Source of the DNA: Sagittula stellata E-37
Lineage (GTDB): Bacteria > Pseudomonadota > Alphaproteobacteria > Rhodobacterales > Rhodobacteraceae
Length of the DNA: 64,000 nt
Direction of reading: 5' to 3'
Assembly (NCBI RefSeq): GCF_039724765.1
Contig: NZ_CP155731.1
Span: 1-64,000 of the forward strand
Shown here: one piece after another, positions 1-64,000 of the stretch
Layout of the letters: every line of letters starts with the position of its first letter
How positions within the stretch are numbered: the stretch's first letter is position 1
Made by a program: the position numbers and the translations under genes
Notes under the pieces: generated by a model
Database searches by the model: none
The model's input: only the letters and a program-made list of their open reading frames with translations
What the model was told of the DNA's origin: nothing

Positions 1-744
1 GGACGCCGGCGCAAGTTCGACCACACGGCCTAGATACATGATCGCCACCCGGTCGCAGACGTGGCGCACGACGGACAGGTCGTGGCTGATGAAGATTGCG
101 GTCAGGTCCATGCGCTTGCGCAAGTCCATGAACAGGTTCAGCACCTGCGCCTGGATCGACACGTCGAGGGAGGCCACGGCTTCGTCTAGGACGAGCAGAT
201 CCGGCTCCATTGCAAGGGCACGGGCGATGGCGATGCGCTGGCGTTGCCCGCCAGAGAACTGGTGCGGCAGGCGGTCGGCATAAGCGCCTTCCAGTCCCAC
301 CTGTTCCAGCAGCGCGCGCACGCGGGCAGGGGCCTCGGAAGCGGACCAGATGCCGTGCAGGCGCGGCCCTTCGGAAATCGTTTCGCCCACGCGCATCCTG
401 GGGTCGAGGCTGGCGAAAGGGTCCTGGTGGATCATCTGCACGCGGGTCGTGGTCTTTTTGACCGTGCCGCGCCGCCAGGTCGCGACGGGCTCGCCATCCA
501 GTCGGATCGCACCGTCCGAAGGGGCGTAGATGCCCGACACCAGCCGCCCCAGCGTGGACTTGCCGCAGCCGGATTCGCCGACGAGGCCAAGCACCTCGCC
601 GCGCTCCACGGTCAGGTCGATGTCCGACAGGGCGTGCACGGTGGCCGAGCTGTCCTGCCCGGTCAGCCGGTCTGCAAAGCGTTCGAGCAGGCCGGGCGTG
701 CGGCTGAAGCGCTTGGACGCGCCGGAAATCGTGAGCAGGGTCAT
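1..744 (-). CDS. dppF: ABC transporter ATP-binding protein, DppF/OppF type (3' end outside window)
   Basis: ATPase subunit of a peptide/nickel-type ABC importer, acting at the inner face of the membrane with DppD and the DppBC channel. The visible part covers about 248 codons. It shows a Walker A (GESGCGKST), the signature FSGGQRQRIAIARA, and a Walker B region reading LVLDEAVASLD, where most relatives have DEPTSALD. The start at 742-744 overlaps the stop of dppD (TGA at 741-743), so translation is coupled. It is the last visible gene of the dppABCDF operon; the C-terminus runs off the left edge. Family assignment is firm; the transported substrate is not known, and dipeptides are only the family default. 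Confidence 0.9.
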   Translation of the reverse strand, partial: MTLLTISGASKRFSRTPGLLERFADRLTGQDSSATVHALSDIDLTVERGEVLGLVGESGCGKSTLGRLVSGIYAPSDGAIRLDGEPVATWRRGTVKKTTTRVQMIHQDPFASLDPRMRVGETISEGPRLHGIWSASEAPARVRALLEQVGLEGAYADRLPHQFSGGQRQRIAIARALAMEPDLLVLDEAVASLDVSIQAQVLNLFMDLRKRMDLTAIFISHDLSVVRHVCDRVAIMYLGRVVELAPAS

Positions 745-1709
745 GCGATGCCCTCCGTCAGCGGGTGGTGGCACAGCGCCACGTGAGTGTCGCCGGTCGA
801 TGGCGGTTCGGTCGTGCAGGCCTCGGTGGCTCGGGGGCAGCGCGGTCGGAAGGCGCAGCCCTTGGGCAAATTCAGGAGCTGCGGCGTCGCGCCAGGGATC
901 TGCGGCAAGGATTGGCCGGGCTCATGCAGGGAGGGCACGCTTTCGATCAGGCCGCGCGTGTAGGGATGGCGCGGGTGGGACAACACGTCGGCGGCGCTCC
1001 CGCTTTCGACGATCCGGCCTGCGTACATCACGCAGATGTCGTCAGCGAGCGAGGACACCACGGCAAGGTCGTGCGTGACCCAGACGATGGCGGTGCCGGT
1101 CTCGTCCGCGAGACGGCGCACCTCGGCCAGGATCTGCCCCTGGATGGAGACGTCGAGCGCGGTGGTCGGCTCGTCCGCGATGATGACGGAGGGGCCGTGC
1201 AACAGCGCCGTGGCGATGGCAACACGCTGACGCATCCCGCCTGACAGTTGGTGCGGATAGGCGCGCAGGCGCTCGGCGGGGGAAGGGATGCCCACGGTTT
1301 CCAGCGCCTGACGGGCGCGGTCCCACGCGGCGGCCTTTGACACGCGGTCGTGCACGCGCACGGCCATCGCCATCTGATCGCCGACGCGCAGCACCGGGTT
1401 CAGCGTCATCATCGGGTCCTGGAAGACCATGGCGACACGCTTGCCCCGCATACGGCGCAGGGCGTCCGGCGAAAGCTTGCGCAGGTCGGTGCCATCCACC
1501 AGAACCTCGCCATCGGTGATCTGCCCCGGCGAGTCGATCAGGCCCAGCACGGAGAAGCCCGTGACGCTTTTCCCCGATCCGCTTTCGCCGACGAGGCCCA
1601 TGATACGGCCCGGCTCAACCGAGAAGCTGACGTCGTTTACCGCCGTCACCGCACCCTTGCGCGTATCGAACCGGGTGGTCAGGCCCCGGACGGCCAGCGC
1701 GGCGGTCAT
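741..1709 (-). CDS. dppD: ABC transporter ATP-binding protein, DppD/OppD type
   Basis: First of two ATPases of the peptide-type importer, 322 residues. It has a Walker A (GESGSGKS), the signature LSGGMRQRVAIA, a Walker B ending DEPTTALD, and the C-terminal oligopeptide-family tail with cysteines (CAFRPRCPRATEAC) that is typical of DppD/OppD proteins and can carry an iron-sulfur cluster in relatives. A longer reading frame runs upstream, but the start at 1707-1709 overlaps the stop of the permease gene before it (ATGA), and the protein aligns with the family from this methionine. Coupled to dppC upstream and dppF downstream. Confidence 0.93.
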   Translation of the reverse strand: MTAALAVRGLTTRFDTRKGAVTAVNDVSFSVEPGRIMGLVGESGSGKSVTGFSVLGLIDSPGQITDGEVLVDGTDLRKLSPDALRRMRGKRVAMVFQDPMMTLNPVLRVGDQMAMAVRVHDRVSKAAAWDRARQALETVGIPSPAERLRAYPHQLSGGMRQRVAIATALLHGPSVIIADEPTTALDVSIQGQILAEVRRLADETGTAIVWVTHDLAVVSSLADDICVMYAGRIVESGSAADVLSHPRHPYTRGLIESVPSLHEPGQSLPQIPGATPQLLNLPKGCAFRPRCPRATEACTTEPPSTGDTHVALCHHPLTEGIA

Positions 1710-2653
1710 CGCTGGTTCCTCGGGTCGAGGACGTGGCGCACCTGGTCTCCGACGAGGTTGATGGCGACGACAGTGATCATCAGGAATATCCCGGGGTAGA
1801 TGGACAGCCATGTGCGGTCTGTGTGGATGTACTTGAACCCGTTCGAAATCAGCGAGCCGAGCGAGGGTTCGGTCAACGGGAGGCCCACGCCGAGAAAGCT
1901 GAGCGTGGCCTCCAGTGCGATGGCGGAGGCGACCTGCACGGTGGCGACCACGATCAGCGGGGGCAGCACGTTCGGCAGCAAGTGGCGGAACAGAACGCGG
2001 CGTGCAGGCAGGGGGGTGGAACGGGCGGCTTCGATGTAGTCCTTGCCGCGCTCCACCGTGGCCGCGCCATGTGCGGTGCGGGCGAAGTAGGCGTATTGCG
2101 CGACGACCAGAGCGAGGACGATCTGCCCCACGCCCTGTCCCAACACCGCCACGAGCACCAGCGCAAGCAGGATCGCAGGCATCGACAGCTGAAGATCGAC
2201 AACACGCATCAGGAGGTTTTCCAGTCGACCGCCGAAGTAGGCTGCCGTCAGACCGACGGTAATGCCCACGAGCAGTGCCATAGCCCCGGCGCTGAGGCCG
2301 ATCACGAATGAGGTGCGCAGCCCGTAAAGGATCGCCGACAGCATGTCGCGGCCTGCATTGTCGGTGCCGAGCAGGTGCACGTATCCGCCCGACCCCTCCG
2401 TGCCGGGAGCGAGGAAGGCATCCATCCAGTCCAGCGCGGCCATGTCGTACGGGTCCTGCGGGGTGACCCAGGGCGCGCCGAAGCTGAGGACGGCAAGGAG
2501 GACGATGACCGCCAGCGAGATTACCGCCACAGGCGAGCGGCGGAAGTCCGACCAGAAGTCGCGCAAGCGCGCGACGCGGGTCGTGACCGGCGCGGCAGAG
2601 GGCGTTTCGGAGGTGTTGCTCTCGGGGCTCAGTGTGTCGTGGGTCACGGCCAT
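1706..2653 (-). CDS. dppC: ABC transporter permease, DppC type
   Basis: Inner-membrane permease of the peptide-type importer, 315 residues. After a polar N-terminus of about 35 residues there is a first membrane segment (PVAVISLAVIVLLAVLS), then a periplasmic loop containing LLGTDNAGRDMLS, which is the hallmark of DppC/OppC proteins, then the five-helix BPD_transp_1 core with the EAA-like loop (EAARSTPLPARRVLFRHLLPN). The start at 2651-2653 shares one base with the dppB stop. A longer in-frame extension upstream reads through dppB in another frame and is spurious. Confidence 0.93.
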   Translation of the reverse strand: MAVTHDTLSPESNTSETPSAAPVTTRVARLRDFWSDFRRSPVAVISLAVIVLLAVLSFGAPWVTPQDPYDMAALDWMDAFLAPGTEGSGGYVHLLGTDNAGRDMLSAILYGLRTSFVIGLSAGAMALLVGITVGLTAAYFGGRLENLLMRVVDLQLSMPAILLALVLVAVLGQGVGQIVLALVVAQYAYFARTAHGAATVERGKDYIEAARSTPLPARRVLFRHLLPNVLPPLIVVATVQVASAIALEATLSFLGVGLPLTEPSLGSLISNGFKYIHTDRTWLSIYPGIFLMITVVAINLVGDQVRHVLDPRNQR

Positions 2654-3627
2654 CAGGCCCCCCCTTTCAGACGGACGCGTGGGTCGAGCCGCGCATAGAT
2701 CAGGTCGACGGTCAGGTTGATCAGGACAAAGAGGATCACCACGAGGACGAGGTACGTCACCATGACCGGCCGGTCGAGTTGCAGGATGGAGTCGATGATC
2801 AGCTTGCCGACGCCGGGCCAGGTGAAGACGCTTTCCGTCACAACGGCGAAGGCAAGGGTGGAGCCGAGTTCCAGCCCGAAGACCGTGACAATCGGGATCG
2901 AGATGTTGCGCAGCACGTGGCTGAAGACGATCTGGCGGTCGGTCAGTCCCTGTGCGCGGGCGAAGCGGACGTAATCGGTGCGCATCGCCTCTACCATGCC
3001 GGCGCGGGTCAGGCGGATCATGAGGCCCATCTTGAACAGCGAAAGGTTCAGCGCGGGCATGATGACATGGCTCCAGCCATCGGCGGTGGCCAGCGAAGTC
3101 GGTATGCCGAGGAAGCTGCCGACATCGCCACGGCCGCCGGAGGGCAGGATGCCGAGGTTGACGGCAAAGGTCATGATCAGCAGCATTCCGATCCAGAAGG
3201 TCGGTACCGAAAAGCCCAGCACCGACAGCGCCATGATTGCCTTGGCGGCCACGCTGTCGGGGCGGTAGCCGGCATAGAGGCCGGCGGGAATGCCGATGAA
3301 GGTCGCGATGCAGACCGAGACGAAGACCAGCTCGAGCGTTGCCGGAAGGCGCGAGAACACGAGGTCGACGACGGGGATGTTGTAGACCATCGACGTGCCC
3401 ATGTCGCCGTGCACGACATTGCCGAGGAAGGTCAGGTACTGCCGCCAAAGCGGCTGATCCAGCCCGTACTGGGCGATCAGCTTGGCGCGGATTTCCTGCG
3501 TGGCACCGGGGTCGATCAGCACGTCGATCGGGTTGCCGATGGCGTAGACGCCCACGAAGACGATGATCGACATGGCGAAGACCACGATCACTGCCTGCGC
3601 CAGCCGTTGGACGAGGTATCCGAGCAT
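2653..3627 (-). CDS. dppB: ABC transporter permease, DppB type
   Basis: Inner-membrane permease of the peptide-type importer, 324 residues. The N-terminus MLGYLVQRLAQAVIVVFAMS with the following RAKLIAQYGLDQPLWRQYL stretch is the standard DppB/OppB opening. Five more hydrophobic segments follow, with the BPD_transp_1 coupling loop around TDYVRFARAQGLTDRQIVFSH. It is separated from dppA by 90 bases that hold two perfect hairpins, which could lower permease expression relative to the binding protein. Substrate unknown; could equally be an opine, glutathione or nickel-type system. Confidence 0.93.
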   Translation of the reverse strand: MLGYLVQRLAQAVIVVFAMSIIVFVGVYAIGNPIDVLIDPGATQEIRAKLIAQYGLDQPLWRQYLTFLGNVVHGDMGTSMVYNIPVVDLVFSRLPATLELVFVSVCIATFIGIPAGLYAGYRPDSVAAKAIMALSVLGFSVPTFWIGMLLIMTFAVNLGILPSGGRGDVGSFLGIPTSLATADGWSHVIMPALNLSLFKMGLMIRLTRAGMVEAMRTDYVRFARAQGLTDRQIVFSHVLRNISIPIVTVFGLELGSTLAFAVVTESVFTWPGVGKLIIDSILQLDRPVMVTYLVLVVILFVLINLTVDLIYARLDPRVRLKGGA

Positions 3628-3651
3628 CGGGTTCCTTTCTGGCGGATAGAG

Positions 3652-3711
3652 GACCGGCGCCGCGAGTGGCAGCGGCGCCGGTCTGGAACGAGGGCCGGGC
3701 GGACCCGGCCC
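3652..3711 (-). repeat. Two tandem stem-loops between dppA and dppB
   Basis: Two perfect inverted repeats lie side by side in the dppA-dppB spacer. The first pairs 3652-3663 (GACCGGCGCCGC) with 3672-3683 around an 8-base loop. The second pairs 3692-3699 (GGGCCGGG) with 3704-3711 around a 4-base loop. Neither is followed by a T-run in the direction of transcription, so I read them as mRNA-stabilising or attenuating structures that favour dppA over the downstream genes, not as a full terminator. Confidence 0.7.
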
Positions 3712-3717
3712 GCGGGG

Positions 3718-5286
3718 TTACTGCGCCGGAGTGATCTCGTAGGCGCGGGTTTCCTGATCGACGCGCGGCGTGAAGCTCAGCGTACCGTCTTCCGCGGCCC
3801 AGACCGTCTGCAGGATCACCGTCGGGATCAGGGCGCGGTCGTCCATGGCGATGAAGGAGGCCTCTTCATAGAGCGCCCGGCGCTTGTCTGCGTCAAGCGT
3901 CTGCGCGCCTTCGTCGAAGACCTTGTCGAACTCGGCGTTGGAGTAGTCCGTCCGGTTGAAGTTGCCAAAGCCCTTGTCGGCGTCCGGCGTGCGGATCATC
4001 GCGCCGTAGGTATAAGCGGCCTCGCCGGTCAGGGTGCCCCAGGCGGACATCGCCATGGAGTATTCCTTGCGTGCGGCGGCGGGGAAGAACACCGTACCGT
4101 TCAGCGCCTGCGCGTTCACCTTCAGCCCCAGCCGGGACCACATCTGCGCCAGCGCCTCGCAGACCACGGCATCGCCGGGCACGCGGTTGTTGGTGCAGGT
4201 GAAGTCGATCTCGAACCCGTCGGGGTAACCGGCTTCAGCCAGCAGCGCCTTGGCCTGTTCGATGTCGTATTCCTTGGCGCCGATCTTGTCGGTGTAACCG
4301 AAGAAGCCCTCGGGCATGAGCTGGTTGGCAGGGGTGCCCAGACCTTCGAGCACGACGTTGACCAGCACTTCGCGGTTGATCGCGAGGTCGAGCGCCTTGC
4401 GGACGCGGGCGTCCTTCAGCGGATTCTCGTCGATCTCCTCGCCGTTCACCTTCACCTTCTGGGGCAGGGGCTCTGCCTGGCTGGGCTGGACGTTGAGGAT
4501 GTAGACGGAGTCCGACACGAAGGTTTCGAGGTCGGCGTCGTTCTGCATCGCGAGATAGTCGGAGGCCGGGACGTAGTTGATCAGGTCAACCTCGCCGGAG
4601 CGCATGGCCGCCACGCGGGCCGCGTCGTCGGGGATCTCCTTGCGGGTCACGTTGTCCCATGCGACATCGCCGCCCCACCAGCCGTCGAACTTCTCAAGAA
4701 CGAGGTCGCCCTTCGGTTCCCAGCTGACGAAAGTGAAGGGGCCGGTGCCGATGGCCTTTTCGCCGGAGTTGAACTCCTCGTTGCCCGCTTCCATGCCGGT
4801 CTCGGACGGCACCACGAAGAGGCGGGTGAAGTCGTTCGGCAGGGCCGGGGCGATCCCCTTGGTCTTGATACGAAGGGTGTAGTCGTCGACCACTTCGACG
4901 CTGTCCACGTACTTGGTGTACAGCGTCATAGGCATCGGGCCGGTCACGACCGGGATGCGTTCGATCGAGAACTTGACGTCTTCGGCGGTAAAGTCTGTGC
5001 CGTCGTGGAATTTCACGCCTTCGCGCAGCTTGAATTCCCATGTGGTGTCGTCGACCGGTTCCCACGAAACGGCGAGGCCGGGCTTGAGCTGAAGCTTGTC
5101 GTCGACGTCGACCAGCGTGTCGTAGATGTGGCGCAGGGCCTCGGCCTGGCTGCCCAGGGTGGACCAGTGCGGGTCGATGGAATCCGGTCCGGCGCGGAGA
5201 CCGATCACCAGATCTTCGGCCATCGCGGGAACGGCGGCCAGAAGGGCCAGCGCCGCGGTGGCGCAGCGTAGTCTGCGGATGTTCAT
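3718..5286 (-). CDS. dppA: ABC transporter substrate-binding protein, family 5 (DppA type)
   Basis: Periplasmic binding protein of the importer, 522 residues. A Sec signal peptide (RRLRCATAALALLAAVPAMA) ends with cleavage before EDLVIGLR. The mature part has the SBP_bac_5 landmarks: DSIDPHWSTLGSQAEALRHIYDTLV near the start, WEFKLREGVKFHDGTDFTAEDVKFSIER, and YDIEQAKALLAEAGYPDGFE. A ribosome site GGGAG lies just before the start. It is the first gene of the dpp operon, and its leader begins inside the operator at 5300-5321, so it should be the most directly regulated gene. The ligand could be a peptide or another amide, given the divergent hydrolase operon. Confidence 0.93.
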   Translation of the reverse strand: MNIRRLRCATAALALLAAVPAMAEDLVIGLRAGPDSIDPHWSTLGSQAEALRHIYDTLVDVDDKLQLKPGLAVSWEPVDDTTWEFKLREGVKFHDGTDFTAEDVKFSIERIPVVTGPMPMTLYTKYVDSVEVVDDYTLRIKTKGIAPALPNDFTRLFVVPSETGMEAGNEEFNSGEKAIGTGPFTFVSWEPKGDLVLEKFDGWWGGDVAWDNVTRKEIPDDAARVAAMRSGEVDLINYVPASDYLAMQNDADLETFVSDSVYILNVQPSQAEPLPQKVKVNGEEIDENPLKDARVRKALDLAINREVLVNVVLEGLGTPANQLMPEGFFGYTDKIGAKEYDIEQAKALLAEAGYPDGFEIDFTCTNNRVPGDAVVCEALAQMWSRLGLKVNAQALNGTVFFPAAARKEYSMAMSAWGTLTGEAAYTYGAMIRTPDADKGFGNFNRTDYSNAEFDKVFDEGAQTLDADKRRALYEEASFIAMDDRALIPTVILQTVWAAEDGTLSFTPRVDQETRAYEITPAQ

Positions 5287-5299
5287 TTGGTCACTCCCT

Positions 5300-5321
5300 G
5301 TGTTACATTATGGTGAAACAC
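5300..5321. promoter_or_regulatory. Palindromic operator upstream of dppA
   Basis: A near-perfect 22-base dyad with outer arms GTGTTaCA and TGaAACAC lies directly before the dppA ribosome site. A possible -35 (TTGACC, complement of 5342-5347) is 17 bases upstream of its edge, so a bound repressor would sit on the -10/start region. The same half-sites recur at 5349-5364 and 5451-5472. The likely ligand protein is the divergent GntR regulator; this is inference. Confidence 0.6.
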
Positions 5322-5348
5322 TACGGTGCTATTTTTGAATCGGTCAAT

Positions 5349-5364
5349 AGTGTTCTGTAACACT
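5349..5364. promoter_or_regulatory. Central inverted repeat in the dppA/GntR intergenic region
   Basis: AGTGTT, a 4-base spacer and AACACT form a perfect dyad midway between the two divergent genes. Read on the other strand it begins AGTGTTACAG, matching the half-site of the operator over the GntR start codon. Confidence 0.5.
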
Positions 5365-5450
5365 GCCTCTGCTCAAATATCTGAAAAGCTGGGGATGCAT
5401 GGATATTGTGCGTAATATTTTCGCTTGGCAGGGCCGCGATTTTGAGCAAA

Positions 5451-5472
5451 TGTTACAGTATGAGTGAAACAC
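5451..5472. promoter_or_regulatory. Operator-like repeat over the GntR start codon
   Basis: TGTTACA and TGAAACA, seven bases apart, repeat the two half-sites of the dppA operator (six bases apart there). The element spans the ATG at 5460-5462, so binding would block both transcription and translation initiation and points to autorepression. Confidence 0.5.
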
Positions 5473-6461
5473 AGGTGCAAATGGAGCAGGCGTTGGATCG
5501 AATCGCGAAAGCGATCGACCGGAGCAGTTCCGTCTCGGTTTCGGTGCAGTTGCGCGGGGCCATCGAGTTCGGCATTGCCAGCGGCGAATTGCCGGCCAAT
5601 GCCCGCCTTCCGTCCGTTCGCGCGATGGCGGCGCGCTGCGGGCTGTCCCCGGTGACGGTGAACGGCGTCTACACCGCGTTGCAGGAAGCGGGCCACATCG
5701 AGGCGCGCGTCGGCTCCGGCACGTTCGTCAGCGGCAACGGTCCGGCGCGGGGCGGCGGCGCGCAGCTTCGGCTGCTGGATCGCAAGATCGCCGAGCTGGT
5801 GCGTCTTGGCCGGCAATGCGGGATCGGCCCGGCGGAGTTGTCCATGCGGATTGCCATCGCCCAGCCCGACACGCGCCTGCCGATGCGGCTGCTGCTGGTC
5901 GGCAACTTCCACGATGCGACAGAGGCTTACGCCGCCGCGATCCGTCCGGTGCTGCCGGACGGCGATACGATCCGCGCCGCGACCCTGTCGGAGATCACCG
6001 AACGTCCGCCCGGCGACGTGGACTTGATCGTCGCGCCGCGCACGCTGCGCACGCAGGTCCAGCCCTTGTTCCCCGACCTCGACATCGTCGACCTGACCCT
6101 GATCCCGAACGAGGCAACGCGCGTGGCGCTGGCCTCCATCGCGACGGACGCCCGGGTCGTCGGCTACACCTATTTCCCATCTTTCCTCACCATCATGAAG
6201 GCGGGGATCATGCGGTTCGCACCGCATGTCTCGGACCTGTCGATGGCCGTGCGTGGCGAGGATGGGGCACAGGCGACGATCGCAGGCGCGGACGTGCTGA
6301 TCTACGCCACGGGGGCGGAGTATCTTCTGGATCGCATGAGGGACGGGCAGACCGCCTTCGAGTACCGCCACACGCCGGACAACCAGTCCATGCGCCGCGA
6401 CCTGCTGCCCGCCATAGAGGCCGCCCGTGTCGCGCAACAGGAAAAGGACGCCGTTACATGA
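5460..6461 (+). CDS. GntR-family transcriptional regulator with a long C-terminal ligand domain
   Basis: DNA-binding regulator of 333 residues. Residues about 20-85 form a GntR winged helix (LPSVRAMAARCGLSPVTVNGVYTALQEAGHIEARVGSGTFVSG). The remaining roughly 240 residues are not the aminotransferase domain of MocR proteins nor an FCD domain; they read like a small-molecule-binding alpha/beta domain (LLLVGNFHDATEAYAAAI, DLIVAPRTLRTQ). The start at 5460 is chosen over an upstream ATG at 5406 because the GntR similarity begins soon after it and operator sites surround it. Its stop overlaps the next ATG, so it is the first gene of the hydrolase operon and probably controls both that operon and dpp. 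Confidence 0.85.
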   Translation: MSETQVQMEQALDRIAKAIDRSSSVSVSVQLRGAIEFGIASGELPANARLPSVRAMAARCGLSPVTVNGVYTALQEAGHIEARVGSGTFVSGNGPARGGGAQLRLLDRKIAELVRLGRQCGIGPAELSMRIAIAQPDTRLPMRLLLVGNFHDATEAYAAAIRPVLPDGDTIRAATLSEITERPPGDVDLIVAPRTLRTQVQPLFPDLDIVDLTLIPNEATRVALASIATDARVVGYTYFPSFLTIMKAGIMRFAPHVSDLSMAVRGEDGAQATIAGADVLIYATGAEYLLDRMRDGQTAFEYRHTPDNQSMRRDLLPAIEAARVAQQEKDAVT

Positions 6462-7159
6462 GAATATCCGAAGCCAACTGGTTCGAGGTGGAGCGCTACC
6501 TCGAACGCGACGATCGCTGCGTGCTTCCTCTCGGCTCGACGGAGCAGCACGCCTACCTGTCTCTGTCGGTGGATTCGATCCTGTCGGAAAAGGTCGGCGC
6601 GGACGCGGCGGAACCGCTTGGCGTGCCGGTGTTCCCGGCAGTGCCTTACGGCCTGACACCCTATTTCATGGGCTTCCCTGGCAGCGTCTCTTTGCGGCTG
6701 ACGACCTATGCGGCGCTGATCCGCGACATCCTTGATTCACTCTACAAGACCGGCTTCCGCCGGGTGCTGATCGTCAACGGCCACGGCGGCAACAGCCCGG
6801 TGCAACCCGTCACGATGGAGTGGATGGAAGCGAACGAAGGCGCCCGCTGCCGCTTTCACGACTGGTGGCGCGCGCCGAAGACCTGGGCCTGCGTGCAGGA
6901 GATCGACCCGGTGGCAAGTCACGCGAGCTGGATGGAGAACTTTCCCTGGACGCGGCTGCCCGGGCGCAAGATGCCCGACGAACAGAAGCCCTTCGTGCCT
7001 TTCGACAAGCTGCGCGACCGCAACGCCGCCGGTGTGCGCGACCTGATCGGCGACGGCAACTACGGCGGCGTCTACCAGAAGCCCGACGAGGATACCGAGC
7101 GGCTGTGGTCCGTTGCGGTTGGGGAAACCCGCGCTCTTCTGGAGGGCGACTGGTCATGA
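6458..7159 (+). CDS. Creatininase-family amidohydrolase
   Basis: Creatininase-fold metal-dependent amide hydrolase, 233 residues, cytoplasmic. The family metal-binding opening LPLGSTEQH is present, with E29, H31 and D39 as likely ligands, and the NGHGGN motif has H109. The usual GPHLP after the first His reads AYLSL here, and the HAGExE region reads HASWME (H155, E160), so the active site is not that of true creatininase. Family members open cyclic amides or cleave small amides and formamides. ATGA overlaps on both sides lock it into the operon with GntR and the reductase. Substrate unknown. Confidence 0.83.
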   Translation: MRISEANWFEVERYLERDDRCVLPLGSTEQHAYLSLSVDSILSEKVGADAAEPLGVPVFPAVPYGLTPYFMGFPGSVSLRLTTYAALIRDILDSLYKTGFRRVLIVNGHGGNSPVQPVTMEWMEANEGARCRFHDWWRAPKTWACVQEIDPVASHASWMENFPWTRLPGRKMPDEQKPFVPFDKLRDRNAAGVRDLIGDGNYGGVYQKPDEDTERLWSVAVGETRALLEGDWS

Positions 7160-8166
7160 CCACGCTGATCTGGGGCGCGGGCGCCATCGGCGGTGTCATC
7201 GGCGCCTATCTGGCGCGGGCCGGGCACGCGGTGCAAATGGTGGACATCGTGGCCGACCACGTGGAGGCGATGCGCACCACCGGCCTGAGGATCGAGGGCC
7301 CGGTGGAGGAGTTCACGCAGGTCCTGCCCGCCTCCACCCCCGAGGAACTTGCCGGCACCTTTGATCGCATCATCCTCGCGGTGAAGGCGCACCATACGTC
7401 GGACGCGCTGGAACAGTTGCTGCCGCATTTGTCGGAGACGGGCTATGTCGTCTCGGCGCAGAACGGGCTGAACGAACGGGTGATCGCCGAACGGATCGGG
7501 GCGGAGCGGACGCTGGGATGCTTCGTGAACTTCGGCGCGGACTGGATCGGTCCGGGGCAGATCCTGTACGGCAACCGTGCCGCCGTCGCCGTGGGCGAGC
7601 TGGACGGTCGCATCAGCGCCCGCGCGCAGGCGGTGCACACGCTCCTGTCGATCGTGGAACCCAAGGCGGTTCTGACCGACAACATCTGGGGCTATCTCTG
7701 GGGCAAGATGGGCTATGGATCGCTGCTGTTCTGCACGGCGCTGACGCCCGACAGCATGTCCGACGCCATGGCCCGCCCCGAACACCGCGCCGCCTACGAG
7801 GCGCTGGGGCACGAAATCATGACGCTGGCCGCGGCGGAGGGCGTCTCGCCGCTCGGGTTCAACGGGTTCGATCCGAAGGCTTTCCGTACCCGCGACGCGG
7901 AAGGCATGCGCGTCGCGATGGAGACGATGATCGCCCACAACCGCAAGACCGCGAAGACCCATTCCGGCATCTGGCGCGATCTTGCCGTGCGCAAGCGCAA
8001 GACGGAGGTGGACGCCCAGATCGGCATCATGGTCGGGCTCGCGCAAAGCCACGGTCTGACGGTGCCTGTGCTGACCCGCATGGTCGAGCTGATCCACGAC
8101 ATCGAGGACGGCCGGCGCGCGCAGTCCGCAGCCCTCGTCGACGAACTGGTGCCGCTGTGCGTGTAG
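7156..8166 (+). CDS. Ketopantoate reductase family (ApbA/PanE-like) oxidoreductase
   Basis: NAD(P)H-dependent reductase of 336 residues, slightly longer than PanE. The Rossmann motif is GAGAIGG at 7-13. The PanE catalytic pattern is kept: K77 in AVKAH, N103 in QNGLNE and K184 in WGKMGYG, followed by the ApbA C-terminal helical domain. Biosynthetic panE is rarely in a catabolic operon, so I expect a 2-hydroxy/2-keto acid reaction on a pathway intermediate, not pantothenate synthesis. The start overlaps the creatininase stop (ATGA). Confidence 0.83.
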   Translation: MTTLIWGAGAIGGVIGAYLARAGHAVQMVDIVADHVEAMRTTGLRIEGPVEEFTQVLPASTPEELAGTFDRIILAVKAHHTSDALEQLLPHLSETGYVVSAQNGLNERVIAERIGAERTLGCFVNFGADWIGPGQILYGNRAAVAVGELDGRISARAQAVHTLLSIVEPKAVLTDNIWGYLWGKMGYGSLLFCTALTPDSMSDAMARPEHRAAYEALGHEIMTLAAAEGVSPLGFNGFDPKAFRTRDAEGMRVAMETMIAHNRKTAKTHSGIWRDLAVRKRKTEVDAQIGIMVGLAQSHGLTVPVLTRMVELIHDIEDGRRAQSAALVDELVPLCV

Positions 8167-8900
8167 ACCTGACCGGGCAGGTCTTAGCCGTCACGGGTGC
8201 AGCTCAGGGCATCGGCGCCGCGATCTGTCGCGCGCTGGCAGAGGCCGGGGCGCGCGTCGCCGCCGTGGACATCGACGCCGAAGGGATGCAGGGGCTCGAC
8301 GCCACACTGCACGCCGCCGACCTGGGCACGCGTGCCGGCGCATGGGCCGCGATGGAGGCGGTGCTGGCAGAACATGGCCGGATCGATGGACTGGTGACCT
8401 CGGCCGGGGGCGTGCGTGGTCAGGTGGGCCGCCCGATCGAGGACGTCTCTGAATCCGACTGGCAAGCGATCTTTGCCGCGAACGTCGATGCGGCGATGTG
8501 GTGTGCGCAGGCCGTCGTGCCGGACATGAAGGCGCGGGGCAGGGGGCGGATCGTCACCATCTCGTCCGGGGCGGGGCTGCGGCCCAGCCTGACGGGCATC
8601 CAGGCCTATGCCTCCGCCAAGCACGCGCTGGTCGGGCTGACGCGGCAACTGGCGTTGGAACTGGGGCCATCGGGAATCACCGTGAACTCCGTAGCGCCGG
8701 GGTTCGTCATCTCGAACCCCTCGACAGCGAAACAATGGGATGCCTTCGGCGCCGAGAAGCAGAAGGCGGTCCTGAACGGCATCCACATGCGCCGGCTGGG
8801 ACGCCCCGAGGACATCGCTTCGGCGGTCTGCTTCCTTTGCGGACCGGAGGCGGAATGGATCAGCGGACAGGTTCTGTCCGTCGACGGAGGACACGCATGA
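8157..8900 (+). CDS. Short-chain dehydrogenase/reductase (SDR)
   Basis: Classical NAD(P)-dependent SDR, 247 residues. It has TGAAQGIG at 13-20 for cofactor binding, D38 at the end of beta-2 (favouring NAD), SAGG instead of the usual NNAG at 82-85, and the catalytic YASAK (Y151, K155). The only start fitting the family N-terminus is a GTG at 8157, ten bases inside the previous gene; no ATG is available. It ends in the usual SVDGGHA. It is coupled by ATGA overlap to the deacetylase-like gene and probably oxidises a hydroxyl of the same substrate. Confidence 0.85.
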   Translation: MRVDLTGQVLAVTGAAQGIGAAICRALAEAGARVAAVDIDAEGMQGLDATLHAADLGTRAGAWAAMEAVLAEHGRIDGLVTSAGGVRGQVGRPIEDVSESDWQAIFAANVDAAMWCAQAVVPDMKARGRGRIVTISSGAGLRPSLTGIQAYASAKHALVGLTRQLALELGPSGITVNSVAPGFVISNPSTAKQWDAFGAEKQKAVLNGIHMRRLGRPEDIASAVCFLCGPEAEWISGQVLSVDGGHA

Positions 8901-9793
8901 GCAGCAACCCCTGGGAATGGGACGAACCCACATGGCGCGGCAAGGTCGAGGCGGTGCGCGCTGGCCGCAGCCTGCAGCCGGAGCGCTGGCCGAACGGCGC
9001 GCGCTGCGCGGTGGCGCTGAGTTTCGACAGCGACCACGAGACCAACGAACTGCGTGACGGTGGCGCGTCCGTCGCCCGGCTGAGTTGGGGCGAATACGGC
9101 ACGAGGCGGGGTATCCCGCGCATCAGGTCCGTGCTGGACAGGTTCGGCGCGAAGGCCTCGTTCTTCGTGCCCGCCGTATCCGCCCTTCTGCACCCGGAGG
9201 AACAGGCGAGCCTTGCCGCCGAGGGTCACGAGATCGGCCTGCACGGCTGGATTCACGAGCGCAACACCGACGTGCCGCCCGAGGCGGAGCGCGACCTGAT
9301 GCTGCGCGCCGCCGACACGCTGGAGCAGATCACCGGCGTGCGGCCCGTGGGGATGCGGACGCCGTCCTGGGACTACTCCCCGGTGACTTTGCAGATCGCG
9401 CGGGAGCTGGGACTGCTGTACGACAGTTCGCTCTTTGCCGATGACGACCCTTACGAGATCCTCGATCAGGGCGAGGCCACCGGCATCGTCGAGCTGCCCG
9501 TGGAATGGATCCGGGACGACGCACCCTATTTCATGATGAACCGCTTCGGGGCGCAGCGGCCCTATACGCCGCCGGCGGACGTACTGGACATCTTCCGGCG
9601 CGAGTTCGACGGCGCCCATGCCGAGGGCGGTTTGTTCCTGCTGACAATGCATCCGCACATCACCGGCTACCGGTCCCGCATCTTCATCCTTGAGGAACTG
9701 CTGGATTACATCACTTCGAAAGGCGACTGCTGGGTCGCCACCCATGCAGAGATCGCCCGCTACTGTGCCGAGACGGCGGGACTGAAAGGCTGA
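8897..9793 (+). CDS. Polysaccharide deacetylase-like (PuuE/allantoinase-type) amidohydrolase
   Basis: NodB-homology carbohydrate-esterase-4 fold protein of 298 residues without a signal peptide, so cytoplasmic. The metal/catalytic motif FDSDHETN holds D44 and D46, and HGWIH gives H112 and H116 as metal ligands. The later TPSWDYSP and LTMHPHITGYRSR match the PuuE-like branch, whose known members hydrolyse allantoin or small N-acyl compounds and do not act on cell walls. In this operon with a creatininase-fold enzyme and an isoaspartyl peptidase, a small amide or ureide is more likely than a polysaccharide. Confidence 0.83.
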   Translation: MSSNPWEWDEPTWRGKVEAVRAGRSLQPERWPNGARCAVALSFDSDHETNELRDGGASVARLSWGEYGTRRGIPRIRSVLDRFGAKASFFVPAVSALLHPEEQASLAAEGHEIGLHGWIHERNTDVPPEAERDLMLRAADTLEQITGVRPVGMRTPSWDYSPVTLQIARELGLLYDSSLFADDDPYEILDQGEATGIVELPVEWIRDDAPYFMMNRFGAQRPYTPPADVLDIFRREFDGAHAEGGLFLLTMHPHITGYRSRIFILEELLDYITSKGDCWVATHAEIARYCAETAGLKG

Positions 9794-9796
9794 GAC

Positions 9797-10732
9797 ATGA
9801 CCGAGAAACGCTATGCGATCGCCATCCACGGCGGTGCCGGGACCATTTTGAAATCCACCATGACGCCGGAGAAGGAAGCGGCCTACAGCGCAGGTCTGGA
9901 AACCGCGCTCGCTGCTGGTGAAGCGGTGCTGCGCGACGGTGGCAGCGCGCTGGATGCCGTGACGGCCGCTGTCTGCGCACTGGAAGACGAACCGCTGTTC
10001 AATGCCGGACGCGGCGCGGTCTTCACCACCGAGGGCAAGCAGGAAATGGACGCGGCCATCATGGACGGGCGTGACCGCAGCACCGGCACCGTGGCGGGCA
10101 TCTTCGGCCCGAAGAACCCGGTAAAGCTGGCGCGCCTCGTGATGGAGACGACGCCGCATGTCTGCATGATCGGCGATCATATCCTGGAACTGGGCCGCAA
10201 GGCCGGTCTGGAGTTTCCACCGCGCGATTACTTCTTCACACAGGCGCGCTGGGACGCGCTGCACGACACGCTGGCGATGAAGGCAAAGGGCCAGGAGGAC
10301 GCCGATCCGGCGCGCCGTCACGGTACGGTCGGCGCCGTGGCCTGCGACCGCGAGGGCAATGTGGCCGCCGCGACCTCGACCGGCGGCTGGACCGGCAAGC
10401 TGCCGGGACGAGTGGGGGATACGCCGATGCCAGGTGCCGGGAACTTTGCCGAGAACGCCACCTGCGCGGTGTCCGGCACCGGTCATGGCGAGGTCTTCAT
10501 CAAGTACACCGCCGGGGCGGAGATCGCCGCGCGGATGCGCCACCGGGGCGAGACGCTGGAACAGGCGGCACGCCACGTTGTGATGGAAGACCTGGGCAGG
10601 AACGACGGGTCCGGCGGGGTGATCGCGGTGGATGCGAAGGGCAACCTGACGCTGCCCTTCAACTCCGAGGGCATGTATCGCGGCTGGGCCCGAGAGGACG
10701 GCGACCGCGGCGTCGCGATCTACAAGGGCTGA
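9797..10732 (+). CDS. iaaA: Isoaspartyl peptidase / type 2 L-asparaginase
   Basis: N-terminal-nucleophile hydrolase precursor of 311 residues, which matures by autocleavage before T177 in HGTVGAVACD. The N-terminal IAIHGGAGT and FNAGRGAVFT, and the C-terminal STGGWTGKLPGRVGDTP and SGTGHGEVFI substrate-pocket motifs, are all present. It hydrolyses beta-aspartyl dipeptides or asparagine in known members. It starts three bases after the deacetylase-like gene and closes the operon. Together with the divergent peptide-type importer it suggests uptake and breakdown of a beta-aspartyl or related amide. Confidence 0.9.
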   Translation: MTEKRYAIAIHGGAGTILKSTMTPEKEAAYSAGLETALAAGEAVLRDGGSALDAVTAAVCALEDEPLFNAGRGAVFTTEGKQEMDAAIMDGRDRSTGTVAGIFGPKNPVKLARLVMETTPHVCMIGDHILELGRKAGLEFPPRDYFFTQARWDALHDTLAMKAKGQEDADPARRHGTVGAVACDREGNVAAATSTGGWTGKLPGRVGDTPMPGAGNFAENATCAVSGTGHGEVFIKYTAGAEIAARMRHRGETLEQAARHVVMEDLGRNDGSGGVIAVDAKGNLTLPFNSEGMYRGWAREDGDRGVAIYKG

Positions 10733-10745
10733 TCGAGGCCCCGGC

Positions 10746-10768
10746 GCGCGCGGGATCATCCCGCGCGC
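10746..10768. terminator. Bidirectional hairpin between convergent operons
   Basis: GCGCGCGGG at 10746-10754 pairs perfectly with 10760-10768 around a five-base loop, between the isoaspartyl peptidase stop and the TRAP permease stop. No clear T-run follows on either side, so the termination efficiency is uncertain. Confidence 0.55.
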
Positions 10769-10779
10769 CAGTCCTGCGT

Positions 10780-12729
10780 TTACCCGGCCTGCGGGCCCTC
10801 TGTTTCGGCCGGTTCGGGCCTTGGCGGCCGGGGCCTTGCGGGCAACATGGAAGCCGTGAAGATCGCCGCCCCGCCCGCGACCAGCCCGGCCAGGTCCATG
10901 ATCCATGAACTGGGGAACAGCAGCAGGATCGCCGACACTCCGAACAGCACGCGCGGCACGGTCGAGATGCGTCCGCCGACGGGTGCGCTGCCCTGCAGGC
11001 AGATGGCAAGCGCGACGCTGCCGAGTGCGTAGAGCAGGCTGGACGTCACGATGGCGTGCCATTCGCCCTGCATCAGAATCTCCGGCACGTAGACGAAGGT
11101 GAAGGGCATCAGCACCAGCGTGGCGCCGAACTTCAGCGCGGCGAAGCCGGTCTTCATCGGTGGCGCCCCGGCGATGGCCGCGCCCGCGAAGGCCGACACG
11201 CAGACCGGCGGCGTGATGTTCGACAGGCAGGCGGCATAGAACACCGCGAGGTGCGCGGCCACTGTCGGCACGCCAAGCTGGATCAGCGCTGGCGCCGCGA
11301 CCACTGACAGGATGATGTAGGACCCGGTGGTGGACGATCCCATGCCGATGATGATCGACACCAGCGTCACCAGCAGAAGCGCGATGAACAGGCTGCCGCC
11401 GGAGAAGTCGATCAGCACGGCAGAGAACTTCAGCCCCAGCCCGGCAAGGACGATCCCGCCGATGATGACGCCGAGCGTCCCGATCGCGGCGCCCGCCGAG
11501 GTGTTGCTGGCCGCACCCCCGGCGAGGGCTTGCCCGATGTCGCTGGGCCCCATGCGGGTCGCCTTGTTCCGCCATGACAGGACGGCGGCGGCGACGGTGC
11601 CCCAGAAGGCGCAGAACTCGGCCGAGTAGCCCGAGAACAGCAGGCCGATCACGGTGCCGAGCGGCAGGAAGAAGTGCCAGCCTTCCCTCAGCACCTTGCG
11701 CAGGCTGGGGATTTCCTTTTCCGGCAGGCCTTTGAGGCCCAGGCCAACGGCTTCGAGGTCGACCATCGACAAGAGAAACAGGAAGAACAGGCTGGCCGGG
11801 ATCACGTTGATCAGCGCGATGTAAAGGTAGCTGGTTTCCGTCAGCGTCGCGAGGATGAAGACGCCCGCGCCCATGACCGGCGGCATGAACTGCCCTCCGG
11901 TTGAGGCGATGGCCTCGATTGCGCCGGCGTGGTGCGGTTTGAACCCGGTGCGCTTCATCAGCGGGATGGTGAAGGAACCGGTGGTTACCACGTTGGCGAC
12001 GGATGATCCCGAGATAGAACCGAAGAGGGCGGACGTCATGACGGCGATCTTGGCGGGGCCGCCGCGCCACTTGCCTGCGACGGCGGTGCCGAGGTCCATG
12101 AAGAAGGCCCCGGCGCCCGACCGTTCGAGGAAGGCGCCGAAGATCATGAAGGGGAAGACGAATGTGGCGAAGGTCGCGGTGACAACGCCGAACAGCGCCT
12201 CCTGCGTGGAATAGGTGAATTCGAGGATACGCTCCACCGACATGCCGGAATGGGCGAGGCGACCGGGCAGGTAGGGTCCGAAGTAGAGCTGCATCAGAAA
12301 GATCACCGCGAGGATGGAGATGATCGGGCCAAGCACGCGACGGCTGGTTTCCAGCATCAGGACGATTGCGATGCCACCCATCACGAGGTCGTACTGGTTG
12401 GGCGAGGACACGCGGAAGATGGCGTAGCTGACGTATTGGTCGATCCAGTAGCCGATCGACAGGACCGTGAGGCCGATCAGCACGAGATCGACGATGCTGG
12501 GCCGGTGCGTGGGTGAGCGTCCGTGCGCGGGGTAAAGCAGGAATACCAGCACGGAGGTCAGCATCAGATAGACGCCGCGGTTGCTTTGTGTCGATACCAG
12601 CCCGAAGCCGGAGGTGTAGAGGTAGAACAGCGAAAACCCGATGGCCGTCAGGTTGAAGGCCAGTGCCCAGAACCCGGTGAGGCTGCGCTTTGCGCCCTTC
12701 GCCTGGAAGAGCCACGAGAAGTCGAGCAT
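10780..12729 (-). CDS. TRAP transporter fused permease (DctQM, TAXI type)
   Basis: Inner-membrane secondary transporter of 649 residues in which the small (DctQ-like, roughly 1-150) and large (DctM-like) TRAP permease parts are one polypeptide. About 17-18 hydrophobic segments are visible. Typical stretches are FGSISGSSVANVVTTGSFTIP, GGQFMPPVMGAG and the C-terminal NITPPVCVSAFAGAAIAGA. Fused permeases of this kind work with TAXI binding proteins, and such a gene lies 74 bases upstream. Symport is normally with sodium or protons, and the substrate is often a carboxylate; the upstream FAH-family hydrolase fits an acid substrate. Confidence 0.92.
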   Translation of the reverse strand: MLDFSWLFQAKGAKRSLTGFWALAFNLTAIGFSLFYLYTSGFGLVSTQSNRGVYLMLTSVLVFLLYPAHGRSPTHRPSIVDLVLIGLTVLSIGYWIDQYVSYAIFRVSSPNQYDLVMGGIAIVLMLETSRRVLGPIISILAVIFLMQLYFGPYLPGRLAHSGMSVERILEFTYSTQEALFGVVTATFATFVFPFMIFGAFLERSGAGAFFMDLGTAVAGKWRGGPAKIAVMTSALFGSISGSSVANVVTTGSFTIPLMKRTGFKPHHAGAIEAIASTGGQFMPPVMGAGVFILATLTETSYLYIALINVIPASLFFLFLLSMVDLEAVGLGLKGLPEKEIPSLRKVLREGWHFFLPLGTVIGLLFSGYSAEFCAFWGTVAAAVLSWRNKATRMGPSDIGQALAGGAASNTSAGAAIGTLGVIIGGIVLAGLGLKFSAVLIDFSGGSLFIALLLVTLVSIIIGMGSSTTGSYIILSVVAAPALIQLGVPTVAAHLAVFYAACLSNITPPVCVSAFAGAAIAGAPPMKTGFAALKFGATLVLMPFTFVYVPEILMQGEWHAIVTSSLLYALGSVALAICLQGSAPVGGRISTVPRVLFGVSAILLLFPSSWIMDLAGLVAGGAAIFTASMLPARPRPPRPEPAETEGPQAG

Positions 12730-12803
12730 GAATGCGTCCTGCGATAGAGCGGAGAAGCGCCCTGGCCGCGTGGACCGGGGCGCGGTCTTTCAGGCGGTCC
12801 GGA

Positions 12804-13754
12804 TCACTCCGGCCACTGTCCCTGTTCGCGGTAGTATGCTTCGGCGCCGGGGTGCATCGGTGCGCCGAGCTTCTGGAAGTTGGCCACGTCGGGCTTCATC
12901 TGCGCCCAGGCCTTGTGACCGGCGGCCAATGCGTCCTGCTTGGCGTAGGCAGCGGCGACCATGCGCTGGACCACGTCCTCGGGCACCCGCTCATGCGCGA
13001 CCCAGTAGACCGTAGTGAACGGCATGTCGGTGGCCGGCACGCCCTTGTAGGTCGTCTCCGGCATGGTGCCGGTGTGGTAGAACGGATAGGTCTCGCCGAC
13101 CTGGGCAAGCTGCTCTTCGGTGTAGGGCAGGACGGTGATGTCGCGCGTCTCCGCCAGTTCGGTCACCGCCGCGGCGGGCGAGGACGACTGGCAGAATGCG
13201 TCGATCTGGCCGTTGCCAAGCGCGCGGCCCGCGTCGGCGAAGGTCATCAGCTGCGGTTCGATGCTGTCGAGCAGGCCAAGCGCAGTCAGGATGTTCGAGC
13301 AGTTGAACACCGTGCCCGACCCCGGCGGGCCGAGCGCGACCTTCTTGCCGTCGAGATCGTCGAGCGACGTGATCCCGCTGTCGCCCAGCGTGACGAAGTA
13401 GGTCGGTCCCTCATAGGCCATGGCCACGCCGCGCAGCATGGTGCCCTTGTCGCCGCCCTCGAACGGGCCTTCGGGCGCCTGCGACATGTAGACGTGGCTG
13501 CCGTAGACGATGCCCATGTCGAGCTCGCCCTTGATCAGTCGCTTGGCGTTCTCGGTGGAGCCGCCGGTCGTGACCTGGGTGATGTTGACGTCGGGCAGGT
13601 CCTTGGCCAGTTCGGTGCCCGCGACACCGACCATGTAGTACATCACGCCGCCGGGGTTCGATCCGCCCCACGCGACCTCTGTCGATTGTGCCAGTCCGGG
13701 CGATGCGAGCGCGGTCAGCGCTGCCGCGGAGACGGCGAATAGTGTCTGTCTCAT
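12804..13754 (-). CDS. TAXI family TRAP transporter solute-binding protein
   Basis: Periplasmic binding protein of 316 residues. The signal peptide (LFAVSAAALTALASPGLAQS) is followed by the TAXI-type fold markers WGGSNPGGVMYYMVGVAGTELAKDLP and TTGGSTENAKRLIKGELDMGIV, and by KVALGPPGSGT. The start at 13752-13754 is preferred because GGAGAG stands seven bases before it; a longer frame from 13772 would translate the ribosome site. It sits between the FAH-family gene and the fused permease, and two hairpins precede it. Confidence 0.91.
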   Translation of the reverse strand: MRQTLFAVSAAALTALASPGLAQSTEVAWGGSNPGGVMYYMVGVAGTELAKDLPDVNITQVTTGGSTENAKRLIKGELDMGIVYGSHVYMSQAPEGPFEGGDKGTMLRGVAMAYEGPTYFVTLGDSGITSLDDLDGKKVALGPPGSGTVFNCSNILTALGLLDSIEPQLMTFADAGRALGNGQIDAFCQSSSPAAAVTELAETRDITVLPYTEEQLAQVGETYPFYHTGTMPETTYKGVPATDMPFTTVYWVAHERVPEDVVQRMVAAAYAKQDALAAGHKAWAQMKPDVANFQKLGAPMHPGAEAYYREQGQWPE

Positions 13755-13780
13755 GATGGTTCTCTCCTCCACATGTTACC

Positions 13781-13823
13781 GGCGGCCTGTGCCGCCACGT
13801 GTTCGCGGCCCCGTTTTCCGGGG
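13781..13823 (-). repeat. Two stem-loops upstream of the TAXI binding-protein gene
   Basis: GGCGGC at 13781-13786 pairs with 13791-13796 (4-base loop), and CCCCG at 13809-13813 pairs with 13819-13823 (5-base loop). Both lie in the 80-base spacer between the FAH-family gene and the binding-protein gene and would form in the polycistronic mRNA. Confidence 0.5.
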
Positions 13824-13834
13824 TCTTCCTTGCC

Positions 13835-14707
13835 TCAGGCGCCCCAGCGCCCGCAGGTGTTCCTGAGCGTGCCGATCCCGTCGATCTCGACCTCCATCAC
13901 ATCGCCGGGCACGAGGTACTTCGGCGGCTTGAAGCCGATACCGACGCCCGCAGGCGTGCCGGTTGCGATCACGTCGCCCGGCATCAGCGTGACCCCCTGC
14001 GAGATCGTCGCGATGATCGTCGGAATGTCGAAGATCAGCAGGCCGGTGTTCGAGTCCTGCCGCAGCTCGCCGTTGACGGTGCAGCGGATGGCTGTGTCGG
14101 CCACGTCGATCTCGTCGGCGGTCACGGCCCACGGCCCCATGGGGCAGAAGGTGTCCTGCGACTTGCCGACAAGCCACTGGCTGTAGCGGCCCTGAAGGTC
14201 GCGCGCGGTCACGTCGTTGACGATGGTGTAACCCCAGATGTGCTCCATCGCCTTGTCCTTGGCGATACCGCGTCCGCCGTTGCCGATGATGATGGCCAGC
14301 TCGGCCTCGTAGTCGATGGCCTCGGAAACGTCGGGGTCGATGAGGACGGTCTCTTCCGGCCCGACGACGGTTTCGGGGACCTTGGAAAAGATGATCGGTT
14401 CGCTCGGGACCGCACCCTTCGCGGCGCTGGAATCGAAACCGCTGTTCGAGAATTCGTGCGCATGGTCGAAGTAGTTCTTGCCCACGCAGAATATGTTGCG
14501 CGCAGGCCTGGGCACGGGGGCCTCGAGCCGCACGTCGTCCAGCGCCACGGCGGCGCCCGTCGCGGGCAGGGAGGGGCGGCCGATCAGGCTCAGGGCGCCG
14601 CGCTGCGCCTCATCGGCGGAAAGGTCCAGAGGCGAGACGGTTCCGGAGGCCACGTCGACGATCCCCACATGTCTTTGCCCGTTGTACTGGTATGTCGCAA
14701 CCTTCAC
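13835..14707 (-). CDS. Fumarylacetoacetate hydrolase (FAH) family protein
   Basis: FAH-fold metal-dependent enzyme of 290 residues. The catalytic domain shows FCVGKNYFDHAHEF, SKVPETVVGPEETV, the metal-ligand region YEAELAIIIG, VNDVTARDLQ and the closing DVIATGTPAGVGIGFKPP and VEIDGIGTLRNT. Relatives include 2-keto-4-pentenoate hydratases, decarboxylases and 2,4-diketo acid hydrolases. I choose a GTG start at 14705-14707 because GGAGA lies six bases upstream; an ATG at 14744-14746 would add 13 residues but has no ribosome site. First gene of the TRAP operon, divergent from a GntR regulator. Confidence 0.86.
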   Translation of the reverse strand: MKVATYQYNGQRHVGIVDVASGTVSPLDLSADEAQRGALSLIGRPSLPATGAAVALDDVRLEAPVPRPARNIFCVGKNYFDHAHEFSNSGFDSSAAKGAVPSEPIIFSKVPETVVGPEETVLIDPDVSEAIDYEAELAIIIGNGGRGIAKDKAMEHIWGYTIVNDVTARDLQGRYSQWLVGKSQDTFCPMGPWAVTADEIDVADTAIRCTVNGELRQDSNTGLLIFDIPTIIATISQGVTLMPGDVIATGTPAGVGIGFKPPKYLVPGDVMEVEIDGIGTLRNTCGRWGA

Positions 14708-14800
14708 GTGCGTCTCCGATTCCCGAATTGGTTTATTTTGGTTCATTTAATGGTACAAATAAGGTTGCGGAATAGCAAGAATATTTCCGGTTATCTTGAT

Positions 14801-14817
14801 CAGCGTGCGAAACGCTG
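14801..14817. promoter_or_regulatory. Inverted repeat in the FAH/GntR divergent promoter
   Basis: CAGCGT and ACGCTG are perfect inverted arms around a five-base centre. It lies midway between the two divergent starts and is a plausible GntR operator. Confidence 0.45.
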
Positions 14818-14821
14818 TCAG

Positions 14822-14842
14822 ATTGGGTCAAAATTGGATCAA
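14822..14842. promoter_or_regulatory. Tandem 10-base direct repeat before the GntR gene
   Basis: ATTGGGTCAA at 14822-14831 is repeated as ATTGGATCAA at 14833-14842, with one mismatch and an 11-base period, immediately before the AAGGA ribosome site. The period places both copies on the same face of the helix. Confidence 0.45.
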
Positions 14843-14854
14843 TAAGGACGGATG

Positions 14855-15529
14855 ATGCGGGGCAACGCGGACAGCATCGCGGAGGCATTGAGGCGCCGGG
14901 TCGCTGCGGGCGAATGGACCGGCGGCAAGCGGCTTCCGACGGAGCGCGAACTGGCAGAGCAATATGGCGTCGCGCGCAATACCGTCCGGCGGGCGTTCGA
15001 TCTGCTCGAAGCGGACGGCTTGCTGGCACGGCACGTGGGGCGCGGCACCTACCTGCGGGAGGAGCGGACCCAAGGCATCGCCGAGATCGTGCGGCGGATG
15101 GAGGGAACGTCACCCGCCGACATGATGGAGGTCCGCCTGCTGCTGGAACCCGCCGCGGCGGGCTTTGCCGCGACCAACGCCAGCGCCTCGGATCTCGCGG
15201 CGATCGGTGCGGCGCATGAAAGCGCTGTCGCCACGCAGGACATGCCGACCTTCGAATACTGGGATGCTGAGTTCCATCACCGCATCTTCTCCTGCACGCG
15301 GAACGACCTTTTGCGGGAGTTCCACGAGGTGTTGCGCGTCTTGCGCGACCAGCCGAAGTGGTTCGAGATGAAGGCCCGCAGTTTCGCGGAGGCGCGGCGT
15401 CTGCATTACTGCCGGGAGCACGCGGAGATCTTCGCCGCGCTGAACGCCCGTCATCCCGAACAGGCGGCGGCCGCAATGCGCGCACATCTGCTGACCGTGC
15501 AGCAGAACCTTCTGGGTCGACCGGACTAG
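14855..15529 (+). CDS. GntR-family (FadR/FCD subfamily) transcriptional regulator
   Basis: DNA-binding regulator of 224 residues: a GntR winged helix at about 5-70 (LPTERELAEQYGVARNTVRRAFDLLEADGLLARHVGRGTYL), then a helical FCD ligand domain (EVRLLLEPAAAGFAA, FHHRIFSCTRNDLLREFHEVL, EHAEIFAALNARHPEQAAAAMRAHL). FCD domains usually bind a carboxylic acid through a metal. Two ATGs stand together; the second, at 14855, has the better distance from AAGGA. It is divergent from the FAH/TRAP operon and most likely represses it until the substrate is present. Confidence 0.88.
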   Translation: MRGNADSIAEALRRRVAAGEWTGGKRLPTERELAEQYGVARNTVRRAFDLLEADGLLARHVGRGTYLREERTQGIAEIVRRMEGTSPADMMEVRLLLEPAAAGFAATNASASDLAAIGAAHESAVATQDMPTFEYWDAEFHHRIFSCTRNDLLREFHEVLRVLRDQPKWFEMKARSFAEARRLHYCREHAEIFAALNARHPEQAAAAMRAHLLTVQQNLLGRPD

Positions 15530-15703
15530 GCGCCCCCGGGCACCAAGGTGACTCAAAAATTACATAACTATCCTTATTGGCGGTCGCAATGTACGCGGGA
15601 TTGCCAAGCTTATTGTGTCTGCCGTAGCCGATAGAGTTCTGGCGTGCAGAGCCCATCGTCCATGCCGCGCCTGAAGGGCTTTCGCTTCCCGCGTTAGAAG
15701 ATC

Positions 15704-15790
15704 ATGGGGCGGTCCAAGGCGTCCACGCAGGCGCAGCAGTTTCTCGCCGCCCATGACCATATCAACGCTGTCTTCAAACCCCGCCGCGGC
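15704..15790 (+). pseudogene. IS6-like transposase C-terminal remnant
   Basis: A short stretch translates to GRSKASTQAQQFLAAHDHIN followed by AVFKPRR, resembling the end of IS6-family DDE transposases (the FKSPxxAQRFLxxHxxI...FxPRRHRL region). A stop codon lies just before it in frame and the sequence loses similarity after the PRR. No terminal repeats or N-terminal half are visible. The whole spacer 15530-15960 otherwise holds no gene I can support; the part after 15790 looks like decayed sequence of unknown origin. Confidence 0.5.
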
Positions 15791-15960
15791 AGATCGCTAC
15801 GGGAACACGCGGTGCCCGCGAGAGTCGGCTCCTGCCGGCAATCCAGACCGCCCCGGCGGTGCTCCCCTGCCCTGATGGCCAAGGGGCGTTTGCTCCGTCG
15901 AAGAATCCCCGCAACTCCGGCGGCGCGCCTGACTATTCAGGGCCGCATGGTTGCGGGCAT

Positions 15961-16566
15961 TTACACCTTCAGAGCCGGAGCTGCCGGTGGGTGCAACCTT
16001 GCGGGATCCGGGTGTCCCATCAGCGACAGCGCAGGGTCGTCGCTGCCTGCCGACAGAAAATGCTTCATCGCCGGGGCCAGAAGGCGCTCGGCCTGTTCGT
16101 TGATCACAAGGCCCCCGGCGGGCGTGGTCTCTAGGTGGTCCGACAGGACCATCACGCCCTGGACAACGTGACGCGCACCCATAGACTGAAGGACAGGCCG
16201 CAATCCGTAATCTATCGCCAGCGCATGGGCCAGGCTTCCCCCGGTTGCCAGCGGCAGAACCGCCTTGCCGGCAAAGGCGAACTGGTCGAGCAGATCGAGA
16301 AAGCACTTCAGTACGCCGGAATAGGCCGCCTTGTAGACCGGAGTTACAAGGATGACACCGTGCGCCTGCGACACGGCCTCGACCGCCGCCGCAATTCCCG
16401 GATCACGCCAGTCGGCCGAAATCAGCGCCGCCGGGTCCAGCGTCGAAAGGCGCAGATGTGTCCCCTCGCAGCCATCCGGCAGCCGGTCGAGCAGGGTATC
16501 GGCCAGCAGCGCGCTCCTGGAGGTCGCGGAAGGGCTCCCCGAGATCGCGACGTATCTTCTTGCCAT
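15961..16566 (-). CDS. NAD(P)H-dependent FMN reductase (SsuE/MsuE-like)
   Basis: Flavodoxin-fold flavin reductase of 201 residues. Near the N-terminus SGSPSATSRSALLADTL is the FMN-phosphate loop, and VTPVYKAAYSGVLKCFLDLL is the SsuE-type flavin and dimer region; LPLATGGSLAHALAIDYGLRPVL follows as in SsuE. It supplies reduced flavin to a partner oxygenase. Two genes upstream in the same operon is an acyl-CoA-dehydrogenase-fold protein lacking the dehydrogenase glutamate, so the two probably form a two-component monooxygenase. The last 25 residues are proline-rich and variable. Confidence 0.88.
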   Translation of the reverse strand: MARRYVAISGSPSATSRSALLADTLLDRLPDGCEGTHLRLSTLDPAALISADWRDPGIAAAVEAVSQAHGVILVTPVYKAAYSGVLKCFLDLLDQFAFAGKAVLPLATGGSLAHALAIDYGLRPVLQSMGARHVVQGVMVLSDHLETTPAGGLVINEQAERLLAPAMKHFLSAGSDDPALSLMGHPDPARLHPPAAPALKV

Positions 16567-16596
16567 GGTTCTTGACCTTTCGAATGCAGTTCCGGC

Positions 16597-17361
16597 TCAG
16601 AACGAGGCCGTGAGGCCGCCGCCGACGTAGATGATCTGCCCCGAAACGTAATTGGAGGCGCCCGAGGCCAGGAAGATTGCCGCTCCGGCCAGTTCGTCGG
16701 GTTGACCCCAACGTCCCGCGGGGACGCGGGCCACGCGTTCTTCATAGAAGGCGCGGTCGTTCATGATCGCCGTGTTCATTTCGGTCACGAAATAGCCCGG
16801 GCCTATTCCGTTGACCTGTATATTTGCGCTTGCAACCTCGGTCGCAAGGCTACGTGTCAGCATGCGAAGGCCGCCCTTTGCCGTACTGTACGGAACCACG
16901 AAGGAACGTCCGAGCTCGCCGACGACTGACACGGTGTTGATTATCTTACCCTCGCTGCGCGACACCATACCCGGCAGAACCGCGCGGCTGGCCATGAAAG
17001 GGCCGGTGAGATGCGTCTGCATCATCACGTCCCAATCATTGTCGGTGACATCCACGAGCGGCGCGCGCCCGGTGATGCCGGCATTGTTGACGAGGATGTC
17101 GATCCGGCCATGCCGTTCTTCGACCGTGCCGATCATGCGGTCGACATCTTCGCGGCGGGTGACATCGCACAGAAGACTGTCGGCCCGGCCGCCCGCCTCC
17201 CTGATCGCTGTCTCCGTTTCCCCGAGCGGGCCGGAGCTGCGACCGGACAGGGTGACATGCGCCCCTGCCCCGGCCAGAGCCCTGGCAATGGCGGCGCCGA
17301 GTCCCCGGCCCGCCCCGGTGACAATGGCAATCTTGCCGTTCAGATCGAACAATCCGTTCAT
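16597..17361 (-). CDS. Short-chain dehydrogenase/reductase (SDR)
   Basis: Classical SDR, 254 residues. Cofactor motif TGAGRGLG at 15-22, NNAG at 92-95, catalytic S145, Y158 and K162 (YSTAK). R41 after beta-2 suggests NADP. The sequence resembles gluconate-5-dehydrogenase-type oxidoreductases, but this subfamily is not diagnostic. It lies between the flavin-dependent oxygenase (38 bases upstream) and the FMN reductase (30 bases downstream), so it likely acts on the hydroxylated product. Confidence 0.87.
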   Translation of the reverse strand: MNGLFDLNGKIAIVTGAGRGLGAAIARALAGAGAHVTLSGRSSGPLGETETAIREAGGRADSLLCDVTRREDVDRMIGTVEERHGRIDILVNNAGITGRAPLVDVTDNDWDVMMQTHLTGPFMASRAVLPGMVSRSEGKIINTVSVVGELGRSFVVPYSTAKGGLRMLTRSLATEVASANIQVNGIGPGYFVTEMNTAIMNDRAFYEERVARVPAGRWGQPDELAGAAIFLASGASNYVSGQIIYVGGGLTASF

Positions 17362-17399
17362 GTCACCCTCCTCCAGAGACCACAGTCAGCGAAGTCGGC

Positions 17400-18602
17400 T
17401 CAGGCCGTCTGGGCCGCCGCGACGCGCTGTTTCCATTCATCGAGGATCGGCACCGCGATGTCCTGCATGGCAATCGTGTCCACGAAGATGTGCTGGTTGG
17501 CGACGCAGATGTCGCGCATGCAGCGCCCCAAGTCGCTGGGATTGCGCAGGGATTCCGAACCGCCCATCTGGTAGCAGAACGTGATGACGTCGGCGGCGGT
17601 GCGGTGGACGTAGATGCAGTTCTGACGGAAACGCGCGCGCATCGCGGGCGTCAGCACACCACCTGATTCAAGGAAGTCCTGCGTTTCGTCATAAAGACGC
17701 AAAGTGGTGTCGCGGGCAGCGTGATACGCGGCTTCATGATAGGCGAAGTCGTGGCGGAACACCTGCTGCTCGCCCAGCACCGTCTGATACGCCGGTCGTT
17801 TCTTGCCAAAGGCAATCCGCGTCGCCTCTTCCAGTGCCCGGCGCATGAGACCCAGCGCCATGCCGGTGTGGCCAGCGCAGGCAAGCCCAGGGATGCCGAT
17901 ATCATAGAGCCGCCATTCGCGCAGTCCGCGGTCGATCTGGCGTTCGTGGTGAAAGCCGGCAGGTGTCGTGACGTTCTCGAGATCGTAGTCCACGCTCCCC
18001 GTTCCGCGCAGGCCCATGACGTCCCATTCATCATGGAACTTCGCCTCCGATGCCGGACGCCAGCACACGCGGACCTCCGGGCTGCCATCGGGAAGCTTGC
18101 GCATGATCTTGTCGTCCATCACGAACATGCCTGCCCCGATCCAGGTGGCATGCAGCGAACCGCTGCCGAAACGGTACTTGCCGCTGCCGGTCAGAGCGCC
18201 ATCCACTTCTACACCGGCACCGCCCGGTCCCAACATGCCTGCCATGATCGGCAGTTCCGGGCCGCTATAGATCTCCGCGACGGCCTCTTCGCTGCAATAG
18301 GCATAGGGCACCGCGGTTCCGGTGGAGTTCGCCATCAGCGTCCAGCCGGCGGAACCGTCGGCGGCGCCGATCTCTTCCCAAGCGCGCATGCAGTCGGTCA
18401 TCGGAGCCTGGAAGCCGCCAACCTTCTTTTCCAGGAGCATCCAGAAAAGGCCTGCATCCTTGATCGCCTGGACGACCTTCGGGGTCATGGTGCCAAGTTT
18501 TTCCGACGCTTCGGCCTCGGCCCGGACGATCGGTGCGATGCGCTGAGCGCGTTCAAACATGGTTTCCGCGCCGGCCATAGAAATGCTGGTGTGCTTGTTC
18601 AT
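17400..18602 (-). CDS. Acyl-CoA-dehydrogenase-fold flavin-dependent monooxygenase
   Basis: Protein of 400 residues with the acyl-CoA dehydrogenase fold and group D flavin monooxygenase features (relatives: HsaA, 4-hydroxyphenylacetate hydroxylase C2, IacA, indole oxygenases). The N-terminal helix bundle contains GLFWMLLEKKVGGFQAPMTDCMRAWEEIGAADGSAGW; the middle beta domain contains DEWDVMGLRGTGSVDYDLENVTTPAGF. The C-terminal part lacks the YEG glutamate of true dehydrogenases and ends around GRCMRDICVANQHIFVD. It would use reduced flavin from the SsuE-like protein encoded downstream. First gene of the operon, preceded by the LysR gene. Confidence 0.82.
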   Translation of the reverse strand: MNKHTSISMAGAETMFERAQRIAPIVRAEAEASEKLGTMTPKVVQAIKDAGLFWMLLEKKVGGFQAPMTDCMRAWEEIGAADGSAGWTLMANSTGTAVPYAYCSEEAVAEIYSGPELPIMAGMLGPGGAGVEVDGALTGSGKYRFGSGSLHATWIGAGMFVMDDKIMRKLPDGSPEVRVCWRPASEAKFHDEWDVMGLRGTGSVDYDLENVTTPAGFHHERQIDRGLREWRLYDIGIPGLACAGHTGMALGLMRRALEEATRIAFGKKRPAYQTVLGEQQVFRHDFAYHEAAYHAARDTTLRLYDETQDFLESGGVLTPAMRARFRQNCIYVHRTAADVITFCYQMGGSESLRNPSDLGRCMRDICVANQHIFVDTIAMQDIAVPILDEWKQRVAAAQTA

Positions 18603-18723
18603 AAGGTCCTCTCCCTGTCATCGGGGACGCCGGCCCTCATTGGTCCCGCCGGCAGCCCGAAAGCTCGGGCGATCAAACCGCGCCGGGCGACGGGAAACAA
18701 ATGCCAACTATGACCATTCGCGA

Positions 18724-18740
18724 TGCCTAATAGGTATTGG
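18724..18740. promoter_or_regulatory. Possible LysR site before the monooxygenase operon
   Basis: The stretch contains TAGGTATTGG within the 151-base spacer between the LysR gene and the monooxygenase. The complement of 19687-19696, in the LysR/SDR divergent spacer, reads GGTATTAGG, so the two promoters share GGTATT and a final GG. This is weak sequence evidence for one regulator acting at both. Confidence 0.3.
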
Positions 18741-18753
18741 CCAAAGGTGCGCC

Positions 18754-19686
18754 CTAGCCCATGCCGGTTTCTATCATCGACGCGATCTGCGCCTCGTCGC
18801 CTGAAAGCCGCTCGGCCAGGGCTATGAAATGAGCAAGCGCCGGGTTCGTGTTCGACCCGTGCCAGGTGAGTTCCAGATCGACTGGAAGATCGAGATCGGC
18901 CACAGGGCGCAGAACGATGCCGTGCTGCAAATCAGGCCGCACCGAGGTGTTGAGGAATGCGACGCCCATCCCGGCGTCCACGAGGTTCATGATGGTGTTT
19001 TCATTGTCAGCGAACTGCGCCACCTGCGGCGCGGCTTCAGCCCGGCGCAGCGCCGCGACCAGCCGGTCGTAAGTCATTGCATTGTTACGGGGGTTTGGCA
19101 TTATGAGTGTTTCCTCCGCCAGATCCGCCAGCCTGATTTCAGCCTTGCCCAGCAGGGGGTGATCTTTCGGCAGGGCCAGCACGTGGCCATCGGTCCCCAG
19201 CCTGAAACTCTGAAACTCCGATTTTTCGCCCCTGTGCCGCAACATGATTCCCGCATCCAGTTCCTTTGCGCGAAGGGCATCGGTCTGCATCTGCGACATC
19301 AGGAAGTGAAGCTGAAGACTGATTTCGGGATAGCTGCGGCGAAAGGCCTGAAGGATGCGCGGCATCTCGCGTCGGCGGCCCGCAATCTCGTTGAAACCGA
19401 TATTGAGCACACCGATCTGGCCCTGTGCAACGCGACGCGCCTGCAGGCGGGCCATTTCGATCCGCTCCAGCACATCGCGGCAGTCTTCGAGAAAGCTGCG
19501 TCCCGCCGGCGTAAGGTCGATGCCGCGCGGATCGCGCACCAACAGTGGTGTGCCGATCTCGATCTCGAGGTCGCGGATCTGTCGCCAGAGGGCTGGCTGG
19601 GACACGTGCAGGCGCTCTGCCGCTCGATGAAAGTTCAGCTCTTCGCCGACGGCAACGAAGTAGCGCATATGACGGGTCTTCAACAT
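18754..19686 (-). CDS. LysR-family transcriptional regulator
   Basis: LysR regulator of 310 residues. The winged helix-turn-helix occupies about 1-62 (MRYFVAVGEELNFHRAAERL, HVSQPALWRQIRDLEIEIG), followed by the linker helix and a two-lobed effector domain (LNIGFNEIAGRRREMPRILQ, VDAGMGVAFLNTSV). It is most like regulators of aromatic-acid catabolism (CatR/BenM type), which respond to pathway intermediates. It is divergent from the SDR at 19799 and lies directly upstream of the monooxygenase operon, so both are candidate targets. Confidence 0.9.
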   Translation of the reverse strand: MLKTRHMRYFVAVGEELNFHRAAERLHVSQPALWRQIRDLEIEIGTPLLVRDPRGIDLTPAGRSFLEDCRDVLERIEMARLQARRVAQGQIGVLNIGFNEIAGRRREMPRILQAFRRSYPEISLQLHFLMSQMQTDALRAKELDAGIMLRHRGEKSEFQSFRLGTDGHVLALPKDHPLLGKAEIRLADLAEETLIMPNPRNNAMTYDRLVAALRRAEAAPQVAQFADNENTIMNLVDAGMGVAFLNTSVRPDLQHGIVLRPVADLDLPVDLELTWHGSNTNPALAHFIALAERLSGDEAQIASMIETGMG

Positions 19687-19798
19687 CCTAATACCCTAGC
19701 GGCATCGGCCGCTTCCTACAAAGGTAATGGCCAGAGAGCGCGTCAACCACGACACTTTCGACGGAACCCGCCGAAGGCGGGCCTAAGGAGGAAAAAGA

Positions 19799-20542
19799 AT
19801 GTCTGGAAGATTGGAAGGTCGCAAGATCCTGATAACCGGGGCGGGCTCGGGGATCGGGCGCGAAACGGCTCGTCTGTTTGCACGTGAGGGCGCAAAGCTT
19901 GCATTGCTCGACAGGGATGCGGCCGAGGCAGAGAAAACGGCGAAGGAGACGGGTGGTTCGTTTCACCAGATCGATGTGACCGATGAGGCGAAAGTCGCGC
20001 AGGTGGTGGGTGAAGCCGCCGATGCGCTTGGCGGTATCGACGGTGTGCTGAACTCGGCAGGTATCCTGACGATGAAAACGATGGACGACATCGGCGTCGA
20101 AGAATTTCGGCGTGTTGTCGATGTGAACCTGACCGGCACATTCCTGGTGTGTCATGCGGCCCTTCCCTGGCTGCGCAAGGAACCCAAGGCGGCGATCGTC
20201 AATATCGCCTCGGCGCAGGCGTTGCTGCCCTCGCTGACCGGATCGGCCTATGCCGCCGCGAAAGCCGGTGTGATGATGTTCTCGAAGAGCATTGCCAAGG
20301 AACTGGCACCGGATGTCCGCGTGAACGTCATCTGCCCCGGCGCGACCGAGACCCCGATGACGGATCAGGGCGTTGCCGCCGATGACGTGGCGGGTCGCAA
20401 GGCCCTGGCCGACATCTATGCAATGAAGCGTCTGGCGCAGCCTCATGAAATCGCCAATGGCATTCTGTTCCTGATGTCGGAAGAAGCTTCGGCGGTGACA
20501 GGCGTGGCGCTGCCCATCGACAATGGCCGGACCTTCCACTGA
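19799..20542 (+). CDS. Short-chain dehydrogenase/reductase (SDR)
   Basis: Classical SDR of 247 residues with TGAGSGIG at 13-20, D38 after beta-2 (NAD-type), NSAG at 85-88, and catalytic S138, Y151 and K155 (YAAAK). A very strong ribosome site (AAGGAGG) precedes the start. It is transcribed alone, divergent from LysR, and closed by the hairpin at 20556-20579. Its place in the LysR regulon suggests it works with the flavin monooxygenase operon; the substrate is unknown. Confidence 0.87.
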   Translation: MSGRLEGRKILITGAGSGIGRETARLFAREGAKLALLDRDAAEAEKTAKETGGSFHQIDVTDEAKVAQVVGEAADALGGIDGVLNSAGILTMKTMDDIGVEEFRRVVDVNLTGTFLVCHAALPWLRKEPKAAIVNIASAQALLPSLTGSAYAAAKAGVMMFSKSIAKELAPDVRVNVICPGATETPMTDQGVAADDVAGRKALADIYAMKRLAQPHEIANGILFLMSEEASAVTGVALPIDNGRTFH

Positions 20543-20555
20543 ACCGAAAGAAGAA

Positions 20556-20579
20556 AACCCCGGGCTTGGGCCCGGGGTT
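20556..20579. terminator. Intrinsic terminator between convergent genes
   Basis: AACCCCGGGC at 20556-20565 pairs perfectly with 20570-20579 around TTGG. On the minus strand the stem is followed by a pyrimidine/T-rich stretch (complement of GAAAGAAGAAAA), so it is a good terminator for the long liv operon and probably serves the plus-strand SDR too. Confidence 0.8.
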
Positions 20580-20590
20580 ATCAGGTGACT

Positions 20591-21391
20591 TCAGCCGCGT
20601 TGTTCAGCCAGCCAAGCTGACATGATGCTGTTGAACTCCGCATCGAACTCGACATTGGGGAAGTGATAGCCGCCCTCGATTTCTACAAAGCGCGCACCGG
20701 GAATACACTCGGCAATCAGCCGGTTGTCTTCCGGTGGCGTCGTCGGGTCTTCGGATCCTGCGACAACGAGCGTCGGGATCGATATGCCGCCAAGGCGCGG
20801 TTCGACGTTATGGGTAAGGCAGGCATTCATGCAGCCGAAATAGCCGTCGAGCTTGGTCCCGAGAAAGGTCTGGCGCAAGGCCTCCCAACGGAGAGGGCGG
20901 CGCTCCTGGAAGCCCGGCCCATAGCGACGCTCCATGTTGGCGGCCACGATGCTTTCCAGCGTCCCGGACTCGCGCACCGCCTGAAGACGACCCTTCATCA
21001 GCTCGGTATCGCCCATCCATTTCGACGCGGTACAGCAGGCCATCAGCGACGCAAGCCTGCCGGGATGGTCGGCGGCGATTACCTGGCCGATCATGCCGCC
21101 CATGGACAACCCGATGAAGTGAACGCCCGAGGTGAAGCCCAACGCATCCAGTACCGACAGGACATCGTCCGCCAGCTCTTCGATCGTGTAGTCGGCCGCA
21201 TCGGCGCTGCTGCCGCCATGGCCCCGCGTGTCTATCCTCAGCACCTGATAGCCCGCCTCCAGAATGGCGGGCACCTGCTCGGACCACATGCCGTGGTCCG
21301 AGGTCAGCGAGTGGCTCATGCAGACCACCGGTGCGTCGGGATCGCCGATCAGATCGTAGTAGATCCAGTTCTTGTCCGTCTTGTGCAGCAT
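20591..21391 (-). CDS. Alpha/beta hydrolase (3-oxoadipate enol-lactonase-like)
   Basis: Alpha/beta-hydrolase-fold enzyme of 266 residues. The nucleophile elbow GLSMGG has S96; D215 (AGSEDPTTPPE) and H243 (GGYHFPN) complete the triad. The oxyanion loop reads MSHSLTSDHGMW rather than the common HG motif. The layout and length fit PcaD-type enol-lactonases and related ester or C-C hydrolases. It is the last gene of a minus-strand operon with BKACE, the Liv importer and an SDR, so it probably opens a lactone or ester formed in that pathway. Confidence 0.85.
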   Translation of the reverse strand: MLHKTDKNWIYYDLIGDPDAPVVCMSHSLTSDHGMWSEQVPAILEAGYQVLRIDTRGHGGSSADAADYTIEELADDVLSVLDALGFTSGVHFIGLSMGGMIGQVIAADHPGRLASLMACCTASKWMGDTELMKGRLQAVRESGTLESIVAANMERRYGPGFQERRPLRWEALRQTFLGTKLDGYFGCMNACLTHNVEPRLGGISIPTLVVAGSEDPTTPPEDNRLIAECIPGARFVEIEGGYHFPNVEFDAEFNSIMSAWLAEQRG

Positions 21392-21404
21392 TACACTGCT
21401 CCTC

Positions 21405-22163
21405 CTAGTAGAAGACCCGTCCGCCGTTGACCGTCAGCATCTGGCCCGTGATGCAGCGCGCTTCCTGGCTGGCAAGGAAGGTGATCGCGTTGGCTATGTC
21501 CTCGGGTTCGGCGAAATGTCCGAGCGGGATTTCCTTGACCGCCGCGTCGTACACCTCTTTGGCCAGTTGCTTGGGGCCGCGCGTGTTGGTCACCCCTGGC
21601 GCCACCGCGTTCACGTTGATCCCGAAGGGCGCCAGTTCTCGGGCCAGCCCGCGTGTAAAGCCGGTCACCCCGGACTTAGCCGCCACGTAGTCGACAATGG
21701 TCTTTTCGCCGACCATGGTCGAATCCGAAGAGATATTGACGATACGGCCAAAGCCCCTTTCCTTCATGCCCTTGGCAACGATCCACGACACGTAGAACGT
21801 CACCATGAGGTTCAGATCGACAACGAAGTCCCAGGTCTCGGGCACGGAATCGAGGAACTCGGAGGAGTTCTTCCGCGCGGTCTGACCGACGTTGTTGAGA
21901 AGGATGTCGATGGGGCCGAGCTCGCTCTCCACCTTTTCGATGGACGCCTTGACGGCCTCGCGGTCGCGCATGTTCGTGTCCACCGTCATGACCGCCCCGC
22001 CTGCATCGCGGATCGTCGCGGCGGTTTCGGCCAGCGGCTCCTCTTCTATGTCCAGGATCGCGACCTTTGCGCCCTGTTCGGCGAACTTGATCGCGCTCGC
22101 GCGTCCGATACCGTTTGCGCCACCCGTGACAAGCGCAACCCTGCCATCAAATCTGTTGGCCAT
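21405..22163 (-). CDS. Short-chain dehydrogenase/reductase (SDR)
   Basis: SDR of 252 residues with TGGANGIG at 13-20, D38 after beta-2, NNVG at 90-93 in place of NNAG, and catalytic Y159/K163. Overall it recalls the 3-oxoacyl-ACP-reductase/BadH group, whose members include 2-hydroxycyclohexanecarboxyl-CoA dehydrogenase. The start at 22161-22163 follows GGGAGG; an upstream in-frame ATG would extend it into livF. It lies between livF (22 bases) and the hydrolase (13 bases). Confidence 0.87.
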   Translation of the reverse strand: MANRFDGRVALVTGGANGIGRASAIKFAEQGAKVAILDIEEEPLAETAATIRDAGGAVMTVDTNMRDREAVKASIEKVESELGPIDILLNNVGQTARKNSSEFLDSVPETWDFVVDLNLMVTFYVSWIVAKGMKERGFGRIVNISSDSTMVGEKTIVDYVAAKSGVTGFTRGLARELAPFGINVNAVAPGVTNTRGPKQLAKEVYDAAVKEIPLGHFAEPEDIANAITFLASQEARCITGQMLTVNGGRVFY

Positions 22164-22185
22164 TTCGAATCCTCCCATGTGGTTG

Positions 22186-22893
22186 TCAGGCAATCGCCAG
22201 GTGGCGGTTGCGAATGGTCTCGTCCGCATCGAACTCGGCCCAGTCGCCGGAAAAGGCGATCGAGCCGGTGCCCAGCACGTAGACGTGATCGGTTGTCTGC
22301 CGGCTGAACCAGATGTTCTGTTCGACCAGAAGCAAGGTGATGTTCATCTCGGTGCAGATCTGCGCGACGATTTCCGCCAGTTCCTCGACGATGACGGGGG
22401 CAAGCCCTTCTGTCGGTTCGTCGAGAAGCAGAAGGCGCGGGTGTGCCGCGACCGCGCGCGCCACGGCCAGCATCTGTTGCTGACCGCCCGAAAGCTGTCC
22501 GCCAAGCCGCTCACGAAGTGGGCCCAGCATCGGAAACCATTCGTAGATCTGCTCGGCCGGGATGACGGGCCGCTCGGACGTTGCGCCGAAGCGCCCGAGT
22601 TCGATGTTCTCCTCCACGGTGATGTGGGTGAAGATGCGGCGATCCTCCGGGACGAAGGCAAGCCCCTCCCGTGCCCGCCGATACCAAGGCTTGCGGCCCA
22701 GCGGCACACCGTCCACGCTGACCGAGCCTTCGGCGCGCGGACCGGAATTGGTGATGGACTTCAGAAGGGTGCTCTTGCCCGCGCCGTTGCGACCAAGAAC
22801 GGTCGTGCGCCGGCCCGTACAGATTTCGAGTTCGATGTCGTGCAGGATATGGCTTTGCCCGTAGTAGGCATTGAGGCGATCAACCTTCAGCAT
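22186..22893 (-). CDS. livF: Branched-chain amino acid-type ABC transporter ATPase, LivF
   Basis: Cytoplasmic ATPase of 235 residues. Walker A GRNGAGKST, signature LSGGQQQMLAVARA, Walker B LLLLDEPTEGLAP, and the switch His replaced by EQN in LLLVEQNIWF, which is normal for LivF. The start overlaps the end of livG by 14 bases. Despite the name, Liv-type systems in catabolic operons often carry aromatic or alicyclic acids; the neighbouring BKACE and hydrolase genes favour such a substrate here. Confidence 0.93.
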   Translation of the reverse strand: MLKVDRLNAYYGQSHILHDIELEICTGRRTTVLGRNGAGKSTLLKSITNSGPRAEGSVSVDGVPLGRKPWYRRAREGLAFVPEDRRIFTHITVEENIELGRFGATSERPVIPAEQIYEWFPMLGPLRERLGGQLSGGQQQMLAVARAVAAHPRLLLLDEPTEGLAPVIVEELAEIVAQICTEMNITLLLVEQNIWFSRQTTDHVYVLGTGSIAFSGDWAEFDADETIRNRHLAIA

Positions 22894-23659
22894 TGTACAT
22901 GTCCTTGCCCAGATAGACCTCGCGCACCGCGGGACTGTTTCGAACTTCGTCGACCGTGCCAGAGGCGATGACTTCGCCGTAGTTCAGCACAAGCACCTGA
23001 TCTGCGATGGAAAAGATCACATCCATGTCGTGTTCGGTCATGACGACTGCGACGCCCTTGTCGCGGCGAATGTCCAGGATCAGATCGACGATCTGTCTCC
23101 GGTCGGCCGGAGCCATCCCCGCCGTGGGTTCGTCGAGCATCAGGATGACCGGCTCCAGAGCCAGCGCGAGCGCCAGCTCCAGCCGCTTGCGGTCGCCGTG
23201 AGAGATTTCGGCCGCGACCGAATTCCGCAGATGCGCGATCTTGAGTTGTTCCAGCAGCGCTTTCGCCTCGTCGACAATGGCCGGCTCGGGCGCGGTGCGC
23301 CACCAGCGCCGCCCCCGGCCACCCTGCGCCCTGTCCCGCGATTCCAGGGCAACCACCACGTTTTCGATGGCGGTCAGTTCCAGAAATACGCGGGATACCT
23401 GGAACGTGCGTCCCATCCCGGCGATGGTACGGACGTCGGCCGGAAGCGTGGTGACATCCTCGCCCCGAAAGACAACCCGTCCGCCGCGGGTGGCAATCTC
23501 GCCGGTCAGGGCCTTGAACAGCGTCGACTTGCCGGCACCGTTCGGCCCGATGATCGCCAGCGCACCGCCCTTTTCGACGTGGAGGTCCACGCCCTTGATG
23601 ACCTCGAAGTCGCCATAGCTGACCCTGAGGTCGCTGGCTTCAAGCAGGAGCCCGGTCAT
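22880..23659 (-). CDS. livG: Branched-chain amino acid-type ABC transporter ATPase, LivG
   Basis: Second ATPase, 259 residues. Walker A GPNGAGKST, the LivG signature ISHGDRKRLELALALA in place of LSGGQ, Walker B ILMLDEPTAGMAP, and the H-loop MTEHDMDVIF. The start at 23657-23659 overlaps the livM stop (ATGA); a much longer frame upstream is livM read out of frame. Confidence 0.93.
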   Translation of the reverse strand: MTGLLLEASDLRVSYGDFEVIKGVDLHVEKGGALAIIGPNGAGKSTLFKALTGEIATRGGRVVFRGEDVTTLPADVRTIAGMGRTFQVSRVFLELTAIENVVVALESRDRAQGGRGRRWWRTAPEPAIVDEAKALLEQLKIAHLRNSVAAEISHGDRKRLELALALALEPVILMLDEPTAGMAPADRRQIVDLILDIRRDKGVAVVMTEHDMDVIFSIADQVLVLNYGEVIASGTVDEVRNSPAVREVYLGKDMYNAEG

Positions 23660-24651
23660 GCCTTGTCTCCTTTCCTGGTCAAGCGGCGGCGCAGTTTTCC
23701 GAGCAGCCCCAGGATGCCCGTCGGTGCGACGAGGATCACCAGGACCAGCACACCGCCGACGATCACTTCGGACATGCCGGGGAACGGACGTGTCCAGTGG
23801 CTGATGACGCTGAAGGCCGCGGAGCCGACAATCGGACCCCAGAAGGATGTGAAGCCGCCCAGCAGCGAGTTGAGGATGGGTTGAGTCGACGCCAGCCAGT
23901 TGACCTGGTCGAGCGTAACGATCCGCGTCCAGGGGGCCGACAGCGCGCCCGCCAGGGCAGCGGTCCCCCCCGAGATCATGAACGAGATCACACGGAAGCG
24001 GGCGACGTTGATGCCCACGAACCGCGCGCGGTCGGCATCTTCGCGGATGGCGCAGAAGGTGCGGCCCAGCCGGGAATGCACGACGCACCACAGCCCGGCG
24101 ATGATCAGCACCGACGCGACGACGAGGAAGCGATAGTAATCGTTGACGTGGGTCAGATCCATCTGGAAGAGACCCAGGTCGATGATCGGCCGAGGTATGC
24201 TCCCAAGCCCGTCCTGTTCGCCAAGCGCGGGTGTGAAGCTGATGATCTTGGAAAGCGCTTCGGTCAGCGCGACGGTCAGGACGGCAAGGAAGATGCCGGT
24301 CAGCCGTTTCAGCGCGACGACCCCGATGATCAGCGCGACAAGCGCGCCTCCCAGCCCGGCAATGGCGAGGACCACGAAGAAGGGCAGCGGGAAATCGTAG
24401 CGCAGCGCGGCGCCGGTGAAGTAGGCCCCAATGGCGAAGAACCCGGCGTGTCCGAAGCTTGCCAAGCCGGTGAAGCCGAACAACAGGTTCCACGACAGCG
24501 CAAAGATCGACTGGATCAATGTCATGCCGACGATGAACAGCAGCCCGGGATTGAGCAGGTCCGGCGCCAGTATCAGGAGGACCACCAGCACGACGATCGC
24601 GACGATCCCGCTCCACGAGAGGGAGGATTTTTCAGCGTCAGTTCGAAGCAT
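23656..24651 (-). CDS. livM: Branched-chain amino acid-type ABC transporter permease, LivM
   Basis: Inner-membrane permease of 331 residues with about ten hydrophobic segments. LivM-type landmarks are LSWNLLFGFTGLASFGHAGFFAIGAY near the N-terminus and the coupling region VVHSRLGRTFCAIREDADRARFVGINVARFRV. The C-terminal tail is basic (LRRRLTRKGDK). One base separates it from livH. Confidence 0.93.
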   Translation of the reverse strand: MLRTDAEKSSLSWSGIVAIVVLVVLLILAPDLLNPGLLFIVGMTLIQSIFALSWNLLFGFTGLASFGHAGFFAIGAYFTGAALRYDFPLPFFVVLAIAGLGGALVALIIGVVALKRLTGIFLAVLTVALTEALSKIISFTPALGEQDGLGSIPRPIIDLGLFQMDLTHVNDYYRFLVVASVLIIAGLWCVVHSRLGRTFCAIREDADRARFVGINVARFRVISFMISGGTAALAGALSAPWTRIVTLDQVNWLASTQPILNSLLGGFTSFWGPIVGSAAFSVISHWTRPFPGMSEVIVGGVLVLVILVAPTGILGLLGKLRRRLTRKGDKA

Positions 24652-24652
24652 G

Positions 24653-25534
24653 TCAGTGTCCTCCTTGCGCCGGGAACAACCCGTTCGGCTTCCAGATCAG
24701 GAAGACGGCGAGCATGATGAAGATCGCGATACCGCCGTATTGCGCCATGAAGGTCGCGTTGGCGCTTTCGACGATGCCCAGCAGAATGCAGGCAATGAAC
24801 GTGCCTCGGATGCTGCCCAGCCCGCCGATGACCACAGCCATGAAGGCGTAAAGAATGAAGGACGCACCGACGTGGGGTGACAGCGCCTGGTTGGGCACAA
24901 GGATTCCTCCGGCGAAACCGGCCAGCGCAAAACTCGCCATGACCGCAGCCATCAGCACCATGGGCACATTGATGCCCACCGTTCCGGCCATCCATGGATC
25001 GTTCGAAACGGCGCGCATGATCTTGCCCGCCCAGGTGCGGTTCATGATGAGCTCAAGCACCGCGAAGACCACCAGCCCGGTCGCGATCACAAACAGGGTG
25101 TAGACGGAGATGTAGGTGCCTCCGATCTGTACCGGCCAGTCGAGTTCCGGCGGAGGCATGACCGCGTAGTAGTCGGCGCCCCAGATGAGCTTGGCAATAC
25201 CCTCGCAAAAGAGCATCAGCCCGAAAGTCGCAATCAGCGCATAGTGATAGTCGACATCGCGCAGACGTTTCAGAACGATCTGATCCGTCAGGAACCCAAG
25301 GGCGCCCACCGCGGCGGCCGCTATCACGGCAACCCCGAGGTAGATCCATATCGAGCCGGGCCAGGCGCCGCCGATGGTGTAGCTAATATAGGCCCCCAGC
25401 ATGAAGAAGGCCCCATGGGCGAGGTTCAGGATCTTGAGGATCCCGAACACCCATGTCAGCCCGGCGGCAACGAGGAAGAAAGCCATCCCCGATGCCAAGC
25501 CGTTAAACAGGACAAAAACTGCCTGAGATGTCAT
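24653..25534 (-). CDS. livH: Branched-chain amino acid-type ABC transporter permease, LivH
   Basis: Inner-membrane permease of 293 residues. It opens with VLFNGLASGMAFFLVAAGLTWVFGILKILNLAHGAFFMLGAY, typical of LivH, and later has the coupling stretch NRTWAGKIMRAVSNDPWMAGTVGINV. The start overlaps the livK stop by four bases, so permease synthesis is coupled to the binding protein. Confidence 0.93.
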   Translation of the reverse strand: MTSQAVFVLFNGLASGMAFFLVAAGLTWVFGILKILNLAHGAFFMLGAYISYTIGGAWPGSIWIYLGVAVIAAAAVGALGFLTDQIVLKRLRDVDYHYALIATFGLMLFCEGIAKLIWGADYYAVMPPPELDWPVQIGGTYISVYTLFVIATGLVVFAVLELIMNRTWAGKIMRAVSNDPWMAGTVGINVPMVLMAAVMASFALAGFAGGILVPNQALSPHVGASFILYAFMAVVIGGLGSIRGTFIACILLGIVESANATFMAQYGGIAIFIMLAVFLIWKPNGLFPAQGGH

Positions 25535-26787
25535 TGTGGCAGCTCGTCGATATCGAATGCGACCCCAGGCGCCGCCGGCTCGATCATTTCGGCCGAGTCG
25601 ATGCTGGTCACGTCGTTGAACTGGAAGAAGGGCGCGGTATCGGAGGGGCCCATCTGCGAGTAGTAGTTCGTGTTGATGATCTGGTGATCTTCCTTGCGGA
25701 AGCTGACCGGCCCGCCCGCAGTTTCGTATGTGAGGTTCTCGATCGCGTCGATGACGGCATCGGTCTCGGTCGAGCCCGCGGCACGGACACCCTCGAAGAT
25801 CGCCATCGCCGCACGATGCCCGGCAGCGACCTGCGCCGACGGGGACTTCTCGCCCGTCATCTCGACATAGTCATTGTAGAGCGCTTGGCTGGCGGGAATG
25901 CTGGTGAAAGGCTCGGCGTTGTAGATCCAGTGGCAGACCGACCAGATATTCGGGTGGGTGTTGCGCCCCATGGCGTTGCCGGTGATGTCGCCGTTGCCGA
26001 CTTCGCCGATGGCCTTGAACTTGTTGTAGAGACCGACCGACCGCGCCTGCTGGAAGAAGCTGATCTGCGCCGAGGCAGCGAGGCCGATGTAAAGGCCTTC
26101 CGCATCCGAGATCATCAGCTGGTTGATCTGCGTGCGGAAGTCGGTCGCGGTGCCCTGAGCGTAAATGGTATCGAGCACCTCGGGTTTTTCGCCGGGGGCG
26201 TACTTGGAAACGGCGCGACCAAAGAACAGCGCCGAGTCGCGACCGAAGTCGCCATCGGGCGCGATCGAGATCCAGGTCTTGATGTCCGGGTTCTGTTCGA
26301 TCAGCGTTCTGCCAAGCGAGCTGTATTGCGTGTAGTTGTTGGCCGTTGCGCGGAAGATGTTCCGGTTGAACAGCTCGTGCGTAATGGGCATCCCCGCTGC
26401 GGCGACGATCATCACGGCCATGTTCAGCTCGGGTGCCAGCGGCGCGAGGCCGAGAGCGGTGACAGTCTGCGAACCGCCGAGAAGCAGGTTGATGCCGTCT
26501 CCGGCCAGTTCGCGGGCAACCGCGACGGACTCGGCGCTGTTGTACTTGTCGTCACGGACGACGAGTTCGACCTCGCGACCGAGCAGACCGCCCGCCTTGT
26601 TGATCTGGTATGCCGCGACCTGCGTGCCTGCCAGCATGTTCGTTCCGACCGGCGCACCGACGCCCGACAGGGCGTAGGCAGCACCGATCCGGATTGGACC
26701 CGACTGCGCCCGCAGGTAGGTGGCATTCATTCCGAGCATGGCACCAGCGCTGGCGGCCATCCCTCTGAGAACTGTTCTTCTCTTCAT
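25531..26787 (-). CDS. livK: ABC transporter substrate-binding protein, LivK type
   Basis: Periplasmic-binding protein of 418 residues. The N-terminus KRRTVLRGMAASAGAMLGMNATYLRAQS carries paired arginines and looks like a Tat-type signal. The mature protein begins IRIGAAYALSGVGAPVGTNMLAGTQVAAYQINKAGGLLGREVELVVRDDKYN, the Peripla_BP_6 opening. It is 30-50 residues longer than amino-acid-binding LivK, in the range of the amide/urea and aromatic-acid binding branch. It follows BKACE after a spacer with a hairpin. Confidence 0.91.
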   Translation of the reverse strand: MKRRTVLRGMAASAGAMLGMNATYLRAQSGPIRIGAAYALSGVGAPVGTNMLAGTQVAAYQINKAGGLLGREVELVVRDDKYNSAESVAVARELAGDGINLLLGGSQTVTALGLAPLAPELNMAVMIVAAAGMPITHELFNRNIFRATANNYTQYSSLGRTLIEQNPDIKTWISIAPDGDFGRDSALFFGRAVSKYAPGEKPEVLDTIYAQGTATDFRTQINQLMISDAEGLYIGLAASAQISFFQQARSVGLYNKFKAIGEVGNGDITGNAMGRNTHPNIWSVCHWIYNAEPFTSIPASQALYNDYVEMTGEKSPSAQVAAGHRAAMAIFEGVRAAGSTETDAVIDAIENLTYETAGGPVSFRKEDHQIINTNYYSQMGPSDTAPFFQFNDVTSIDSAEMIEPAAPGVAFDIDELPQ

Positions 26788-26810
26788 TTTCTTTCCTCCC
26801 GGTAGATTTT

Positions 26811-26827
26811 GGACGCCATGGGCGTCC
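26811..26827 (-). repeat. Stem-loop before livK
   Basis: GGACGCC at 26811-26817 pairs with GGCGTCC at 26821-26827 around a three-base loop, in the 58-base spacer between BKACE and livK. It would form in the operon mRNA just 5' of the binding-protein cistron. Confidence 0.5.
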
Positions 26828-26845
26828 GCTGCGAAATTGCGGTGT

Positions 26846-27778
26846 TCAGAAGCCGACCCTAGATCCGCCCTTCAGCCCGAGCATCTGGCGCGCTTCCTCG
26901 GGGGTGGCGACGGTGAGGCCGAGTCCCTCGATGACTTTTCGGGCCATCTGCACCTGTTCGGCGCTGGACTTCGCCATGCGCCCGCGCCCGGCCCAGAGCG
27001 AATCCTCAAGACCCACGCGGACGTTGCCCCCCATTGCCGCGGCCTGCGCGACGATGCGAAGCTGGCTGCTGCCGGCGCCCAGAACCGACCAGCGATAGTC
27101 GTCCCCGAAGAGACGGTCGGCGGTGCGCTTCATGTGCGAGACATCCTCGGGATGCGTCCCGATCCCGCCCAGGATGCCAAAGACCGACTGGACGAAGTAC
27201 GGCGGCTTGACGAGGCCGCGGTCGACGAAATGCGCAAGGTTGTAGAGATGCGCAATGTCGTAGCACTCGAACTCGAACCGCGTGTCGTTGGCGTATCCCT
27301 TGGACAGGATGTATTCGATGTCCTTGAAGGTATTGCGGAAAACCACGTCGCGGGTGGCTTCAAGGTGTTCTTTTTCCCATGCGAACTTGAATTCGGGATA
27401 CTTGTCCGCGAGGGGAAACAGGCCGAAGTTGATCGACCCCATGTTCAACGAGGCAACCTCGGGGCCCAGTTCGGCAGCGGGACGCACCCGCTCTTCCAGC
27501 TTCATGTGAGGCGATCCGCCCGAGGTCAGGTTGATGACGGCGTCGGTCGCCTGCTTCAGTCGCGGCAGGAACCGCATGAAGCCCTCGATGGACTGGTCGG
27601 GACGGCCGTCTTCGGGATTGCGGGCATGAAGGTGCAGGATCGATGCCCCGGCCTCCGCCGCACCAAGGGCGTCCGCGACGATCTCGTCGGGCGTGATCGG
27701 CAAATGCTCCGACATGGTCGGTGTATGTATGCCGCCCGTAACGGCACACGTGATGATGACGGGATCTGTCTTCGCCAT
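26846..27778 (-). CDS. Beta-keto acid cleavage enzyme (BKACE, DUF849)
   Basis: TIM-barrel enzyme of 310 residues that in known members condenses a beta-keto acid with acetyl-CoA and releases acetoacetate plus a new CoA thioester. Zinc-ligand pair H49/H51 is in HLHARNPEDGRP; R254 and E258 in VRVGLEDSLW have the same spacing as the conserved Arg/Glu pair of the family. N-terminal ITCAVTGG is also characteristic. The dehydrogenase gene 22 bases upstream is a natural source of its beta-keto substrate. The family is large and side-chain specificity cannot be read from the sequence. Confidence 0.9.
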   Translation of the reverse strand: MAKTDPVIITCAVTGGIHTPTMSEHLPITPDEIVADALGAAEAGASILHLHARNPEDGRPDQSIEGFMRFLPRLKQATDAVINLTSGGSPHMKLEERVRPAAELGPEVASLNMGSINFGLFPLADKYPEFKFAWEKEHLEATRDVVFRNTFKDIEYILSKGYANDTRFEFECYDIAHLYNLAHFVDRGLVKPPYFVQSVFGILGGIGTHPEDVSHMKRTADRLFGDDYRWSVLGAGSSQLRIVAQAAAMGGNVRVGLEDSLWAGRGRMAKSSAEQVQMARKVIEGLGLTVATPEEARQMLGLKGGSRVGF

Positions 27779-27800
27779 TAGGAAGTCCTGATATTAAGAG

Positions 27801-28733
27801 TTAATTCTGGCCGTGCCGAAAAGCGGCGTGGGCCATCAGCTTGCGGTCCCGCCACATCTGGCGCGCGCGAAGGTCTTTCTCGGGCACACGGGCACGCCGG
27901 CCTGCCTCGACCGTGTCGAGCACCGCGCCTGTCCAGTCGGCGCTGTAGCGCATCGTGTCAGCCAGGCGCATGAACATGCCCTGATAGCGGGTCACGTAGT
28001 CGCGCACACCACCCGGCGCATTCAAATCGATGGTCTCGAACGGCCCCATGAAAGACCAGCGCGGCGCCAGCCCGTCGCTCATGCAGGCGTCCACCGCCTC
28101 GACCGAGGCATAGCCGCCATCGACGAGACGGAAGGCCTCGTCCAGAACGGCGGTCTGCAGTCGGTTCAGAAGAAATCCGTCGATCTCGCGTTCGACGCGC
28201 ACCGGTGTCTGGCCGATCTCGGCCATGAGGCTCTCGGCGCGCGCCACGGTCTCGGGCGCGGTCCAGGGCGACGGCACCAGTTCGACGAGGGGAATGAGGT
28301 GCGGCGGATTGACGGGATGCGCCACGATGCAGCGGGCACGCCCGGTCAGGCCTTCGGTGATTGCCGACGGCAGGAGTGCCGAGGTCGAACTGGCAAGAAC
28401 GGCGTCCTGCGGGGCCAGCCGGTCCAGGTCGGAGAAGAGGCGCTGTTTCACGTCCAGCTGCTCCGGGGCGTTCTCCTGAATGTAGTCGGCATCAGCCACT
28501 GCCTCTTCGAGGCTGTCGGCAATCGTAATCGCTTCAAGCGTGGACTCCGGAGACATGTCTCCGAGCAGTCCGTGCTGTGCGAGATCCGGCAGCATCGCGG
28601 CGATATAGTCGTGCGCTTCGGCGGCGGCTCCGGCGGCGGGATCCCATAGGCGCACCCGATGCCCGGCCCGGGCAAAGCACACAGCCCAGCCGCGGCCGAC
28701 GAACCCCGAACCGATGATTGAAATCTCCCCCAC
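27801..28733 (-). CDS. 3-hydroxyacyl-CoA dehydrogenase family protein (carnitine/gulonate dehydrogenase-like)
   Basis: NAD-dependent dehydrogenase of 310 residues. The Rossmann motif GSGFVGRGWAVCFARAGH is followed by ASSTSALLPS and the catalytic-His region IVAHPVNPPHLIPLVELVPS. The proline-rich HPVNPPHLIPLVE version is that of free-acid enzymes (L-carnitine dehydrogenase, L-gulonate 3-dehydrogenase) rather than CoA-ester enzymes. Paired with BKACE it recalls carnitine breakdown, where dehydrogenation to a beta-keto acid precedes acetyl-CoA-dependent cleavage. First gene of the long operon. Confidence 0.88.
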   Translation of the reverse strand: MGEISIIGSGFVGRGWAVCFARAGHRVRLWDPAAGAAAEAHDYIAAMLPDLAQHGLLGDMSPESTLEAITIADSLEEAVADADYIQENAPEQLDVKQRLFSDLDRLAPQDAVLASSTSALLPSAITEGLTGRARCIVAHPVNPPHLIPLVELVPSPWTAPETVARAESLMAEIGQTPVRVEREIDGFLLNRLQTAVLDEAFRLVDGGYASVEAVDACMSDGLAPRWSFMGPFETIDLNAPGGVRDYVTRYQGMFMRLADTMRYSADWTGAVLDTVEAGRRARVPEKDLRARQMWRDRKLMAHAAFRHGQN

Positions 28734-28771
28734 CAGTCAGCCCTCCCAAGCTAATTTCTGGCCTCTCCTGG

Positions 28772-28827
28772 CGGCAACGTTGCCGAGATCACCCAGACAG
28801 TCAATAAAATTCGTGATCTGTGATCTC
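28772..28827. promoter_or_regulatory. Palindromes in the dehydrogenase/GntR divergent promoter
   Basis: A perfect 14-base palindrome (CGGCAACGTTGCCG, 28772-28785) is followed by GAGATCAC (28785-28792), whose inverted copy GTGATCTC lies at 28820-28827. GTGATCT is also directly repeated at 28813-28819 and 28820-28826. These are candidate operators for the adjacent FCD-type GntR regulator. Confidence 0.45.
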
Positions 28828-28898
28828 AATTTGCCCTGGACGAACTTTGTGCTATCGCTGGAGCCGAAATGCTCTTTAATGAGAAAAAGTGGGGGGAC

Positions 28899-29645
28899 AT
28901 GAAGGCTGACCTTGGCCAGATAGAAACGCTGACCATGCAAACGCAGGTTTACCTGCGTCTGCGCGAAGCGTTGTTCACCGGGCACTTTTCGCCGGGCGAA
29001 AGCCTCACGATCCGAAACCTCGCGGAAACGCTGGGCGTAAGCCCGATGCCGGTTCGTGAAGCCCTGCAACGGCTTGTCGCGGAACGCGCGCTTGTGCAGA
29101 TGCCCAACCGCACGTTCCGTGTCAGCCCGTTCACGCCCAAGATGTTCCGGGAGTTGATGCGCGTACGTATGTCCGTCGAGGGTTTGGCCGCCGATCAGGC
29201 TGCGCGGAACATGACGCCGGAGGTGCTCGAACGATTGCGCGAGATCAATCAAGACATGATTCGCGGTGTCGAGATCGACGACGCGACCATGATCATGAAC
29301 GCGAACCGTGAGTTCCACTTCAAACTCTACGATGCTGCGGGGATGCCGCAACTGATGGACATCATCAACGGTGTCTGGCTGCGCGCGGGCCCCTATCTGA
29401 TGAACGCTCATCGGAAGCTGGCCGACCCGCTGCCCTTCTATCGCGCGGGCACATCCTTCCACGAGCGTTTCCTCGCCGCAGCGGAGAAGCATGAGCCGAA
29501 GGCGGCGGCCCGTGCGATCGCCTGCGACATCTGGCATTCGGCGCGCCACTTCCGCTTCAATATGGAGCTTGTGAACGCTGCAGAGAAAACCGCAAAGACA
29601 CGAGCCAAACGGGCTTCGAAACCGACAGAAGAGGACGGGAAATGA
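28899..29645 (+). CDS. GntR-family (FCD) transcriptional regulator
   Basis: FadR-type regulator of 248 residues. The winged helix reads LREALFTGHFSPGESLTIRNLAETLGVSPMPVREALQRLVAERAL; the FCD domain has EGLAADQAARNMTPEVLERLREIN and the metal-site pattern NREFHFKLYDAAG with a later FHERFLAAAEKH. The C-terminus is lysine/arginine-rich. I choose the ATG at 28899 because GGGGGG stands just before it; an ATG at 28869 would add ten residues. Divergent from the BKACE/liv operon, which it probably controls, and overlapped at its 3' end with an SDR. Confidence 0.87.
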   Translation: MKADLGQIETLTMQTQVYLRLREALFTGHFSPGESLTIRNLAETLGVSPMPVREALQRLVAERALVQMPNRTFRVSPFTPKMFRELMRVRMSVEGLAADQAARNMTPEVLERLREINQDMIRGVEIDDATMIMNANREFHFKLYDAAGMPQLMDIINGVWLRAGPYLMNAHRKLADPLPFYRAGTSFHERFLAAAEKHEPKAAARAIACDIWHSARHFRFNMELVNAAEKTAKTRAKRASKPTEEDGK

Positions 29646-30439
29646 CCCTGGACCTGACCGGCAAGACTGCAATCATCACTGCCGGCGCCGGCGGCATCGG
29701 TCTCAGCATCGCCCGCCGTTTTGCGGATCTTGGTGCCAGCCTGTGTATCTGTGACATCTCGGAGGAGGCTCTGGACGAGGCGCGGGCCGTCTTGCCGGGG
29801 GCGCTCGCGATTCGTGCCGATGTCGCGCGTTCTGAGGACATTGCTGCCCTTTACGAGGCTTTCGGGACGCGCCATGAGACGCTCGACATCCTTGTGAACA
29901 ATGCCGGCATATCAGGCCCGAACAAGCCGATGGACGAGATTACCGACGACGAATGGGCGCAGACCATGGGGGTCAATGTCACGGCCGCCTTCTACGCCAC
30001 ACGCGCCGCCGTGCCATTCTTCCGCGCCGCCAGTTCGGGCTGTGTGATCAACATGGGTTCGGTCGCCGGTCGGGTCGGTATGCCCCTGCGCCTCCCCTAC
30101 TCGGTCTCGAAATTCGCGATCCGAGGTCTCACCGAGACACTGGCCATCGAATTGGGAGAGTTCGGCATTCGGGTGAACTCCATCCTTCCGGGGCTGGTCA
30201 ACGGTCCGCGCGGACGCAGGGTCATCGCCGAGCAGGCCGCGTCGCGCGGAATGCAGCCCGAAGCCTATGCCGAGATGTTCCTCCACAATATCTCGATGCA
30301 CTCGATGGTCGAGATGGACGAGATCGCCGACATGGCCGCATTCCTGGCCTCGGATCTCGCCCCCCACGTGTCGGGGCAATCCATAGGGGTCTGCGGCAAT
30401 TTCGAGAGCTACCGGGCGCCGCTTGTGATGGCCTCCTGA
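29642..30439 (+). CDS. Short-chain dehydrogenase/reductase (SDR)
   Basis: SDR of 265 residues with NNAG at 86-89 and catalytic S140, Y153 and K157 (YSVSK). The cofactor loop reads TAGAGGIG at 13-20, so the first glycine of the usual TGxxxGxG is alanine, although the later two glycines are kept. D38 after beta-2 points to NAD. The start overlaps the GntR stop by four bases. The function is unknown but it belongs with the divergent BKACE pathway. Confidence 0.86.
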   Translation: MTLDLTGKTAIITAGAGGIGLSIARRFADLGASLCICDISEEALDEARAVLPGALAIRADVARSEDIAALYEAFGTRHETLDILVNNAGISGPNKPMDEITDDEWAQTMGVNVTAAFYATRAAVPFFRAASSGCVINMGSVAGRVGMPLRLPYSVSKFAIRGLTETLAIELGEFGIRVNSILPGLVNGPRGRRVIAEQAASRGMQPEAYAEMFLHNISMHSMVEMDEIADMAAFLASDLAPHVSGQSIGVCGNFESYRAPLVMAS

Positions 30440-30459
30440 TCTGCTCCCATGCGCAGACT

Positions 30460-30716
30460 GCACACCGGCAGCGGTTCATCCTGCACGAGAACGACATCAC
30501 GCGCGGCCTGCCCGGAAAGTACGTCGACAGTTGTGAATTTGCAGATGGCCGGCTGGATCTCCGCTGGATAGGCATTGCGCTGCCCTACCGGGTTTTCGAC
30601 ATGGATCAGCGCGTCACGGCATGCCGCGATCACCGACAACAAGCATCTGGGCGCGTTGCTGAAGCACATCAAGGCCGAATAGGACAAGGCCCCGCCGAAG
30701 AAGAAATGCGCAGGTA
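30460..30716 (+). pseudogene. ISNCY-like transposase C-terminal remnant (frameshifted)
   Basis: Translation gives FILHENDITRGLPGKYVD, CEFADGRLDLRW and LPYRVFDMDQRVT in one frame; after a frameshift near 30625 the neighbouring frame continues AAITDNKHLGALLKHIKAE, hits an in-frame stop, and resumes DKAPPKKK. This resembles the C-terminal end of ISNCY-family transposases. No N-terminal part or terminal inverted repeats can be seen. The rest of the spacer 30440-30913 shows no gene I can support. Confidence 0.55.
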
Positions 30717-30913
30717 GACAACACACGATTTACGTACTTTCGGTCCGCCGAAGCACAGGTTGGAATACCCTCGCCGACTGCAAGCGCAAGGCGCGCGCAG
30801 CCGCTCAGGGCTCTGACAAATGAGGTCTCCGCCCTGGTTCGCGCGCCTTCGAAGTGAAATCCCCTTCGGAAAACAGCGAGTTATCTTGGGGGGCGATGAT
30901 GCAGAATGAAATG

Positions 30914-31909
30914 CTATCCGTTCTTCAGGCGTGTTTCATGAGGGCTTTCGCCGTATCTGCGTTTGTATTCGACCGAAAAACGCCCGCAGTGGGCGATCCC
31001 GACATGCTCGCAGATATCGCCGATACTACCCATGTCAGACCCGGTCTTCAGCATGGCATGGGCCTCGCGCAGGCGCGCGTCACGCAGGTATTGCATCGGA
31101 GTCATGCCCAGCTCTGCCTTGAAGCTCAATTGCAGCGAGCGGGGTGAAATCCCCAACGCATCCGCGATGTCACCCACAGTCATCGCGGCGCCGAGATTTC
31201 GGTGGATGTACTGCATGGCCCGCCGCACATAGAGGTTCCCGGCCCGGTCGATGTCTTTCGTCAGCGGCCCGCTGAGATCGCTCGGCTGGCACAGCAGGAA
31301 CCCTTCGATCAATTGCTCCTCGACCAGCGCCTGGGTGTGCAGATTGCCTTTGGCATAGATCGCTTCTTTCTCAGCGAGTGAGAAGCAGGTGCGCAGTTTG
31401 TGGACCCACTTATCGACCTCGGGCACGCGTTGATCGACCGCCGTTCGAAACGTCACCGGACCGGACAGCGCCCGCCCGATCAGGCGTTCGGCGACCCGGT
31501 TCAACTGCTGCGCGTCGATCTGCAGCAGCAGTTGCGAACAGCCCTCTCGCCATCGCATCGACGCATTACGATGCGGGTTCAGCACGCTGCCCAGACCGGG
31601 GCCGGTTTCCACGTCTCCCGCGGAATTGTCGATCCAAGCCTGCCCTTTCAATGGGATCTGCACCAGGTAAAACGACCCAAGCTCGCCCGGTTCGATTTCG
31701 ACATCGGCGCCGTACTGGATGTAGTTGAGCGAGGTCGCTTGCCCTTCGGCCCGGTTGTGCACCGCATCGAACCGCCCTGACCGGGACACCCGGTTCAGCC
31801 GATGATCGCAGAACTTGGCCGCGACGACGGCCCGCGCCTCGTCCAGATCGTCGGACTGGAACAGGCGGTTTCGTTCCAAGGGCAAAGCTGTGGTCGCAGG
31901 TCTCATCAT
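30914..31909 (-). CDS. AraC-family transcriptional regulator (cupin-type N-terminus)
   Basis: Regulator of 331 residues. The N-terminal part resembles the AraC_binding_2 sensor of XylS/FeaR-like proteins (YIQYGADVEIEPGELGSFYLVQIPLKGQAWIDNS). The C-terminal 100 residues hold two helix-turn-helix motifs (MTVGDIADALGISPRSLQLSFKAELGMTPMQYLRDARLREAH and IGDICEHVGIAHCGRFSVEYKRRYG). Two adjacent ATGs are possible at 31909 and 31906, with GGAGAG upstream; a longer frame from 32056 has no such site. It is divergent from the cupin/monooxygenase operon, the obvious target. Confidence 0.86.
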   Translation of the reverse strand: MMRPATTALPLERNRLFQSDDLDEARAVVAAKFCDHRLNRVSRSGRFDAVHNRAEGQATSLNYIQYGADVEIEPGELGSFYLVQIPLKGQAWIDNSAGDVETGPGLGSVLNPHRNASMRWREGCSQLLLQIDAQQLNRVAERLIGRALSGPVTFRTAVDQRVPEVDKWVHKLRTCFSLAEKEAIYAKGNLHTQALVEEQLIEGFLLCQPSDLSGPLTKDIDRAGNLYVRRAMQYIHRNLGAAMTVGDIADALGISPRSLQLSFKAELGMTPMQYLRDARLREAHAMLKTGSDMGSIGDICEHVGIAHCGRFSVEYKRRYGESPHETRLKNG

Positions 31910-32050
31910 GCGGGCCCCTCTCCAAGCCCCACAATAGCACAGTTTTTCCCTGCGCGACGGCTGCCTGCAGATTGGATTCGCTTTCTGGATAACGGGATCT
32001 GCCGCGCCTCCGGTAACATCCAAGCCACCAGCGAACAGGGAGTAACAAAA

Positions 32051-32515
32051 ATGCACACTGGAGAAGGCGTCACCGGATCAGCCAATGGACTGGACGGAAC
32101 CGCATGGAATGTCGTCGGGCACATCTATACGCCCAAGCTTTGGTCGGACAACGCGTTCATCTGGCACGCGGTCGTTCCGGCCGAAACCTTCGTGCCGCCG
32201 CACGTTCATCCGACTCAGGATGAATGGATCTACATGCTCGAAGGGGAACTTGAGGTCGAATTCGGCTTCGAAACCGGCGATGTGACAATTCACAAGGCCG
32301 GACCCGGAGACACGATCCGGATGCCCATGGGCAAGGCGCATGGCATCTTCAATCGCTCGGGCGCGGAGGCGACCTGCGTGTTTGGCGTCGCGCCATCGCG
32401 CAAGCTCTTCGAGTTGTTCGGCGAGCTGGACGGCGTCACGGACCCGGCGGAACTGGTGCGCCTGTCGGCCCTGCGCGAGGTGGATTTCCTGCCGCCCCCG
32501 TCCGACGCCGGATAA
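32051..32515 (+). CDS. Cupin-domain protein
   Basis: Small single-cupin protein of 154 residues. The metal-binding motif PPHVHPTQDEWIYMLEGELEVEFG supplies two His and a Glu, and the second cupin motif lies at GDTIRMPMGKAHGIFNRSG. No signal peptide. It stands 12 bases upstream of an FAD monooxygenase gene, so it may be a small metal-dependent enzyme (dioxygenase or isomerase) or a sensor in the same pathway. No specific activity can be assigned. Confidence 0.85.
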   Translation: MHTGEGVTGSANGLDGTAWNVVGHIYTPKLWSDNAFIWHAVVPAETFVPPHVHPTQDEWIYMLEGELEVEFGFETGDVTIHKAGPGDTIRMPMGKAHGIFNRSGAEATCVFGVAPSRKLFELFGELDGVTDPAELVRLSALREVDFLPPPSDAG

Positions 32516-32527
32516 GGAGGCAGACCA

Positions 32528-34015
32528 ATGGTTAAACGCAAAACTGTCGCCGTCATCGGCGGCGGGGTCTCTGGGCTGGCCGCCGCAAAGGCTTTTGACG
32601 AGCGTGGCCACCGGGTCTTCGGTTTCGAACGCAGCCACGACTTCGGAGGTGTGTGGGAGCTGTCGCGCTCTTACCCCGGCGTCCAGACCCAAAGCCCCAA
32701 GGACCTTTATCGCTATACCGATCTGGCCATGCCGGTCGACTATGCCCAATGGCCAAAGGGGCCGCAGGTGCATGCCTATCTGCATTCCTATGCGGACAAG
32801 CACAAACTGGGGCGTCTATTTCAGCTCAACACGGATGTGGTGGGGATGGAGCGGCGCGCCGATGGGCAACCGGGCTGGACCCTGACGCTGGAAACCGCCG
32901 GGCGCAGGCGTCAGCAGGATTTCGATTTCGTCGCGCTGTGCACCGGTCAGTTTTCCTACAAGAACGTCATCACCCACCCCGGGCAGGACGCGTTTGTCGC
33001 GCAGGGCGGACAGGTGATGCATTCGTCGGAATACACCGATCCGGAGATCGCGCGGGGTAAGCACGTGGTGGTTCTGGGCGGCTCGAAATCCGCCACCGAC
33101 ATCGCGGTCAACGCGGTGCAGAACGGCGCGAAACAGGTGACGATGGTCTATCGCCAGAACGTCTGGCGCATCCCCTATTTCGTCGGCGGCATCAACTTCA
33201 AGCGGTTGCTCTACATGCGCGCGCAGGAGGCGCAGTTCAACAGCTGGGATCGCGGGCCGGTCAAGCGGGCGCTGGCGGCGATCACCAAGCCGCTGGTCTG
33301 GGCCAACTTCCGCGGTCTCGAAACCATGCTGAAGCTACAACTGGGGCTTAAGAAATGGAACATGGTCCCCGACACGCCGATCGAGAAAGAGGCGTCTTGT
33401 TCCCTGCCCCTCGTCACGCCGGGACTGTTCGAGGCTCTGAAGGCCGGCAAGCTCAAGCTGATTCAGGGCAGCTATGACCGGTATGTCGGCGACAGCATCC
33501 TCATGACGACCGGCGAAAAGGTCCGCTGCGATGTCTCGGTCCTGGCGGTGGGCTGGAAGTTGGGCGTTCCGGTCCTGCCCGAAGAATACCGCGCCAAGCT
33601 GGTCGAGCCGGACGGTCAATACAAGACCTATCGTCTGTCGGTGAACCCGGACTTGCCGGACATGGGCTTTGTCGGCTTCAACTCCAGCTTCTGCACGGTT
33701 CTGTCGGCAGAGATGATCGCCAACTGGCTGGTGCGCTATGCCGACGGGCAGCTAACCAACCAACCGACCGAAGCCGAGATGCGCGAGAACATCGACATGA
33801 TGCTGAACTGGCGGCGCACGGAACGCCCGGCGGCGCAGGTCTATGGCGGATTGTGCTCGGCGCCCTTCCACTTCAAGCATTTCGACGAGTTGCTTGCAGA
33901 TATGGGCGCAAAGAAAAGCAAACGGTCCAACCCGCTGGCCGAACAGTTTTCGTATCCCGACGCGGATGCTTATGGCGCCTTCCTTGCCTCTACACCCCAA
34001 TACCGCGCCGGATAA
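32528..34015 (+). CDS. FAD-dependent monooxygenase (group B, FMO/Baeyer-Villiger type)
   Basis: Flavoprotein monooxygenase of 495 residues. FAD site GGGVSGLAAAKAFDERGH is near the N-terminus; a second Rossmann motif for NADPH reads VLGGSKSATDIAVNA. Between them GGQVMHSSEY matches the FMO identifying motif except that the leading Phe is Gln. N-terminal FGGVWELSRSYPGVQTQSPK resembles class B oxygenases acting on ketones, amines or sulfides. It is longer than plant YUCCA enzymes. A ribosome site AAGGAGG is just upstream. Substrate unknown; linked to the AraC/cupin module. Confidence 0.84.
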   Translation: MVKRKTVAVIGGGVSGLAAAKAFDERGHRVFGFERSHDFGGVWELSRSYPGVQTQSPKDLYRYTDLAMPVDYAQWPKGPQVHAYLHSYADKHKLGRLFQLNTDVVGMERRADGQPGWTLTLETAGRRRQQDFDFVALCTGQFSYKNVITHPGQDAFVAQGGQVMHSSEYTDPEIARGKHVVVLGGSKSATDIAVNAVQNGAKQVTMVYRQNVWRIPYFVGGINFKRLLYMRAQEAQFNSWDRGPVKRALAAITKPLVWANFRGLETMLKLQLGLKKWNMVPDTPIEKEASCSLPLVTPGLFEALKAGKLKLIQGSYDRYVGDSILMTTGEKVRCDVSVLAVGWKLGVPVLPEEYRAKLVEPDGQYKTYRLSVNPDLPDMGFVGFNSSFCTVLSAEMIANWLVRYADGQLTNQPTEAEMRENIDMMLNWRRTERPAAQVYGGLCSAPFHFKHFDELLADMGAKKSKRSNPLAEQFSYPDADAYGAFLASTPQYRAG

Positions 34016-34353
34016 GACGGGAGCCTTCGATGCGTGACAGGGGCGATGCGTTCGACGACATGGACCATGTCGCACGCCCCGAAGCTTTGCCCGGAATCTG
34101 GGCAAAGCACGCCCTACGTCATCGAACCCGGGTAGGGACGCGCACCGGCATCTTCGATACGTTGGTGGCCGCGCGCGGACCGCCCCCGCTCCGCCCGAAA
34201 GACCGTATCGTTTTCGCACATTGCGGGCCAAAAATGCGGCTCGAAAAGTCGCGACGGACGACGATCCGATCATCGCCGGGGTCACAGTGATTTCATGGTC
34301 GTCGGAGGAATGCCGCGCCCCAACTCCGTGACGTCTGGGGACGCGCTGCGTGC
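34016..34353. other. Spacer between convergent operons, no supported gene
   Basis: This 338-base stretch follows the monooxygenase and precedes the RidA gene on the other strand. A short open frame from 34030 to 34290 (86 codons) has no ribosome site and no family resemblance, so I do not call it. The only clear element is the hairpin at 34084-34108. Codon structure looks degraded, and insertion-sequence residue is possible but unproven. Confidence 0.5.
34084..34108. terminator. Hairpin after the cupin/monooxygenase operon
   Basis: GCTTTGCCC at 34084-34092 pairs perfectly with GGGCAAAGC at 34100-34108 around a seven-base loop. The same nine-base word forms the core of the hairpin at 63751-63776. 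No T-run follows. Confidence 0.5.
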
Positions 34354-34776
34354 TTAGCTGGCCGTGCCCGCCGTGGCGGCGCGATCAATGTAAGCGGTGG
34401 CTTCAATTTCGAGCAGGGCGGCGTCCTCGACCAGATCGTTGACAATGAGCATCGACATGGCCGGAAAATGTTTGCCGAAAACGCGCTGGTAGGCTTTGCC
34501 GACCTCGCGCTGGTGCGCCAGATATTCAGACTTGTCCTTGACGAACCAGGTCAGCCGGCCGACGTCCGTGACGTCTCCACCGGCGGCGCGGACGATCTCG
34601 GCGATGTTGCGCAACGCCTGCTCCATTTGCGCAATAAAGCCGCCCTCGACAAAGACCTTGTCCTTGTTCCAGCCGATCTGGCCGCCGACGTGCAGGGTTC
34701 CGTCGGGCATCAGCATTCCGTTTGCGTAGCCAAGGGCGGGGGCCCAGCCTTCGGGCTGGATGGTTTGCGGTGTCAT
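34354..34776 (-). CDS. RidA family (YjgF/YER057c/UK114) protein
   Basis: RidA-like protein of 140 residues. RidA proteins hydrolyse reactive enamines and imines to keto compounds and ammonia. The typical core is visible: LGYANGMLMPDGTLHVGGQIGWNKD, MEQALRNIAEIVRAAGGDVTDVGRLTWFV and the C-terminal LVEDAALLEIEATAYID. The catalytic Arg of true RidA (RSGQIP...xxR) cannot be placed with certainty, so it may belong to an Rid2-7 branch. The start overlaps the thioesterase stop. It ends the kynurenine/aminobenzoyl-CoA operon, whose central enzyme makes an enamine. Confidence 0.87.
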   Translation of the reverse strand: MTPQTIQPEGWAPALGYANGMLMPDGTLHVGGQIGWNKDKVFVEGGFIAQMEQALRNIAEIVRAAGGDVTDVGRLTWFVKDKSEYLAHQREVGKAYQRVFGKHFPAMSMLIVNDLVEDAALLEIEATAYIDRAATAGTAS

Positions 34777-35180
34777 GTCTGGGCCTCCATGATGTCTTCG
34801 ATCCGGGCGCGCACGTGCTCTGGCCAAGCGGCGGGCCGCCCCTCGCTGTCGACGCAGACGAGGGTCTGGTCGGCCTCGAAACAGACTGTGTCCTGCCGTA
34901 CCGCGCGGGTCGTCAGCGACAGGCTGCTGCGGCCGAGCCGTGTCAGGGTCAGGCGCAACTCCAGCTGATCGCCATGGCGGCAGGGCCGTTTGAACCGCAC
35001 GTCGAAGGCCGCCGTCGGCACGCCGGCCTCAGCGTGCATGTCCTCGAACGGCCAGCCAAGGAGGTCGCTGAACAGGGTCTCGACCGCGTCGTTGATCATC
35101 TCGAAAAACCGCGGGTAAAAGACGATGCCCGCAGGGTCGCAATGCTTGAACAGCACCTTTTGCGGAAAGGTAAAATGCAT
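34773..35180 (-). CDS. Hotdog-fold acyl-CoA thioesterase (4-hydroxybenzoyl-CoA thioesterase-like)
   Basis: Thioesterase of 135 residues. The family motif FKHCDPAGIVFYPRFFEMINDAVE contains the catalytic Asp, and FDVRFKRPCRHGDQLELRL follows, as in 4HBT/YbgC proteins. The start at 35178-35180 shares a base with the kynU stop (TGATG); an upstream ATG at 35222 would overlap kynU by 43 bases and is not used. In a pathway running through 2-aminobenzoyl-CoA it could rescue CoA from dead-end thioesters. Confidence 0.86.
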   Translation of the reverse strand: MHFTFPQKVLFKHCDPAGIVFYPRFFEMINDAVETLFSDLLGWPFEDMHAEAGVPTAAFDVRFKRPCRHGDQLELRLTLTRLGRSSLSLTTRAVRQDTVCFEADQTLVCVDSEGRPAAWPEHVRARIEDIMEAQT

Positions 35181-36367
35181 CAGGTCACTTTCGATTTCGT
35201 CTGATATTTCGGATCGCGCCAAAGGTCTCCCTCGATCACGTCCTCCAGGATTGCCGCCGCTGCAACCACATCGGCGGTGTCAATGTAAAGAGGCGTAAAG
35301 CCGAAGCGCATGATGTCCGGTGCGCGGAAGTCCCCGATCACGCCGCGCTCGATCAGGGCCTGCATCGCCTCGTAACCGTGGTCGAAGGCGAAAGAGACCT
35401 GGCTGCCACGCTCGGCGGCATTGCGCGGCGAGGCAAGGGTGAGCGTGGGGCAGCGCGACTCGACCTCGGCGATGAAGGTCTCGCACAGCGCGATCGAGGC
35501 CGCGCGCAGCGCATCCATGTCGACCCCCTCCCAGACGTCCAGCGCGGCATCTAGAATGGAGAGTTGCACAATCGGCGGGGTGCCGACGCGCAGCCGTTCG
35601 GTCGACATGGCGGGGCGATAGCCCGGCTCCATCGCGAAGGGCGCGTTATGGCCCATCCAACCGGCCAGCGCTGGCTCGACCGTCTCGACGATATCGGGCC
35701 GCGCATAGATGAAGGCCGGGGCGCCGGGGCCGCCGTTGAAGTACTTGTAGGTGCAGCCAACCGCGAATTCCGCCTGCGATCCGGCCAGGTCCAGCGGCAC
35801 GGCGCCCGCGCTGTGGGCGAGATCCCAGATCATCACCGCGCCGACGCTATGCGCCTTTTCAGTGATCGCCTTCATGTCGTGCAGGCGCCCCGAGCGATAG
35901 TCGACATGCGTCAGCATCACCACCGCGACCTCTTCGGTGATCGCTTCGGCCACGTCCTGCGGCGCGGGGGTGCGCAGCGTGTAGCCCTTGTCGATGGTGC
36001 CGATCAGGCCCTGCGCCATGTAAAGGTCGGTCGGAAAGTTGCCGCTGTCCGACAGGATCACCCGGCGGTCGGGCCGCATCTTCAACGCCGCCGCCAGCGC
36101 CTGGTAAACCTTGATCGACAGCGTGTCCCCGGTGGCCACCGACCCTGTCGGCGCGCCGATCAGCCCCGCGATCCGGTCGCCCACGCGCGCGGGCAGCGTG
36201 ATCCAGTCCGCCGTGTTCCAGGCGCGGATCAGCTCTTGTCCCCATTCGCGGCCAATCACCTCGGCCGCGCGGGCAGCGGCGCCTTTGGGCAGCGGGCCAA
36301 GCGAATTGCCGTCCAGATAGATCACGCCCTCGGGCAGGTCGAACAGGTCCTTGCGCGGCAGGGTCAT
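35180..36367 (-). CDS. kynU: Kynureninase
   Basis: PLP-dependent hydrolase of 395 residues that splits kynurenine into anthranilate and alanine. The N-terminal [13 protein letters not shown] is the kynureninase signature. The cofactor lysine is K208 in [15 protein letters not shown], with [14 protein letters not shown] (D182, H185) before it and [11 protein letters not shown] after it. Length is normal. It overlaps the tryptophan dioxygenase stop (ATGA). Its product anthranilate is the substrate of the CoA ligase encoded two genes upstream. Confidence 0.95.
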
Positions 36368-37203
36368 AGCTCACCTCTCAAATGCCAGAGTTCGGGAAAC
36401 AGCTCGACGTCGAGCATCCTGCGCAGATAGGACACCCCCGCCGTGCCGCCAGTGCCGCGCTTGAAGCCGATCACGCGTTCGACGGTCGTGACATGGTTGA
36501 AGCGCCAGCGGCGGAAGTAATCTTCGAGATCCACCAGCTTTTCGGCCAGTTCATACAGCGACCAATAAGCGTTGATGTTCTCATAAACGGTCTTCCAGCG
36601 GGCCTGAATCTCGGGATGTGCCGCATGCGGCGTGTCCAGTTGCGGGGCGGGCATGGCCGCCTCATCGCCGTCTAGTGTGCGGAACAGGTGGCGCACCACT
36701 TCGTCATAGAAACTGGGCCGCCCCAGTTCGGTGGTCAGCATGGCGTGGACTTCTGGCATATGCGCGTGGGGCTTCACCATGTTGGGGTTCCGGTTGCCCA
36801 GAACGTATTCGATCATCCGATATTGGTAAGACTGAAAGCCCGAGGAAGGCCCCAGCGCCGCGCGGAAGGTCGTGTAGTCTGCCGGCGTCATGGTGCGCAG
36901 CACGTCCCACTGGTTGTTGAGCTGTTCGAAGATCCGGCTGACGCGGGCCAGCATCTTGAACATGGTCGTGGTGTCATTGGCCCGCAGCGCATCCCGCGCC
37001 GCGCCAAGCTCGTGCAGGATCAGCTTCATCCACAGCTCCGAAGTCTGGTGCTGGATGATGAAAAGCAACTCGTCATGGGCCGCGCTTTGCGGGGCCTGAG
37101 CACTCAGGATCGGATCGAGTTTCAGATAATCGCCATAGGACATGGCATCGCTGAAATCCATTCGTGCCCCGCCGGTGCCGGGGTCATAGGCGCCTTGGCT
37201 CAT
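36364..37203 (-). CDS. kynA: Tryptophan 2,3-dioxygenase
   Basis: Haem dioxygenase of 279 residues converting tryptophan to N-formylkynurenine. [16 protein letters not shown] at 43-58 includes the distal H52; the proximal haem ligand is H237 in [10 protein letters not shown]; the substrate loop RGTGGT is at 249-254, and [11 protein letters not shown] carries the substrate-binding Arg. The start overlaps the ligase stop by four bases. A separate kynurenine formamidase (kynB) is not evident in the window and must be supplied elsewhere or by another hydrolase. Confidence 0.95.
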
Positions 37204-38828
37204 GTCGCCGTGCCTTTCAGTCTGAAACGCTGGATCTTGCCGCTTTCGGTCTTGGGCAGCGCGTTGGTAAAGACGACCGAGCGCGGGTACTTGAACGGCG
37301 CGATGGTGGCCTTGACGTGATCCTGCAAGAGCTTGACCAGCGCCTCGGAGGGCACCTCTCCGTCGCCCAGCACCACATGCGCTTCTACGATGGCGCCGCG
37401 ATCCTCGTTCGGCACGCCGATCACCGCGCATTCCGCCACGGCTGCGTGGGACAGCAGCGCGGCCTCGACCTCGGGCCCGGCGATATTGTAGCCGGACGAG
37501 ACGATGATGTCGTCGCTGCGAGCAGCGAAGTGGAAATACCCGTCTTCGTCCTGGGTGAAGCTGTCGCCCGAAATGTTCCAGCCGTCTTGCACGTATTCGT
37601 CCTGCCGTTCGCCAAACATGTAACGACATCCGGTCGGCCCGCGCATGGCGAGCCGCCCGATCTCGCCGCGCGGCAGTTCGGCGCCGTCGGGGCCGATCAC
37701 CTTTGCCTCGTAGCCGCTCACCGGTTTGCCGGTGCAGGCGGGCCGGTGGTCCTCGAACCGATTGGTGATGAAGATATGTAGCATCTCCGTCGCGCCGATC
37801 CCGTCCAGCATGGGCTTGCCGGTCTTGGCTCTCCACTCGTCATAGACCGGGGCGGGCAGCGTTTCCCCCGCCGACACGGCGGCGCGCAGCGACGTAAGGT
37901 CCGCACCCTCCTCCATTGCGCGTAGCATGGCGCGATAGGCGGTCGGCGCGGTGAAACAGACGGTGGCTTTGTAGGTTTCGATGATCTCCACCATGTTCGG
38001 CGGCGAGGCGTTTTCCAGCAGCGTCGCCGTGGCGCCAAAGCGCAGCGGAAAGATCGCCAGACCGCCCAGCCCGAAGGTAAATGCCAGCGGCGGAGAGCCG
38101 ACGAACACATCGTCGGGTTGCACGTTCAGTACCTCTTTGGCGTAGCCATCCGCGATGATCATCAGATCGCGGTGAAAATGCATTGTCGCCTTTGGATTGC
38201 CCGTCGAACCGGAGGTGAAGCCGATCAGCGCCACATCGTCCTGCGCGGTCTGCACGGCGTCGAACTTCACGGGTTTGGTCAGGGCCAGCCGGTCCAGCTC
38301 GGCATCGTGGTTGGCGGTGCCGTCGAACCCCGCCACGGTCTTCAGATACGCGCTGCCCTTGGCGCAGGCGGTCATCTCGTCCATCAGCCGCGTGTCGCAC
38401 AGCGCATGGGTGATCTCGGCCTTCTCGACATACTTGGCCAGTTCGCCTGCGCGCAGCATCGGCATGGTGTTGACGACCACCGCTCCCGCCTTGGTCGCGG
38501 CCAGCCAGCAGGCCACCATAGCGGGGTTATTGGCCGAGCGGATCAGCACCCGGTTACCGGGTTTGACGCCCAGATCGTCCACCAGCGTATGGGCCAGCCG
38601 GTTGGTCCAGTCCGACAGCTCCTTGTAGGTGCGTCGGCGTCCGTTGCCTATGAGCGCAGTGTAATCCCCGAAGCCCTTGGCGACCATGGCGTCTGTAAGT
38701 TCCCACCCGGCATTCAGCCGGTCGGGATAATCGAAACCGTCCAGCAGCAGATCCGGCCAATGCTCTTGCGGGGGAAGCGTATCGCGGGTGAAACTGTCGG
38801 TATGGGCGGAAGGCGTCAGCATCGTCAT
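37200..38828 (-). CDS. abmG: 2-aminobenzoate-CoA ligase (benzoate-CoA ligase family)
   Basis: ANL-superfamily ligase of 542 residues. The P-loop is [20 protein letters not shown]; the A5 motif reads [16 protein letters not shown], which is shared by benzoate- and aminobenzoate-CoA ligases; hinge and C-terminal motifs are [26 protein letters not shown] and the catalytic Lys in [13 protein letters not shown]. Directly upstream of kynA and kynU in one overlapped operon, it most plausibly activates anthranilate made by kynureninase. Benzoate activity cannot be excluded from sequence alone. Confidence 0.9.
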
Positions 38829-39979
38829 CTCTCCTGGAAGGCGGTGAGGGCCTGGCGCGCGATGATCACGCGCTGCACGTCCGAGGCGCCCTCGTAGATG
38901 CGCAAGGCCCTGATTTCACGATAGAGTTTCTCGACAGTTTCGTGCGACTTGACGCCGTCGCCGCCATGCAGCTGCACCGCCTTGTCGATGATGTGCTGCG
39001 CCTGGTCGGTGGCGAAGAGCTTGGCCATGGCGGCCTCGCGCGTGACCCGAGGCGCGCCGCTGTCCTTGGTCCATGCGGCGCGGTAGACCAGAAGTGCTGC
39101 GGCATCCACGTCGAGCGCCATGTCGGCGATATGTCCCTGCACCATTTGCAGATCGAAGAGCGGCGCGCCCTGGATCTGCCGGGTCGTGACCCGCGCCAGC
39201 GCCTCGTCCAGCGCCCGTCGGGCAAAGCCCAAGGCCGCAGCCGCGACGGTCGAGCGGAAGACATCCAGCACCGACATGGCGATCCTGAACCCCTGCCCCG
39301 GCTCCCCGATCATCGCTGTCGCGGGCACGCGCAGATCGTTGAATGTCAGCGTCGCCAAGGGATGCGGCGCGATGGTCTGAAGCCGTTCGGTGATTTCGAG
39401 GCCCGGCGTGTCGGCGGGCACGATGAAGGCCGACATCCCCTTGGCGCCCGGCGCCTCGCCGGTGCGGGCGAAGACGGTGTAGACATCCGCGATGCCGCCG
39501 TTGGAAATCCACGTCTTCTGGCCGTTCAGCACGTAATGGTTGCCGTCCAGCGTGGCGCTCATGGTGTTGGCCGCGACGTCCGACCCGCTGCCCGGCTCGG
39601 TCAGGGCGAAGGCCGAGATGGCCTTGCCCGCGCGGGTAAGCGGCAGCCAGTCGGCTTTCTGTTCGGGCGAGCCAAACAGCGAAATCGCCCCCGTCCCCAG
39701 CCCCTGCATGGCAAAGGCGAAATCCGCAAGCCCGTCATGGCGCGCCAGCGTCTCGCGGATCAGGCACAGCGTGCGTACGTCCAGCGTGCCATCCTCGGCT
39801 CCGGAGTGGCTTGCAAACCCCGCCTCACCCAGCATGGTCACAAGCTGGCGGCAGGCGGCGTCCGTGTCGGAATGATCGACCGCAGACAGGTGATCCGTAG
39901 CCCAGGCGTCCAGCGATGCGGCCAGATCGCGGTGCCGACCCTCGAAGAACGGCCAGTGGAGAAAGGTCTTATCTGCCAT
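38825..39979 (-). CDS. Acyl-CoA dehydrogenase
   Basis: FAD-dependent acyl-CoA dehydrogenase of 384 residues. [47 protein letters not shown] and [26 protein letters not shown] are family motifs; the C-terminal [19 protein letters not shown] keeps the catalytic Glu. It therefore looks like a true dehydrogenase, unlike the two acyl-CoA-dehydrogenase-fold oxygenases in this window. It overlaps both neighbours and presumably acts on alicyclic CoA intermediates downstream of the aminobenzoyl-CoA reductase step. Confidence 0.9.
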
Positions 39980-40779
39980 CAGTCGCCCTCGAACATCGGT
40001 TTTTCCTTGGCCACGAAGGCCTCATAGGCGCGGTGAAAGTCCTGCCCCTGCATGCAGATTGCCTGCGCCTGCGCTTCGGCTTCGATGGCCTGTTCGATGG
40101 ACATGGACCATTCCTGTGCCAGCATGGTCTTGGTCATCATGTTGGCCCAGGTCGGCCCGTCGGCAATGCGCCGCGCCAGCCCCTGCGCTTCAGCCATCAG
40201 GTCCTCGGCGGGCACGACCTTGTTGAAGTACCCCCAAGCGTTGCCTTCCTCGGCAGTCATTGACCGGCCCAGATACAGCAGCTCGGCGGCGCGTCCCTGA
40301 CCGATGATGCGCGGCAGGATCGCGCACGCCCCCATGTCGCAGCCCGCCAGCCCGACGCGGTTGAACAGGAAGGCGGTCTTGGCCTCGGGCGTGGCGATCC
40401 TGAGGTCCGAAGCCATCGAGATGATCGCCCCGGCGCCCGCGCATACGCCGTCCACCGCCGCAATGATCGGTTTGCCGCAATGGACCATCGCCTTGACCAG
40501 ATCGCCGGTCATCCGGGTGAAGGCCAGAAGCTCCTTCATGCTCATCTTTGTCAGCGGCCCGATGATGTCATGCACATCGCCGCCCGAACTGAAGTTGCCG
40601 CCGTTTGGCGCAAAGACCACGGCCTTGACCGCATCGCTGTAGTGCAGGTCCCGGAACCAGTCGCGCAGTTCGGCGTAGCTGTCGAAAGTCAGCGGGTTCT
40701 TCCGCTCGGGCCGGTCGAGAGAGACGGTCGCGATGCCGTCTTCGATCCTGCACAGGAAGTGCTTCACATCAGTCCGCAT
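39979..40779 (-). CDS. Enoyl-CoA hydratase/isomerase family protein
   Basis: Crotonase-fold protein of 266 residues. Oxyanion-hole segments are [17 protein letters not shown] and [22 protein letters not shown]. The C-terminal helical region is complete. It could hydrate an enoyl-CoA or cleave the cyclic CoA intermediate hydrolytically, as ring-opening crotonases do in related pathways. Its start lies inside the end of the MarR gene (11-base overlap). Confidence 0.9.
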
Positions 40780-41248
40780 TTTTGTCCTCCGCCAGTGTGT
40801 CGTTGAGCCGGTCGAGCCGGACGATCATGCCGCTGACATCGTCCGCATCGAGCCCGCCCAGAATGTCGTTGATCCAGGCTTCGTGTTCGACCGAGTGGCG
40901 GGCGAACATCTCGTGCCCCTTGTCGGTCAGCCGTACCAGATTGGCGCGCCGGTCTCCGGGAATCGCGACGCGCAACGCCAGCCCCTCTTGGGTCAGCTTA
41001 TCCACGATACCGGTGATGTTGCCGCCGGATACCTTCAACATGCGAGAGATCTCGCCCATCTTCAGCCCGTCCGGCGCCCGCGACAGGGCCGACATCACGT
41101 CGAAGCGGGGCAGGGTCCAGTCGTGTTCGCGCCGCAGTCTGCGCCGCACCTCGTCCTCGATCGACCGGCTGGTTTTCAGGAGCTTCAGCCAAAGGCGCAG
41201 CCGCTCTTTCGACAGTGGCGCGGCCGAGGGTTTGGGATGCGCCGTCAT
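40769..41248 (-). CDS. MarR-family transcriptional regulator
   Basis: Winged-helix regulator of 159 residues. The DNA-binding core reads [66 protein letters not shown]. Its N-terminus ([23 protein letters not shown]) resembles MarR proteins of CoA-dependent aromatic pathways, which respond to aromatic CoA thioesters. The start overlaps the SDR stop by four bases, so it is made as part of the operon it probably controls; the palindrome at 44349-44364 is the likely operator. Confidence 0.88.
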
Positions 41249-41988
41249 ATCTCGCCTCCCGACAGGCTCAGAGCGTGACCGTTGACCGAGCGCGCCGCGT
41301 CCGAGCAGAGCCAGAGCACGGCACCCGCCACCTCGTCGGTCTGGATGAGGCGTTTCTGCGGGTTCCCCGCACAAAGCGCCGCGCGGGCGTCTTCCTCGGT
41401 CTTGCCGGTCTTTTCGACGATGTTGGCTATGGAGCGTTCCAGCATCGGGGTCTCGATAAATCCGGGGCAGATCGCATTGACCGTGATGCCGGTGCGCGCA
41501 AGCTCCAGCGATAGCGCGCGGGTCAGGCCCACGACCCCGTGCTTTGCCGCGCAATAGGCCGCGACATAGGGAAAGCCCTTGAGGCCGGCGGTCGAGGCGA
41601 TGGCAATCATCCGCCCCCACCCGGCGGCTTTCATGTCCGGCAGCGCGGCCTGCCAGACGTTCGCGACGCCGATCAGGTTGACCGACAGCATGGCTTGAAG
41701 CTGGTCGGGCGTCATTTTGGCGAAGGGCACGCTGTCGGCGGCGCCCGCATTGGCGACGACGCCCGCGATTGGCCCCTGCCCCGCGCGGGCCGCGTCGAAG
41801 GCCTGCCCGACCGCCTGCGCATCGGTCACGTCGCACAGCTGGTAGGGCAGCCCCTGCTCTGCCAGCGGCGCCTCTGACCGGCCCATGATCGTCACTTTGG
41901 CACCGGCCTCGGCCAGGGTCCGGGCGGTCTCTGCCCCGACGCCCGTGCCGCCACCGGTGACGACGATATGCTTGCCCTCGACACTCAT
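41245..41988 (-). CDS. Short-chain dehydrogenase/reductase (SDR)
   Basis: SDR of 247 residues with TGGGTGVG at 11-18, ANAG at 79-82, catalytic S132, Y145 and K149 (YCAAK). R37 after beta-2 suggests NADP use. A 3-hydroxyacyl-CoA dehydrogenase role in the 2-aminobenzoyl-CoA pathway is likely from its position between the bifunctional monooxygenase/reductase and MarR, with ATGA overlaps to both. Confidence 0.87.
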
Positions 41989-44276
41989 ACCCGGATTGCC
42001 TCCGCTTCGCGGTCGGCCAGCCGCCAGCTTTGGTCACGGCCCGCCTCGTAGGGCTTTGGCCATTGGGCGAGGCGGTCACCGATCTTCGCGCCCTCGTGGA
42101 GCGTCCAATACGGGTCGGCCAGATGCGGACGGCCAACCGCCACCAGATCGGCGCGCCCCGCCATCAGGATCGAATTGGCGTGATCGGCCTCGTAGATATT
42201 GCCGACGGCCATCGTCTTCAGCCCCGCGTCATTGCGGATACGGTCCGAGAAGGGCGTCTGGAACATCCGGCCATAGACGGGTTTTGCGTCGACGGTGGTC
42301 TGGCCTGCCGATACGTCGATCAGATCGGCTCCGGCGTCGCTGAACATCCGCGCGATCTGCACCGCCTCGTCGGGGGTGACGCCCGCCTCTCCGACCCAGT
42401 CATTGGCCGAAATGCGCACCGACATCGGCTTGCCCACAGGCCACGCCGCGCGCATCGCCGCGAAGACCTCGAGCGGGTAGCGCATGCGGTTCTCGAGGCT
42501 GCCGCCGTACTCATCGCCGCGGGCATTCGAGACCGGCGAGATGAAGGACGAGATCAGGTAGCCGTGCGCCGCGTGCAATTCGATCATGTCGAACCCCGCG
42601 CGGTCGGCCATCTGCGCCGCCTGGGCGAACTGGTCGCGGATCTCGTCCATCTCGGCGCGCGTGATCTCGCGCGGGGTGGCGTTGCCCTTGGCCCAGGGGA
42701 TCGCCGAGGCGCTGAGAAGGTCCCAGTTGCCCGCGGCCAGCGGCTTGTCCATCCCCTCCCAGCCGATATTGGTCGAGCCCTTGCGCCCGGAATGACCGAT
42801 CTGGCAGCAGATCCTGGCGTCGGTGAAATCGTGCACGAACCCGGTCAGCCGCCGCCATGCCGCCTCGTGCTCGGGCGCATAGAGCCCGGGGCAGCCCGGG
42901 GTGATCCGGCCCGTCGCGCTGACGCAGGTCATCTCGGTGTAGACCAGCCCGGCGCCGCCCTTGGCCCGCTCGCCGTAATGGGTCAGGTGCCAGTCGTTCG
43001 GGCAGCCGTCCTTGGCCATGTATTGCGCCATGGGCGAGACGACGACGCGGTTCTTCAACTCCATGTCGCGCAGCCGGAAGGGCACAAACATCGGCGCCCG
43101 CACCGGAGCATCCTCGGCCATCCCCGCATGCGTCATGAACCAACGCTCGGCGCTCTCCATCCACTTCGGGTCGCGCATCCGCAGGTTTTCATGGCTGATG
43201 CGCTGCGAGCGGGTGAGCATCGAATAATTCAGTTGCACCGGGTCGAGGCCGAGATAGCGCTCTACCTCCTCGAACCACTCCAGCGAGTTGCGCGCGGCGG
43301 ATTGCAGGCGCAACACCTCCAGCCGGCGCTCTTCCTGGTAGCGGGTAAAGGCGGCCTCCAGACTGTCTTCGGTGTGGATGTATTCGGCCAGCGCGATGGC
43401 GCTTTCCATCGCCAGCTTGCTTCCGGACCCGATGGAGAAATGCGCGGTGGCCGAGGCATCGCCCAGCAGTACGACATTCTCGTGATGCCATGTCTCGCAC
43501 AACACGCGGGGGAACCGCAGCCAGGCAGAGCCGCGTATGTGGTTCGCATTTGTCATCAGCGCGTGACCGTCCAGATGCTTGGCAAAGATCCGTTCGCAGA
43601 CTGCGATGGTCTCTTGCTGGCTCATCTCGCCAAAGCCGAAGCGGTCGAAGGTCTCTTGCGCGCATTCCACGATGAAGGTCGCGGTGTCGTCGTCGAACTG
43701 GTAGGCGTGGACCCAGATCCAGCCATGTTCGGTTTCTTCAAATATGAAGGTAAAGGCGTCGTCGAATTTCTGATGCGTGCCCAGCCAGACGAACTGGCAC
43801 AGCCGCTGGTCGATCTCGGGCTTGAAGCTGTCGGCATAAAGCTCGCGGGTCCGGGAATTCAGCCCGTCGCTGGCGACCACGACGTCGAACTCCTTGCGGT
43901 AGTCTTCGGCGCTTTGCACCTCGGTCTCGAACCGCAGGTCAACACCCAGTTCGCGCGCCCGCTCCTGAAGCAGTAGCAGCAGCTTCTTGCGTCCGATCCC
44001 GCAGAACCCGTGGCCCGAAGAGACATGCACCTCGCCCCGGTAATGCAGCGCGATGTCGTCCCAGTAGGCAAAGTTCTCGCCAATCGCCTTGGCGCTGATC
44101 GGGTCGTTGGCAGCAAGGTTCTGGAGTGTTTCGTCCGACAGAACCACGCCCCAGCCGAAGGTGTCGTCAGAGCGGTTGCGCTCGATGACCACGACTTCGG
44201 CTGAAGGGTCGCGCAACTTCATCGATATTGCGAAATAGAGGCCCGCAGGACCCCCGCCCAGACATGCAATGCGCAT
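41985..44276 (-). CDS. Bifunctional 2-aminobenzoyl-CoA (or salicylyl-CoA) monooxygenase/reductase
   Basis: Fusion of two flavin domains, 763 residues. Residues 1 to about 385 are a hydroxybenzoate-hydroxylase-type monooxygenase (FAD motif [15 protein letters not shown], later [27 protein letters not shown]). Residues about 395 to 763 are an old-yellow-enzyme-type reductase ([33 protein letters not shown]). In Azoarcus evansii such an enzyme hydroxylates and partly reduces 2-aminobenzoyl-CoA to 2-amino-5-oxocyclohex-1-enecarboxyl-CoA. Annotated relatives also include salicylyl-CoA 5-hydroxylases; kynU and abmG in the same operon favour aminobenzoyl-CoA. The start has GGGAG six bases upstream. 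Confidence 0.9.
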
Positions 44277-44348
44277 TGCGATCTCCCTTTTCGGCGCCAC
44301 ACCCGCCGGGGCCGCGCGTTGGCATGACGGTAGGTGAGTCGGGCATTT

Positions 44349-44364
44349 ATTTCAAGCTTGAAAT
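44349..44364. promoter_or_regulatory. Perfect 16-base palindrome, probable MarR operator
   Basis: ATTTCAAGCTTGAAAT is a perfect palindrome in the 144-base divergent spacer between the aminobenzoyl-CoA operon and the glutaryl-CoA-dehydrogenase-like gene. A weaker symmetrical element (TTTAGCTTAAA) follows at 44368-44378. Size and symmetry fit MarR dimers, and a MarR gene is in the operon. Confidence 0.65.
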
Positions 44365-44420
44365 GTTTTAGCTTAAAGATTACCAATCGCCCCGACAGCA
44401 TCCAGAATCGGAGACGGACG

Positions 44421-45659
44421 ATGAGGAACACGGACCCCGGCCAAAGCCATGCCGCCAGCCCTGAGGCCGCGCGCGCGAAACCGGCAAGGCTCGTCTGGGA
44501 GGATCCCTTTCTGATCGACTCGATGCTGAGCGAAGAAGAGCGGATGATCCGCGACACGGCCCACGCCTACTGTCAGGAAAAGCTCAAACCCCGCGCGCTG
44601 CTGGCCAACCGGAACGAAGTCTTCGACCGCGAGATAATGTCCGAGATGGGCGAACTTGGCCTGCTTGGCCCGACCCTGCCCGAAGACTACGGCTGCGTGG
44701 GCGCGAATTACGTGGCCTACGGGCTGATCGCGCGCGAGGTGGAGCGTGTCGATTCCGGCTATCGCTCGGCCATGTCTGTGCAAAGCTCGCTGGTGATGCA
44801 TCCGATCTTTGCCTATGGCACCGAAGAGCAGCGCCAAAAGTACCTGCCGAAACTCGCCAGCGGAGAGTTCGTCGGATGTTTCGGCCTGACCGAACCTGAC
44901 CACGGGTCCGATCCGGGGTCGATGATCACCCGCGCGGTCAAGGTCGACGGCGGATACAGGCTCAGCGGCGCGAAGAACTGGATTTCCAACAGCCCGATTG
45001 CCGATGTCTTCATCGTCTGGGCCAAGTCCGAGGCGCATGGCGGCAAGATCAAGGGGTTCGTCCTCGACAAGGGCGCCGACGGTTTGGCTGCGCCGAAGAT
45101 CGAGGGCAAGTTCTCGTTGCGTGCTTCGATCACCGGCATGATCATGATGGACGAGGTCTTTGTTCCCGAAGAGAACCTGCTGCCCCACGCCGAGGGTCTG
45201 GCCGGCCCATTCGGCTGTCTCAACCGCGCGCGCTATGGCATCGGTTGGGGCGCCATGGGCGCGGCAGAGGCCTGCTGGCACGCGGCCCGGACTTACACCA
45301 TGGACCGCAAGCAGTTCGGCAAACCGCTCGCCGCGACGCAGCTGATCCAGAAGAAGCTGGCCGACATGCAGACCGAGATTTCGCTTGGCCTGCTCGCAGC
45401 GCTGCGGCTGGGTCGCATGATGGACGCGCACGAAAACTCGGCCGAGCTCATAAGCCTGGTCAAGCGCAACAACTGCGGCAAGGCGCTCGCCATCGCGCGT
45501 GAGGCACGGGACATGCACGGCGGCAATGGCGTGTCGGACGAATACGGCGTCATCCAGCATGTGATGAACCTTGAAGCGGTCAACACCTACGAGGGGACGC
45601 ATGACGTGCACGCGCTGATCCTGGGCCGTGGCATTACGGGCCTGCAGGCGTTTCAATGA
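44421..45659 (+). CDS. gcdH: Glutaryl-CoA dehydrogenase-like acyl-CoA dehydrogenase
   Basis: FAD enzyme of 412 residues. After a short N-terminal extension it follows Gcd[69 protein letters not shown], and the C-terminal catalytic Glu in [20 protein letters not shown]. GcdH converts glutaryl-CoA to crotonyl-CoA by oxidation and decarboxylation, a common end of CoA-dependent ring degradation. The ATG at 44421 follows GGAGAC; an upstream ATG at 44334 lies before the MarR palindrome and is unlikely. Confidence 0.91.
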
Positions 45660-45762
45660 CCGCTCACGGTCGGCGTCCTGCCCTTCCGCTTGCTTGCCTG
45701 CGCTGGCATCCTTCCGACGTGACCCTCTGGCCGCACGCGCCAGCCCACCGCAGGAGATTGAA

Positions 45763-47715
45763 ATGGTCGTAAGCCTGACCCGCGACGCGGATATCGCCAT
45801 CGTGACAATCGACAACCCGCCGGTGAACGCCGTAGGCCTTGCCGTGCGGCAGGGCCTATGGGACGCTGTCGAACGGACAGAGGCGGACGAGACAATCAGG
45901 GCGGTCGTGCTGGCCTGCGCCGGGCGCACCTTCATCGCAGGGGCGGATGTGACGGAGTTCGACCAAGCGCCGGTCGCACCCCACCTGCCCGACCTGCTTT
46001 TGCTGATCGAGCGCGCAACAAAGCCGTGGGTCGCTGCCGTGCACGGCACCGCCCTGGGCGGCGGTCTGGAAACTGCCATGGCCTGTCACCACCGGATCAT
46101 GGACGCGGGCGCCAAACTCGGGCTCCCCGAAGTGACGTTGGGCGTGATCCCCGGCGCGGGCGGCACGGTGCGCTTGCCCCGTCTCGTGGCTGCCGAGACC
46201 GCGCTTCAGATGATCACAACCGGCAAGCCGATCTCGGCGTCGGAGGCGGTGCAAGCGGGGCTTGCAGACGCCGTCGCGGTACAAGACGTCCTAGCCGAAG
46301 CCATCGATCTGGCGCGCACGGCCCCCGCGCCTACGCCGTTGCTGGACCGGGCGGCCCAAGCCCCCACGGACCCCGTCCTCTGGGACGCCGCTGCTGCGAA
46401 GATCCTGAAGAAGGCCGCCGGCCAGACCGCGCCGAAAGCCGCTGTCCAGGCTCTGCGCAACGCCTACGAAATGGACGCGCAGGCGGCGCTGGCCGCCGAG
46501 AGAGAGACCTTTCTGACGCTGCGCTCCGCCCCGCAATCCGCCGCACTGCGCCACATCTTTTTCGCCGAGCGCGCCACCGCGCGGGTCGACCGGATCAAAG
46601 GGGTCGCCCCTCGACCCCTGAACCGGATCGGCATCATAGGTGGCGGCACAATGGGCGCAGGGATTGCCGCGGCCTGCCTGCTGTCGGGCTATTCGGTGCA
46701 GATGATCGAGCGCGACGCAGATGCCGCAGAGGCCGGCAAGGCGCGCGTGTCCGGCACATTGGACGGCAGCCTGAAACGCGGGCTGATCTCGACTGAGCAA
46801 CACGACAGCATGACCCGGGCTTTTGCGGCTTCGGACAGTTACAGCGCCCTCGGCGACACCGATCTGGTGATCGAGGCCGTCTTCGAGGACATGGAGGTCA
46901 AGAAAAAGGTCTTTGCCCAAATTGAAGCCGCGGTGGGACCCGACGCCATCATCGCGACCAACACCTCTTACCTCGACGTGAATGAGATCGCAGCCAGCAC
47001 CGGCACGCCGTCCCGCGTGGTCGGCCTGCACTTCTTTTCGCCCGCGCATATCATGAAACTGCTGGAAATCGTGGTCCCGGACGGCGTCTCGGACCAGACT
47101 CTGGCCACCGCTGTGGCCTTTGCCAAGAGCCTGCGCAAGATCCCGGTTCTGGCCGGGGTCTGCGACGGTTTCATCGCGAACCGCATCATGTCCGCCTACC
47201 GGCGCGAGGCGGAATACATGATCGAGGACGGCGCCCTTCCATGGGAGGTCGACGCCGCAATGGTCGGTTTCGGCTTGCCCATGGGCATTTTCCAGATGGG
47301 CGATCTGGCCGGGCTGGACATCTCCTGGGCGATGCGCAAGCGGCAGGCGGCCACGCGCGACCCGGCCGAGCGCTACGTCGAGATCGGCGACAAGCTGTGC
47401 GAGATGGGGCGTTTCGGGCGCAAGACCGGGCGCGGGTACTACCTTTACGAGGACGGATCGAAGGGCACACCGGACCCCGAGGTCGAGGCCCTGATACTGG
47501 CCGAGTCCGCGCGCAAGGGTATCGACCGCCAGCCGATGACGGCCGAAGAGATCATGCGCCGCATCCTCGGCGCCATGCAGGCCGAAGGGCGGAAGATCCT
47601 CGCCGAAGGCATTGCGCGCTCTGCTGACGATATCGACGTGGTCATGGTGAATGCCTACGGCTTTCCGCGCTGGCGGGGCGGGCCGATGTACATGGCCGGG
47701 TCGACCGACGGCTGA
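45763..47715 (+). CDS. Bifunctional enoyl-CoA hydratase / 3-hydroxyacyl-CoA dehydrogenase (FadJ type)
   Basis: Multifunctional beta-oxidation protein of 650 residues, shorter than FadB. The crotonase domain (about 1-190) has VLACAGRTFIAGADVTEFD and HGTALGGGLETAMACHHRI, with the catalytic-Glu region LGLPEVTLGVIPGAGGT. The dehydrogenase domain begins near 285 with GIIGGGTMGAGIAAACLL and continues with NTSYLDVNEIA and VGLHFFSPAHIMKLLEIV. Start chosen at 45763 after AGGAGA; the frame is open further upstream without a ribosome site. It completes beta-oxidation of the CoA intermediates together with gcdH. Confidence 0.92.
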   Translation: MVVSLTRDADIAIVTIDNPPVNAVGLAVRQGLWDAVERTEADETIRAVVLACAGRTFIAGADVTEFDQAPVAPHLPDLLLLIERATKPWVAAVHGTALGGGLETAMACHHRIMDAGAKLGLPEVTLGVIPGAGGTVRLPRLVAAETALQMITTGKPISASEAVQAGLADAVAVQDVLAEAIDLARTAPAPTPLLDRAAQAPTDPVLWDAAAAKILKKAAGQTAPKAAVQALRNAYEMDAQAALAAERETFLTLRSAPQSAALRHIFFAERATARVDRIKGVAPRPLNRIGIIGGGTMGAGIAAACLLSGYSVQMIERDADAAEAGKARVSGTLDGSLKRGLISTEQHDSMTRAFAASDSYSALGDTDLVIEAVFEDMEVKKKVFAQIEAAVGPDAIIATNTSYLDVNEIAASTGTPSRVVGLHFFSPAHIMKLLEIVVPDGVSDQTLATAVAFAKSLRKIPVLAGVCDGFIANRIMSAYRREAEYMIEDGALPWEVDAAMVGFGLPMGIFQMGDLAGLDISWAMRKRQAATRDPAERYVEIGDKLCEMGRFGRKTGRGYYLYEDGSKGTPDPEVEALILAESARKGIDRQPMTAEEIMRRILGAMQAEGRKILAEGIARSADDIDVVMVNAYGFPRWRGGPMYMAGSTDG

Positions 47716-47731
47716 GGCGCGGCGCCTCAGC
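47711..47731. terminator. Palindrome spanning the stops of two convergent genes
   Basis: GCTGAGGCGC at 47711-47720 is mirrored at 47722-47731. The stop of the FadJ-type gene (TGA, 47713-47715) lies in one arm and the stop of the AraC gene (complement of 47727-47729) in the other. With a realistic loop it is an eight-base stem; no T-run is present. Confidence 0.45.
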
Positions 47732-48752
47732 GCGCTCCGGGCGACGGGTTGTTGCGCCAGTTGCGTGGGGTGGGGCCCATCACGTCGCGAAAGGCGCGGG
47801 TAAAGCTTGCGGTCTCGCCATAGCCCGCCCGCAGCGCGACCTCCAGCACGCTCAGGCGGGTCTCTGACAGCATCCGCGCCGCACGTTCGATCCGGTGCCG
47901 CCTGCCGAGGTCGCGAAACGTCGTCCCTTCGTCGCGCAACCGCCGCCCCAGCGTGGCCGGGCTGACGCCGAGTTGGCGGCAAACCGTTTCCAGTTCCGCG
48001 CCTCCGGGTTGTCCGGCGAGGACCTGCCGCACCTCCTCTGTCCAGGTCCCGATGGCGTGACTGCGCTGTGCGAGCAACTGGATGTAGTGCTGCATCAGCG
48101 CGACGAGGTTGGGATCGTGGCCCGGCGCGCGACGGGTCATGTCGACGGGCTGGAACCAGATCGCGTTCATTTCCTGATCGAAGAACACCGGCGCGCGGAA
48201 AACGGCCTCGTGTGCGCCCAACCGGGCGGGACGGGCGTGTTCGAACCAGACCTCGGACGGCGCATAGCCGGGCCCGAGCAGAAGGCGGATCAAGCGGTCC
48301 ACGTATCCCAGCGAGAACTCCACATCCTGACGGCGCGGCGTCAGGTCGTCGTCGGTGATCCGGTAACGTACATGCGGTGCCGGGCTGTCGTGCACATCGA
48401 AGGCGGTCGCATCCTGGATGGTGAAGACGCTGGACGACAGCGACCGGACGGCATGGGCCAGATCGGGCGAGGCAGCAAAGATATAGCCTGCTGGGCCCAC
48501 CAGTTCCGGACCCATGCCCGTCGACAGTTCCAGTCCGAAACTCTCGCGGCCCTGCGCCTCGGCGATCCGGTCGAAGAGCCTCAGGTAGGCGGCAAAGGGC
48601 ATGGTCCCACCTTCGTCCCTCAGGTCCGCCAGGTTCATTCCCTCGGCCGCAAGCAACGACTCGGCGTCGTCCAGCCGCGCCCCGTTCAGGATACCGCGCA
48701 GGATCTTTGTCTGAATCCGCCGGGCGCGCTCATATTCGCCTGTTTCAACCAT
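47727..48752 (-). CDS. AraC-family transcriptional regulator (OruR/ArgR-like N-terminus)
   Basis: Regulator of 341 residues with the Arabinose_bd-type N-terminal domain of amino-acid and amine responsive AraC proteins (RRIQTKILRGILNGARLDDAESLLAAEGMNLADLRDEGGTMPFAAYLRLFDRIAEAQGRESFGLELSTGM). The C-terminal helix-turn-helix pair reads LETVCRQLGVSPATLGRRLRDEGTTFRDLGRRHRIERAARML and LEVALRAGYGETASFTRAFRDVMGPTPRNWR. It is divergent from the glutamine-synthetase-like gene, and a strong inverted repeat lies in between. Confidence 0.88.
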   Translation of the reverse strand: MVETGEYERARRIQTKILRGILNGARLDDAESLLAAEGMNLADLRDEGGTMPFAAYLRLFDRIAEAQGRESFGLELSTGMGPELVGPAGYIFAASPDLAHAVRSLSSSVFTIQDATAFDVHDSPAPHVRYRITDDDLTPRRQDVEFSLGYVDRLIRLLLGPGYAPSEVWFEHARPARLGAHEAVFRAPVFFDQEMNAIWFQPVDMTRRAPGHDPNLVALMQHYIQLLAQRSHAIGTWTEEVRQVLAGQPGGAELETVCRQLGVSPATLGRRLRDEGTTFRDLGRRHRIERAARMLSETRLSVLEVALRAGYGETASFTRAFRDVMGPTPRNWRNNPSPGAR

Positions 48753-48776
48753 AGCATGACCTGAAACATCAAGAAA

Positions 48777-48822
48777 TTGACGTTATAAATCAAAATGTGA
48801 CCGGAAAAGGCCGTAACGTCAA
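48777..48822. promoter_or_regulatory. Long-spaced perfect inverted repeat, probable AraC operator
   Basis: TTGACGTTA at 48777-48785 is mirrored exactly by TAACGTCAA at 48814-48822, 28 bases apart, in the 119-base divergent spacer between the AraC gene and the ligase gene. Half-site centres are 37 bases apart. Confidence 0.55.
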
Positions 48823-48871
48823 GGCACGCGCAGAGCCTGATCCACAGGCCGATTGAACAGGGAACGACATC

Positions 48872-50200
48872 ATGAGTGAGACGCACAGCCGTTTCGCGAC
48901 CATCGCCATTGTCGACACGAACGGTTTGCTTCGTGGACAGAAGACGCGGGGCGCTGACATTTCGGGACTGCTTGAACAAGGGCCGGGCATGTCGCCCGTG
49001 CAACTGGCGCTGGACCCGACCGACGACATTCTGGACATGCCCGGTGTCACCGACGACACCGCCGACTTCCACGACGCGACCCTCGCCGTCGATGCGGCGA
49101 GCCTCAGGCATATCCCGTTCGAGCGGGACGAAGACAGCCCGCTGTATCTTGCCGAGTTCACCGGAGAGGCCGCCGCCTTTTGCCCCCGCGCCTTGCTGAG
49201 GAAGGTGCTGGGGCGCGTGCGGGACGCCGGGCTGCGCCCCAAGGTTGGCGTCGAGCTGGAATTCACACTGTTCGACGAGACACCCGCCAGTCTTGTTGCC
49301 AAGGGCTATGACGGTCTGACCACCGCGACGGCGCATCCCAGCCACGACCTGATCATCTATCAGGCTGCGCAATCGAGGTTCTATGCCGCCGTTGCCGACA
49401 TGTGCGGGCCGCTCAACATCGGGCTGGGCAAGATGCACGAAGAGATCGGCGGCGGCTTCATGGAATGCTGCATCTCGGCCACCGGCGCGCTGGAGGCCGC
49501 GGACCAGTCAGCCTTGCTCAAGAACTTCCTGCGGGTGCTGGCGATGGGTCAGGACAAGACCGTATGTTTCATGCCGCGCTGGTCGGAAGAGGCGGACAGC
49601 CAGTCGATGCATATCCATGTCTCGCTGGCGGATGCCGAGGGCGAGCCGGTGTTCTGGAACGCGCAGGCCCCCGACCGGATGAGCGACAGCTTCCGCCAGT
49701 TCATCGGCGGGATGCAGACCTATCTGCCCGCGCTCATGCTGATCTTTGCGCCGACGGTCAACGCGTGGCGCCGCTTTGCCCCCGGGACCTTTGCCCCGCC
49801 CGCCTTTTCCTGGGGTGTCGAGAACCGCACCACCGCCTTCCGCGTGGTCGGTCACGGCGCGCGCTCGCTGCGGGTGGAAAACCGCCTGCCCTGTTCAGAT
49901 GCGAACCCGCATCTTGTCATCGCGGCCACCCTCGCCGCCGGTCTGGCCGGCATCGAGGAGGGGCTGGAGCCAAGTGCCCCGACAAGGGGAAACGGTTATG
50001 TGCCGGGTGTGGCGCAGGGCCCTGCCCTGCCCGACGGCATGAACGCCGCAATCGAGGCGCTGCGCGGATCGAGCCTTGCCGCCGATTGGCTGTCGCCGCG
50101 CTTTGTCGAAACCTTCAGCGCCACCCGCGCCGATCAGGCCCGCAAGTTCGAGGGCAAGACCCTGATCGACGAACGCCGCCGCTTTTTCGAGCTGGGGTAA
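48872..50200 (+). CDS. Glutamine synthetase-like ligase (gamma-glutamyl-amide synthetase type)
   Basis: GS-fold ATP-dependent ligase of 442 residues. The N-terminal beta-grasp region (VDTNGLLRGQKTRGADI) is followed by the GS catalytic core: GVELEFTLFDE, LGKMHEEIGGGFMECCIS, the ATP-site SMHIHVSL and FSWGVENRTTAFRV. The NSYKRL motif of true GS reads VNAWRRF, so ammonia is unlikely to be the natural acceptor. Family members join glutamate to an amine: PuuA (putrescine), IpuC (isopropylamine), AtdA1/TdnQ (aniline). The amidotransferase gene three bases downstream supports such a gamma-glutamylation role. Confidence 0.87.
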   Translation: MSETHSRFATIAIVDTNGLLRGQKTRGADISGLLEQGPGMSPVQLALDPTDDILDMPGVTDDTADFHDATLAVDAASLRHIPFERDEDSPLYLAEFTGEAAAFCPRALLRKVLGRVRDAGLRPKVGVELEFTLFDETPASLVAKGYDGLTTATAHPSHDLIIYQAAQSRFYAAVADMCGPLNIGLGKMHEEIGGGFMECCISATGALEAADQSALLKNFLRVLAMGQDKTVCFMPRWSEEADSQSMHIHVSLADAEGEPVFWNAQAPDRMSDSFRQFIGGMQTYLPALMLIFAPTVNAWRRFAPGTFAPPAFSWGVENRTTAFRVVGHGARSLRVENRLPCSDANPHLVIAATLAAGLAGIEEGLEPSAPTRGNGYVPGVAQGPALPDGMNAAIEALRGSSLAADWLSPRFVETFSATRADQARKFEGKTLIDERRRFFELG

Positions 50201-50203
50201 GCC

Positions 50204-50917
50204 ATGAAGATCGGTATTCTCGAATGCGGTGAGAACCGCCCCGACTGGGCCCGCTTCGGGCGCTTCGCCGACTGGTTCCCGCCGCTTCTGGCTGAAGCGG
50301 GTCAGCCGTTCGACACCCGGTTCTATGCCGTGTGGCAAGGCGAATTGCCCGACAGCGCAGTTGAATGCGACGCCTGGCTGCTGACCGGCAGCCCGGCCAG
50401 TGTTCTGGACGATGCGCCGTGGCAGCGCGCGCTTTCGGACTTTCTTGCCCCGCTTGTCGGGCGCGTGCCGCTGATCGGGATCTGCTACGGGCACCAGCAT
50501 CTGCATCACATGCTGGGCGGGCGGGTCGAGGAGTGCCGCGACTGGGGCATCGGCGTCCACCATTACGACGTCACGGCCCTGCCCGACGGGGTCGAAGAGG
50601 ACGACGGCGGCGGCATCAGCCTGATTGCCCTGCACCACGATCAGGTGACGCACCCTGCCCCCGGAACCCGGGTTCTGGCCGGGTCGGCCTTTTGCCCCTA
50701 CGGCATCACGCAGATCGGCCCGCGTACGCTGACCATCCAGCTTCACCCCGAAATGGACCCGGCCTTCGCCGCCGAGGTCTACGACTTTGAACGCCAGAGG
50801 ATCGGCGAAGCCGCCACGGAGGCCGGGCTCGCCGCTCTGGATAGCCCGCGCCAGACCACGCGCGCCGCGCAGTGGATCATGGCGTTTCTCGCCCATGCAT
50901 CGGAGGACAGGACATGA
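50204..50917 (+). CDS. Class I glutamine amidotransferase / gamma-glutamyl hydrolase-like protein
   Basis: GATase1-fold protein of 237 residues. Catalytic triad: C94 in IGICYGHQHLHHMLGG, with H180 and E182 in TIQLHPEMD. No synthetase domain is attached and no biosynthetic partner is near, so it probably hydrolyses a gamma-glutamyl amide or, as proposed for AtdA2/TdnT in aniline breakdown, works with the GS-like ligase. Its stop overlaps the P450 start. Confidence 0.87.
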   Translation: MKIGILECGENRPDWARFGRFADWFPPLLAEAGQPFDTRFYAVWQGELPDSAVECDAWLLTGSPASVLDDAPWQRALSDFLAPLVGRVPLIGICYGHQHLHHMLGGRVEECRDWGIGVHHYDVTALPDGVEEDDGGGISLIALHHDQVTHPAPGTRVLAGSAFCPYGITQIGPRTLTIQLHPEMDPAFAAEVYDFERQRIGEAATEAGLAALDSPRQTTRAAQWIMAFLAHASEDRT

Positions 50918-52179
50918 CGACGACCGAACAGACCAGACCCCGGACCCGGATCGACCTTGCCGATGCGGGGTTGTGGCAGGACGGTCCGCCGCAGGCGGAA
51001 TTCGCCCGCCTGCGCGCCGAAACACCGGTCGCCTGGAACGAGCGCCACGACGGGCACCGCGGCTTCTGGGCGGTGACTCGCTACGATGACATCGTAGCCG
51101 TGTCCAAGGACACCGAGACCTATTCTTCGCGCAATGGCGTCATCTCGCTCGACGATTTCGACGACGCGCAGAACGACAAGCGGCGCACGCTGCTGGAAAT
51201 GGACCCGCCGCAACACGGCAAGATGCGGATGATCACCCTGCCCGGCTTTACCCGGCGCGGTGTCGGCGGGCTGGAGGCAGACGTGCGCAACCGCGTCGCC
51301 GCCCTGCTGGACGACCTGGCCGGCACGGGAAGCTTCGAGGCGGTCGAGACGCTGACCAAGCAGGTGCCGATCATCACGCTCTGCTCGCTCTTGGGTATTC
51401 CGACCGACCGGACCAAGGATTTGATCCGCTGGTCGGACATGCTGATTGGTTCGGACGATCCGGACTTCGTCGATCCGATCGTGGACCAGTATTCGGAGGC
51501 CGAGCGCCGGATGATGCCCTTCGGCCATCCCGCCGCGCTTCAGGCCTTCGAGATGGGGCGCGAGCTGGCCTCGGACCGACGCGCCAATCCGCGCGAGGAT
51601 GTGATCACGATGCTGGTGCAGGCGCAGGTGGACGGGCGTCCCCTGACCGAGGACGAATTCCTCAATTATTTCCTGATGCTGGTCGTGGCCGGCAACGAGA
51701 CCACGCGCCACACGATGAGCCACGGTCTGCGCGCTCTGGCCGATCATCCGGGCGAATGGGATCGTTTTCGGGCCGGGGGGATCAAGAGCCAGACCGCCAC
51801 GGACGAGATCCTGAGATGGGCCTCGCCCGTCCATTTCGTGCGCCGGATCGCAACGCGGAACATGGCACTGGCCGGCGCAGAGATCGCCACGGGGGACAAG
51901 GTCGCGATGTATTTCACGTCAGGCAATCGCGACGAGGCTCACTTCGATGCGCCCGACCGGTTCGACATCGGCCGCGCACGCAACCCGCACATGGCCTTCG
52001 GCAAGGGCGGGCCGCATTTCTGTCTTGGAAACTTCGTGGCCCAGTTGCAGATTCGCGTTTTGATCGAAGAACTGGCCACCCGCGTCGCCCGGATCGAAAC
52101 CACGGGGCGGGTGGACATCCTGCGCTCGAACCACATCCACGGGGTCAAGGCGCTGGATCTCGCGTTTCATTCCGCGTGA
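50914..52179 (+). CDS. Cytochrome P450
   Basis: Soluble bacterial P450 of 421 residues. The I-helix motif is LVVAGNETTRHTMSHG, the ExxR is in TDEILRWASPVHFVRRI, and the haem loop is MAFGKGGPHFCLGNFVAQLQ with the Cys ligand. This loop has one residue more than the FxxGxxxCxG consensus, a form seen in the CYP124/125/142 group of alkyl hydroxylases. The start overlaps the amidotransferase stop (ATGA); a frame from 50872 is out of context. No ferredoxin or reductase partner gene is adjacent, although the iacF-type reductase is nearby. Oxidation of the gamma-glutamylated substrate is the simplest role. Confidence 0.91.
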   Translation: MTTTEQTRPRTRIDLADAGLWQDGPPQAEFARLRAETPVAWNERHDGHRGFWAVTRYDDIVAVSKDTETYSSRNGVISLDDFDDAQNDKRRTLLEMDPPQHGKMRMITLPGFTRRGVGGLEADVRNRVAALLDDLAGTGSFEAVETLTKQVPIITLCSLLGIPTDRTKDLIRWSDMLIGSDDPDFVDPIVDQYSEAERRMMPFGHPAALQAFEMGRELASDRRANPREDVITMLVQAQVDGRPLTEDEFLNYFLMLVVAGNETTRHTMSHGLRALADHPGEWDRFRAGGIKSQTATDEILRWASPVHFVRRIATRNMALAGAEIATGDKVAMYFTSGNRDEAHFDAPDRFDIGRARNPHMAFGKGGPHFCLGNFVAQLQIRVLIEELATRVARIETTGRVDILRSNHIHGVKALDLAFHSA

Positions 52180-52498
52180 TCCGGGCGCAAAGGGCCGCCG
52201 CAATGCTCCGGCCCTTTGCACGGCGCGCAGCGGCGATGGTGTTCATGCACGCGGGGACACCGGCATGGACCGAGGTTTCTAGCACGATCTCGGGGATCTC
52301 TTCCCGGCTCACGCCGGTATTCATCGCCGCGCGCATCTGAAAGTCGAATTGGCCCGGCCCGCTCAAGCATATCCGAGAACGTATGGCTTAGGACCAAATC
52401 CGCAGCCTCTGGGTGGCACGCGTCCAGTTCCTTTGCCCCGGCTCAGGACGCTCCAGTTTGGCAAGCACACGGGTCAGACGATCGGATGTATCGCTCAT
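52180..52498 (-). pseudogene. Carboxymuconolactone decarboxylase family remnant
   Basis: A minus-strand relic in pieces. From an ATG at 52496-52498 the frame reads SDTSDRLTRVLAKLERPEPG, the usual opening of these proteins, then stops. A different frame gives HTFSDMLERAGP, and another gives FDFQMRAAMNTGVSREEIPE followed by IVLETSVHAGVPACMNTIAAARRAKG, the C-terminal half. The central catalytic stretch is deleted and at least two frameshifts are present. The 3' end runs into the P450 coding end. The family includes PcaC and CMD-like peroxidases; the original role is unknown. Confidence 0.65.
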
Positions 52499-52769
52499 GT
52501 GTCCACCCTTCATGCCTTCGTCGGTGCGGCGCGCGCCGGAAACCGGACGTTCGGCGCGGCCTGAAAATCGCGATGCGCGCGGTCAAGCCGGACCGTGCGC
52601 ACGTGTGTCGCTGCACCGGGTGGGTACACTTTGACTACAAGCTTGCCGTTTGCGGCACGGAGGGCAAGAGGCCCCCACGTGCACCAAACGCGCCGTTCGA
52701 TGGAACCGGGCATCCGGGCCGCGCCAAAACGCGGCGGAGCCACACAGGCCCGGCACAGGCCCGCGCGCC
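52499..52769. other. Spacer without a supported gene
   Basis: About 270 bases between the decarboxylase remnant and the TRAP DctM gene. The dctM frame's neighbour stays open on the minus strand to 52510 (ending in a run of basic and proline residues), but it has no start, ribosome site or family resemblance. No terminator with a T-run and no repeat could be identified. It is probably decayed sequence. Confidence 0.4.
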
Positions 52770-54056
52770 TCACATCATGCGCGGCAGGAACAACACCAGC
52801 GCCGGAAAGGCGAGGATCAGCGCTACGCGCACCACGTCGACCAGCAGGAACGCCCAGAGGCCGCGAAAGATCGTGCCGAGTGAGACATCCTTGACGACCG
52901 ACTTCAGCACGAAGGCGTTCAGACCAACGGGTGGCGTGATATAGCTCAGCTCTGTGACGATCACCACGTAGACGCCGAACCAGATCAGATCGTAGCCCAG
53001 CCCGGCCACTATGGGATAGAAGATCGGGATTGTGAGGGTGATCATCGACAGCCCCTCCAGAACGCAGCCCAGGGCAAGGTAGATGGCCGTGATGATCAGG
53101 ATTGCCACCAGCCGGTTGTCGGTCACGGTCACAAGGTCCTGAATGTCGCGGCCCATGCCCGACAGGTTGACGTAATTCGCGAAGGTCAGCGCGCCGAAGA
53201 GGATCAGGAACATGCTCGCCGTGGTCTTGGCGGTGTCGAAGAGCGTGCGCATCAGGTCGGAGAGGTTCATCCGGCGTTGCAGGATAACCAACAGGAACGC
53301 GCCCCCAGCCCCCATGCCCGCGCTCTCTGTCGGGGTGAAGACGCCAAGGTAAATGCCGCCCATCACGAAGACGAACAGGCAGAGCGCTCCGATCACGCCC
53401 TTGAGAGAGTATAGGCGCTCCGCCAGTGGCAGCTTGGGTTCGGTCGGAAGATCGAACTTGCCCGTGGCGATGGAAATCCGCACGGCGACGACGTATAGCG
53501 CGATGCCGATCAGACCCGGGACGATGCCCGCAAGGAACAGCTTGCCGATGTCCTGCTGGGTCATGATCCCGTAGAACACCAGAATGACGGAGGGCGGGAT
53601 CAGGATGCCCAGAGTACCCCCGGCTGCGATCGAGGCCGTAGACAGGCTGTCGGGATAGTTGAACCGTCGCATCGACGGCATGGCGATCTTGGTCATGGTC
53701 GACGCGGTGGCCAGCGATGAGCCGCAGACCGACGAAAAGCCTCCGCAGGCGATCACGGTGGCCATGGCCAGCCCGCCCTTGCGGTGACGCAGCCAGGAAT
53801 AGGCGGCTGTGTAGAGGTCGTTGGCGATGCCCGACTGGACGACGAAATTGCCCATCATCAGAAACAGCGGCAGGATCGACAGCGCATAGGCGCGGCTGTT
53901 GTCGAAGAAGGTCTGCCCCAAGAGCGCCAGCGACGGCGCCCAGCCGATGATCGCCACGGTGCCGATGGTGCCCACGAGGGTCAGCGCCAGCCCGATGGGC
54001 ACGCCTGCAAAGAGCATCCCGAAGAGGACGACGAGACCGATTTCCCACTCAGCCAT
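52770..54056 (-). CDS. dctM: TRAP transporter large permease, DctM
   Basis: Inner-membrane permease of 428 residues with about 12 hydrophobic segments. DctM landmarks: LFAGVPIGLALTLVG, SVCGSSLATASTMTKIAMP, AAGGTLGILIPPSVILVFYG, TPTESAGMGAGGAFLL and the C-terminal TPPVGLNAFVLKSV. It overlaps the dctQ stop by eight bases and is the distal gene of the iac-dct operon, so indole-3-acetate or a related aromatic acid is the likely cargo (inferred from position). Confidence 0.93.
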   Translation of the reverse strand: MAEWEIGLVVLFGMLFAGVPIGLALTLVGTIGTVAIIGWAPSLALLGQTFFDNSRAYALSILPLFLMMGNFVVQSGIANDLYTAAYSWLRHRKGGLAMATVIACGGFSSVCGSSLATASTMTKIAMPSMRRFNYPDSLSTASIAAGGTLGILIPPSVILVFYGIMTQQDIGKLFLAGIVPGLIGIALYVVAVRISIATGKFDLPTEPKLPLAERLYSLKGVIGALCLFVFVMGGIYLGVFTPTESAGMGAGGAFLLVILQRRMNLSDLMRTLFDTAKTTASMFLILFGALTFANYVNLSGMGRDIQDLVTVTDNRLVAILIITAIYLALGCVLEGLSMITLTIPIFYPIVAGLGYDLIWFGVYVVIVTELSYITPPVGLNAFVLKSVVKDVSLGTIFRGLWAFLLVDVVRVALILAFPALVLFLPRMM

Positions 54057-54543
54057 TATGGCCTCGCTTTCCTAGTATCTGCACGAGGGTGATGACCGCA
54101 GCCGCTCCACAGAGCACCGCCACCCCGTAGGCGAGGGGCGCAAGCGGCAGCTTGAGCGTCGGCGTCGTGCCGCCATACCCGGCGATCTGGTCGCCGATCT
54201 TCCACAGCCGCCACGCTACCACCCCGAGAATGCCGGAGGAGACCAGCGCCACGGCTGTTTCCAGAACGGCCTGGAGCCAACCGGACAGCCGTGCCGTCAG
54301 AACGTCGACATAGATATGGTCGCGGTCGAGACTGGCGGCGGGCAGGCCGATGAAGATCACGGCGGCCAGCATCAACTCGGTCAGTTCGGTGGCGCCCTTG
54401 ACCGGTGCGTTCATCAGATAGCGCCCCAGCACGTCCGCCATGGTCAACAGCATCATGGCAAGCAGCAGCACCGCGCATATCGCTGCGATGCCGCTGCGCA
54501 GCCAGCGGGTCACCCCGCTGGCTGCAGAAATCGTTGCGGTCAT
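54049..54543 (-). CDS. dctQ: TRAP transporter small permease, DctQ
   Basis: Four-helix membrane protein of 164 residues. Helix 1 is GIAAICAVLLLAMMLLTMADVLGRYLMN, followed by the DctQ motif GATELTELMLAAVIFIGLPAASLDRDHIYVDVL. It overlaps dctP at its start (four bases) and dctM at its end, as usual for DctPQM operons. Confidence 0.92.
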   Translation of the reverse strand: MTATISAASGVTRWLRSGIAAICAVLLLAMMLLTMADVLGRYLMNAPVKGATELTELMLAAVIFIGLPAASLDRDHIYVDVLTARLSGWLQAVLETAVALVSSGILGVVAWRLWKIGDQIAGYGGTTPTLKLPLAPLAYGVAVLCGAAAVITLVQILGKRGHNG

Positions 54544-55559
54544 TCCGCTTCGAGCTTGGCGATTTCGTCGAGCAGCATGTCATAGGCCGCCTGCCCGTCG
54601 ACGCCGGTCTCGGAGATCAGGGCGATGTTGGCTTCGATCACCGGCTTGAACCGCTCTTTCAGCGTGGCGATGTCCTCGGGCGTGGCGTCGTAGATGTCGA
54701 GTTTGCCCTCCATCGCGGCGCGGCCCGCCGCGTCGGCCTTGTTCCACATCTCGCCCGCCTTGTGCGCGAGCGGCTCGCCGATGATCTCTTCGATGGCGGC
54801 CTGGTCCTCGGGTGCGATGGAGTCCCATTTTGCCTGGTTCATCACGAAGAGGAAGGCGGTGTTGTAGACCCCACCCTCTGCCACGAAGGCCGACGACAGC
54901 AGATCCCCCAGCCGGAAGAAGTTGACGGACTCCCACGGGAAGAAGATCCCGTCCGCCACCTTCTGGCTCAGCAGCTCATAGGATTTCGACGAAGGCCCTT
55001 CGACCGGTACGGCGCCGAGCAATGAGGCCAGGTCATGCGCCACGACTGAACCGACACGGATCTTCTGGCCTTCGAGGTCGTCGACGCTGGCGATCGGCGA
55101 AGACGAGAAGATCTGTCCCGGTCCATGGGTGTGGACGGCCAGCACCTTGACGCCTTCGTATTCCCCGGCCTCGGCCAGCATCGCGTCGTGCACGCGCTGA
55201 TAGGCCACCGAAGATACCACGGCATCCGAGGTCAGGAAGGGCATCTCGGCGACGGCGGAGGTCTTGAACCGGCCCGGCGTGTAGCCCTGGACCGAGTAGC
55301 CGATATCGACCACGCCGTTCTTGACGAGATCGAAGGTGGCAGGGGGCGGTCCCATCGGGGCGGGCAGGACGTTGACCGTGACGCGGCCCTCGGTGACGCG
55401 CTCGATATCTTCGGCGAAGGGCAGCACAAAGTCGGTGACCTGCGGATGGGTCGGCGGCAGCCAGCTGTTGAGCGTGAGGACGGTATCTGACCACCCGGCG
55501 GTTGCGGTGGTCACGGTCGCCACGCAGGCGGTGGCAAGAACTCTGGTTATGGTTTTCAT
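54540..55559 (-). CDS. dctP: TRAP transporter solute-binding protein, DctP
   Basis: Periplasmic binding protein of 339 residues. The signal peptide (RVLATACVATVTTATAGWS) is followed by LTLNSWLPPTHPQVTDFVLPFAEDIERVTEGRVTVNV. GQKIRVGSVVAHDLASLLGAVPVEGPSSKSYELLSQKVADGI is the DctP substrate-Arg region. The start at 55557-55559 has a clear context; a longer frame upstream overlaps iacG. It follows iacG after a 131-base spacer with a 13-base-pair hairpin, so it is expected to be part of the iac operon. Confidence 0.92.
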   Translation of the reverse strand: MKTITRVLATACVATVTTATAGWSDTVLTLNSWLPPTHPQVTDFVLPFAEDIERVTEGRVTVNVLPAPMGPPPATFDLVKNGVVDIGYSVQGYTPGRFKTSAVAEMPFLTSDAVVSSVAYQRVHDAMLAEAGEYEGVKVLAVHTHGPGQIFSSSPIASVDDLEGQKIRVGSVVAHDLASLLGAVPVEGPSSKSYELLSQKVADGIFFPWESVNFFRLGDLLSSAFVAEGGVYNTAFLFVMNQAKWDSIAPEDQAAIEEIIGEPLAHKAGEMWNKADAAGRAAMEGKLDIYDATPEDIATLKERFKPVIEANIALISETGVDGQAAYDMLLDEIAKLEAE

Positions 55560-55621
55560 TCGAGCGTTTCCCTGTTGGTTGAAAGAAGTGCCCCGTTCAT
55601 CCGGGGTCTGGTTGGGTTTCT

Positions 55622-55659
55622 GGCCGGGGGCGGAGATAAGGGGTGGTCCGCCCCCGGCC
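55622..55659 (-). repeat. Strong stem-loop between iacG and dctP
   Basis: A perfect 13-base-pair stem, 55622-55634 (GGCCGGGGGCGGA) with 55647-55659, around a 12-base loop. No T-run follows in the direction of transcription, so it is more likely an mRNA-stability or partial-termination element that sets the dct genes apart from the iac genes. Confidence 0.65.
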
Positions 55660-55690
55660 GACACCCCTGCTGGCGCGCGTCCGGGGAGGA

Positions 55691-56188
55691 TCAGGCGGGC
55701 CTGTGCAGGTGGTGATAGTCGCGGCTGAAGTAGACGAGCCCGGCGGCGGGCCGGTCCGACAGGTGCACCGCGCGGACTTCGCAGAACATCACCGAATGGG
55801 TGCCCTGTTCGAGCAGGCTGCCGATCCGGCAATCGAGCGCGACATTGGCATCCGTCAGCACCGGAGAGCCAGTGGCGCGGGTGATCCAGTCGCCATAGGC
55901 GAAGCGGTCGACGCCTTCGACGTAACGGGCGAAGGTGTTGCACAGGTCCTGATGCTGGCTGGCCAGCACGTTGACGCAGAGCGTACCGTTCTGCAGGAAC
56001 TTGTCGTGCACAAAGCTGTTTCGGTTGATGCAGACCAGCACCGTGGGCGGGCTGTCAGTGACCGAGCAGACTGCCGAGGCGACCAGCCCGTGTTTGCCCG
56101 CCGGCCCGTCGGTGGTGATCAGGTTCACCGCCGCGCCCATGCGGCTCATGCCTTCGCGGAAGGCGATCTGGTCTTCGGTCAGGTCCAT
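55691..56188 (-). CDS. iacG: Flavin reductase, IacG-like
   Basis: Flavin reductase domain protein (DIM6/NTAB type) of 165 residues. FREGMSRMGAAVNLITTDGPAGKHGLVASAVCSVTDSPPTVLVCINRNS is the FMN-binding part, and the GTHSVMFCEVRAV region closes the barrel. It would supply reduced flavin to the IacA oxygenase encoded six genes upstream in the operon. Start at 56186-56188 after GGGGAC. Its position after iacF matches the iac order described in Pseudomonas putida 1290. Confidence 0.9.
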   Translation of the reverse strand: MDLTEDQIAFREGMSRMGAAVNLITTDGPAGKHGLVASAVCSVTDSPPTVLVCINRNSFVHDKFLQNGTLCVNVLASQHQDLCNTFARYVEGVDRFAYGDWITRATGSPVLTDANVALDCRIGSLLEQGTHSVMFCEVRAVHLSDRPAAGLVYFSRDYHHLHRPA

Positions 56189-56199
56189 GTCGTCCCCTT

Positions 56200-57159
56200 T
56201 CAGATGTCCAGCACGAGTTTGCCGCGCCCGCGCGAGCAGCAGACGCACATCTGGTCGCCGTCTTCGCGTTCTTCGTCGGTCAGGAACTGGTCGCGGTGGT
56301 CGATGTCCCCGCTCAGAACGTCGGTCACGCAGGTGCCGCAGACGCCTTCTTCGCATTTGACGTCGATCTTGATGCCGTGCTCGGCCAGTTTCTTGGCGAT
56401 GGTGTCTTCCGGCCCGATCGTCAGCGTCACACCCGAGGCGCGGGCCTCGACCTCGAAGCTGTCGCCGGTCAGGTCCACATCGGCCGAGAAATACTCGCGG
56501 TGCACGTTCCCGGTCGCGTGGCCCGCCGCTTCGGCGGTGTCGATCACCCAGTCCATGAAGCCCTGCGGGCCGCAGACGTAAAGATGCGTGTCCGGCGCGG
56601 GCGCGGGCAGGTCGCGGGTCAGGTCCAGCTTTTGCTCTGCCGCTTCGTCGTCGTGGTGGAACACCACGCGGTCGGAGAATGGCGCAGCCTTCAGCGCGTC
56701 GTGAAAGGCGGTCACGGATTGCGAGCGGGTGCAATAGTGCAGGACAAAATCCTTGCCGAGCGCGTGCAGCCGTTTCGCCATGGCGATCATCGGTGTGATG
56801 CCGATGCCCCCTCCCAACAGCACCGTCTTTGTGGCGCTTTCATCCAACGGGAAGTGGTTGCGCGGGCCTTCGACCTTCAGCGTCGCGCCGGGCTGTGCCA
56901 CGCGGTGCACCTCGACAGAGCCGCCGCGCGAGGCCGGGTCCTTCAGCACGCCGATCTCGTAGAACCCGGTTTCCGCCGGGTCGGAGCACAGCGAATACTG
57001 GCGCCACAGATCCACGTCGGGCAGGTAGATGTCGAGATGCGCGCCGGCGGTGACGGACGGAAGGTCGTCGCCCGTCAACCGGATGCGGGCGATGCCGCCC
57101 CGGTCGTCGATCCGCTCGGTCACGGTCAGGGTCATGGTATCGGTCATGTCGAGGCTCAT
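56200..57159 (-). CDS. iacF: Ferredoxin reductase component of the Rieske oxygenase, IacF-like
   Basis: Electron-transfer protein of 319 residues of the phthalate dioxygenase reductase/VanB class: an FMN-binding barrel (AHLDIYLPDVDLWRQYSLCSDP), an NAD domain (VLLGGGIGITPMIAMAKRL, HLYVCGPQGFMDWV), and a C-terminal plant-type 2Fe-2S ferredoxin (CEEGVCGTC, then a fourth Cys in the MCVCCSRG segment). It passes electrons from NADH to the IacCD oxygenase. The start overlaps the iacE stop (ATGA). Confidence 0.92.
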   Translation of the reverse strand: MSLDMTDTMTLTVTERIDDRGGIARIRLTGDDLPSVTAGAHLDIYLPDVDLWRQYSLCSDPAETGFYEIGVLKDPASRGGSVEVHRVAQPGATLKVEGPRNHFPLDESATKTVLLGGGIGITPMIAMAKRLHALGKDFVLHYCTRSQSVTAFHDALKAAPFSDRVVFHHDDEAAEQKLDLTRDLPAPAPDTHLYVCGPQGFMDWVIDTAEAAGHATGNVHREYFSADVDLTGDSFEVEARASGVTLTIGPEDTIAKKLAEHGIKIDVKCEEGVCGTCVTDVLSGDIDHRDQFLTDEEREDGDQMCVCCSRGRGKLVLDI

Positions 57160-57914
57160 CTCATGTAGATCCCGCCGTTCACGTCCCAGCAGGCGCCGTT
57201 GACGAAGGCCGCGCGCGGGGCTGCGAGCATGGAGACCAGCTCGGCCACGAACTTGGGATCGCCGAGGTCGCCCACGGGGATGTTCTTCCTGGCGGCGTCG
57301 ATGTTGTCGCCCAGGACCTCGCGCACCATGGGCGTGTCCATCGGGCCCGGCGCGATGGCGTTGCAGGTCACGCCAAAGGGCGCGAGGTCGCGGGCAAAGA
57401 TCTTGGTCAGCGTCAGGATCGCGCCCTTGGAGGCGGCGTAATGCGCCCCCGTGGCCGTCCCGCCGTTCTGCCCGGCCAGCGAGGCCATGTTGACGATCCG
57501 GCCATAGCCGCGCTCCTTCATGTGGCGGCCGAAGATCTGGCAGCCGGCAAAGGTGCCGCCCGCATTGGTGGCCATCACCTCGTTGAAGAAGGCGGGGTCG
57601 ATGTCGAGCACCGGCTGCACGGCTGTGCGCGCGGCATTGTTCACCAGCACCTCGACAGAGCCGTAGAAGGTGATGCACTGGTCCAGCACCGTCTGGAAAT
57701 CTTCGGGCTTTGTCACGTCCAGCGTAGCGGTCGTCGCCGTTTCTCCGGAGAGGTCCAGTTCCGATGCCAGAGCCTTGGCATGCTCCGGTTCCATGTCGGT
57801 GATGACGACGCGAAAGCTGTCGCGGTGCAGGGCGCGGGCGACTTCGGCGCCAAAGCCGCGCGCGCCGCCGGTGATGACGGCGGTCTGAATCTGATCTGGC
57901 AAGGGCGCCACCAT
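57156..57914 (-). CDS. iacE: Short-chain dehydrogenase/reductase, IacE-like
   Basis: SDR of 252 residues with TGGARGFG at 15-22, D40 after beta-2, NNAA at 92-95 in place of NNAG, and catalytic S145, Y159 and K163 (YAASK). In the described iac pathway IacE acts on the hydroxylated indole-acetate intermediate between the IacA and IacCD steps. Assignment rests mainly on its place between the dioxygenase small subunit and the reductase gene. Confidence 0.88.
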   Translation of the reverse strand: MVAPLPDQIQTAVITGGARGFGAEVARALHRDSFRVVITDMEPEHAKALASELDLSGETATTATLDVTKPEDFQTVLDQCITFYGSVEVLVNNAARTAVQPVLDIDPAFFNEVMATNAGGTFAGCQIFGRHMKERGYGRIVNMASLAGQNGGTATGAHYAASKGAILTLTKIFARDLAPFGVTCNAIAPGPMDTPMVREVLGDNIDAARKNIPVGDLGDPKFVAELVSMLAAPRAAFVNGACWDVNGGIYMR

Positions 57915-58408
57915 CAGAACAGATAGCTGAACGAATTCAGCATCCCGTCGGAGTTGAGCAGCTTGACCACTTTGCGGTGCAGCTTGAAGCCGCCGTCAAC
58001 GGCCTTCAGCTCGTAGTAGGCGTTGCCAGCCCAGGTCCGCTGACGCCCGAACTTGTCCTCGATGAGATGCTCGGCCGCGCGCACGGCGATCAAGTCGCCC
58101 TCGGTCTTGTCGATCACGATACGGCTGATCGTGCGCACGGTGACGGCGGGCGGCGCCGAGGAAATCGAGAACCCGGCCTGAAAGCGCCCGATCCGGTCAC
58201 GCCGCATCTTGGCGTTGTCGTAGCACAGGTTGAGCTGGTTGGCGTAATCCTCGCCCGCGCCCATCGGCATGATGTAAAGCCCGTCCTCGGTCCAGAGGTC
58301 CAGCCACTCGTCATAGGCGCAGGCGTCCAGCAGGTCGGCCTCGTGCCAGAGAAACCGGGTCACATCCATGAGAAGCGCATTGGTGTCGATCTTGGACATC
58401 TCGGTCAT
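57914..58408 (-). CDS. iacD: Aromatic-ring-hydroxylating dioxygenase small subunit, IacD-like
   Basis: Beta subunit of 164 residues with the NTF2-like fold of ring-hydroxylating dioxygenases: DVTRFLWHEADLLDACAYDEWLDLWTEDGLYIMP, the middle SRIVIDKTEGDLIAVRAAEHLIEDKFGRQ, and the C-terminal GGFKLHRKVVKLLNSDGMLNSFSYLF. The start at 58406-58408 overlaps the large-subunit stop. It provides the structural partner of IacC. Confidence 0.91.
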   Translation of the reverse strand: MTEMSKIDTNALLMDVTRFLWHEADLLDACAYDEWLDLWTEDGLYIMPMGAGEDYANQLNLCYDNAKMRRDRIGRFQAGFSISSAPPAVTVRTISRIVIDKTEGDLIAVRAAEHLIEDKFGRQRTWAGNAYYELKAVDGGFKLHRKVVKLLNSDGMLNSFSYLF

Positions 58409-59679
58409 GCCATCATCCTCTTCCACATCTTGTAGGCGGCGCGCATGCCGGTCTCGGCGCTGATATGGCCACGCGGGCCGGCGGTGCCCGGCTCTTCGTC
58501 GACCATGCCGCGGTTCACCAGGATGGGCAGTTGCTCGCCGCCCTTGGTACCGCGCTGGACGCGCTCCCAGACCTCGGCGTCATCGGGGCTGCCAAAACCC
58601 ATCGGGCCCTGGAAGTGCTCGTGCAGGCGCAGGCGCATCTGGTTCGCCGCCGCCGGGCCGCCATCCATGCCAAGCGCCATGTGGCGGATATCGGTCCGCT
58701 CGACGCTGACCGGGGTCAGCACCCGGAAGAAGGCGAGGCTGAAGGACACGTTCGGGAAGAGGTTCAGGTTGAACCCCGCCCCGCCAACCGCGCGGACGAT
58801 GCGGCGCACCTGGTCATCGGGATAGCCTTCGTCGCGCAGCTCCTGCGCCAAAGCCGAGAAGCGTTCCGGGATCGGCGCGTCGAGATTGGCCTCCAGATCC
58901 TCTAGCTCGGGGATCATCATCATGACCGAATGGCCATTGCCCAGGTCCTCGACCCAGCCCTTGCCCTTGTCGAGAAAGTCGAACATCTCGTTCGTCGCGC
59001 CGTCGAGCGTCTGCATGAAGCTCTTGTGCACCACCGGGAAGTGGTAGGCGTCGGTGGTGTTTTCCAGCTGCACCTTCCAGTTCATCGGCACGGTGAACTG
59101 ATGCTCGCCCAGCACCTTCACCGGGAACCCGCCGCCCTGTTTCATGAACAGGTCGATATAGCGGCAGACCTCGGGGCCGAGGAAATCGACCAACGGTTCG
59201 ATGTCGTCGTTGAAGGTGGCGAAGACCATGCCGTTATAGGCCTCGGTCCGCAGTTTCAGGAGGCCATGCTGGGCTTTGTCGAAATCGTCGCCGTATTGCT
59301 CGGGGTAGGGCAGCGCGCGCAGGCTGCCGTCCAGCGCATAGCCCCAGCCGTGATAGGGGCACTGGAACGAGGCGGTCTTGCCCTTCTTGACCTCGCAGAC
59401 TGTCGCGGCGCGGTGACGGCAGCGGTTGACCATGCAGTGGATCTTGCCCTTGCGGTCGCGCACGACGATCACGGGTTCCAGACCCACGTTTGACAGCTTG
59501 AACGACCCCTTGTCGGGGAATTCGCTTTCATGGGCGACAAAGACCCAGGTCCGCTTGAAGACCTTCTCCATCTCTTCGGCGAACAGATCGGGGTCTTCGT
59601 ACATCTCGGTCGCGACCTTGGCGTTCTCTTCGTCGTAGAGCGCGTCGAGATCGCTGAATTTCGGCATATCGAGGGACAT
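58405..59679 (-). CDS. iacC: Rieske dioxygenase large subunit, IacC-like
   Basis: Alpha subunit of 424 residues. Rieske 2Fe-2S ligands C87, H89, C107 and H110 (CRH, 17 residues, CPYH). Mononuclear iron ligands D210, H213 and H218 in NTTDAYHFPVVHK fit the family pattern. In the iac route this oxygenase, with IacD and IacF, converts dioxindole-type acetate intermediates towards catechol. Three bases separate it from iacB. No catechol dioxygenase gene is in the window, so ring cleavage must be encoded elsewhere. Confidence 0.93.
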   Translation of the reverse strand: MSLDMPKFSDLDALYDEENAKVATEMYEDPDLFAEEMEKVFKRTWVFVAHESEFPDKGSFKLSNVGLEPVIVVRDRKGKIHCMVNRCRHRAATVCEVKKGKTASFQCPYHGWGYALDGSLRALPYPEQYGDDFDKAQHGLLKLRTEAYNGMVFATFNDDIEPLVDFLGPEVCRYIDLFMKQGGGFPVKVLGEHQFTVPMNWKVQLENTTDAYHFPVVHKSFMQTLDGATNEMFDFLDKGKGWVEDLGNGHSVMMMIPELEDLEANLDAPIPERFSALAQELRDEGYPDDQVRRIVRAVGGAGFNLNLFPNVSFSLAFFRVLTPVSVERTDIRHMALGMDGGPAAANQMRLRLHEHFQGPMGFGSPDDAEVWERVQRGTKGGEQLPILVNRGMVDEEPGTAGPRGHISAETGMRAAYKMWKRMMA

Positions 59680-59682
59680 GGC

Positions 59683-60054
59683 TCAGCTCCTGTGCTGTGC
59701 GGGAATTTCCAAGGCGCGACCCATGCGCGCCTCGACGGTCATGTACTTCCACAGGCGGTCGTTGCCTTCGCCCACCTGGATGGTGCGCAGCAGGTTGCAG
59801 GCGGCCTGCACGGTCTCGCGGTCGGGGAAATCGGCCATGATGTACCAGGTGAAGGGGAAGCCCTGCGTCGCGCCGACCATGGTCTGGTCATCGTCGAAGG
59901 TGCCGGTGATCTCGACGCCCTCCAGGTCGGCGATGCCGCGCATCAGCGCCTGCGTCGCGGTCCAGACCGGGCCGATCTGATCGAAGGGCAGCGAAAAGAA
60001 CGTCGGGTGGTTGTTGAAGCACAAAAGCGTGCGGATCGGGGTCTTGTCGGACAT
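59683..60054 (-). CDS. iacB: Small conserved protein, IacB-like
   Basis: Protein of 123 residues with a ferredoxin-like/EthD-type look (TPIRTLLCFNNHPTFFSLPFDQIGPVWTATQALMRGIADLEGVEITGTFDDD). No known catalytic motif. It lies between iacA (nine bases) and iacC (three bases), exactly where iacB is found in described iac clusters; the biochemical role of IacB is not established. Assigned by synteny and size. Confidence 0.85.
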   Translation of the reverse strand: MSDKTPIRTLLCFNNHPTFFSLPFDQIGPVWTATQALMRGIADLEGVEITGTFDDDQTMVGATQGFPFTWYIMADFPDRETVQAACNLLRTIQVGEGNDRLWKYMTVEARMGRALEIPAQHRS

Positions 60055-60063
60055 CGGGGCCTC

Positions 60064-61203
60064 CTACGGGTAGCCGGGCATGGTGGGTTCGTCGAACATC
60101 GCCGCACCCGCCCCGGTAAAGGTGCCTTCGGACAGGAAGGCGTGCTGGGCGACGGACGCGGCGTCGATCATGTTGCGGATCAGGGGGTGGCCCTGCTCGA
60201 TGGCGTTGGACCCGCCAAGGGCGAAGGCCAGGCGCGCGGCCTCTGCCCCGTCGCGGGCCGCCTTCGAGGCGACAAGGCGCAGGCGGACATGCATGTCGCG
60301 GTCCACCGCCTCCTGGTGGTCGAGCTGCTCCCAGGCCTCGTCCTGCGTGTCGTAGAACGCGGCCCGCGCGCCGAGGTAGAGCCCCCGGGCCTTGGCGTAT
60401 TCGGCTTGCAGGTAGGGGCGCGCGCCGGGCTTCGGGGCACCGGTGACCGACTGGCGACTCGCGCTTTCGTGGATATAATCCAGCGCCGCGCGCGCCGCGC
60501 CAAGCGCCACGACGGCAAGAACCTGGCTGGCCAGCGCCATGGAGGGATAGCGGAACTGCTTGTCGTCCATGCTGGGTTTTGCGCCCCGCACGAAGGTCCA
60601 CTCGGGCGGCACCACCACGCCATCGACCTTGATGTCGTGGCTGCCGGTGGCTGCCAGTCCGACTGTTTTCCAGGTGTCGACCACCTCGACCTTTTCGCGG
60701 GGCATGATCGCGATCAGTGGCAGCTTGGTGTCGTTGCCTTCTACCTTGATGCCAGCACCGGCCAGGTCAGCGCCCATGATGCCCGAACCCCATGGCCATT
60801 GCCCGCGCACCTCGTAGCCGCCGTCGACTGTCTTGGCTGTCTGCGGCGGGAACATCGCACCGGCAAAGACCGTGTCGGGATTGGTCCGGAAGATCTTGGT
60901 ATAGGTCTCGACCGGCAGGGTCGCGAGATACGTGGCCGAGACGCCGAAGCTGGCCACCCAGCCCGCCGAGGCATCGGCGGCCGAGATGTCCTCGATCAGG
61001 CGGCAGAAGGCGGATGGCGACATGTCGCTGCCGCCGAACCGTTCCGGGACGAAGGCACGGTAGACGCCAAGCGCCTTGAACTGGTTCACCACGTCCTGGG
61101 GGATATGGCGCAGCGACTGGAACTCCGTCGCGCGGGCACGGATGCTGTCGAGCACCGCGTCCTTGGTTTCGGGCTTTTGAGCCACGGGGGCTTGGGCGTT
61201 CAT
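60064..61203 (-). CDS. iacA: Indole-3-acetate monooxygenase, IacA-like (acyl-CoA dehydrogenase fold)
   Basis: Flavin-dependent oxygenase of 379 residues. The N-terminal bundle has LGVYRAFVPERFGGSDMSPSAFCRLIEDISAADASAGWVASF; the middle domain has WPWGSGIMGADLAG and WKTVGLAATGSHDIKVDGVVVP; the C-terminus (FALGGSNAIEQGHPLIRNMIDAASVAQHAF) lacks the dehydrogenase Glu motif. IacA uses reduced flavin from IacG for the first attack on indole-3-acetate at the indole C2. The start at 61201-61203 overlaps the amidase stop (ATGA); an upstream ATG at 61263 reads through that gene. Confidence 0.91.
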   Translation of the reverse strand: MNAQAPVAQKPETKDAVLDSIRARATEFQSLRHIPQDVVNQFKALGVYRAFVPERFGGSDMSPSAFCRLIEDISAADASAGWVASFGVSATYLATLPVETYTKIFRTNPDTVFAGAMFPPQTAKTVDGGYEVRGQWPWGSGIMGADLAGAGIKVEGNDTKLPLIAIMPREKVEVVDTWKTVGLAATGSHDIKVDGVVVPPEWTFVRGAKPSMDDKQFRYPSMALASQVLAVVALGAARAALDYIHESASRQSVTGAPKPGARPYLQAEYAKARGLYLGARAAFYDTQDEAWEQLDHQEAVDRDMHVRLRLVASKAARDGAEAARLAFALGGSNAIEQGHPLIRNMIDAASVAQHAFLSEGTFTGAGAAMFDEPTMPGYP

Positions 61204-62354
61204 GCGAACTCCTCCTTTCGGAACATGGGGCAGGTGTCGGCCATCCATTCGGCAACCGCGCAAAGCTGCGCATCGGCGCCCTTTCGGCCGACGATCTGAA
61301 GACCCAGCGGCAGCTCCCCGAGAACGGGAAGCACAATCGCCGGATGGCCGGTCAGGTTGAACGGCCGCAGGAAGCGGGTCAGCGGCAGGACCTTTGCGGG
61401 ATCCGTGGCCTCGTCCAGCGTCGGGGGCACGGTCGGCATTGCAGGGGTGATCAGCACGTCAACCGAGGCCAGCGCCGCGTCCACCTCAGCTGTGAACCGG
61501 GTCCGGACGTCTTCGGCTTGCTCAAGCCGGTCAGGCGTGATCGCCCCAGCGGCGGACAGCCGTGCGCGCACGTCATCGCCAAGCCGCGGGTCGTCCAGCA
61601 AGGCGTGGCAGGCTCTGTAAGTCTCTGCGCCGATCACCGTCATGGCCGCGTCGAAGGCCTCTTCCATGCCGGGAAGCTGGACGTATCCGGCCTCTGGCAA
61701 GCCTTCCATCAGGCCGTAGACCAGCGGTTCTCCGATCCGCGGATCGAGGTCGTCGACCCTCACACGCGCCATGCGCGGCGCGGCGGTCAAAGGCTCTGGC
61801 GTAAACGTCGGATCGGCGGCCTGCATCGCACGGGTCAGCACCTTGGCGGAGCGGGCTAAGACACCTACGCAGTCCAGCGTGCTTTCTGCCGGATGGCAGC
61901 CGTCGCGGCTGATCCGGCCAAAGGTGGGCTTGATCCCGTAGAGGCCACAGCAGATCGCGGGCTGGCGGACCGAGCCGCCGGTATCGGTGCCGACCGCCGC
62001 GTCGCAGAGGTCCCCGGCCACGGCAACCGCCGACCCGGAGGACGAGCCACCCGGAATGCGGTCGGGCCAGCGCGGGTTCACCGGCGTCCCGAAGGCCGCG
62101 TTCACCCCGGTCATACCGTAGGCGAGCTCGTGCATCTTGGCCTTGCCCACGACATGGGCACCGGACGCAAGCAAATCTTCGACAACCTTCGCATGGGCCT
62201 TCGCCGGGGCGCCGTCGGCCAGCGCGGCAGAGCCCGAGGCCGTGACATGCCCGGCGATGTCGATGCAGTCCTTCACCGCGACCGCCAGACCGTCAGCGGT
62301 CCCGAGGTCGAGGTTTGAAACGAATGCAGAATATCGGTCCGTCGAGACGGTCAT
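61200..62354 (-). CDS. iacH: Amidase-signature protein, IacH-like
   Basis: Amidase-signature hydrolase of 384 residues. The Lys/cis-Ser/Ser triad is K28 (AVAVKDCID), S104 (PGGSSSGSAVA) and S128 (GTDTGGSVRQPA), followed by GLYGIKPTFGRIS. It is shorter than average for the family but all catalytic parts are present. In iac clusters this amidase accompanies the pathway and could release IAA from conjugates such as indole-3-acetamide. Here it is the first gene of the operon, transcribed from the divergent promoter shared with iacI. Confidence 0.89.
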   Translation of the reverse strand: MTVSTDRYSAFVSNLDLGTADGLAVAVKDCIDIAGHVTASGSAALADGAPAKAHAKVVEDLLASGAHVVGKAKMHELAYGMTGVNAAFGTPVNPRWPDRIPGGSSSGSAVAVAGDLCDAAVGTDTGGSVRQPAICCGLYGIKPTFGRISRDGCHPAESTLDCVGVLARSAKVLTRAMQAADPTFTPEPLTAAPRMARVRVDDLDPRIGEPLVYGLMEGLPEAGYVQLPGMEEAFDAAMTVIGAETYRACHALLDDPRLGDDVRARLSAAGAITPDRLEQAEDVRTRFTAEVDAALASVDVLITPAMPTVPPTLDEATDPAKVLPLTRFLRPFNLTGHPAIVLPVLGELPLGLQIVGRKGADAQLCAVAEWMADTCPMFRKEEFA

Positions 62355-62403
62355 TGCGCTTTCCCTGTGGTTCTGGTGCCCGTCTTTGGTCGCGGGATTT
62401 ACA

Positions 62404-62514
62404 GTAAAATTACCGCGTCATTGATCTCAGTCAAGAAAATTCATGTGAATTTTACATTTTCCTGTCGCTCGCACAGTTTATCGGCTATTTTACGGGAATA
62501 TTACCACAACAAGG
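62404..62514. promoter_or_regulatory. Palindromes in the iacH/iacI divergent promoter
   Basis: The AT-rich spacer carries AAAATTCA (62436-62443) and TGAATTTT (62446-62453), perfect arms two bases apart. GTAAAATTAC at 62404-62413 and a GGGAATATTACC element nearer iacI add two smaller dyads. Described iac clusters are controlled by a MarR repressor (IacR); none is encoded next to this promoter, so its regulator must lie elsewhere, perhaps beyond the right edge. Confidence 0.55.
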
Positions 62515-62522
62515 AGGCTCCA

Positions 62523-63086
62523 ATGTCTGAGAATCAGATCGAACAGCTGCAAACCCGGATCGCGATCCTTGAGGCCGAGGCCGAGGTGCGCCGGGTTCAG
62601 GCGCGCTACATGTTCCTGTGCGACACACCGAATCCCGAGTTCGGGTGCAACGACGATGCCGAGCGTATCGACCGGATCATGGAGCTGTTCGCGCCCGAAG
62701 CAGTCTGGGAAGGCGTCGGCGAATACTATGACAACCAATTCGGCCGGGCCGAGGGCTGGGACGCGGTCAAGAAGCACTTTCAGGGCTTCTGGGGGGGCAA
62801 GACCGATCCCGCCCTGATCCTGAACTGCCACTACCTGACGTCCGAGCAGATCCGCGTGTCTGACGACGCCATGACCGCCGAAGGCAATTGGGTGCACATG
62901 CAGCCCTGGCTTTTCTCGGACGGCAAGGCGCTCTTGCGCTCGTCGCGGCTTTGGAACAGCTACCGCAAGTGCGAAGACGGCAAGTGGCGCTATACGCGCA
63001 ACCGGACGGAAAACGTCTTTGTCGCCCCCCTGCCCGCGACATGGGCGTCGGACTACCCGTCGAAATCGGTGCTGATGACGCCGTGA
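62523..63086 (+). CDS. iacI: SnoaL/NTF2-like protein, IacI-like
   Basis: NTF2-fold protein of 187 residues. An N-terminal helix (ENQIEQLQTRIAILEAEAEVRRVQARYMFLCD) is followed by DRIMELFAPEAVWEGVGEYYDNQFGRAEGWDAVKKHF and a C-terminal sheet (LWNSYRKCEDGKWRYTRNRTENVFV). A strong ribosome site AAGGAGG precedes the ATG. Size, fold and linkage match IacI of known iac clusters, whose exact step is still debated. It is divergent from iacH here and ends in a good terminator. Confidence 0.86.
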   Translation: MSENQIEQLQTRIAILEAEAEVRRVQARYMFLCDTPNPEFGCNDDAERIDRIMELFAPEAVWEGVGEYYDNQFGRAEGWDAVKKHFQGFWGGKTDPALILNCHYLTSEQIRVSDDAMTAEGNWVHMQPWLFSDGKALLRSSRLWNSYRKCEDGKWRYTRNRTENVFVAPLPATWASDYPSKSVLMTP

Positions 63087-63112
63087 AGACCCGACGCGCA
63101 AACGGCGCATAC

Positions 63113-63150
63113 AAAGGGTCCGGAGCTTGCAGGCCCCGGACCCTTTATTG
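63113..63150 (+). terminator. Intrinsic terminator after iacI
   Basis: AAAGGGTCCGG at 63113-63123 pairs perfectly with 63136-63146 around a 12-base loop, followed by TTTATTG. A textbook rho-independent shape. Confidence 0.8.
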
Positions 63151-63225
63151 TATCGGAACACGCGTTTAAGGTCGCTAGACCAAGACATCCATAGAAGGAG
63201 AGTCATGCACAGAGGTCTCGATTGA

Positions 63226-63269
63226 ACCGCAGTTTGCGGTATCGCCCGGCAGAATTGCCGGCCCTTTTT
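63226..63269 (+). promoter_or_regulatory. Tandem hairpins with a T-run in the GNAT leader
   Basis: ACCGC (63226-63230) pairs with 63236-63240; then CCGGCA (63246-63251) pairs with TGCCGG (63256-63261), followed by CCCTTTTT. The second looks like an intrinsic terminator only 22 bases before the acetyltransferase start. It may end a small RNA or act as an attenuator. Confidence 0.5.
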
Positions 63270-63291
63270 GCATGACAACTATGGAGGTCTC

Positions 63292-63744
63292 ATGGAGACC
63301 AATACCCTGACGATCCGGCCTTTTGACTGGGCCCGGGATCTTACGACCCTGTCCGACATCTGGTTTGACGCATCTCTGAAAGCGCACCCGTTCATCGGGG
63401 AACCGAGGCTGCGCGAACAGCGCAAGCAGATCGAAGACCAGTACCTTCCCAAGGCCGAAACCTGGGTTGCCTGCCTTGATGACAAGGCGGTCGGGTTCAT
63501 CAGCTTGTTGGGACACTTCGTCGGCGGGATATTCGTCGCTCCCGACTGCCACCGTCTGGGCATCGGGCGGCGGCTGATCGCGCATGCGCTGGACCTGAAG
63601 GGGGAGCTTTCCCTCGAGGTTTACACGCACAACCAACAAGCCGTCCGCTTCTACGACACACTTGGCTTTGAGGAGGTGTCACGAAGGGACAAGGATGACC
63701 TTGGGTGTCCCTTTCCCAATATCACTCTTCACGTGAAAGCCTGA
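63292..63744 (+). CDS. GNAT family N-acetyltransferase
   Basis: Acetyltransferase of 150 residues. It starts TLTIRPFDWARDLTTLSDIWFDASLKAHPFI; the acetyl-CoA loop is VAPDCHRLGIGRRLIAHALDLKG (motif A), and motif B is YTHNQQAVRFYDTLGFEEVSRR. It resembles the YiaC/YjaB-type single-domain GNATs. The ATG at 63292 follows GGAGG; the substrate is unknown. It stands alone between terminators, and a terminator-like hairpin lies in its own leader. Confidence 0.88.
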   Translation: METNTLTIRPFDWARDLTTLSDIWFDASLKAHPFIGEPRLREQRKQIEDQYLPKAETWVACLDDKAVGFISLLGHFVGGIFVAPDCHRLGIGRRLIAHALDLKGELSLEVYTHNQQAVRFYDTLGFEEVSRRDKDDLGCPFPNITLHVKA

Positions 63745-63750
63745 ACGCGC

Positions 63751-63776
63751 GCCGGGCAAAGCGCGCTTTGCCCGGC
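63751..63776. terminator. Bidirectional hairpin between GNAT and aldehyde dehydrogenase genes
   Basis: GCCGGGCAAAGC at 63751-63762 is perfectly mirrored at 63765-63776. The two genes converge on it. Its core GGGCAAAGC is shared with the hairpin at 34084-34108. Confidence 0.65.
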
Positions 63777-63799
63777 TCATGCCTGTCCCCACAAGTGGC

Positions 63800-64000
63800 T
63801 TAACTATAGGCGACGCAGACCGACTTGGTTTCCAGGAAATTATCCAGCGCGCCCGACCCATGCTCGCGCCCGATCCCTGACTGTTTGAAGCCGCCGAAGG
63901 GCATGTTCTGGTCAGGGATGTTGTGGCTGTTGATCCAGACCGTCCCCGCCTGCACCTTTGGCACCAGCCGCATGACGCGGTTGATGTCCCGACTCCACAA
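63800..64000 (-). CDS. Aldehyde dehydrogenase, C-terminal part (5' end outside window)
   Basis: The last 66 residues of an NAD(P)-dependent aldehyde dehydrogenase. AGTVWINSHNIPDQNMPFGGFKQSGIGREHGSGALDNFLETKSVCVAY is the conserved C-terminus of the family. The INSHN...MPFGGFKQSG version is seen in PuuC-, betaine-aldehyde- and phenylacetaldehyde-dehydrogenase-like enzymes. The catalytic Cys and Glu lie outside the window. Near an IAA gene set, oxidation of indole-3-acetaldehyde is a possible role, but this is inference from position. Confidence 0.9.
   Translation of the reverse strand: MWSRDINRVMRLVPKVQAGTVWINSHNIPDQNMPFGGFKQSGIGREHGSGALDNFLETKSVCVAYS

Follow-up and report, generated by a model that had tools for sequence, protein, structure and literature searches.

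In the PuuA/PuuD route of polyamine breakdown, a ligase and a gamma-glutamyl hydrolase are combined with oxidation by an amine oxidase. Isopropylamine utilization (Ipu) is described from P. aurescens TC1 and is reportedly also found in Pseudomonas KIE171. In strain TC1, the steps described are the action of IpuC, then of a multicomponent P450, and then of an amidotransferase (PMC6776027). According to another report, AtdA2 and NpaA2 hydrolyze the tagged substrate back, NpaA2 is dispensable, and the loss of the catalytic Asp50' and flap Glu of GSI is a feature of glutamyl organic amide synthetases (GoaS) (PMC11335346). In addition, the P450 genes PipA and MorA for piperidine and morpholine (Mycobacterium, with relatives in Gulosibacter) are accompanied by glutamine synthetase (GS) genes with neighboring locus numbers, which were read by the authors as serving nitrogen assimilation (PMC9477822).

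Organization of the gene trio

The window analyzed here is a 64,000-nucleotide stretch of Sagittula stellata E-37 (contig NZ_CP155731.1), in which a GS-like ligase, a GATase-fold hydrolase and a P450 are encoded side by side (Table 1). The ligase and GATase genes are separated by 3 bases, the P450 start codon overlaps the GATase stop by 4 bases, and GC content by codon position showed a coding pattern in all three frames. An earlier, sequence-only reading had taken these genes as one tight operon with a divergent AraC gene, which agrees with the layout found. The P450 start that it implied (50872) corresponds to a longer GTG reading; ATG 50914 is the most likely start because of its overlap with the GATase stop. 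No sigma-70-type site was found in 48600-52900. A QhpR-like identity of the regulator, which would have hinted at amine induction, was dropped, as all AraC proteins tested scored alike (206-223 bits, cut-off 250), including one located 19 kb away on C3.

Table 1. Features of the trio and its surroundings in the window
Feature	Position	Strand	Remarks
Divergent AraC-type regulator	47727-48752	-	PF12625 + PF12833
Intergenic stretch, presumed control region	48753-48871	.	position only
GS-like gamma-glutamyl ligase, organic-amine (GoaS) type	48872-50200	+	442 aa; PF00120 258 bits
Class-I GATase-fold hydrolase	50204-50917	+	237 aa; Cys94/His181/Glu183; PF00117 34.1 bits (cut-off 22.8)
Cytochrome P450, ligase-linked branch beside CYP125	50914-52179	+	421 aa; PF00067 78.6 bits (cut-off 22.8)
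Rieske genes, beyond a TRAP transporter from the trio	57914-59679	-	
Aldehyde dehydrogenase, part in window	63821-64000	-	full gene C3:63821-65230, crosses base 64000

By alignment with the genome's own GlnA, the ligase keeps the ATP, metal and glutamate residues and has lost the ammonium-site residues of glutamine synthetase, with the Asp50 and flap-Glu positions replaced; FDGSS is absent, and GTFAPP replaces GYEAP. Since the ammonium site is gone while the other residues are kept, an organic amine is the likely substrate. This is the pattern of the GoaS class (PMC11335346), and it supports the organic-amine type proposed previously. The GATase that had been recognized in the trio possesses its catalytic residues. 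Both GTFAPP and the GATase triad are present in all ten loci whose P450 is closely related to that of the window.

The trio had been placed between tryptophan and indole-acetate (IAA) operons. On the left, a kynureninase was found (279 bits, above the cut-off of 246), together with a gene set, probably of the aminobenzoyl-CoA type, for a CoA-ligase, an ACAD, an enoyl-CoA hydratase and a flavin hydroxylase. The right flank contains Rieske alpha and beta subunits, an SDR, a reductase, an ACAD-like protein and an amidase; its 'IAA operon' label would follow from gene composition, and no iac-specific model was among the profile hits to these genes. The aldehyde dehydrogenase noticed at the right edge was confirmed to lie there; it is the end of a transporter-aminotransferase set, which may belong to the trio pathway through a putative functional link.

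Conservation and distribution

The three-gene order, whose presence in other genomes had been suggested as a check, is kept on one strand in 10/10 close loci, implying that the linkage is more than chance. Moreover, GATase-P450 fusions occur in two protein clusters (P0176 and P0186), and the sequence identities of ligase, GATase and P450 correlate across loci (r 0.92-0.96). A further fusion considered at L018 was discarded, the long frame being a 5' extension with a separate GATase. A divergent AraC gene is present in six of the close loci, all alphaproteobacterial, and a ferredoxin reductase and ferredoxin lie directly downstream of the trio in four, of beta/gamma origin. The close form of the trio is rare and scattered.

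A second, paralogous trio exists in the same genome. Among 393 other genomes sampled from the family, 70 contain a P450 of the branch, and at the places of the paralogous P450 a ligase is nearby in 70/72 and a GATase in 68/72. A class-III aminotransferase was found consistently only around paralogous trios (13/18 loci); its use as a marker of the window's clade was abandoned, as L021 has BioA and L092 has another subfamily. No GATase neighbor was detected at L126, L128 and L138 or at 6/10 held-out loci. Since the GATase is not universal, the core of the system is the ligase plus the P450.

The P450 branch beside CYP125

In a tree built without natural CYP125, the P450 of the window is placed in a branch next to CYP125, whose members with a ligase neighbor occur in both Proteobacteria and Actinobacteria. 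The nearest solved structures are those of the reconstructed CYP125MRCA (45-46% identity), which supports the CYP125-like half of the earlier CYP124/125-like description; identity with natural CYP125 and CYP124 is 32-34%. These enzymes share the fold of the window P450, whose structure model served only to assess its fold and secondary structure. Eight residues (R90, E95, R125, R199, F203, P206, N251 and E386) form a signature that is complete in the window P450, and the F-G-loop motif of the branch reads RxxPFxxP. The aligned CYP125 chains have a gap at this motif and lack Asn251, whereas the window P450 has both the motif and the Asn, so it is not assignable to CYP125.

The signature and the ligase do not always go together: the paralogs L213 and L216 have seven of the eight residues but no ligase within 8.2 kb. 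A rule by which a score above about 290 bits would mark any P450 as ligase-linked was rejected, given a Nonomuraea P450 (L137, 319 bits) with no ligase within 6 kb and another (L149, 43% identical) without a ligase. In the literature searched, which covered few subscription journals, neither a description of this branch nor an assayed member was found. A class I P450 system draws its electrons from a ferredoxin and an FAD reductase. No redox partner adjoins the window P450; the nearest relatives in the Sagittula genome, as candidate partners, are on C1 (46% and 47% identity).

Proposed route and alternatives

A tag-oxidise-untag route for an amine is, on balance, the probable role of the trio. 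The ligase would use ATP to link an organic amine to the glutamate gamma-carboxyl, and the P450 would hydroxylate a carbon of the resulting gamma-glutamyl amide, with electrons from a ferredoxin and reductase encoded elsewhere in the genome. The GATase-fold hydrolase would then free glutamate and the hydroxylated amine, or remove excess tagged amine; by analogy with AtdA2 and NpaA2, which return the tagged substrate, and with the dispensability of NpaA2, it may not be the last-acting enzyme. The final conversions may be carried out by a transaminase and an aldehyde dehydrogenase. We infer every reaction and the reaction order from features that were observed, namely gene order and its conservation, fusion, catalytic residues kept or lost, and the P450 signature.

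Oxidative N-dealkylation is an unlikely alternative, in which the P450 would hydroxylate the carbon beside the amide nitrogen and the hemiaminal would yield an aldehyde or ketone plus glutamine, with the GATase as glutaminase. Aldehyde dehydrogenase genes near several trios would suit it, glutamine is a conceivable substrate for a class-I GATase fold, and loci lacking a GATase would cope. However, the aminotransferase recurring beside paralogous trios suggests that the amino group is still there after the P450 step, and the amine is retained in the Ipu precedent. Even less probable is an aromatic amine route, with a tagged aniline-type amine ring-hydroxylated toward catechol and the P450 replacing the AtdA Rieske dioxygenase. 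Ligase-P450 pairs adjoin a dihydroxyphenylacetate-type extradiol dioxygenase in Streptomyces canus (L126) and a catechol 1,2-dioxygenase in Novosphingobium EMRT-2 (L128), both with HpaE-like aldehyde dehydrogenases, but these P450s are about 40% identical to that of the window and have no GATase neighbor, and no ring cleavage genes are among the annotated neighbors of the ten close loci.

The rare, scattered occurrence of the close form would also fit biosynthesis or detoxification, by which a glutamylated, oxidised metabolite is made or a toxic amine disarmed. This is very unlikely, as the neighboring genes code for transporters, aldehyde dehydrogenases, aminotransferases and catabolic regulators, and neither peptide synthetase nor polyketide genes were seen in the neighborhoods scanned. 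The arylalkylamine substrate favored by the sequence-only reading, such as tryptamine, would feed the indole-acetate operon. Although the trio lies between the flanking sets described above, and iac-like genes adjoin it in Phaeobacter HF9A too, an iac-like Rieske gene is adjacent in only these two of the ten close loci and none was found in the other eight (about 4-10 kb each side); this route is therefore highly improbable, and tryptamine is a guess. In two of those eight loci, an ACAD-like gene is weakly related (23%) to the IacA-like gene of the window.

Beyond the tag-oxidise-untag route proposed for the window, it is conceivable, and we suggest it tentatively, that the whole branch beside CYP125 in Proteobacteria and Actinobacteria is specialized for gamma-glutamyl amides. 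The F-G-loop arginine motif would read the glutamyl tag, so that ligases of several GS subfamilies could be plugged in, widening the amine range. If so, glutamylation would be a general handle for oxygenases (Rieske, P450 and flavin type) rather than a single-pathway quirk, and the eight-residue signature would predict P450s taking glutamate-tagged amines. This would provide a first functional assignment for many P450s from marine and soil bacteria that lack one, together with a large set of ligase-P450 pairs to test for amine breakdown and selective amine hydroxylation.

Comparison with known systems

The window ligase shares with GoaS both the kept ATP, metal and glutamate residues and the lost Asp50' and flap Glu. 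With PuuA/PuuD, the trio has a ligase and a hydrolase in common, but oxidation there is by an amine oxidase, not a P450, and the ligase scored 148 against the NCBIfam gamma-glutamylputrescine synthetase model (cut-off 650). In AtdA and NpaA (aniline/naphthylamine), a GS-like ligase and a GAT-like enzyme stand ahead of the oxygenase as in the trio (PMC11335346), whereas that oxygenase is a Rieske dioxygenase; an AtdA-type system has it in the same operon, and the Rieske genes of the window lie apart on the opposite strand. The PipA/MorA P450 genes, which serve cyclic amines, resemble that of the trio in their described association with GS genes.

As proposed for the trio, a ligase, a P450 and an amidotransferase are described as acting on a gamma-glutamyl amide in the Ipu system of Paenarthrobacter aurescens TC1 (PMC6776027), and the view that a P450 sets this locus apart from Ipu was thus mistaken. 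The Ipu genes on pTC1 (CP000475) are arranged differently (SDR-GATase-P450-ferredoxin-reductase-IpuC), with the ferredoxin and reductase genes that the window trio lacks beside it. IpuC is 31% identical to the window ligase; the Ipu P450 has one of the eight signature residues and falls outside the branch. The trio is predicted to work in the manner of Ipu; it is classed apart from that system because the P450s are 29% identical and belong to separate branches. Since the isopropylamine route has been described as ligase, P450 and amidotransferase, the tag-oxidise-untag scheme is already known, and the novelty of the locus is its P450 lineage.

The operon and its surroundings

In the Sagittula stellata E-37 genome (5.29 Mb, five contigs), the ligase, class-I GATase and P450 genes of the proposed amine route lie together on contig C3 (183,377 bp), whose bases 1-64000 are the window. 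The tight packing described in the sequence-only reading was borne out, with 3 bases separating ligase and GATase, a 4-base overlap of the P450 ATG with the GATase stop, and all three genes on the plus strand; the divergent AraC gene and the aldehyde dehydrogenase gene at the window's right edge were likewise located.

Features of contig C3 around the three-gene operon
Feature	Position	Strand	Remark
CoA-ligase gene	37200-38828
FAD/FMN bifunctional protein	41985-44300	-	Adjoins kynureninase and CoA-ligase genes
Aminobenzoyl-CoA-type gene set with kynureninase			Left, beyond ACAD/beta-oxidation genes
ACAD and multifunctional beta-oxidation genes			Left of operon
AraC gene	47727-48752	-	Divergent from operon
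Ligase	48872-50200	+	Operon gene 1
GATase	50204-50917	+	Operon gene 2
P450	50914-52179	+	Operon gene 3
TRAP transporter	52770-55943	-	Right of operon
iac-like set	57156-62354	-	Right of operon
Aldehyde dehydrogenase	63821-65230	-	Start of set ~12 kb right of trio
TctA, TctB, TctC, class-III aminotransferase	up to 71755	-	Beyond aldehyde dehydrogenase

The FAD/FMN protein scored 1302 bits against the NCBIfam salicylyl-CoA 5-hydroxylase/oxidoreductase model (cut-off 1078), and a 2-aminobenzoyl-CoA role is suspected. Contigs C1 and C3 together hold seven GS-domain places, and at two of these (L002 and L003), separated by ~1.1 kb, a GATase-like gene lies between the pair or next to it.

An alignment to GlnA of the same genome shows that the window ligase retains the residues for metal, ATP and glutamate, lacks FDGSS (Asp50) and has GTFAPP at GlnA's GYEAP, the site of the flap Glu (position 327). 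No NCBIfam equivalog scored over its cut-off with this ligase. Organic-amine ligases are described as recognisable by the absence of both Asp50' and the flap Glu, the latter printed as Glu357 (PMC11335346).

Conservation and rarity of the close form

When species genomes were scanned with an alignment of 18 ligase sequences, 108 relatives came up; among the best 80 of these, which were taken further, a close P450 adjoined the ligase in seven (L011, L012, L013, L016, L018, L020, L021). These, N. humi (L092), L165 (a genome from Hydrogenophaga's family) and the window made up 10 close-form loci; L164 is from the same genome as L011. The search for the same gene order elsewhere, proposed as a check, found ligase-GATase-P450 on one strand in 10/10 of these loci, which were selected for holding the P450. 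GTFAPP in the ligase and Cys94, His181 and Glu183 in the GATase are also retained in all 10. A divergent AraC gene is present at six, all alphaproteobacterial; the beta/gamma loci L013, L018, L020 and L165 carry ferredoxin reductase and ferredoxin genes directly downstream and an amino-acid-type permease in the vicinity. Across the 10 loci, pairwise identity values for any one of the three proteins correlate with those for the other two (r 0.92-0.96, p 0.0001 by permutation; host relatedness not removed), and GATase-P450 fusions were found in two protein clusters, P0176 and P0186. The trio is real, conserved and mechanistically sensible.

The close form is rare: of 394 family genomes, and likewise of 390 from the order, the own genome alone has it, and it occurs in 2/399 of Hydrogenophaga's family (centre counted), and in 1/397 of Novosphingobium's family, the centre itself.

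A larger P450 branch and its ligases

A second trio, ordered P450-ligase-GATase, lies on this genome's chromosome, its P450 being 38% identical to that of the window. At E 1e-70, a P450 was detected in 71/394 family genomes (own included) at 73 places, of which the 72 other than the window's are 34-41% identical to its P450. Within 3-20 kb of sequence each, a ligase was near 70 and a GATase near 68 of these 72, which comprise 29 of the best matches (ligase 29, GATase 28), the own second trio (both) and 42 more (40 and 39). No ligase was present in the stretch of 3-20 kb per locus at L213 and L216, the former also being without GATase; L187 has a partial ligase match ~3 kb off, and L198 a ligase ~1 kb off in the opposite direction. 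A ligase also adjoins relatives in Streptomyces, two Embleya, Novosphingobium EMRT-2, Mesorhizobium loti, Ruegeria TM1040 and Tritonibacter. Counting against the linkage, a Nonomuraea P450 (L137, 43% identical) has no ligase within 6 kb. Eight weaker relatives (L129, L140-L146), picked by the author as controls from 44 plasmid records, have none. The ligase-P450 pairs at L126 and L128 are without GATase; their neighbours are genes for a ring-cleavage dioxygenase, an HpaE-like aldehyde dehydrogenase and a member of the acetoacetate-decarboxylase family.

A P450 tree of 39 rows gathered those with a ligase-linked label, and seven without an assigned context, into one 26-row branch with moderate support (91/87), apart from the controls, this genome's three other P450s and the Ipu P450. 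Among the 19 labelled rows, ligase adjacency was unseen for P0128 and P0176 and inferred for P0131, P0137 and P0165. The partner ligases do not form one group, with at least four changes of label (IpuC counted as P450-linked); several lineages of ligase therefore appear to partner a single P450 lineage.

Signature of the branch

Across 113 window-clade and 34 paralog (31 distinct) rows, 25 positions are conserved in the two groups and mostly carry another residue in the 12 other P450s compared. Eight were picked as a signature (R90, E95, R125, R199, F203, P206, N251, E386), a choice made with the Actinobacteria, M. loti and EMRT-2 rows in sight. R199-P206 falls between helices F and G in a predicted model (mean pLDDT 88.6), in a stretch absent from most controls and from CYP125.

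Fourteen loci not used for the choice served as a held-out set, of which 13 were left after L152 was dropped (no open frame). Ten of the 13 scored 8/8, all with an adjacent ligase and four also with GATase; the other three scored 1-3 and had none adjacent, while being 40-43% identical to the window P450 versus 36-38% for the ten. L152, taken up again as L223, scored 8/8 with a GATase; its contig ends right after the P450, so it says nothing on ligase linkage. The 42 further family loci each scored 7 or 8, with 7/8 at both ligase-less loci and likewise at six with a ligase. Scores were 0-3 for controls and this genome's three other P450s, and 1 for both Ipu and Nonomuraea. Four proteins (P0240, P0242, P0243, P0244) are ~50% identical to the window P450 and score 7/8, with Thr at 251. 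Since the positives share ancestry, signature and linkage are not independent.

Related ligases with other partners

Of the 18 loci whose ligases are most similar (L011-L028), seven have the P450, eight an ACAD-type protein and none both. The remaining three (L017, L019, L023) have neither, and in each the sequence starts no more than 2.3 kb upstream of its ligase. One ACAD locus (L014) also has a flavin reductase (PF01613) and GATase. The ACAD-type protein is possibly a flavin-type oxygenase replacing the P450. At L081 and L090, a sister-group ligase adjoins a paralog-type trio.

Sister ligases without the close P450 (L014, L022-L091) show 53-63% identity. Neighbours in the best 80 loci include alpha/beta hydrolase (68), TetR (68), ACAD-type protein (67) and M29-type peptidase (64). 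Eight of the 80 (L040, L042, L056, L058, L074, L084, L086, L089) have, within 10 kb, a CoA ligase 75-81% identical to the one at 37200-38828 in the window, and L040 and L086 also have that set's genes for ACAD, hydratase and flavin hydroxylase. A link of sister ligases to anthranilate-type catabolism is possible.

Possible pathway partners on C3

Beside 18 paralogous trios, genes of the same kinds as on C3 were found: aminotransferase (13), IclR (13), TctC (12), GntR (12), TctA (11), TctB (10) and aldehyde dehydrogenase (7). The C3 TctA, TctC and aminotransferase are 65%, 63% and 47% identical to one such set. The recurrence of Tct, aminotransferase and aldehyde dehydrogenase kinds in both settings hints at an amine with a carboxylate, its nitrogen still present after the P450 step.

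Comparison with the isopropylamine pathway

The sequence-only reading regarded P450 oxidation as a departure from known systems including Ipu, a view that does not hold. In PMC6776027, isopropylamine breakdown is described as proceeding by IpuC ligation, multicomponent P450 oxidation and amidotransferase hydrolysis (the last step 'postulated'), and plasmid pTC1 carries such genes in the order SDR-GATase-P450-ferredoxin-reductase-IpuC; the ligase, P450 and amidotransferase scheme is thus already known. The Ipu P450 is 29% identical to that of the window and IpuC 31% to the window ligase. The arrangement probably arose more than once.
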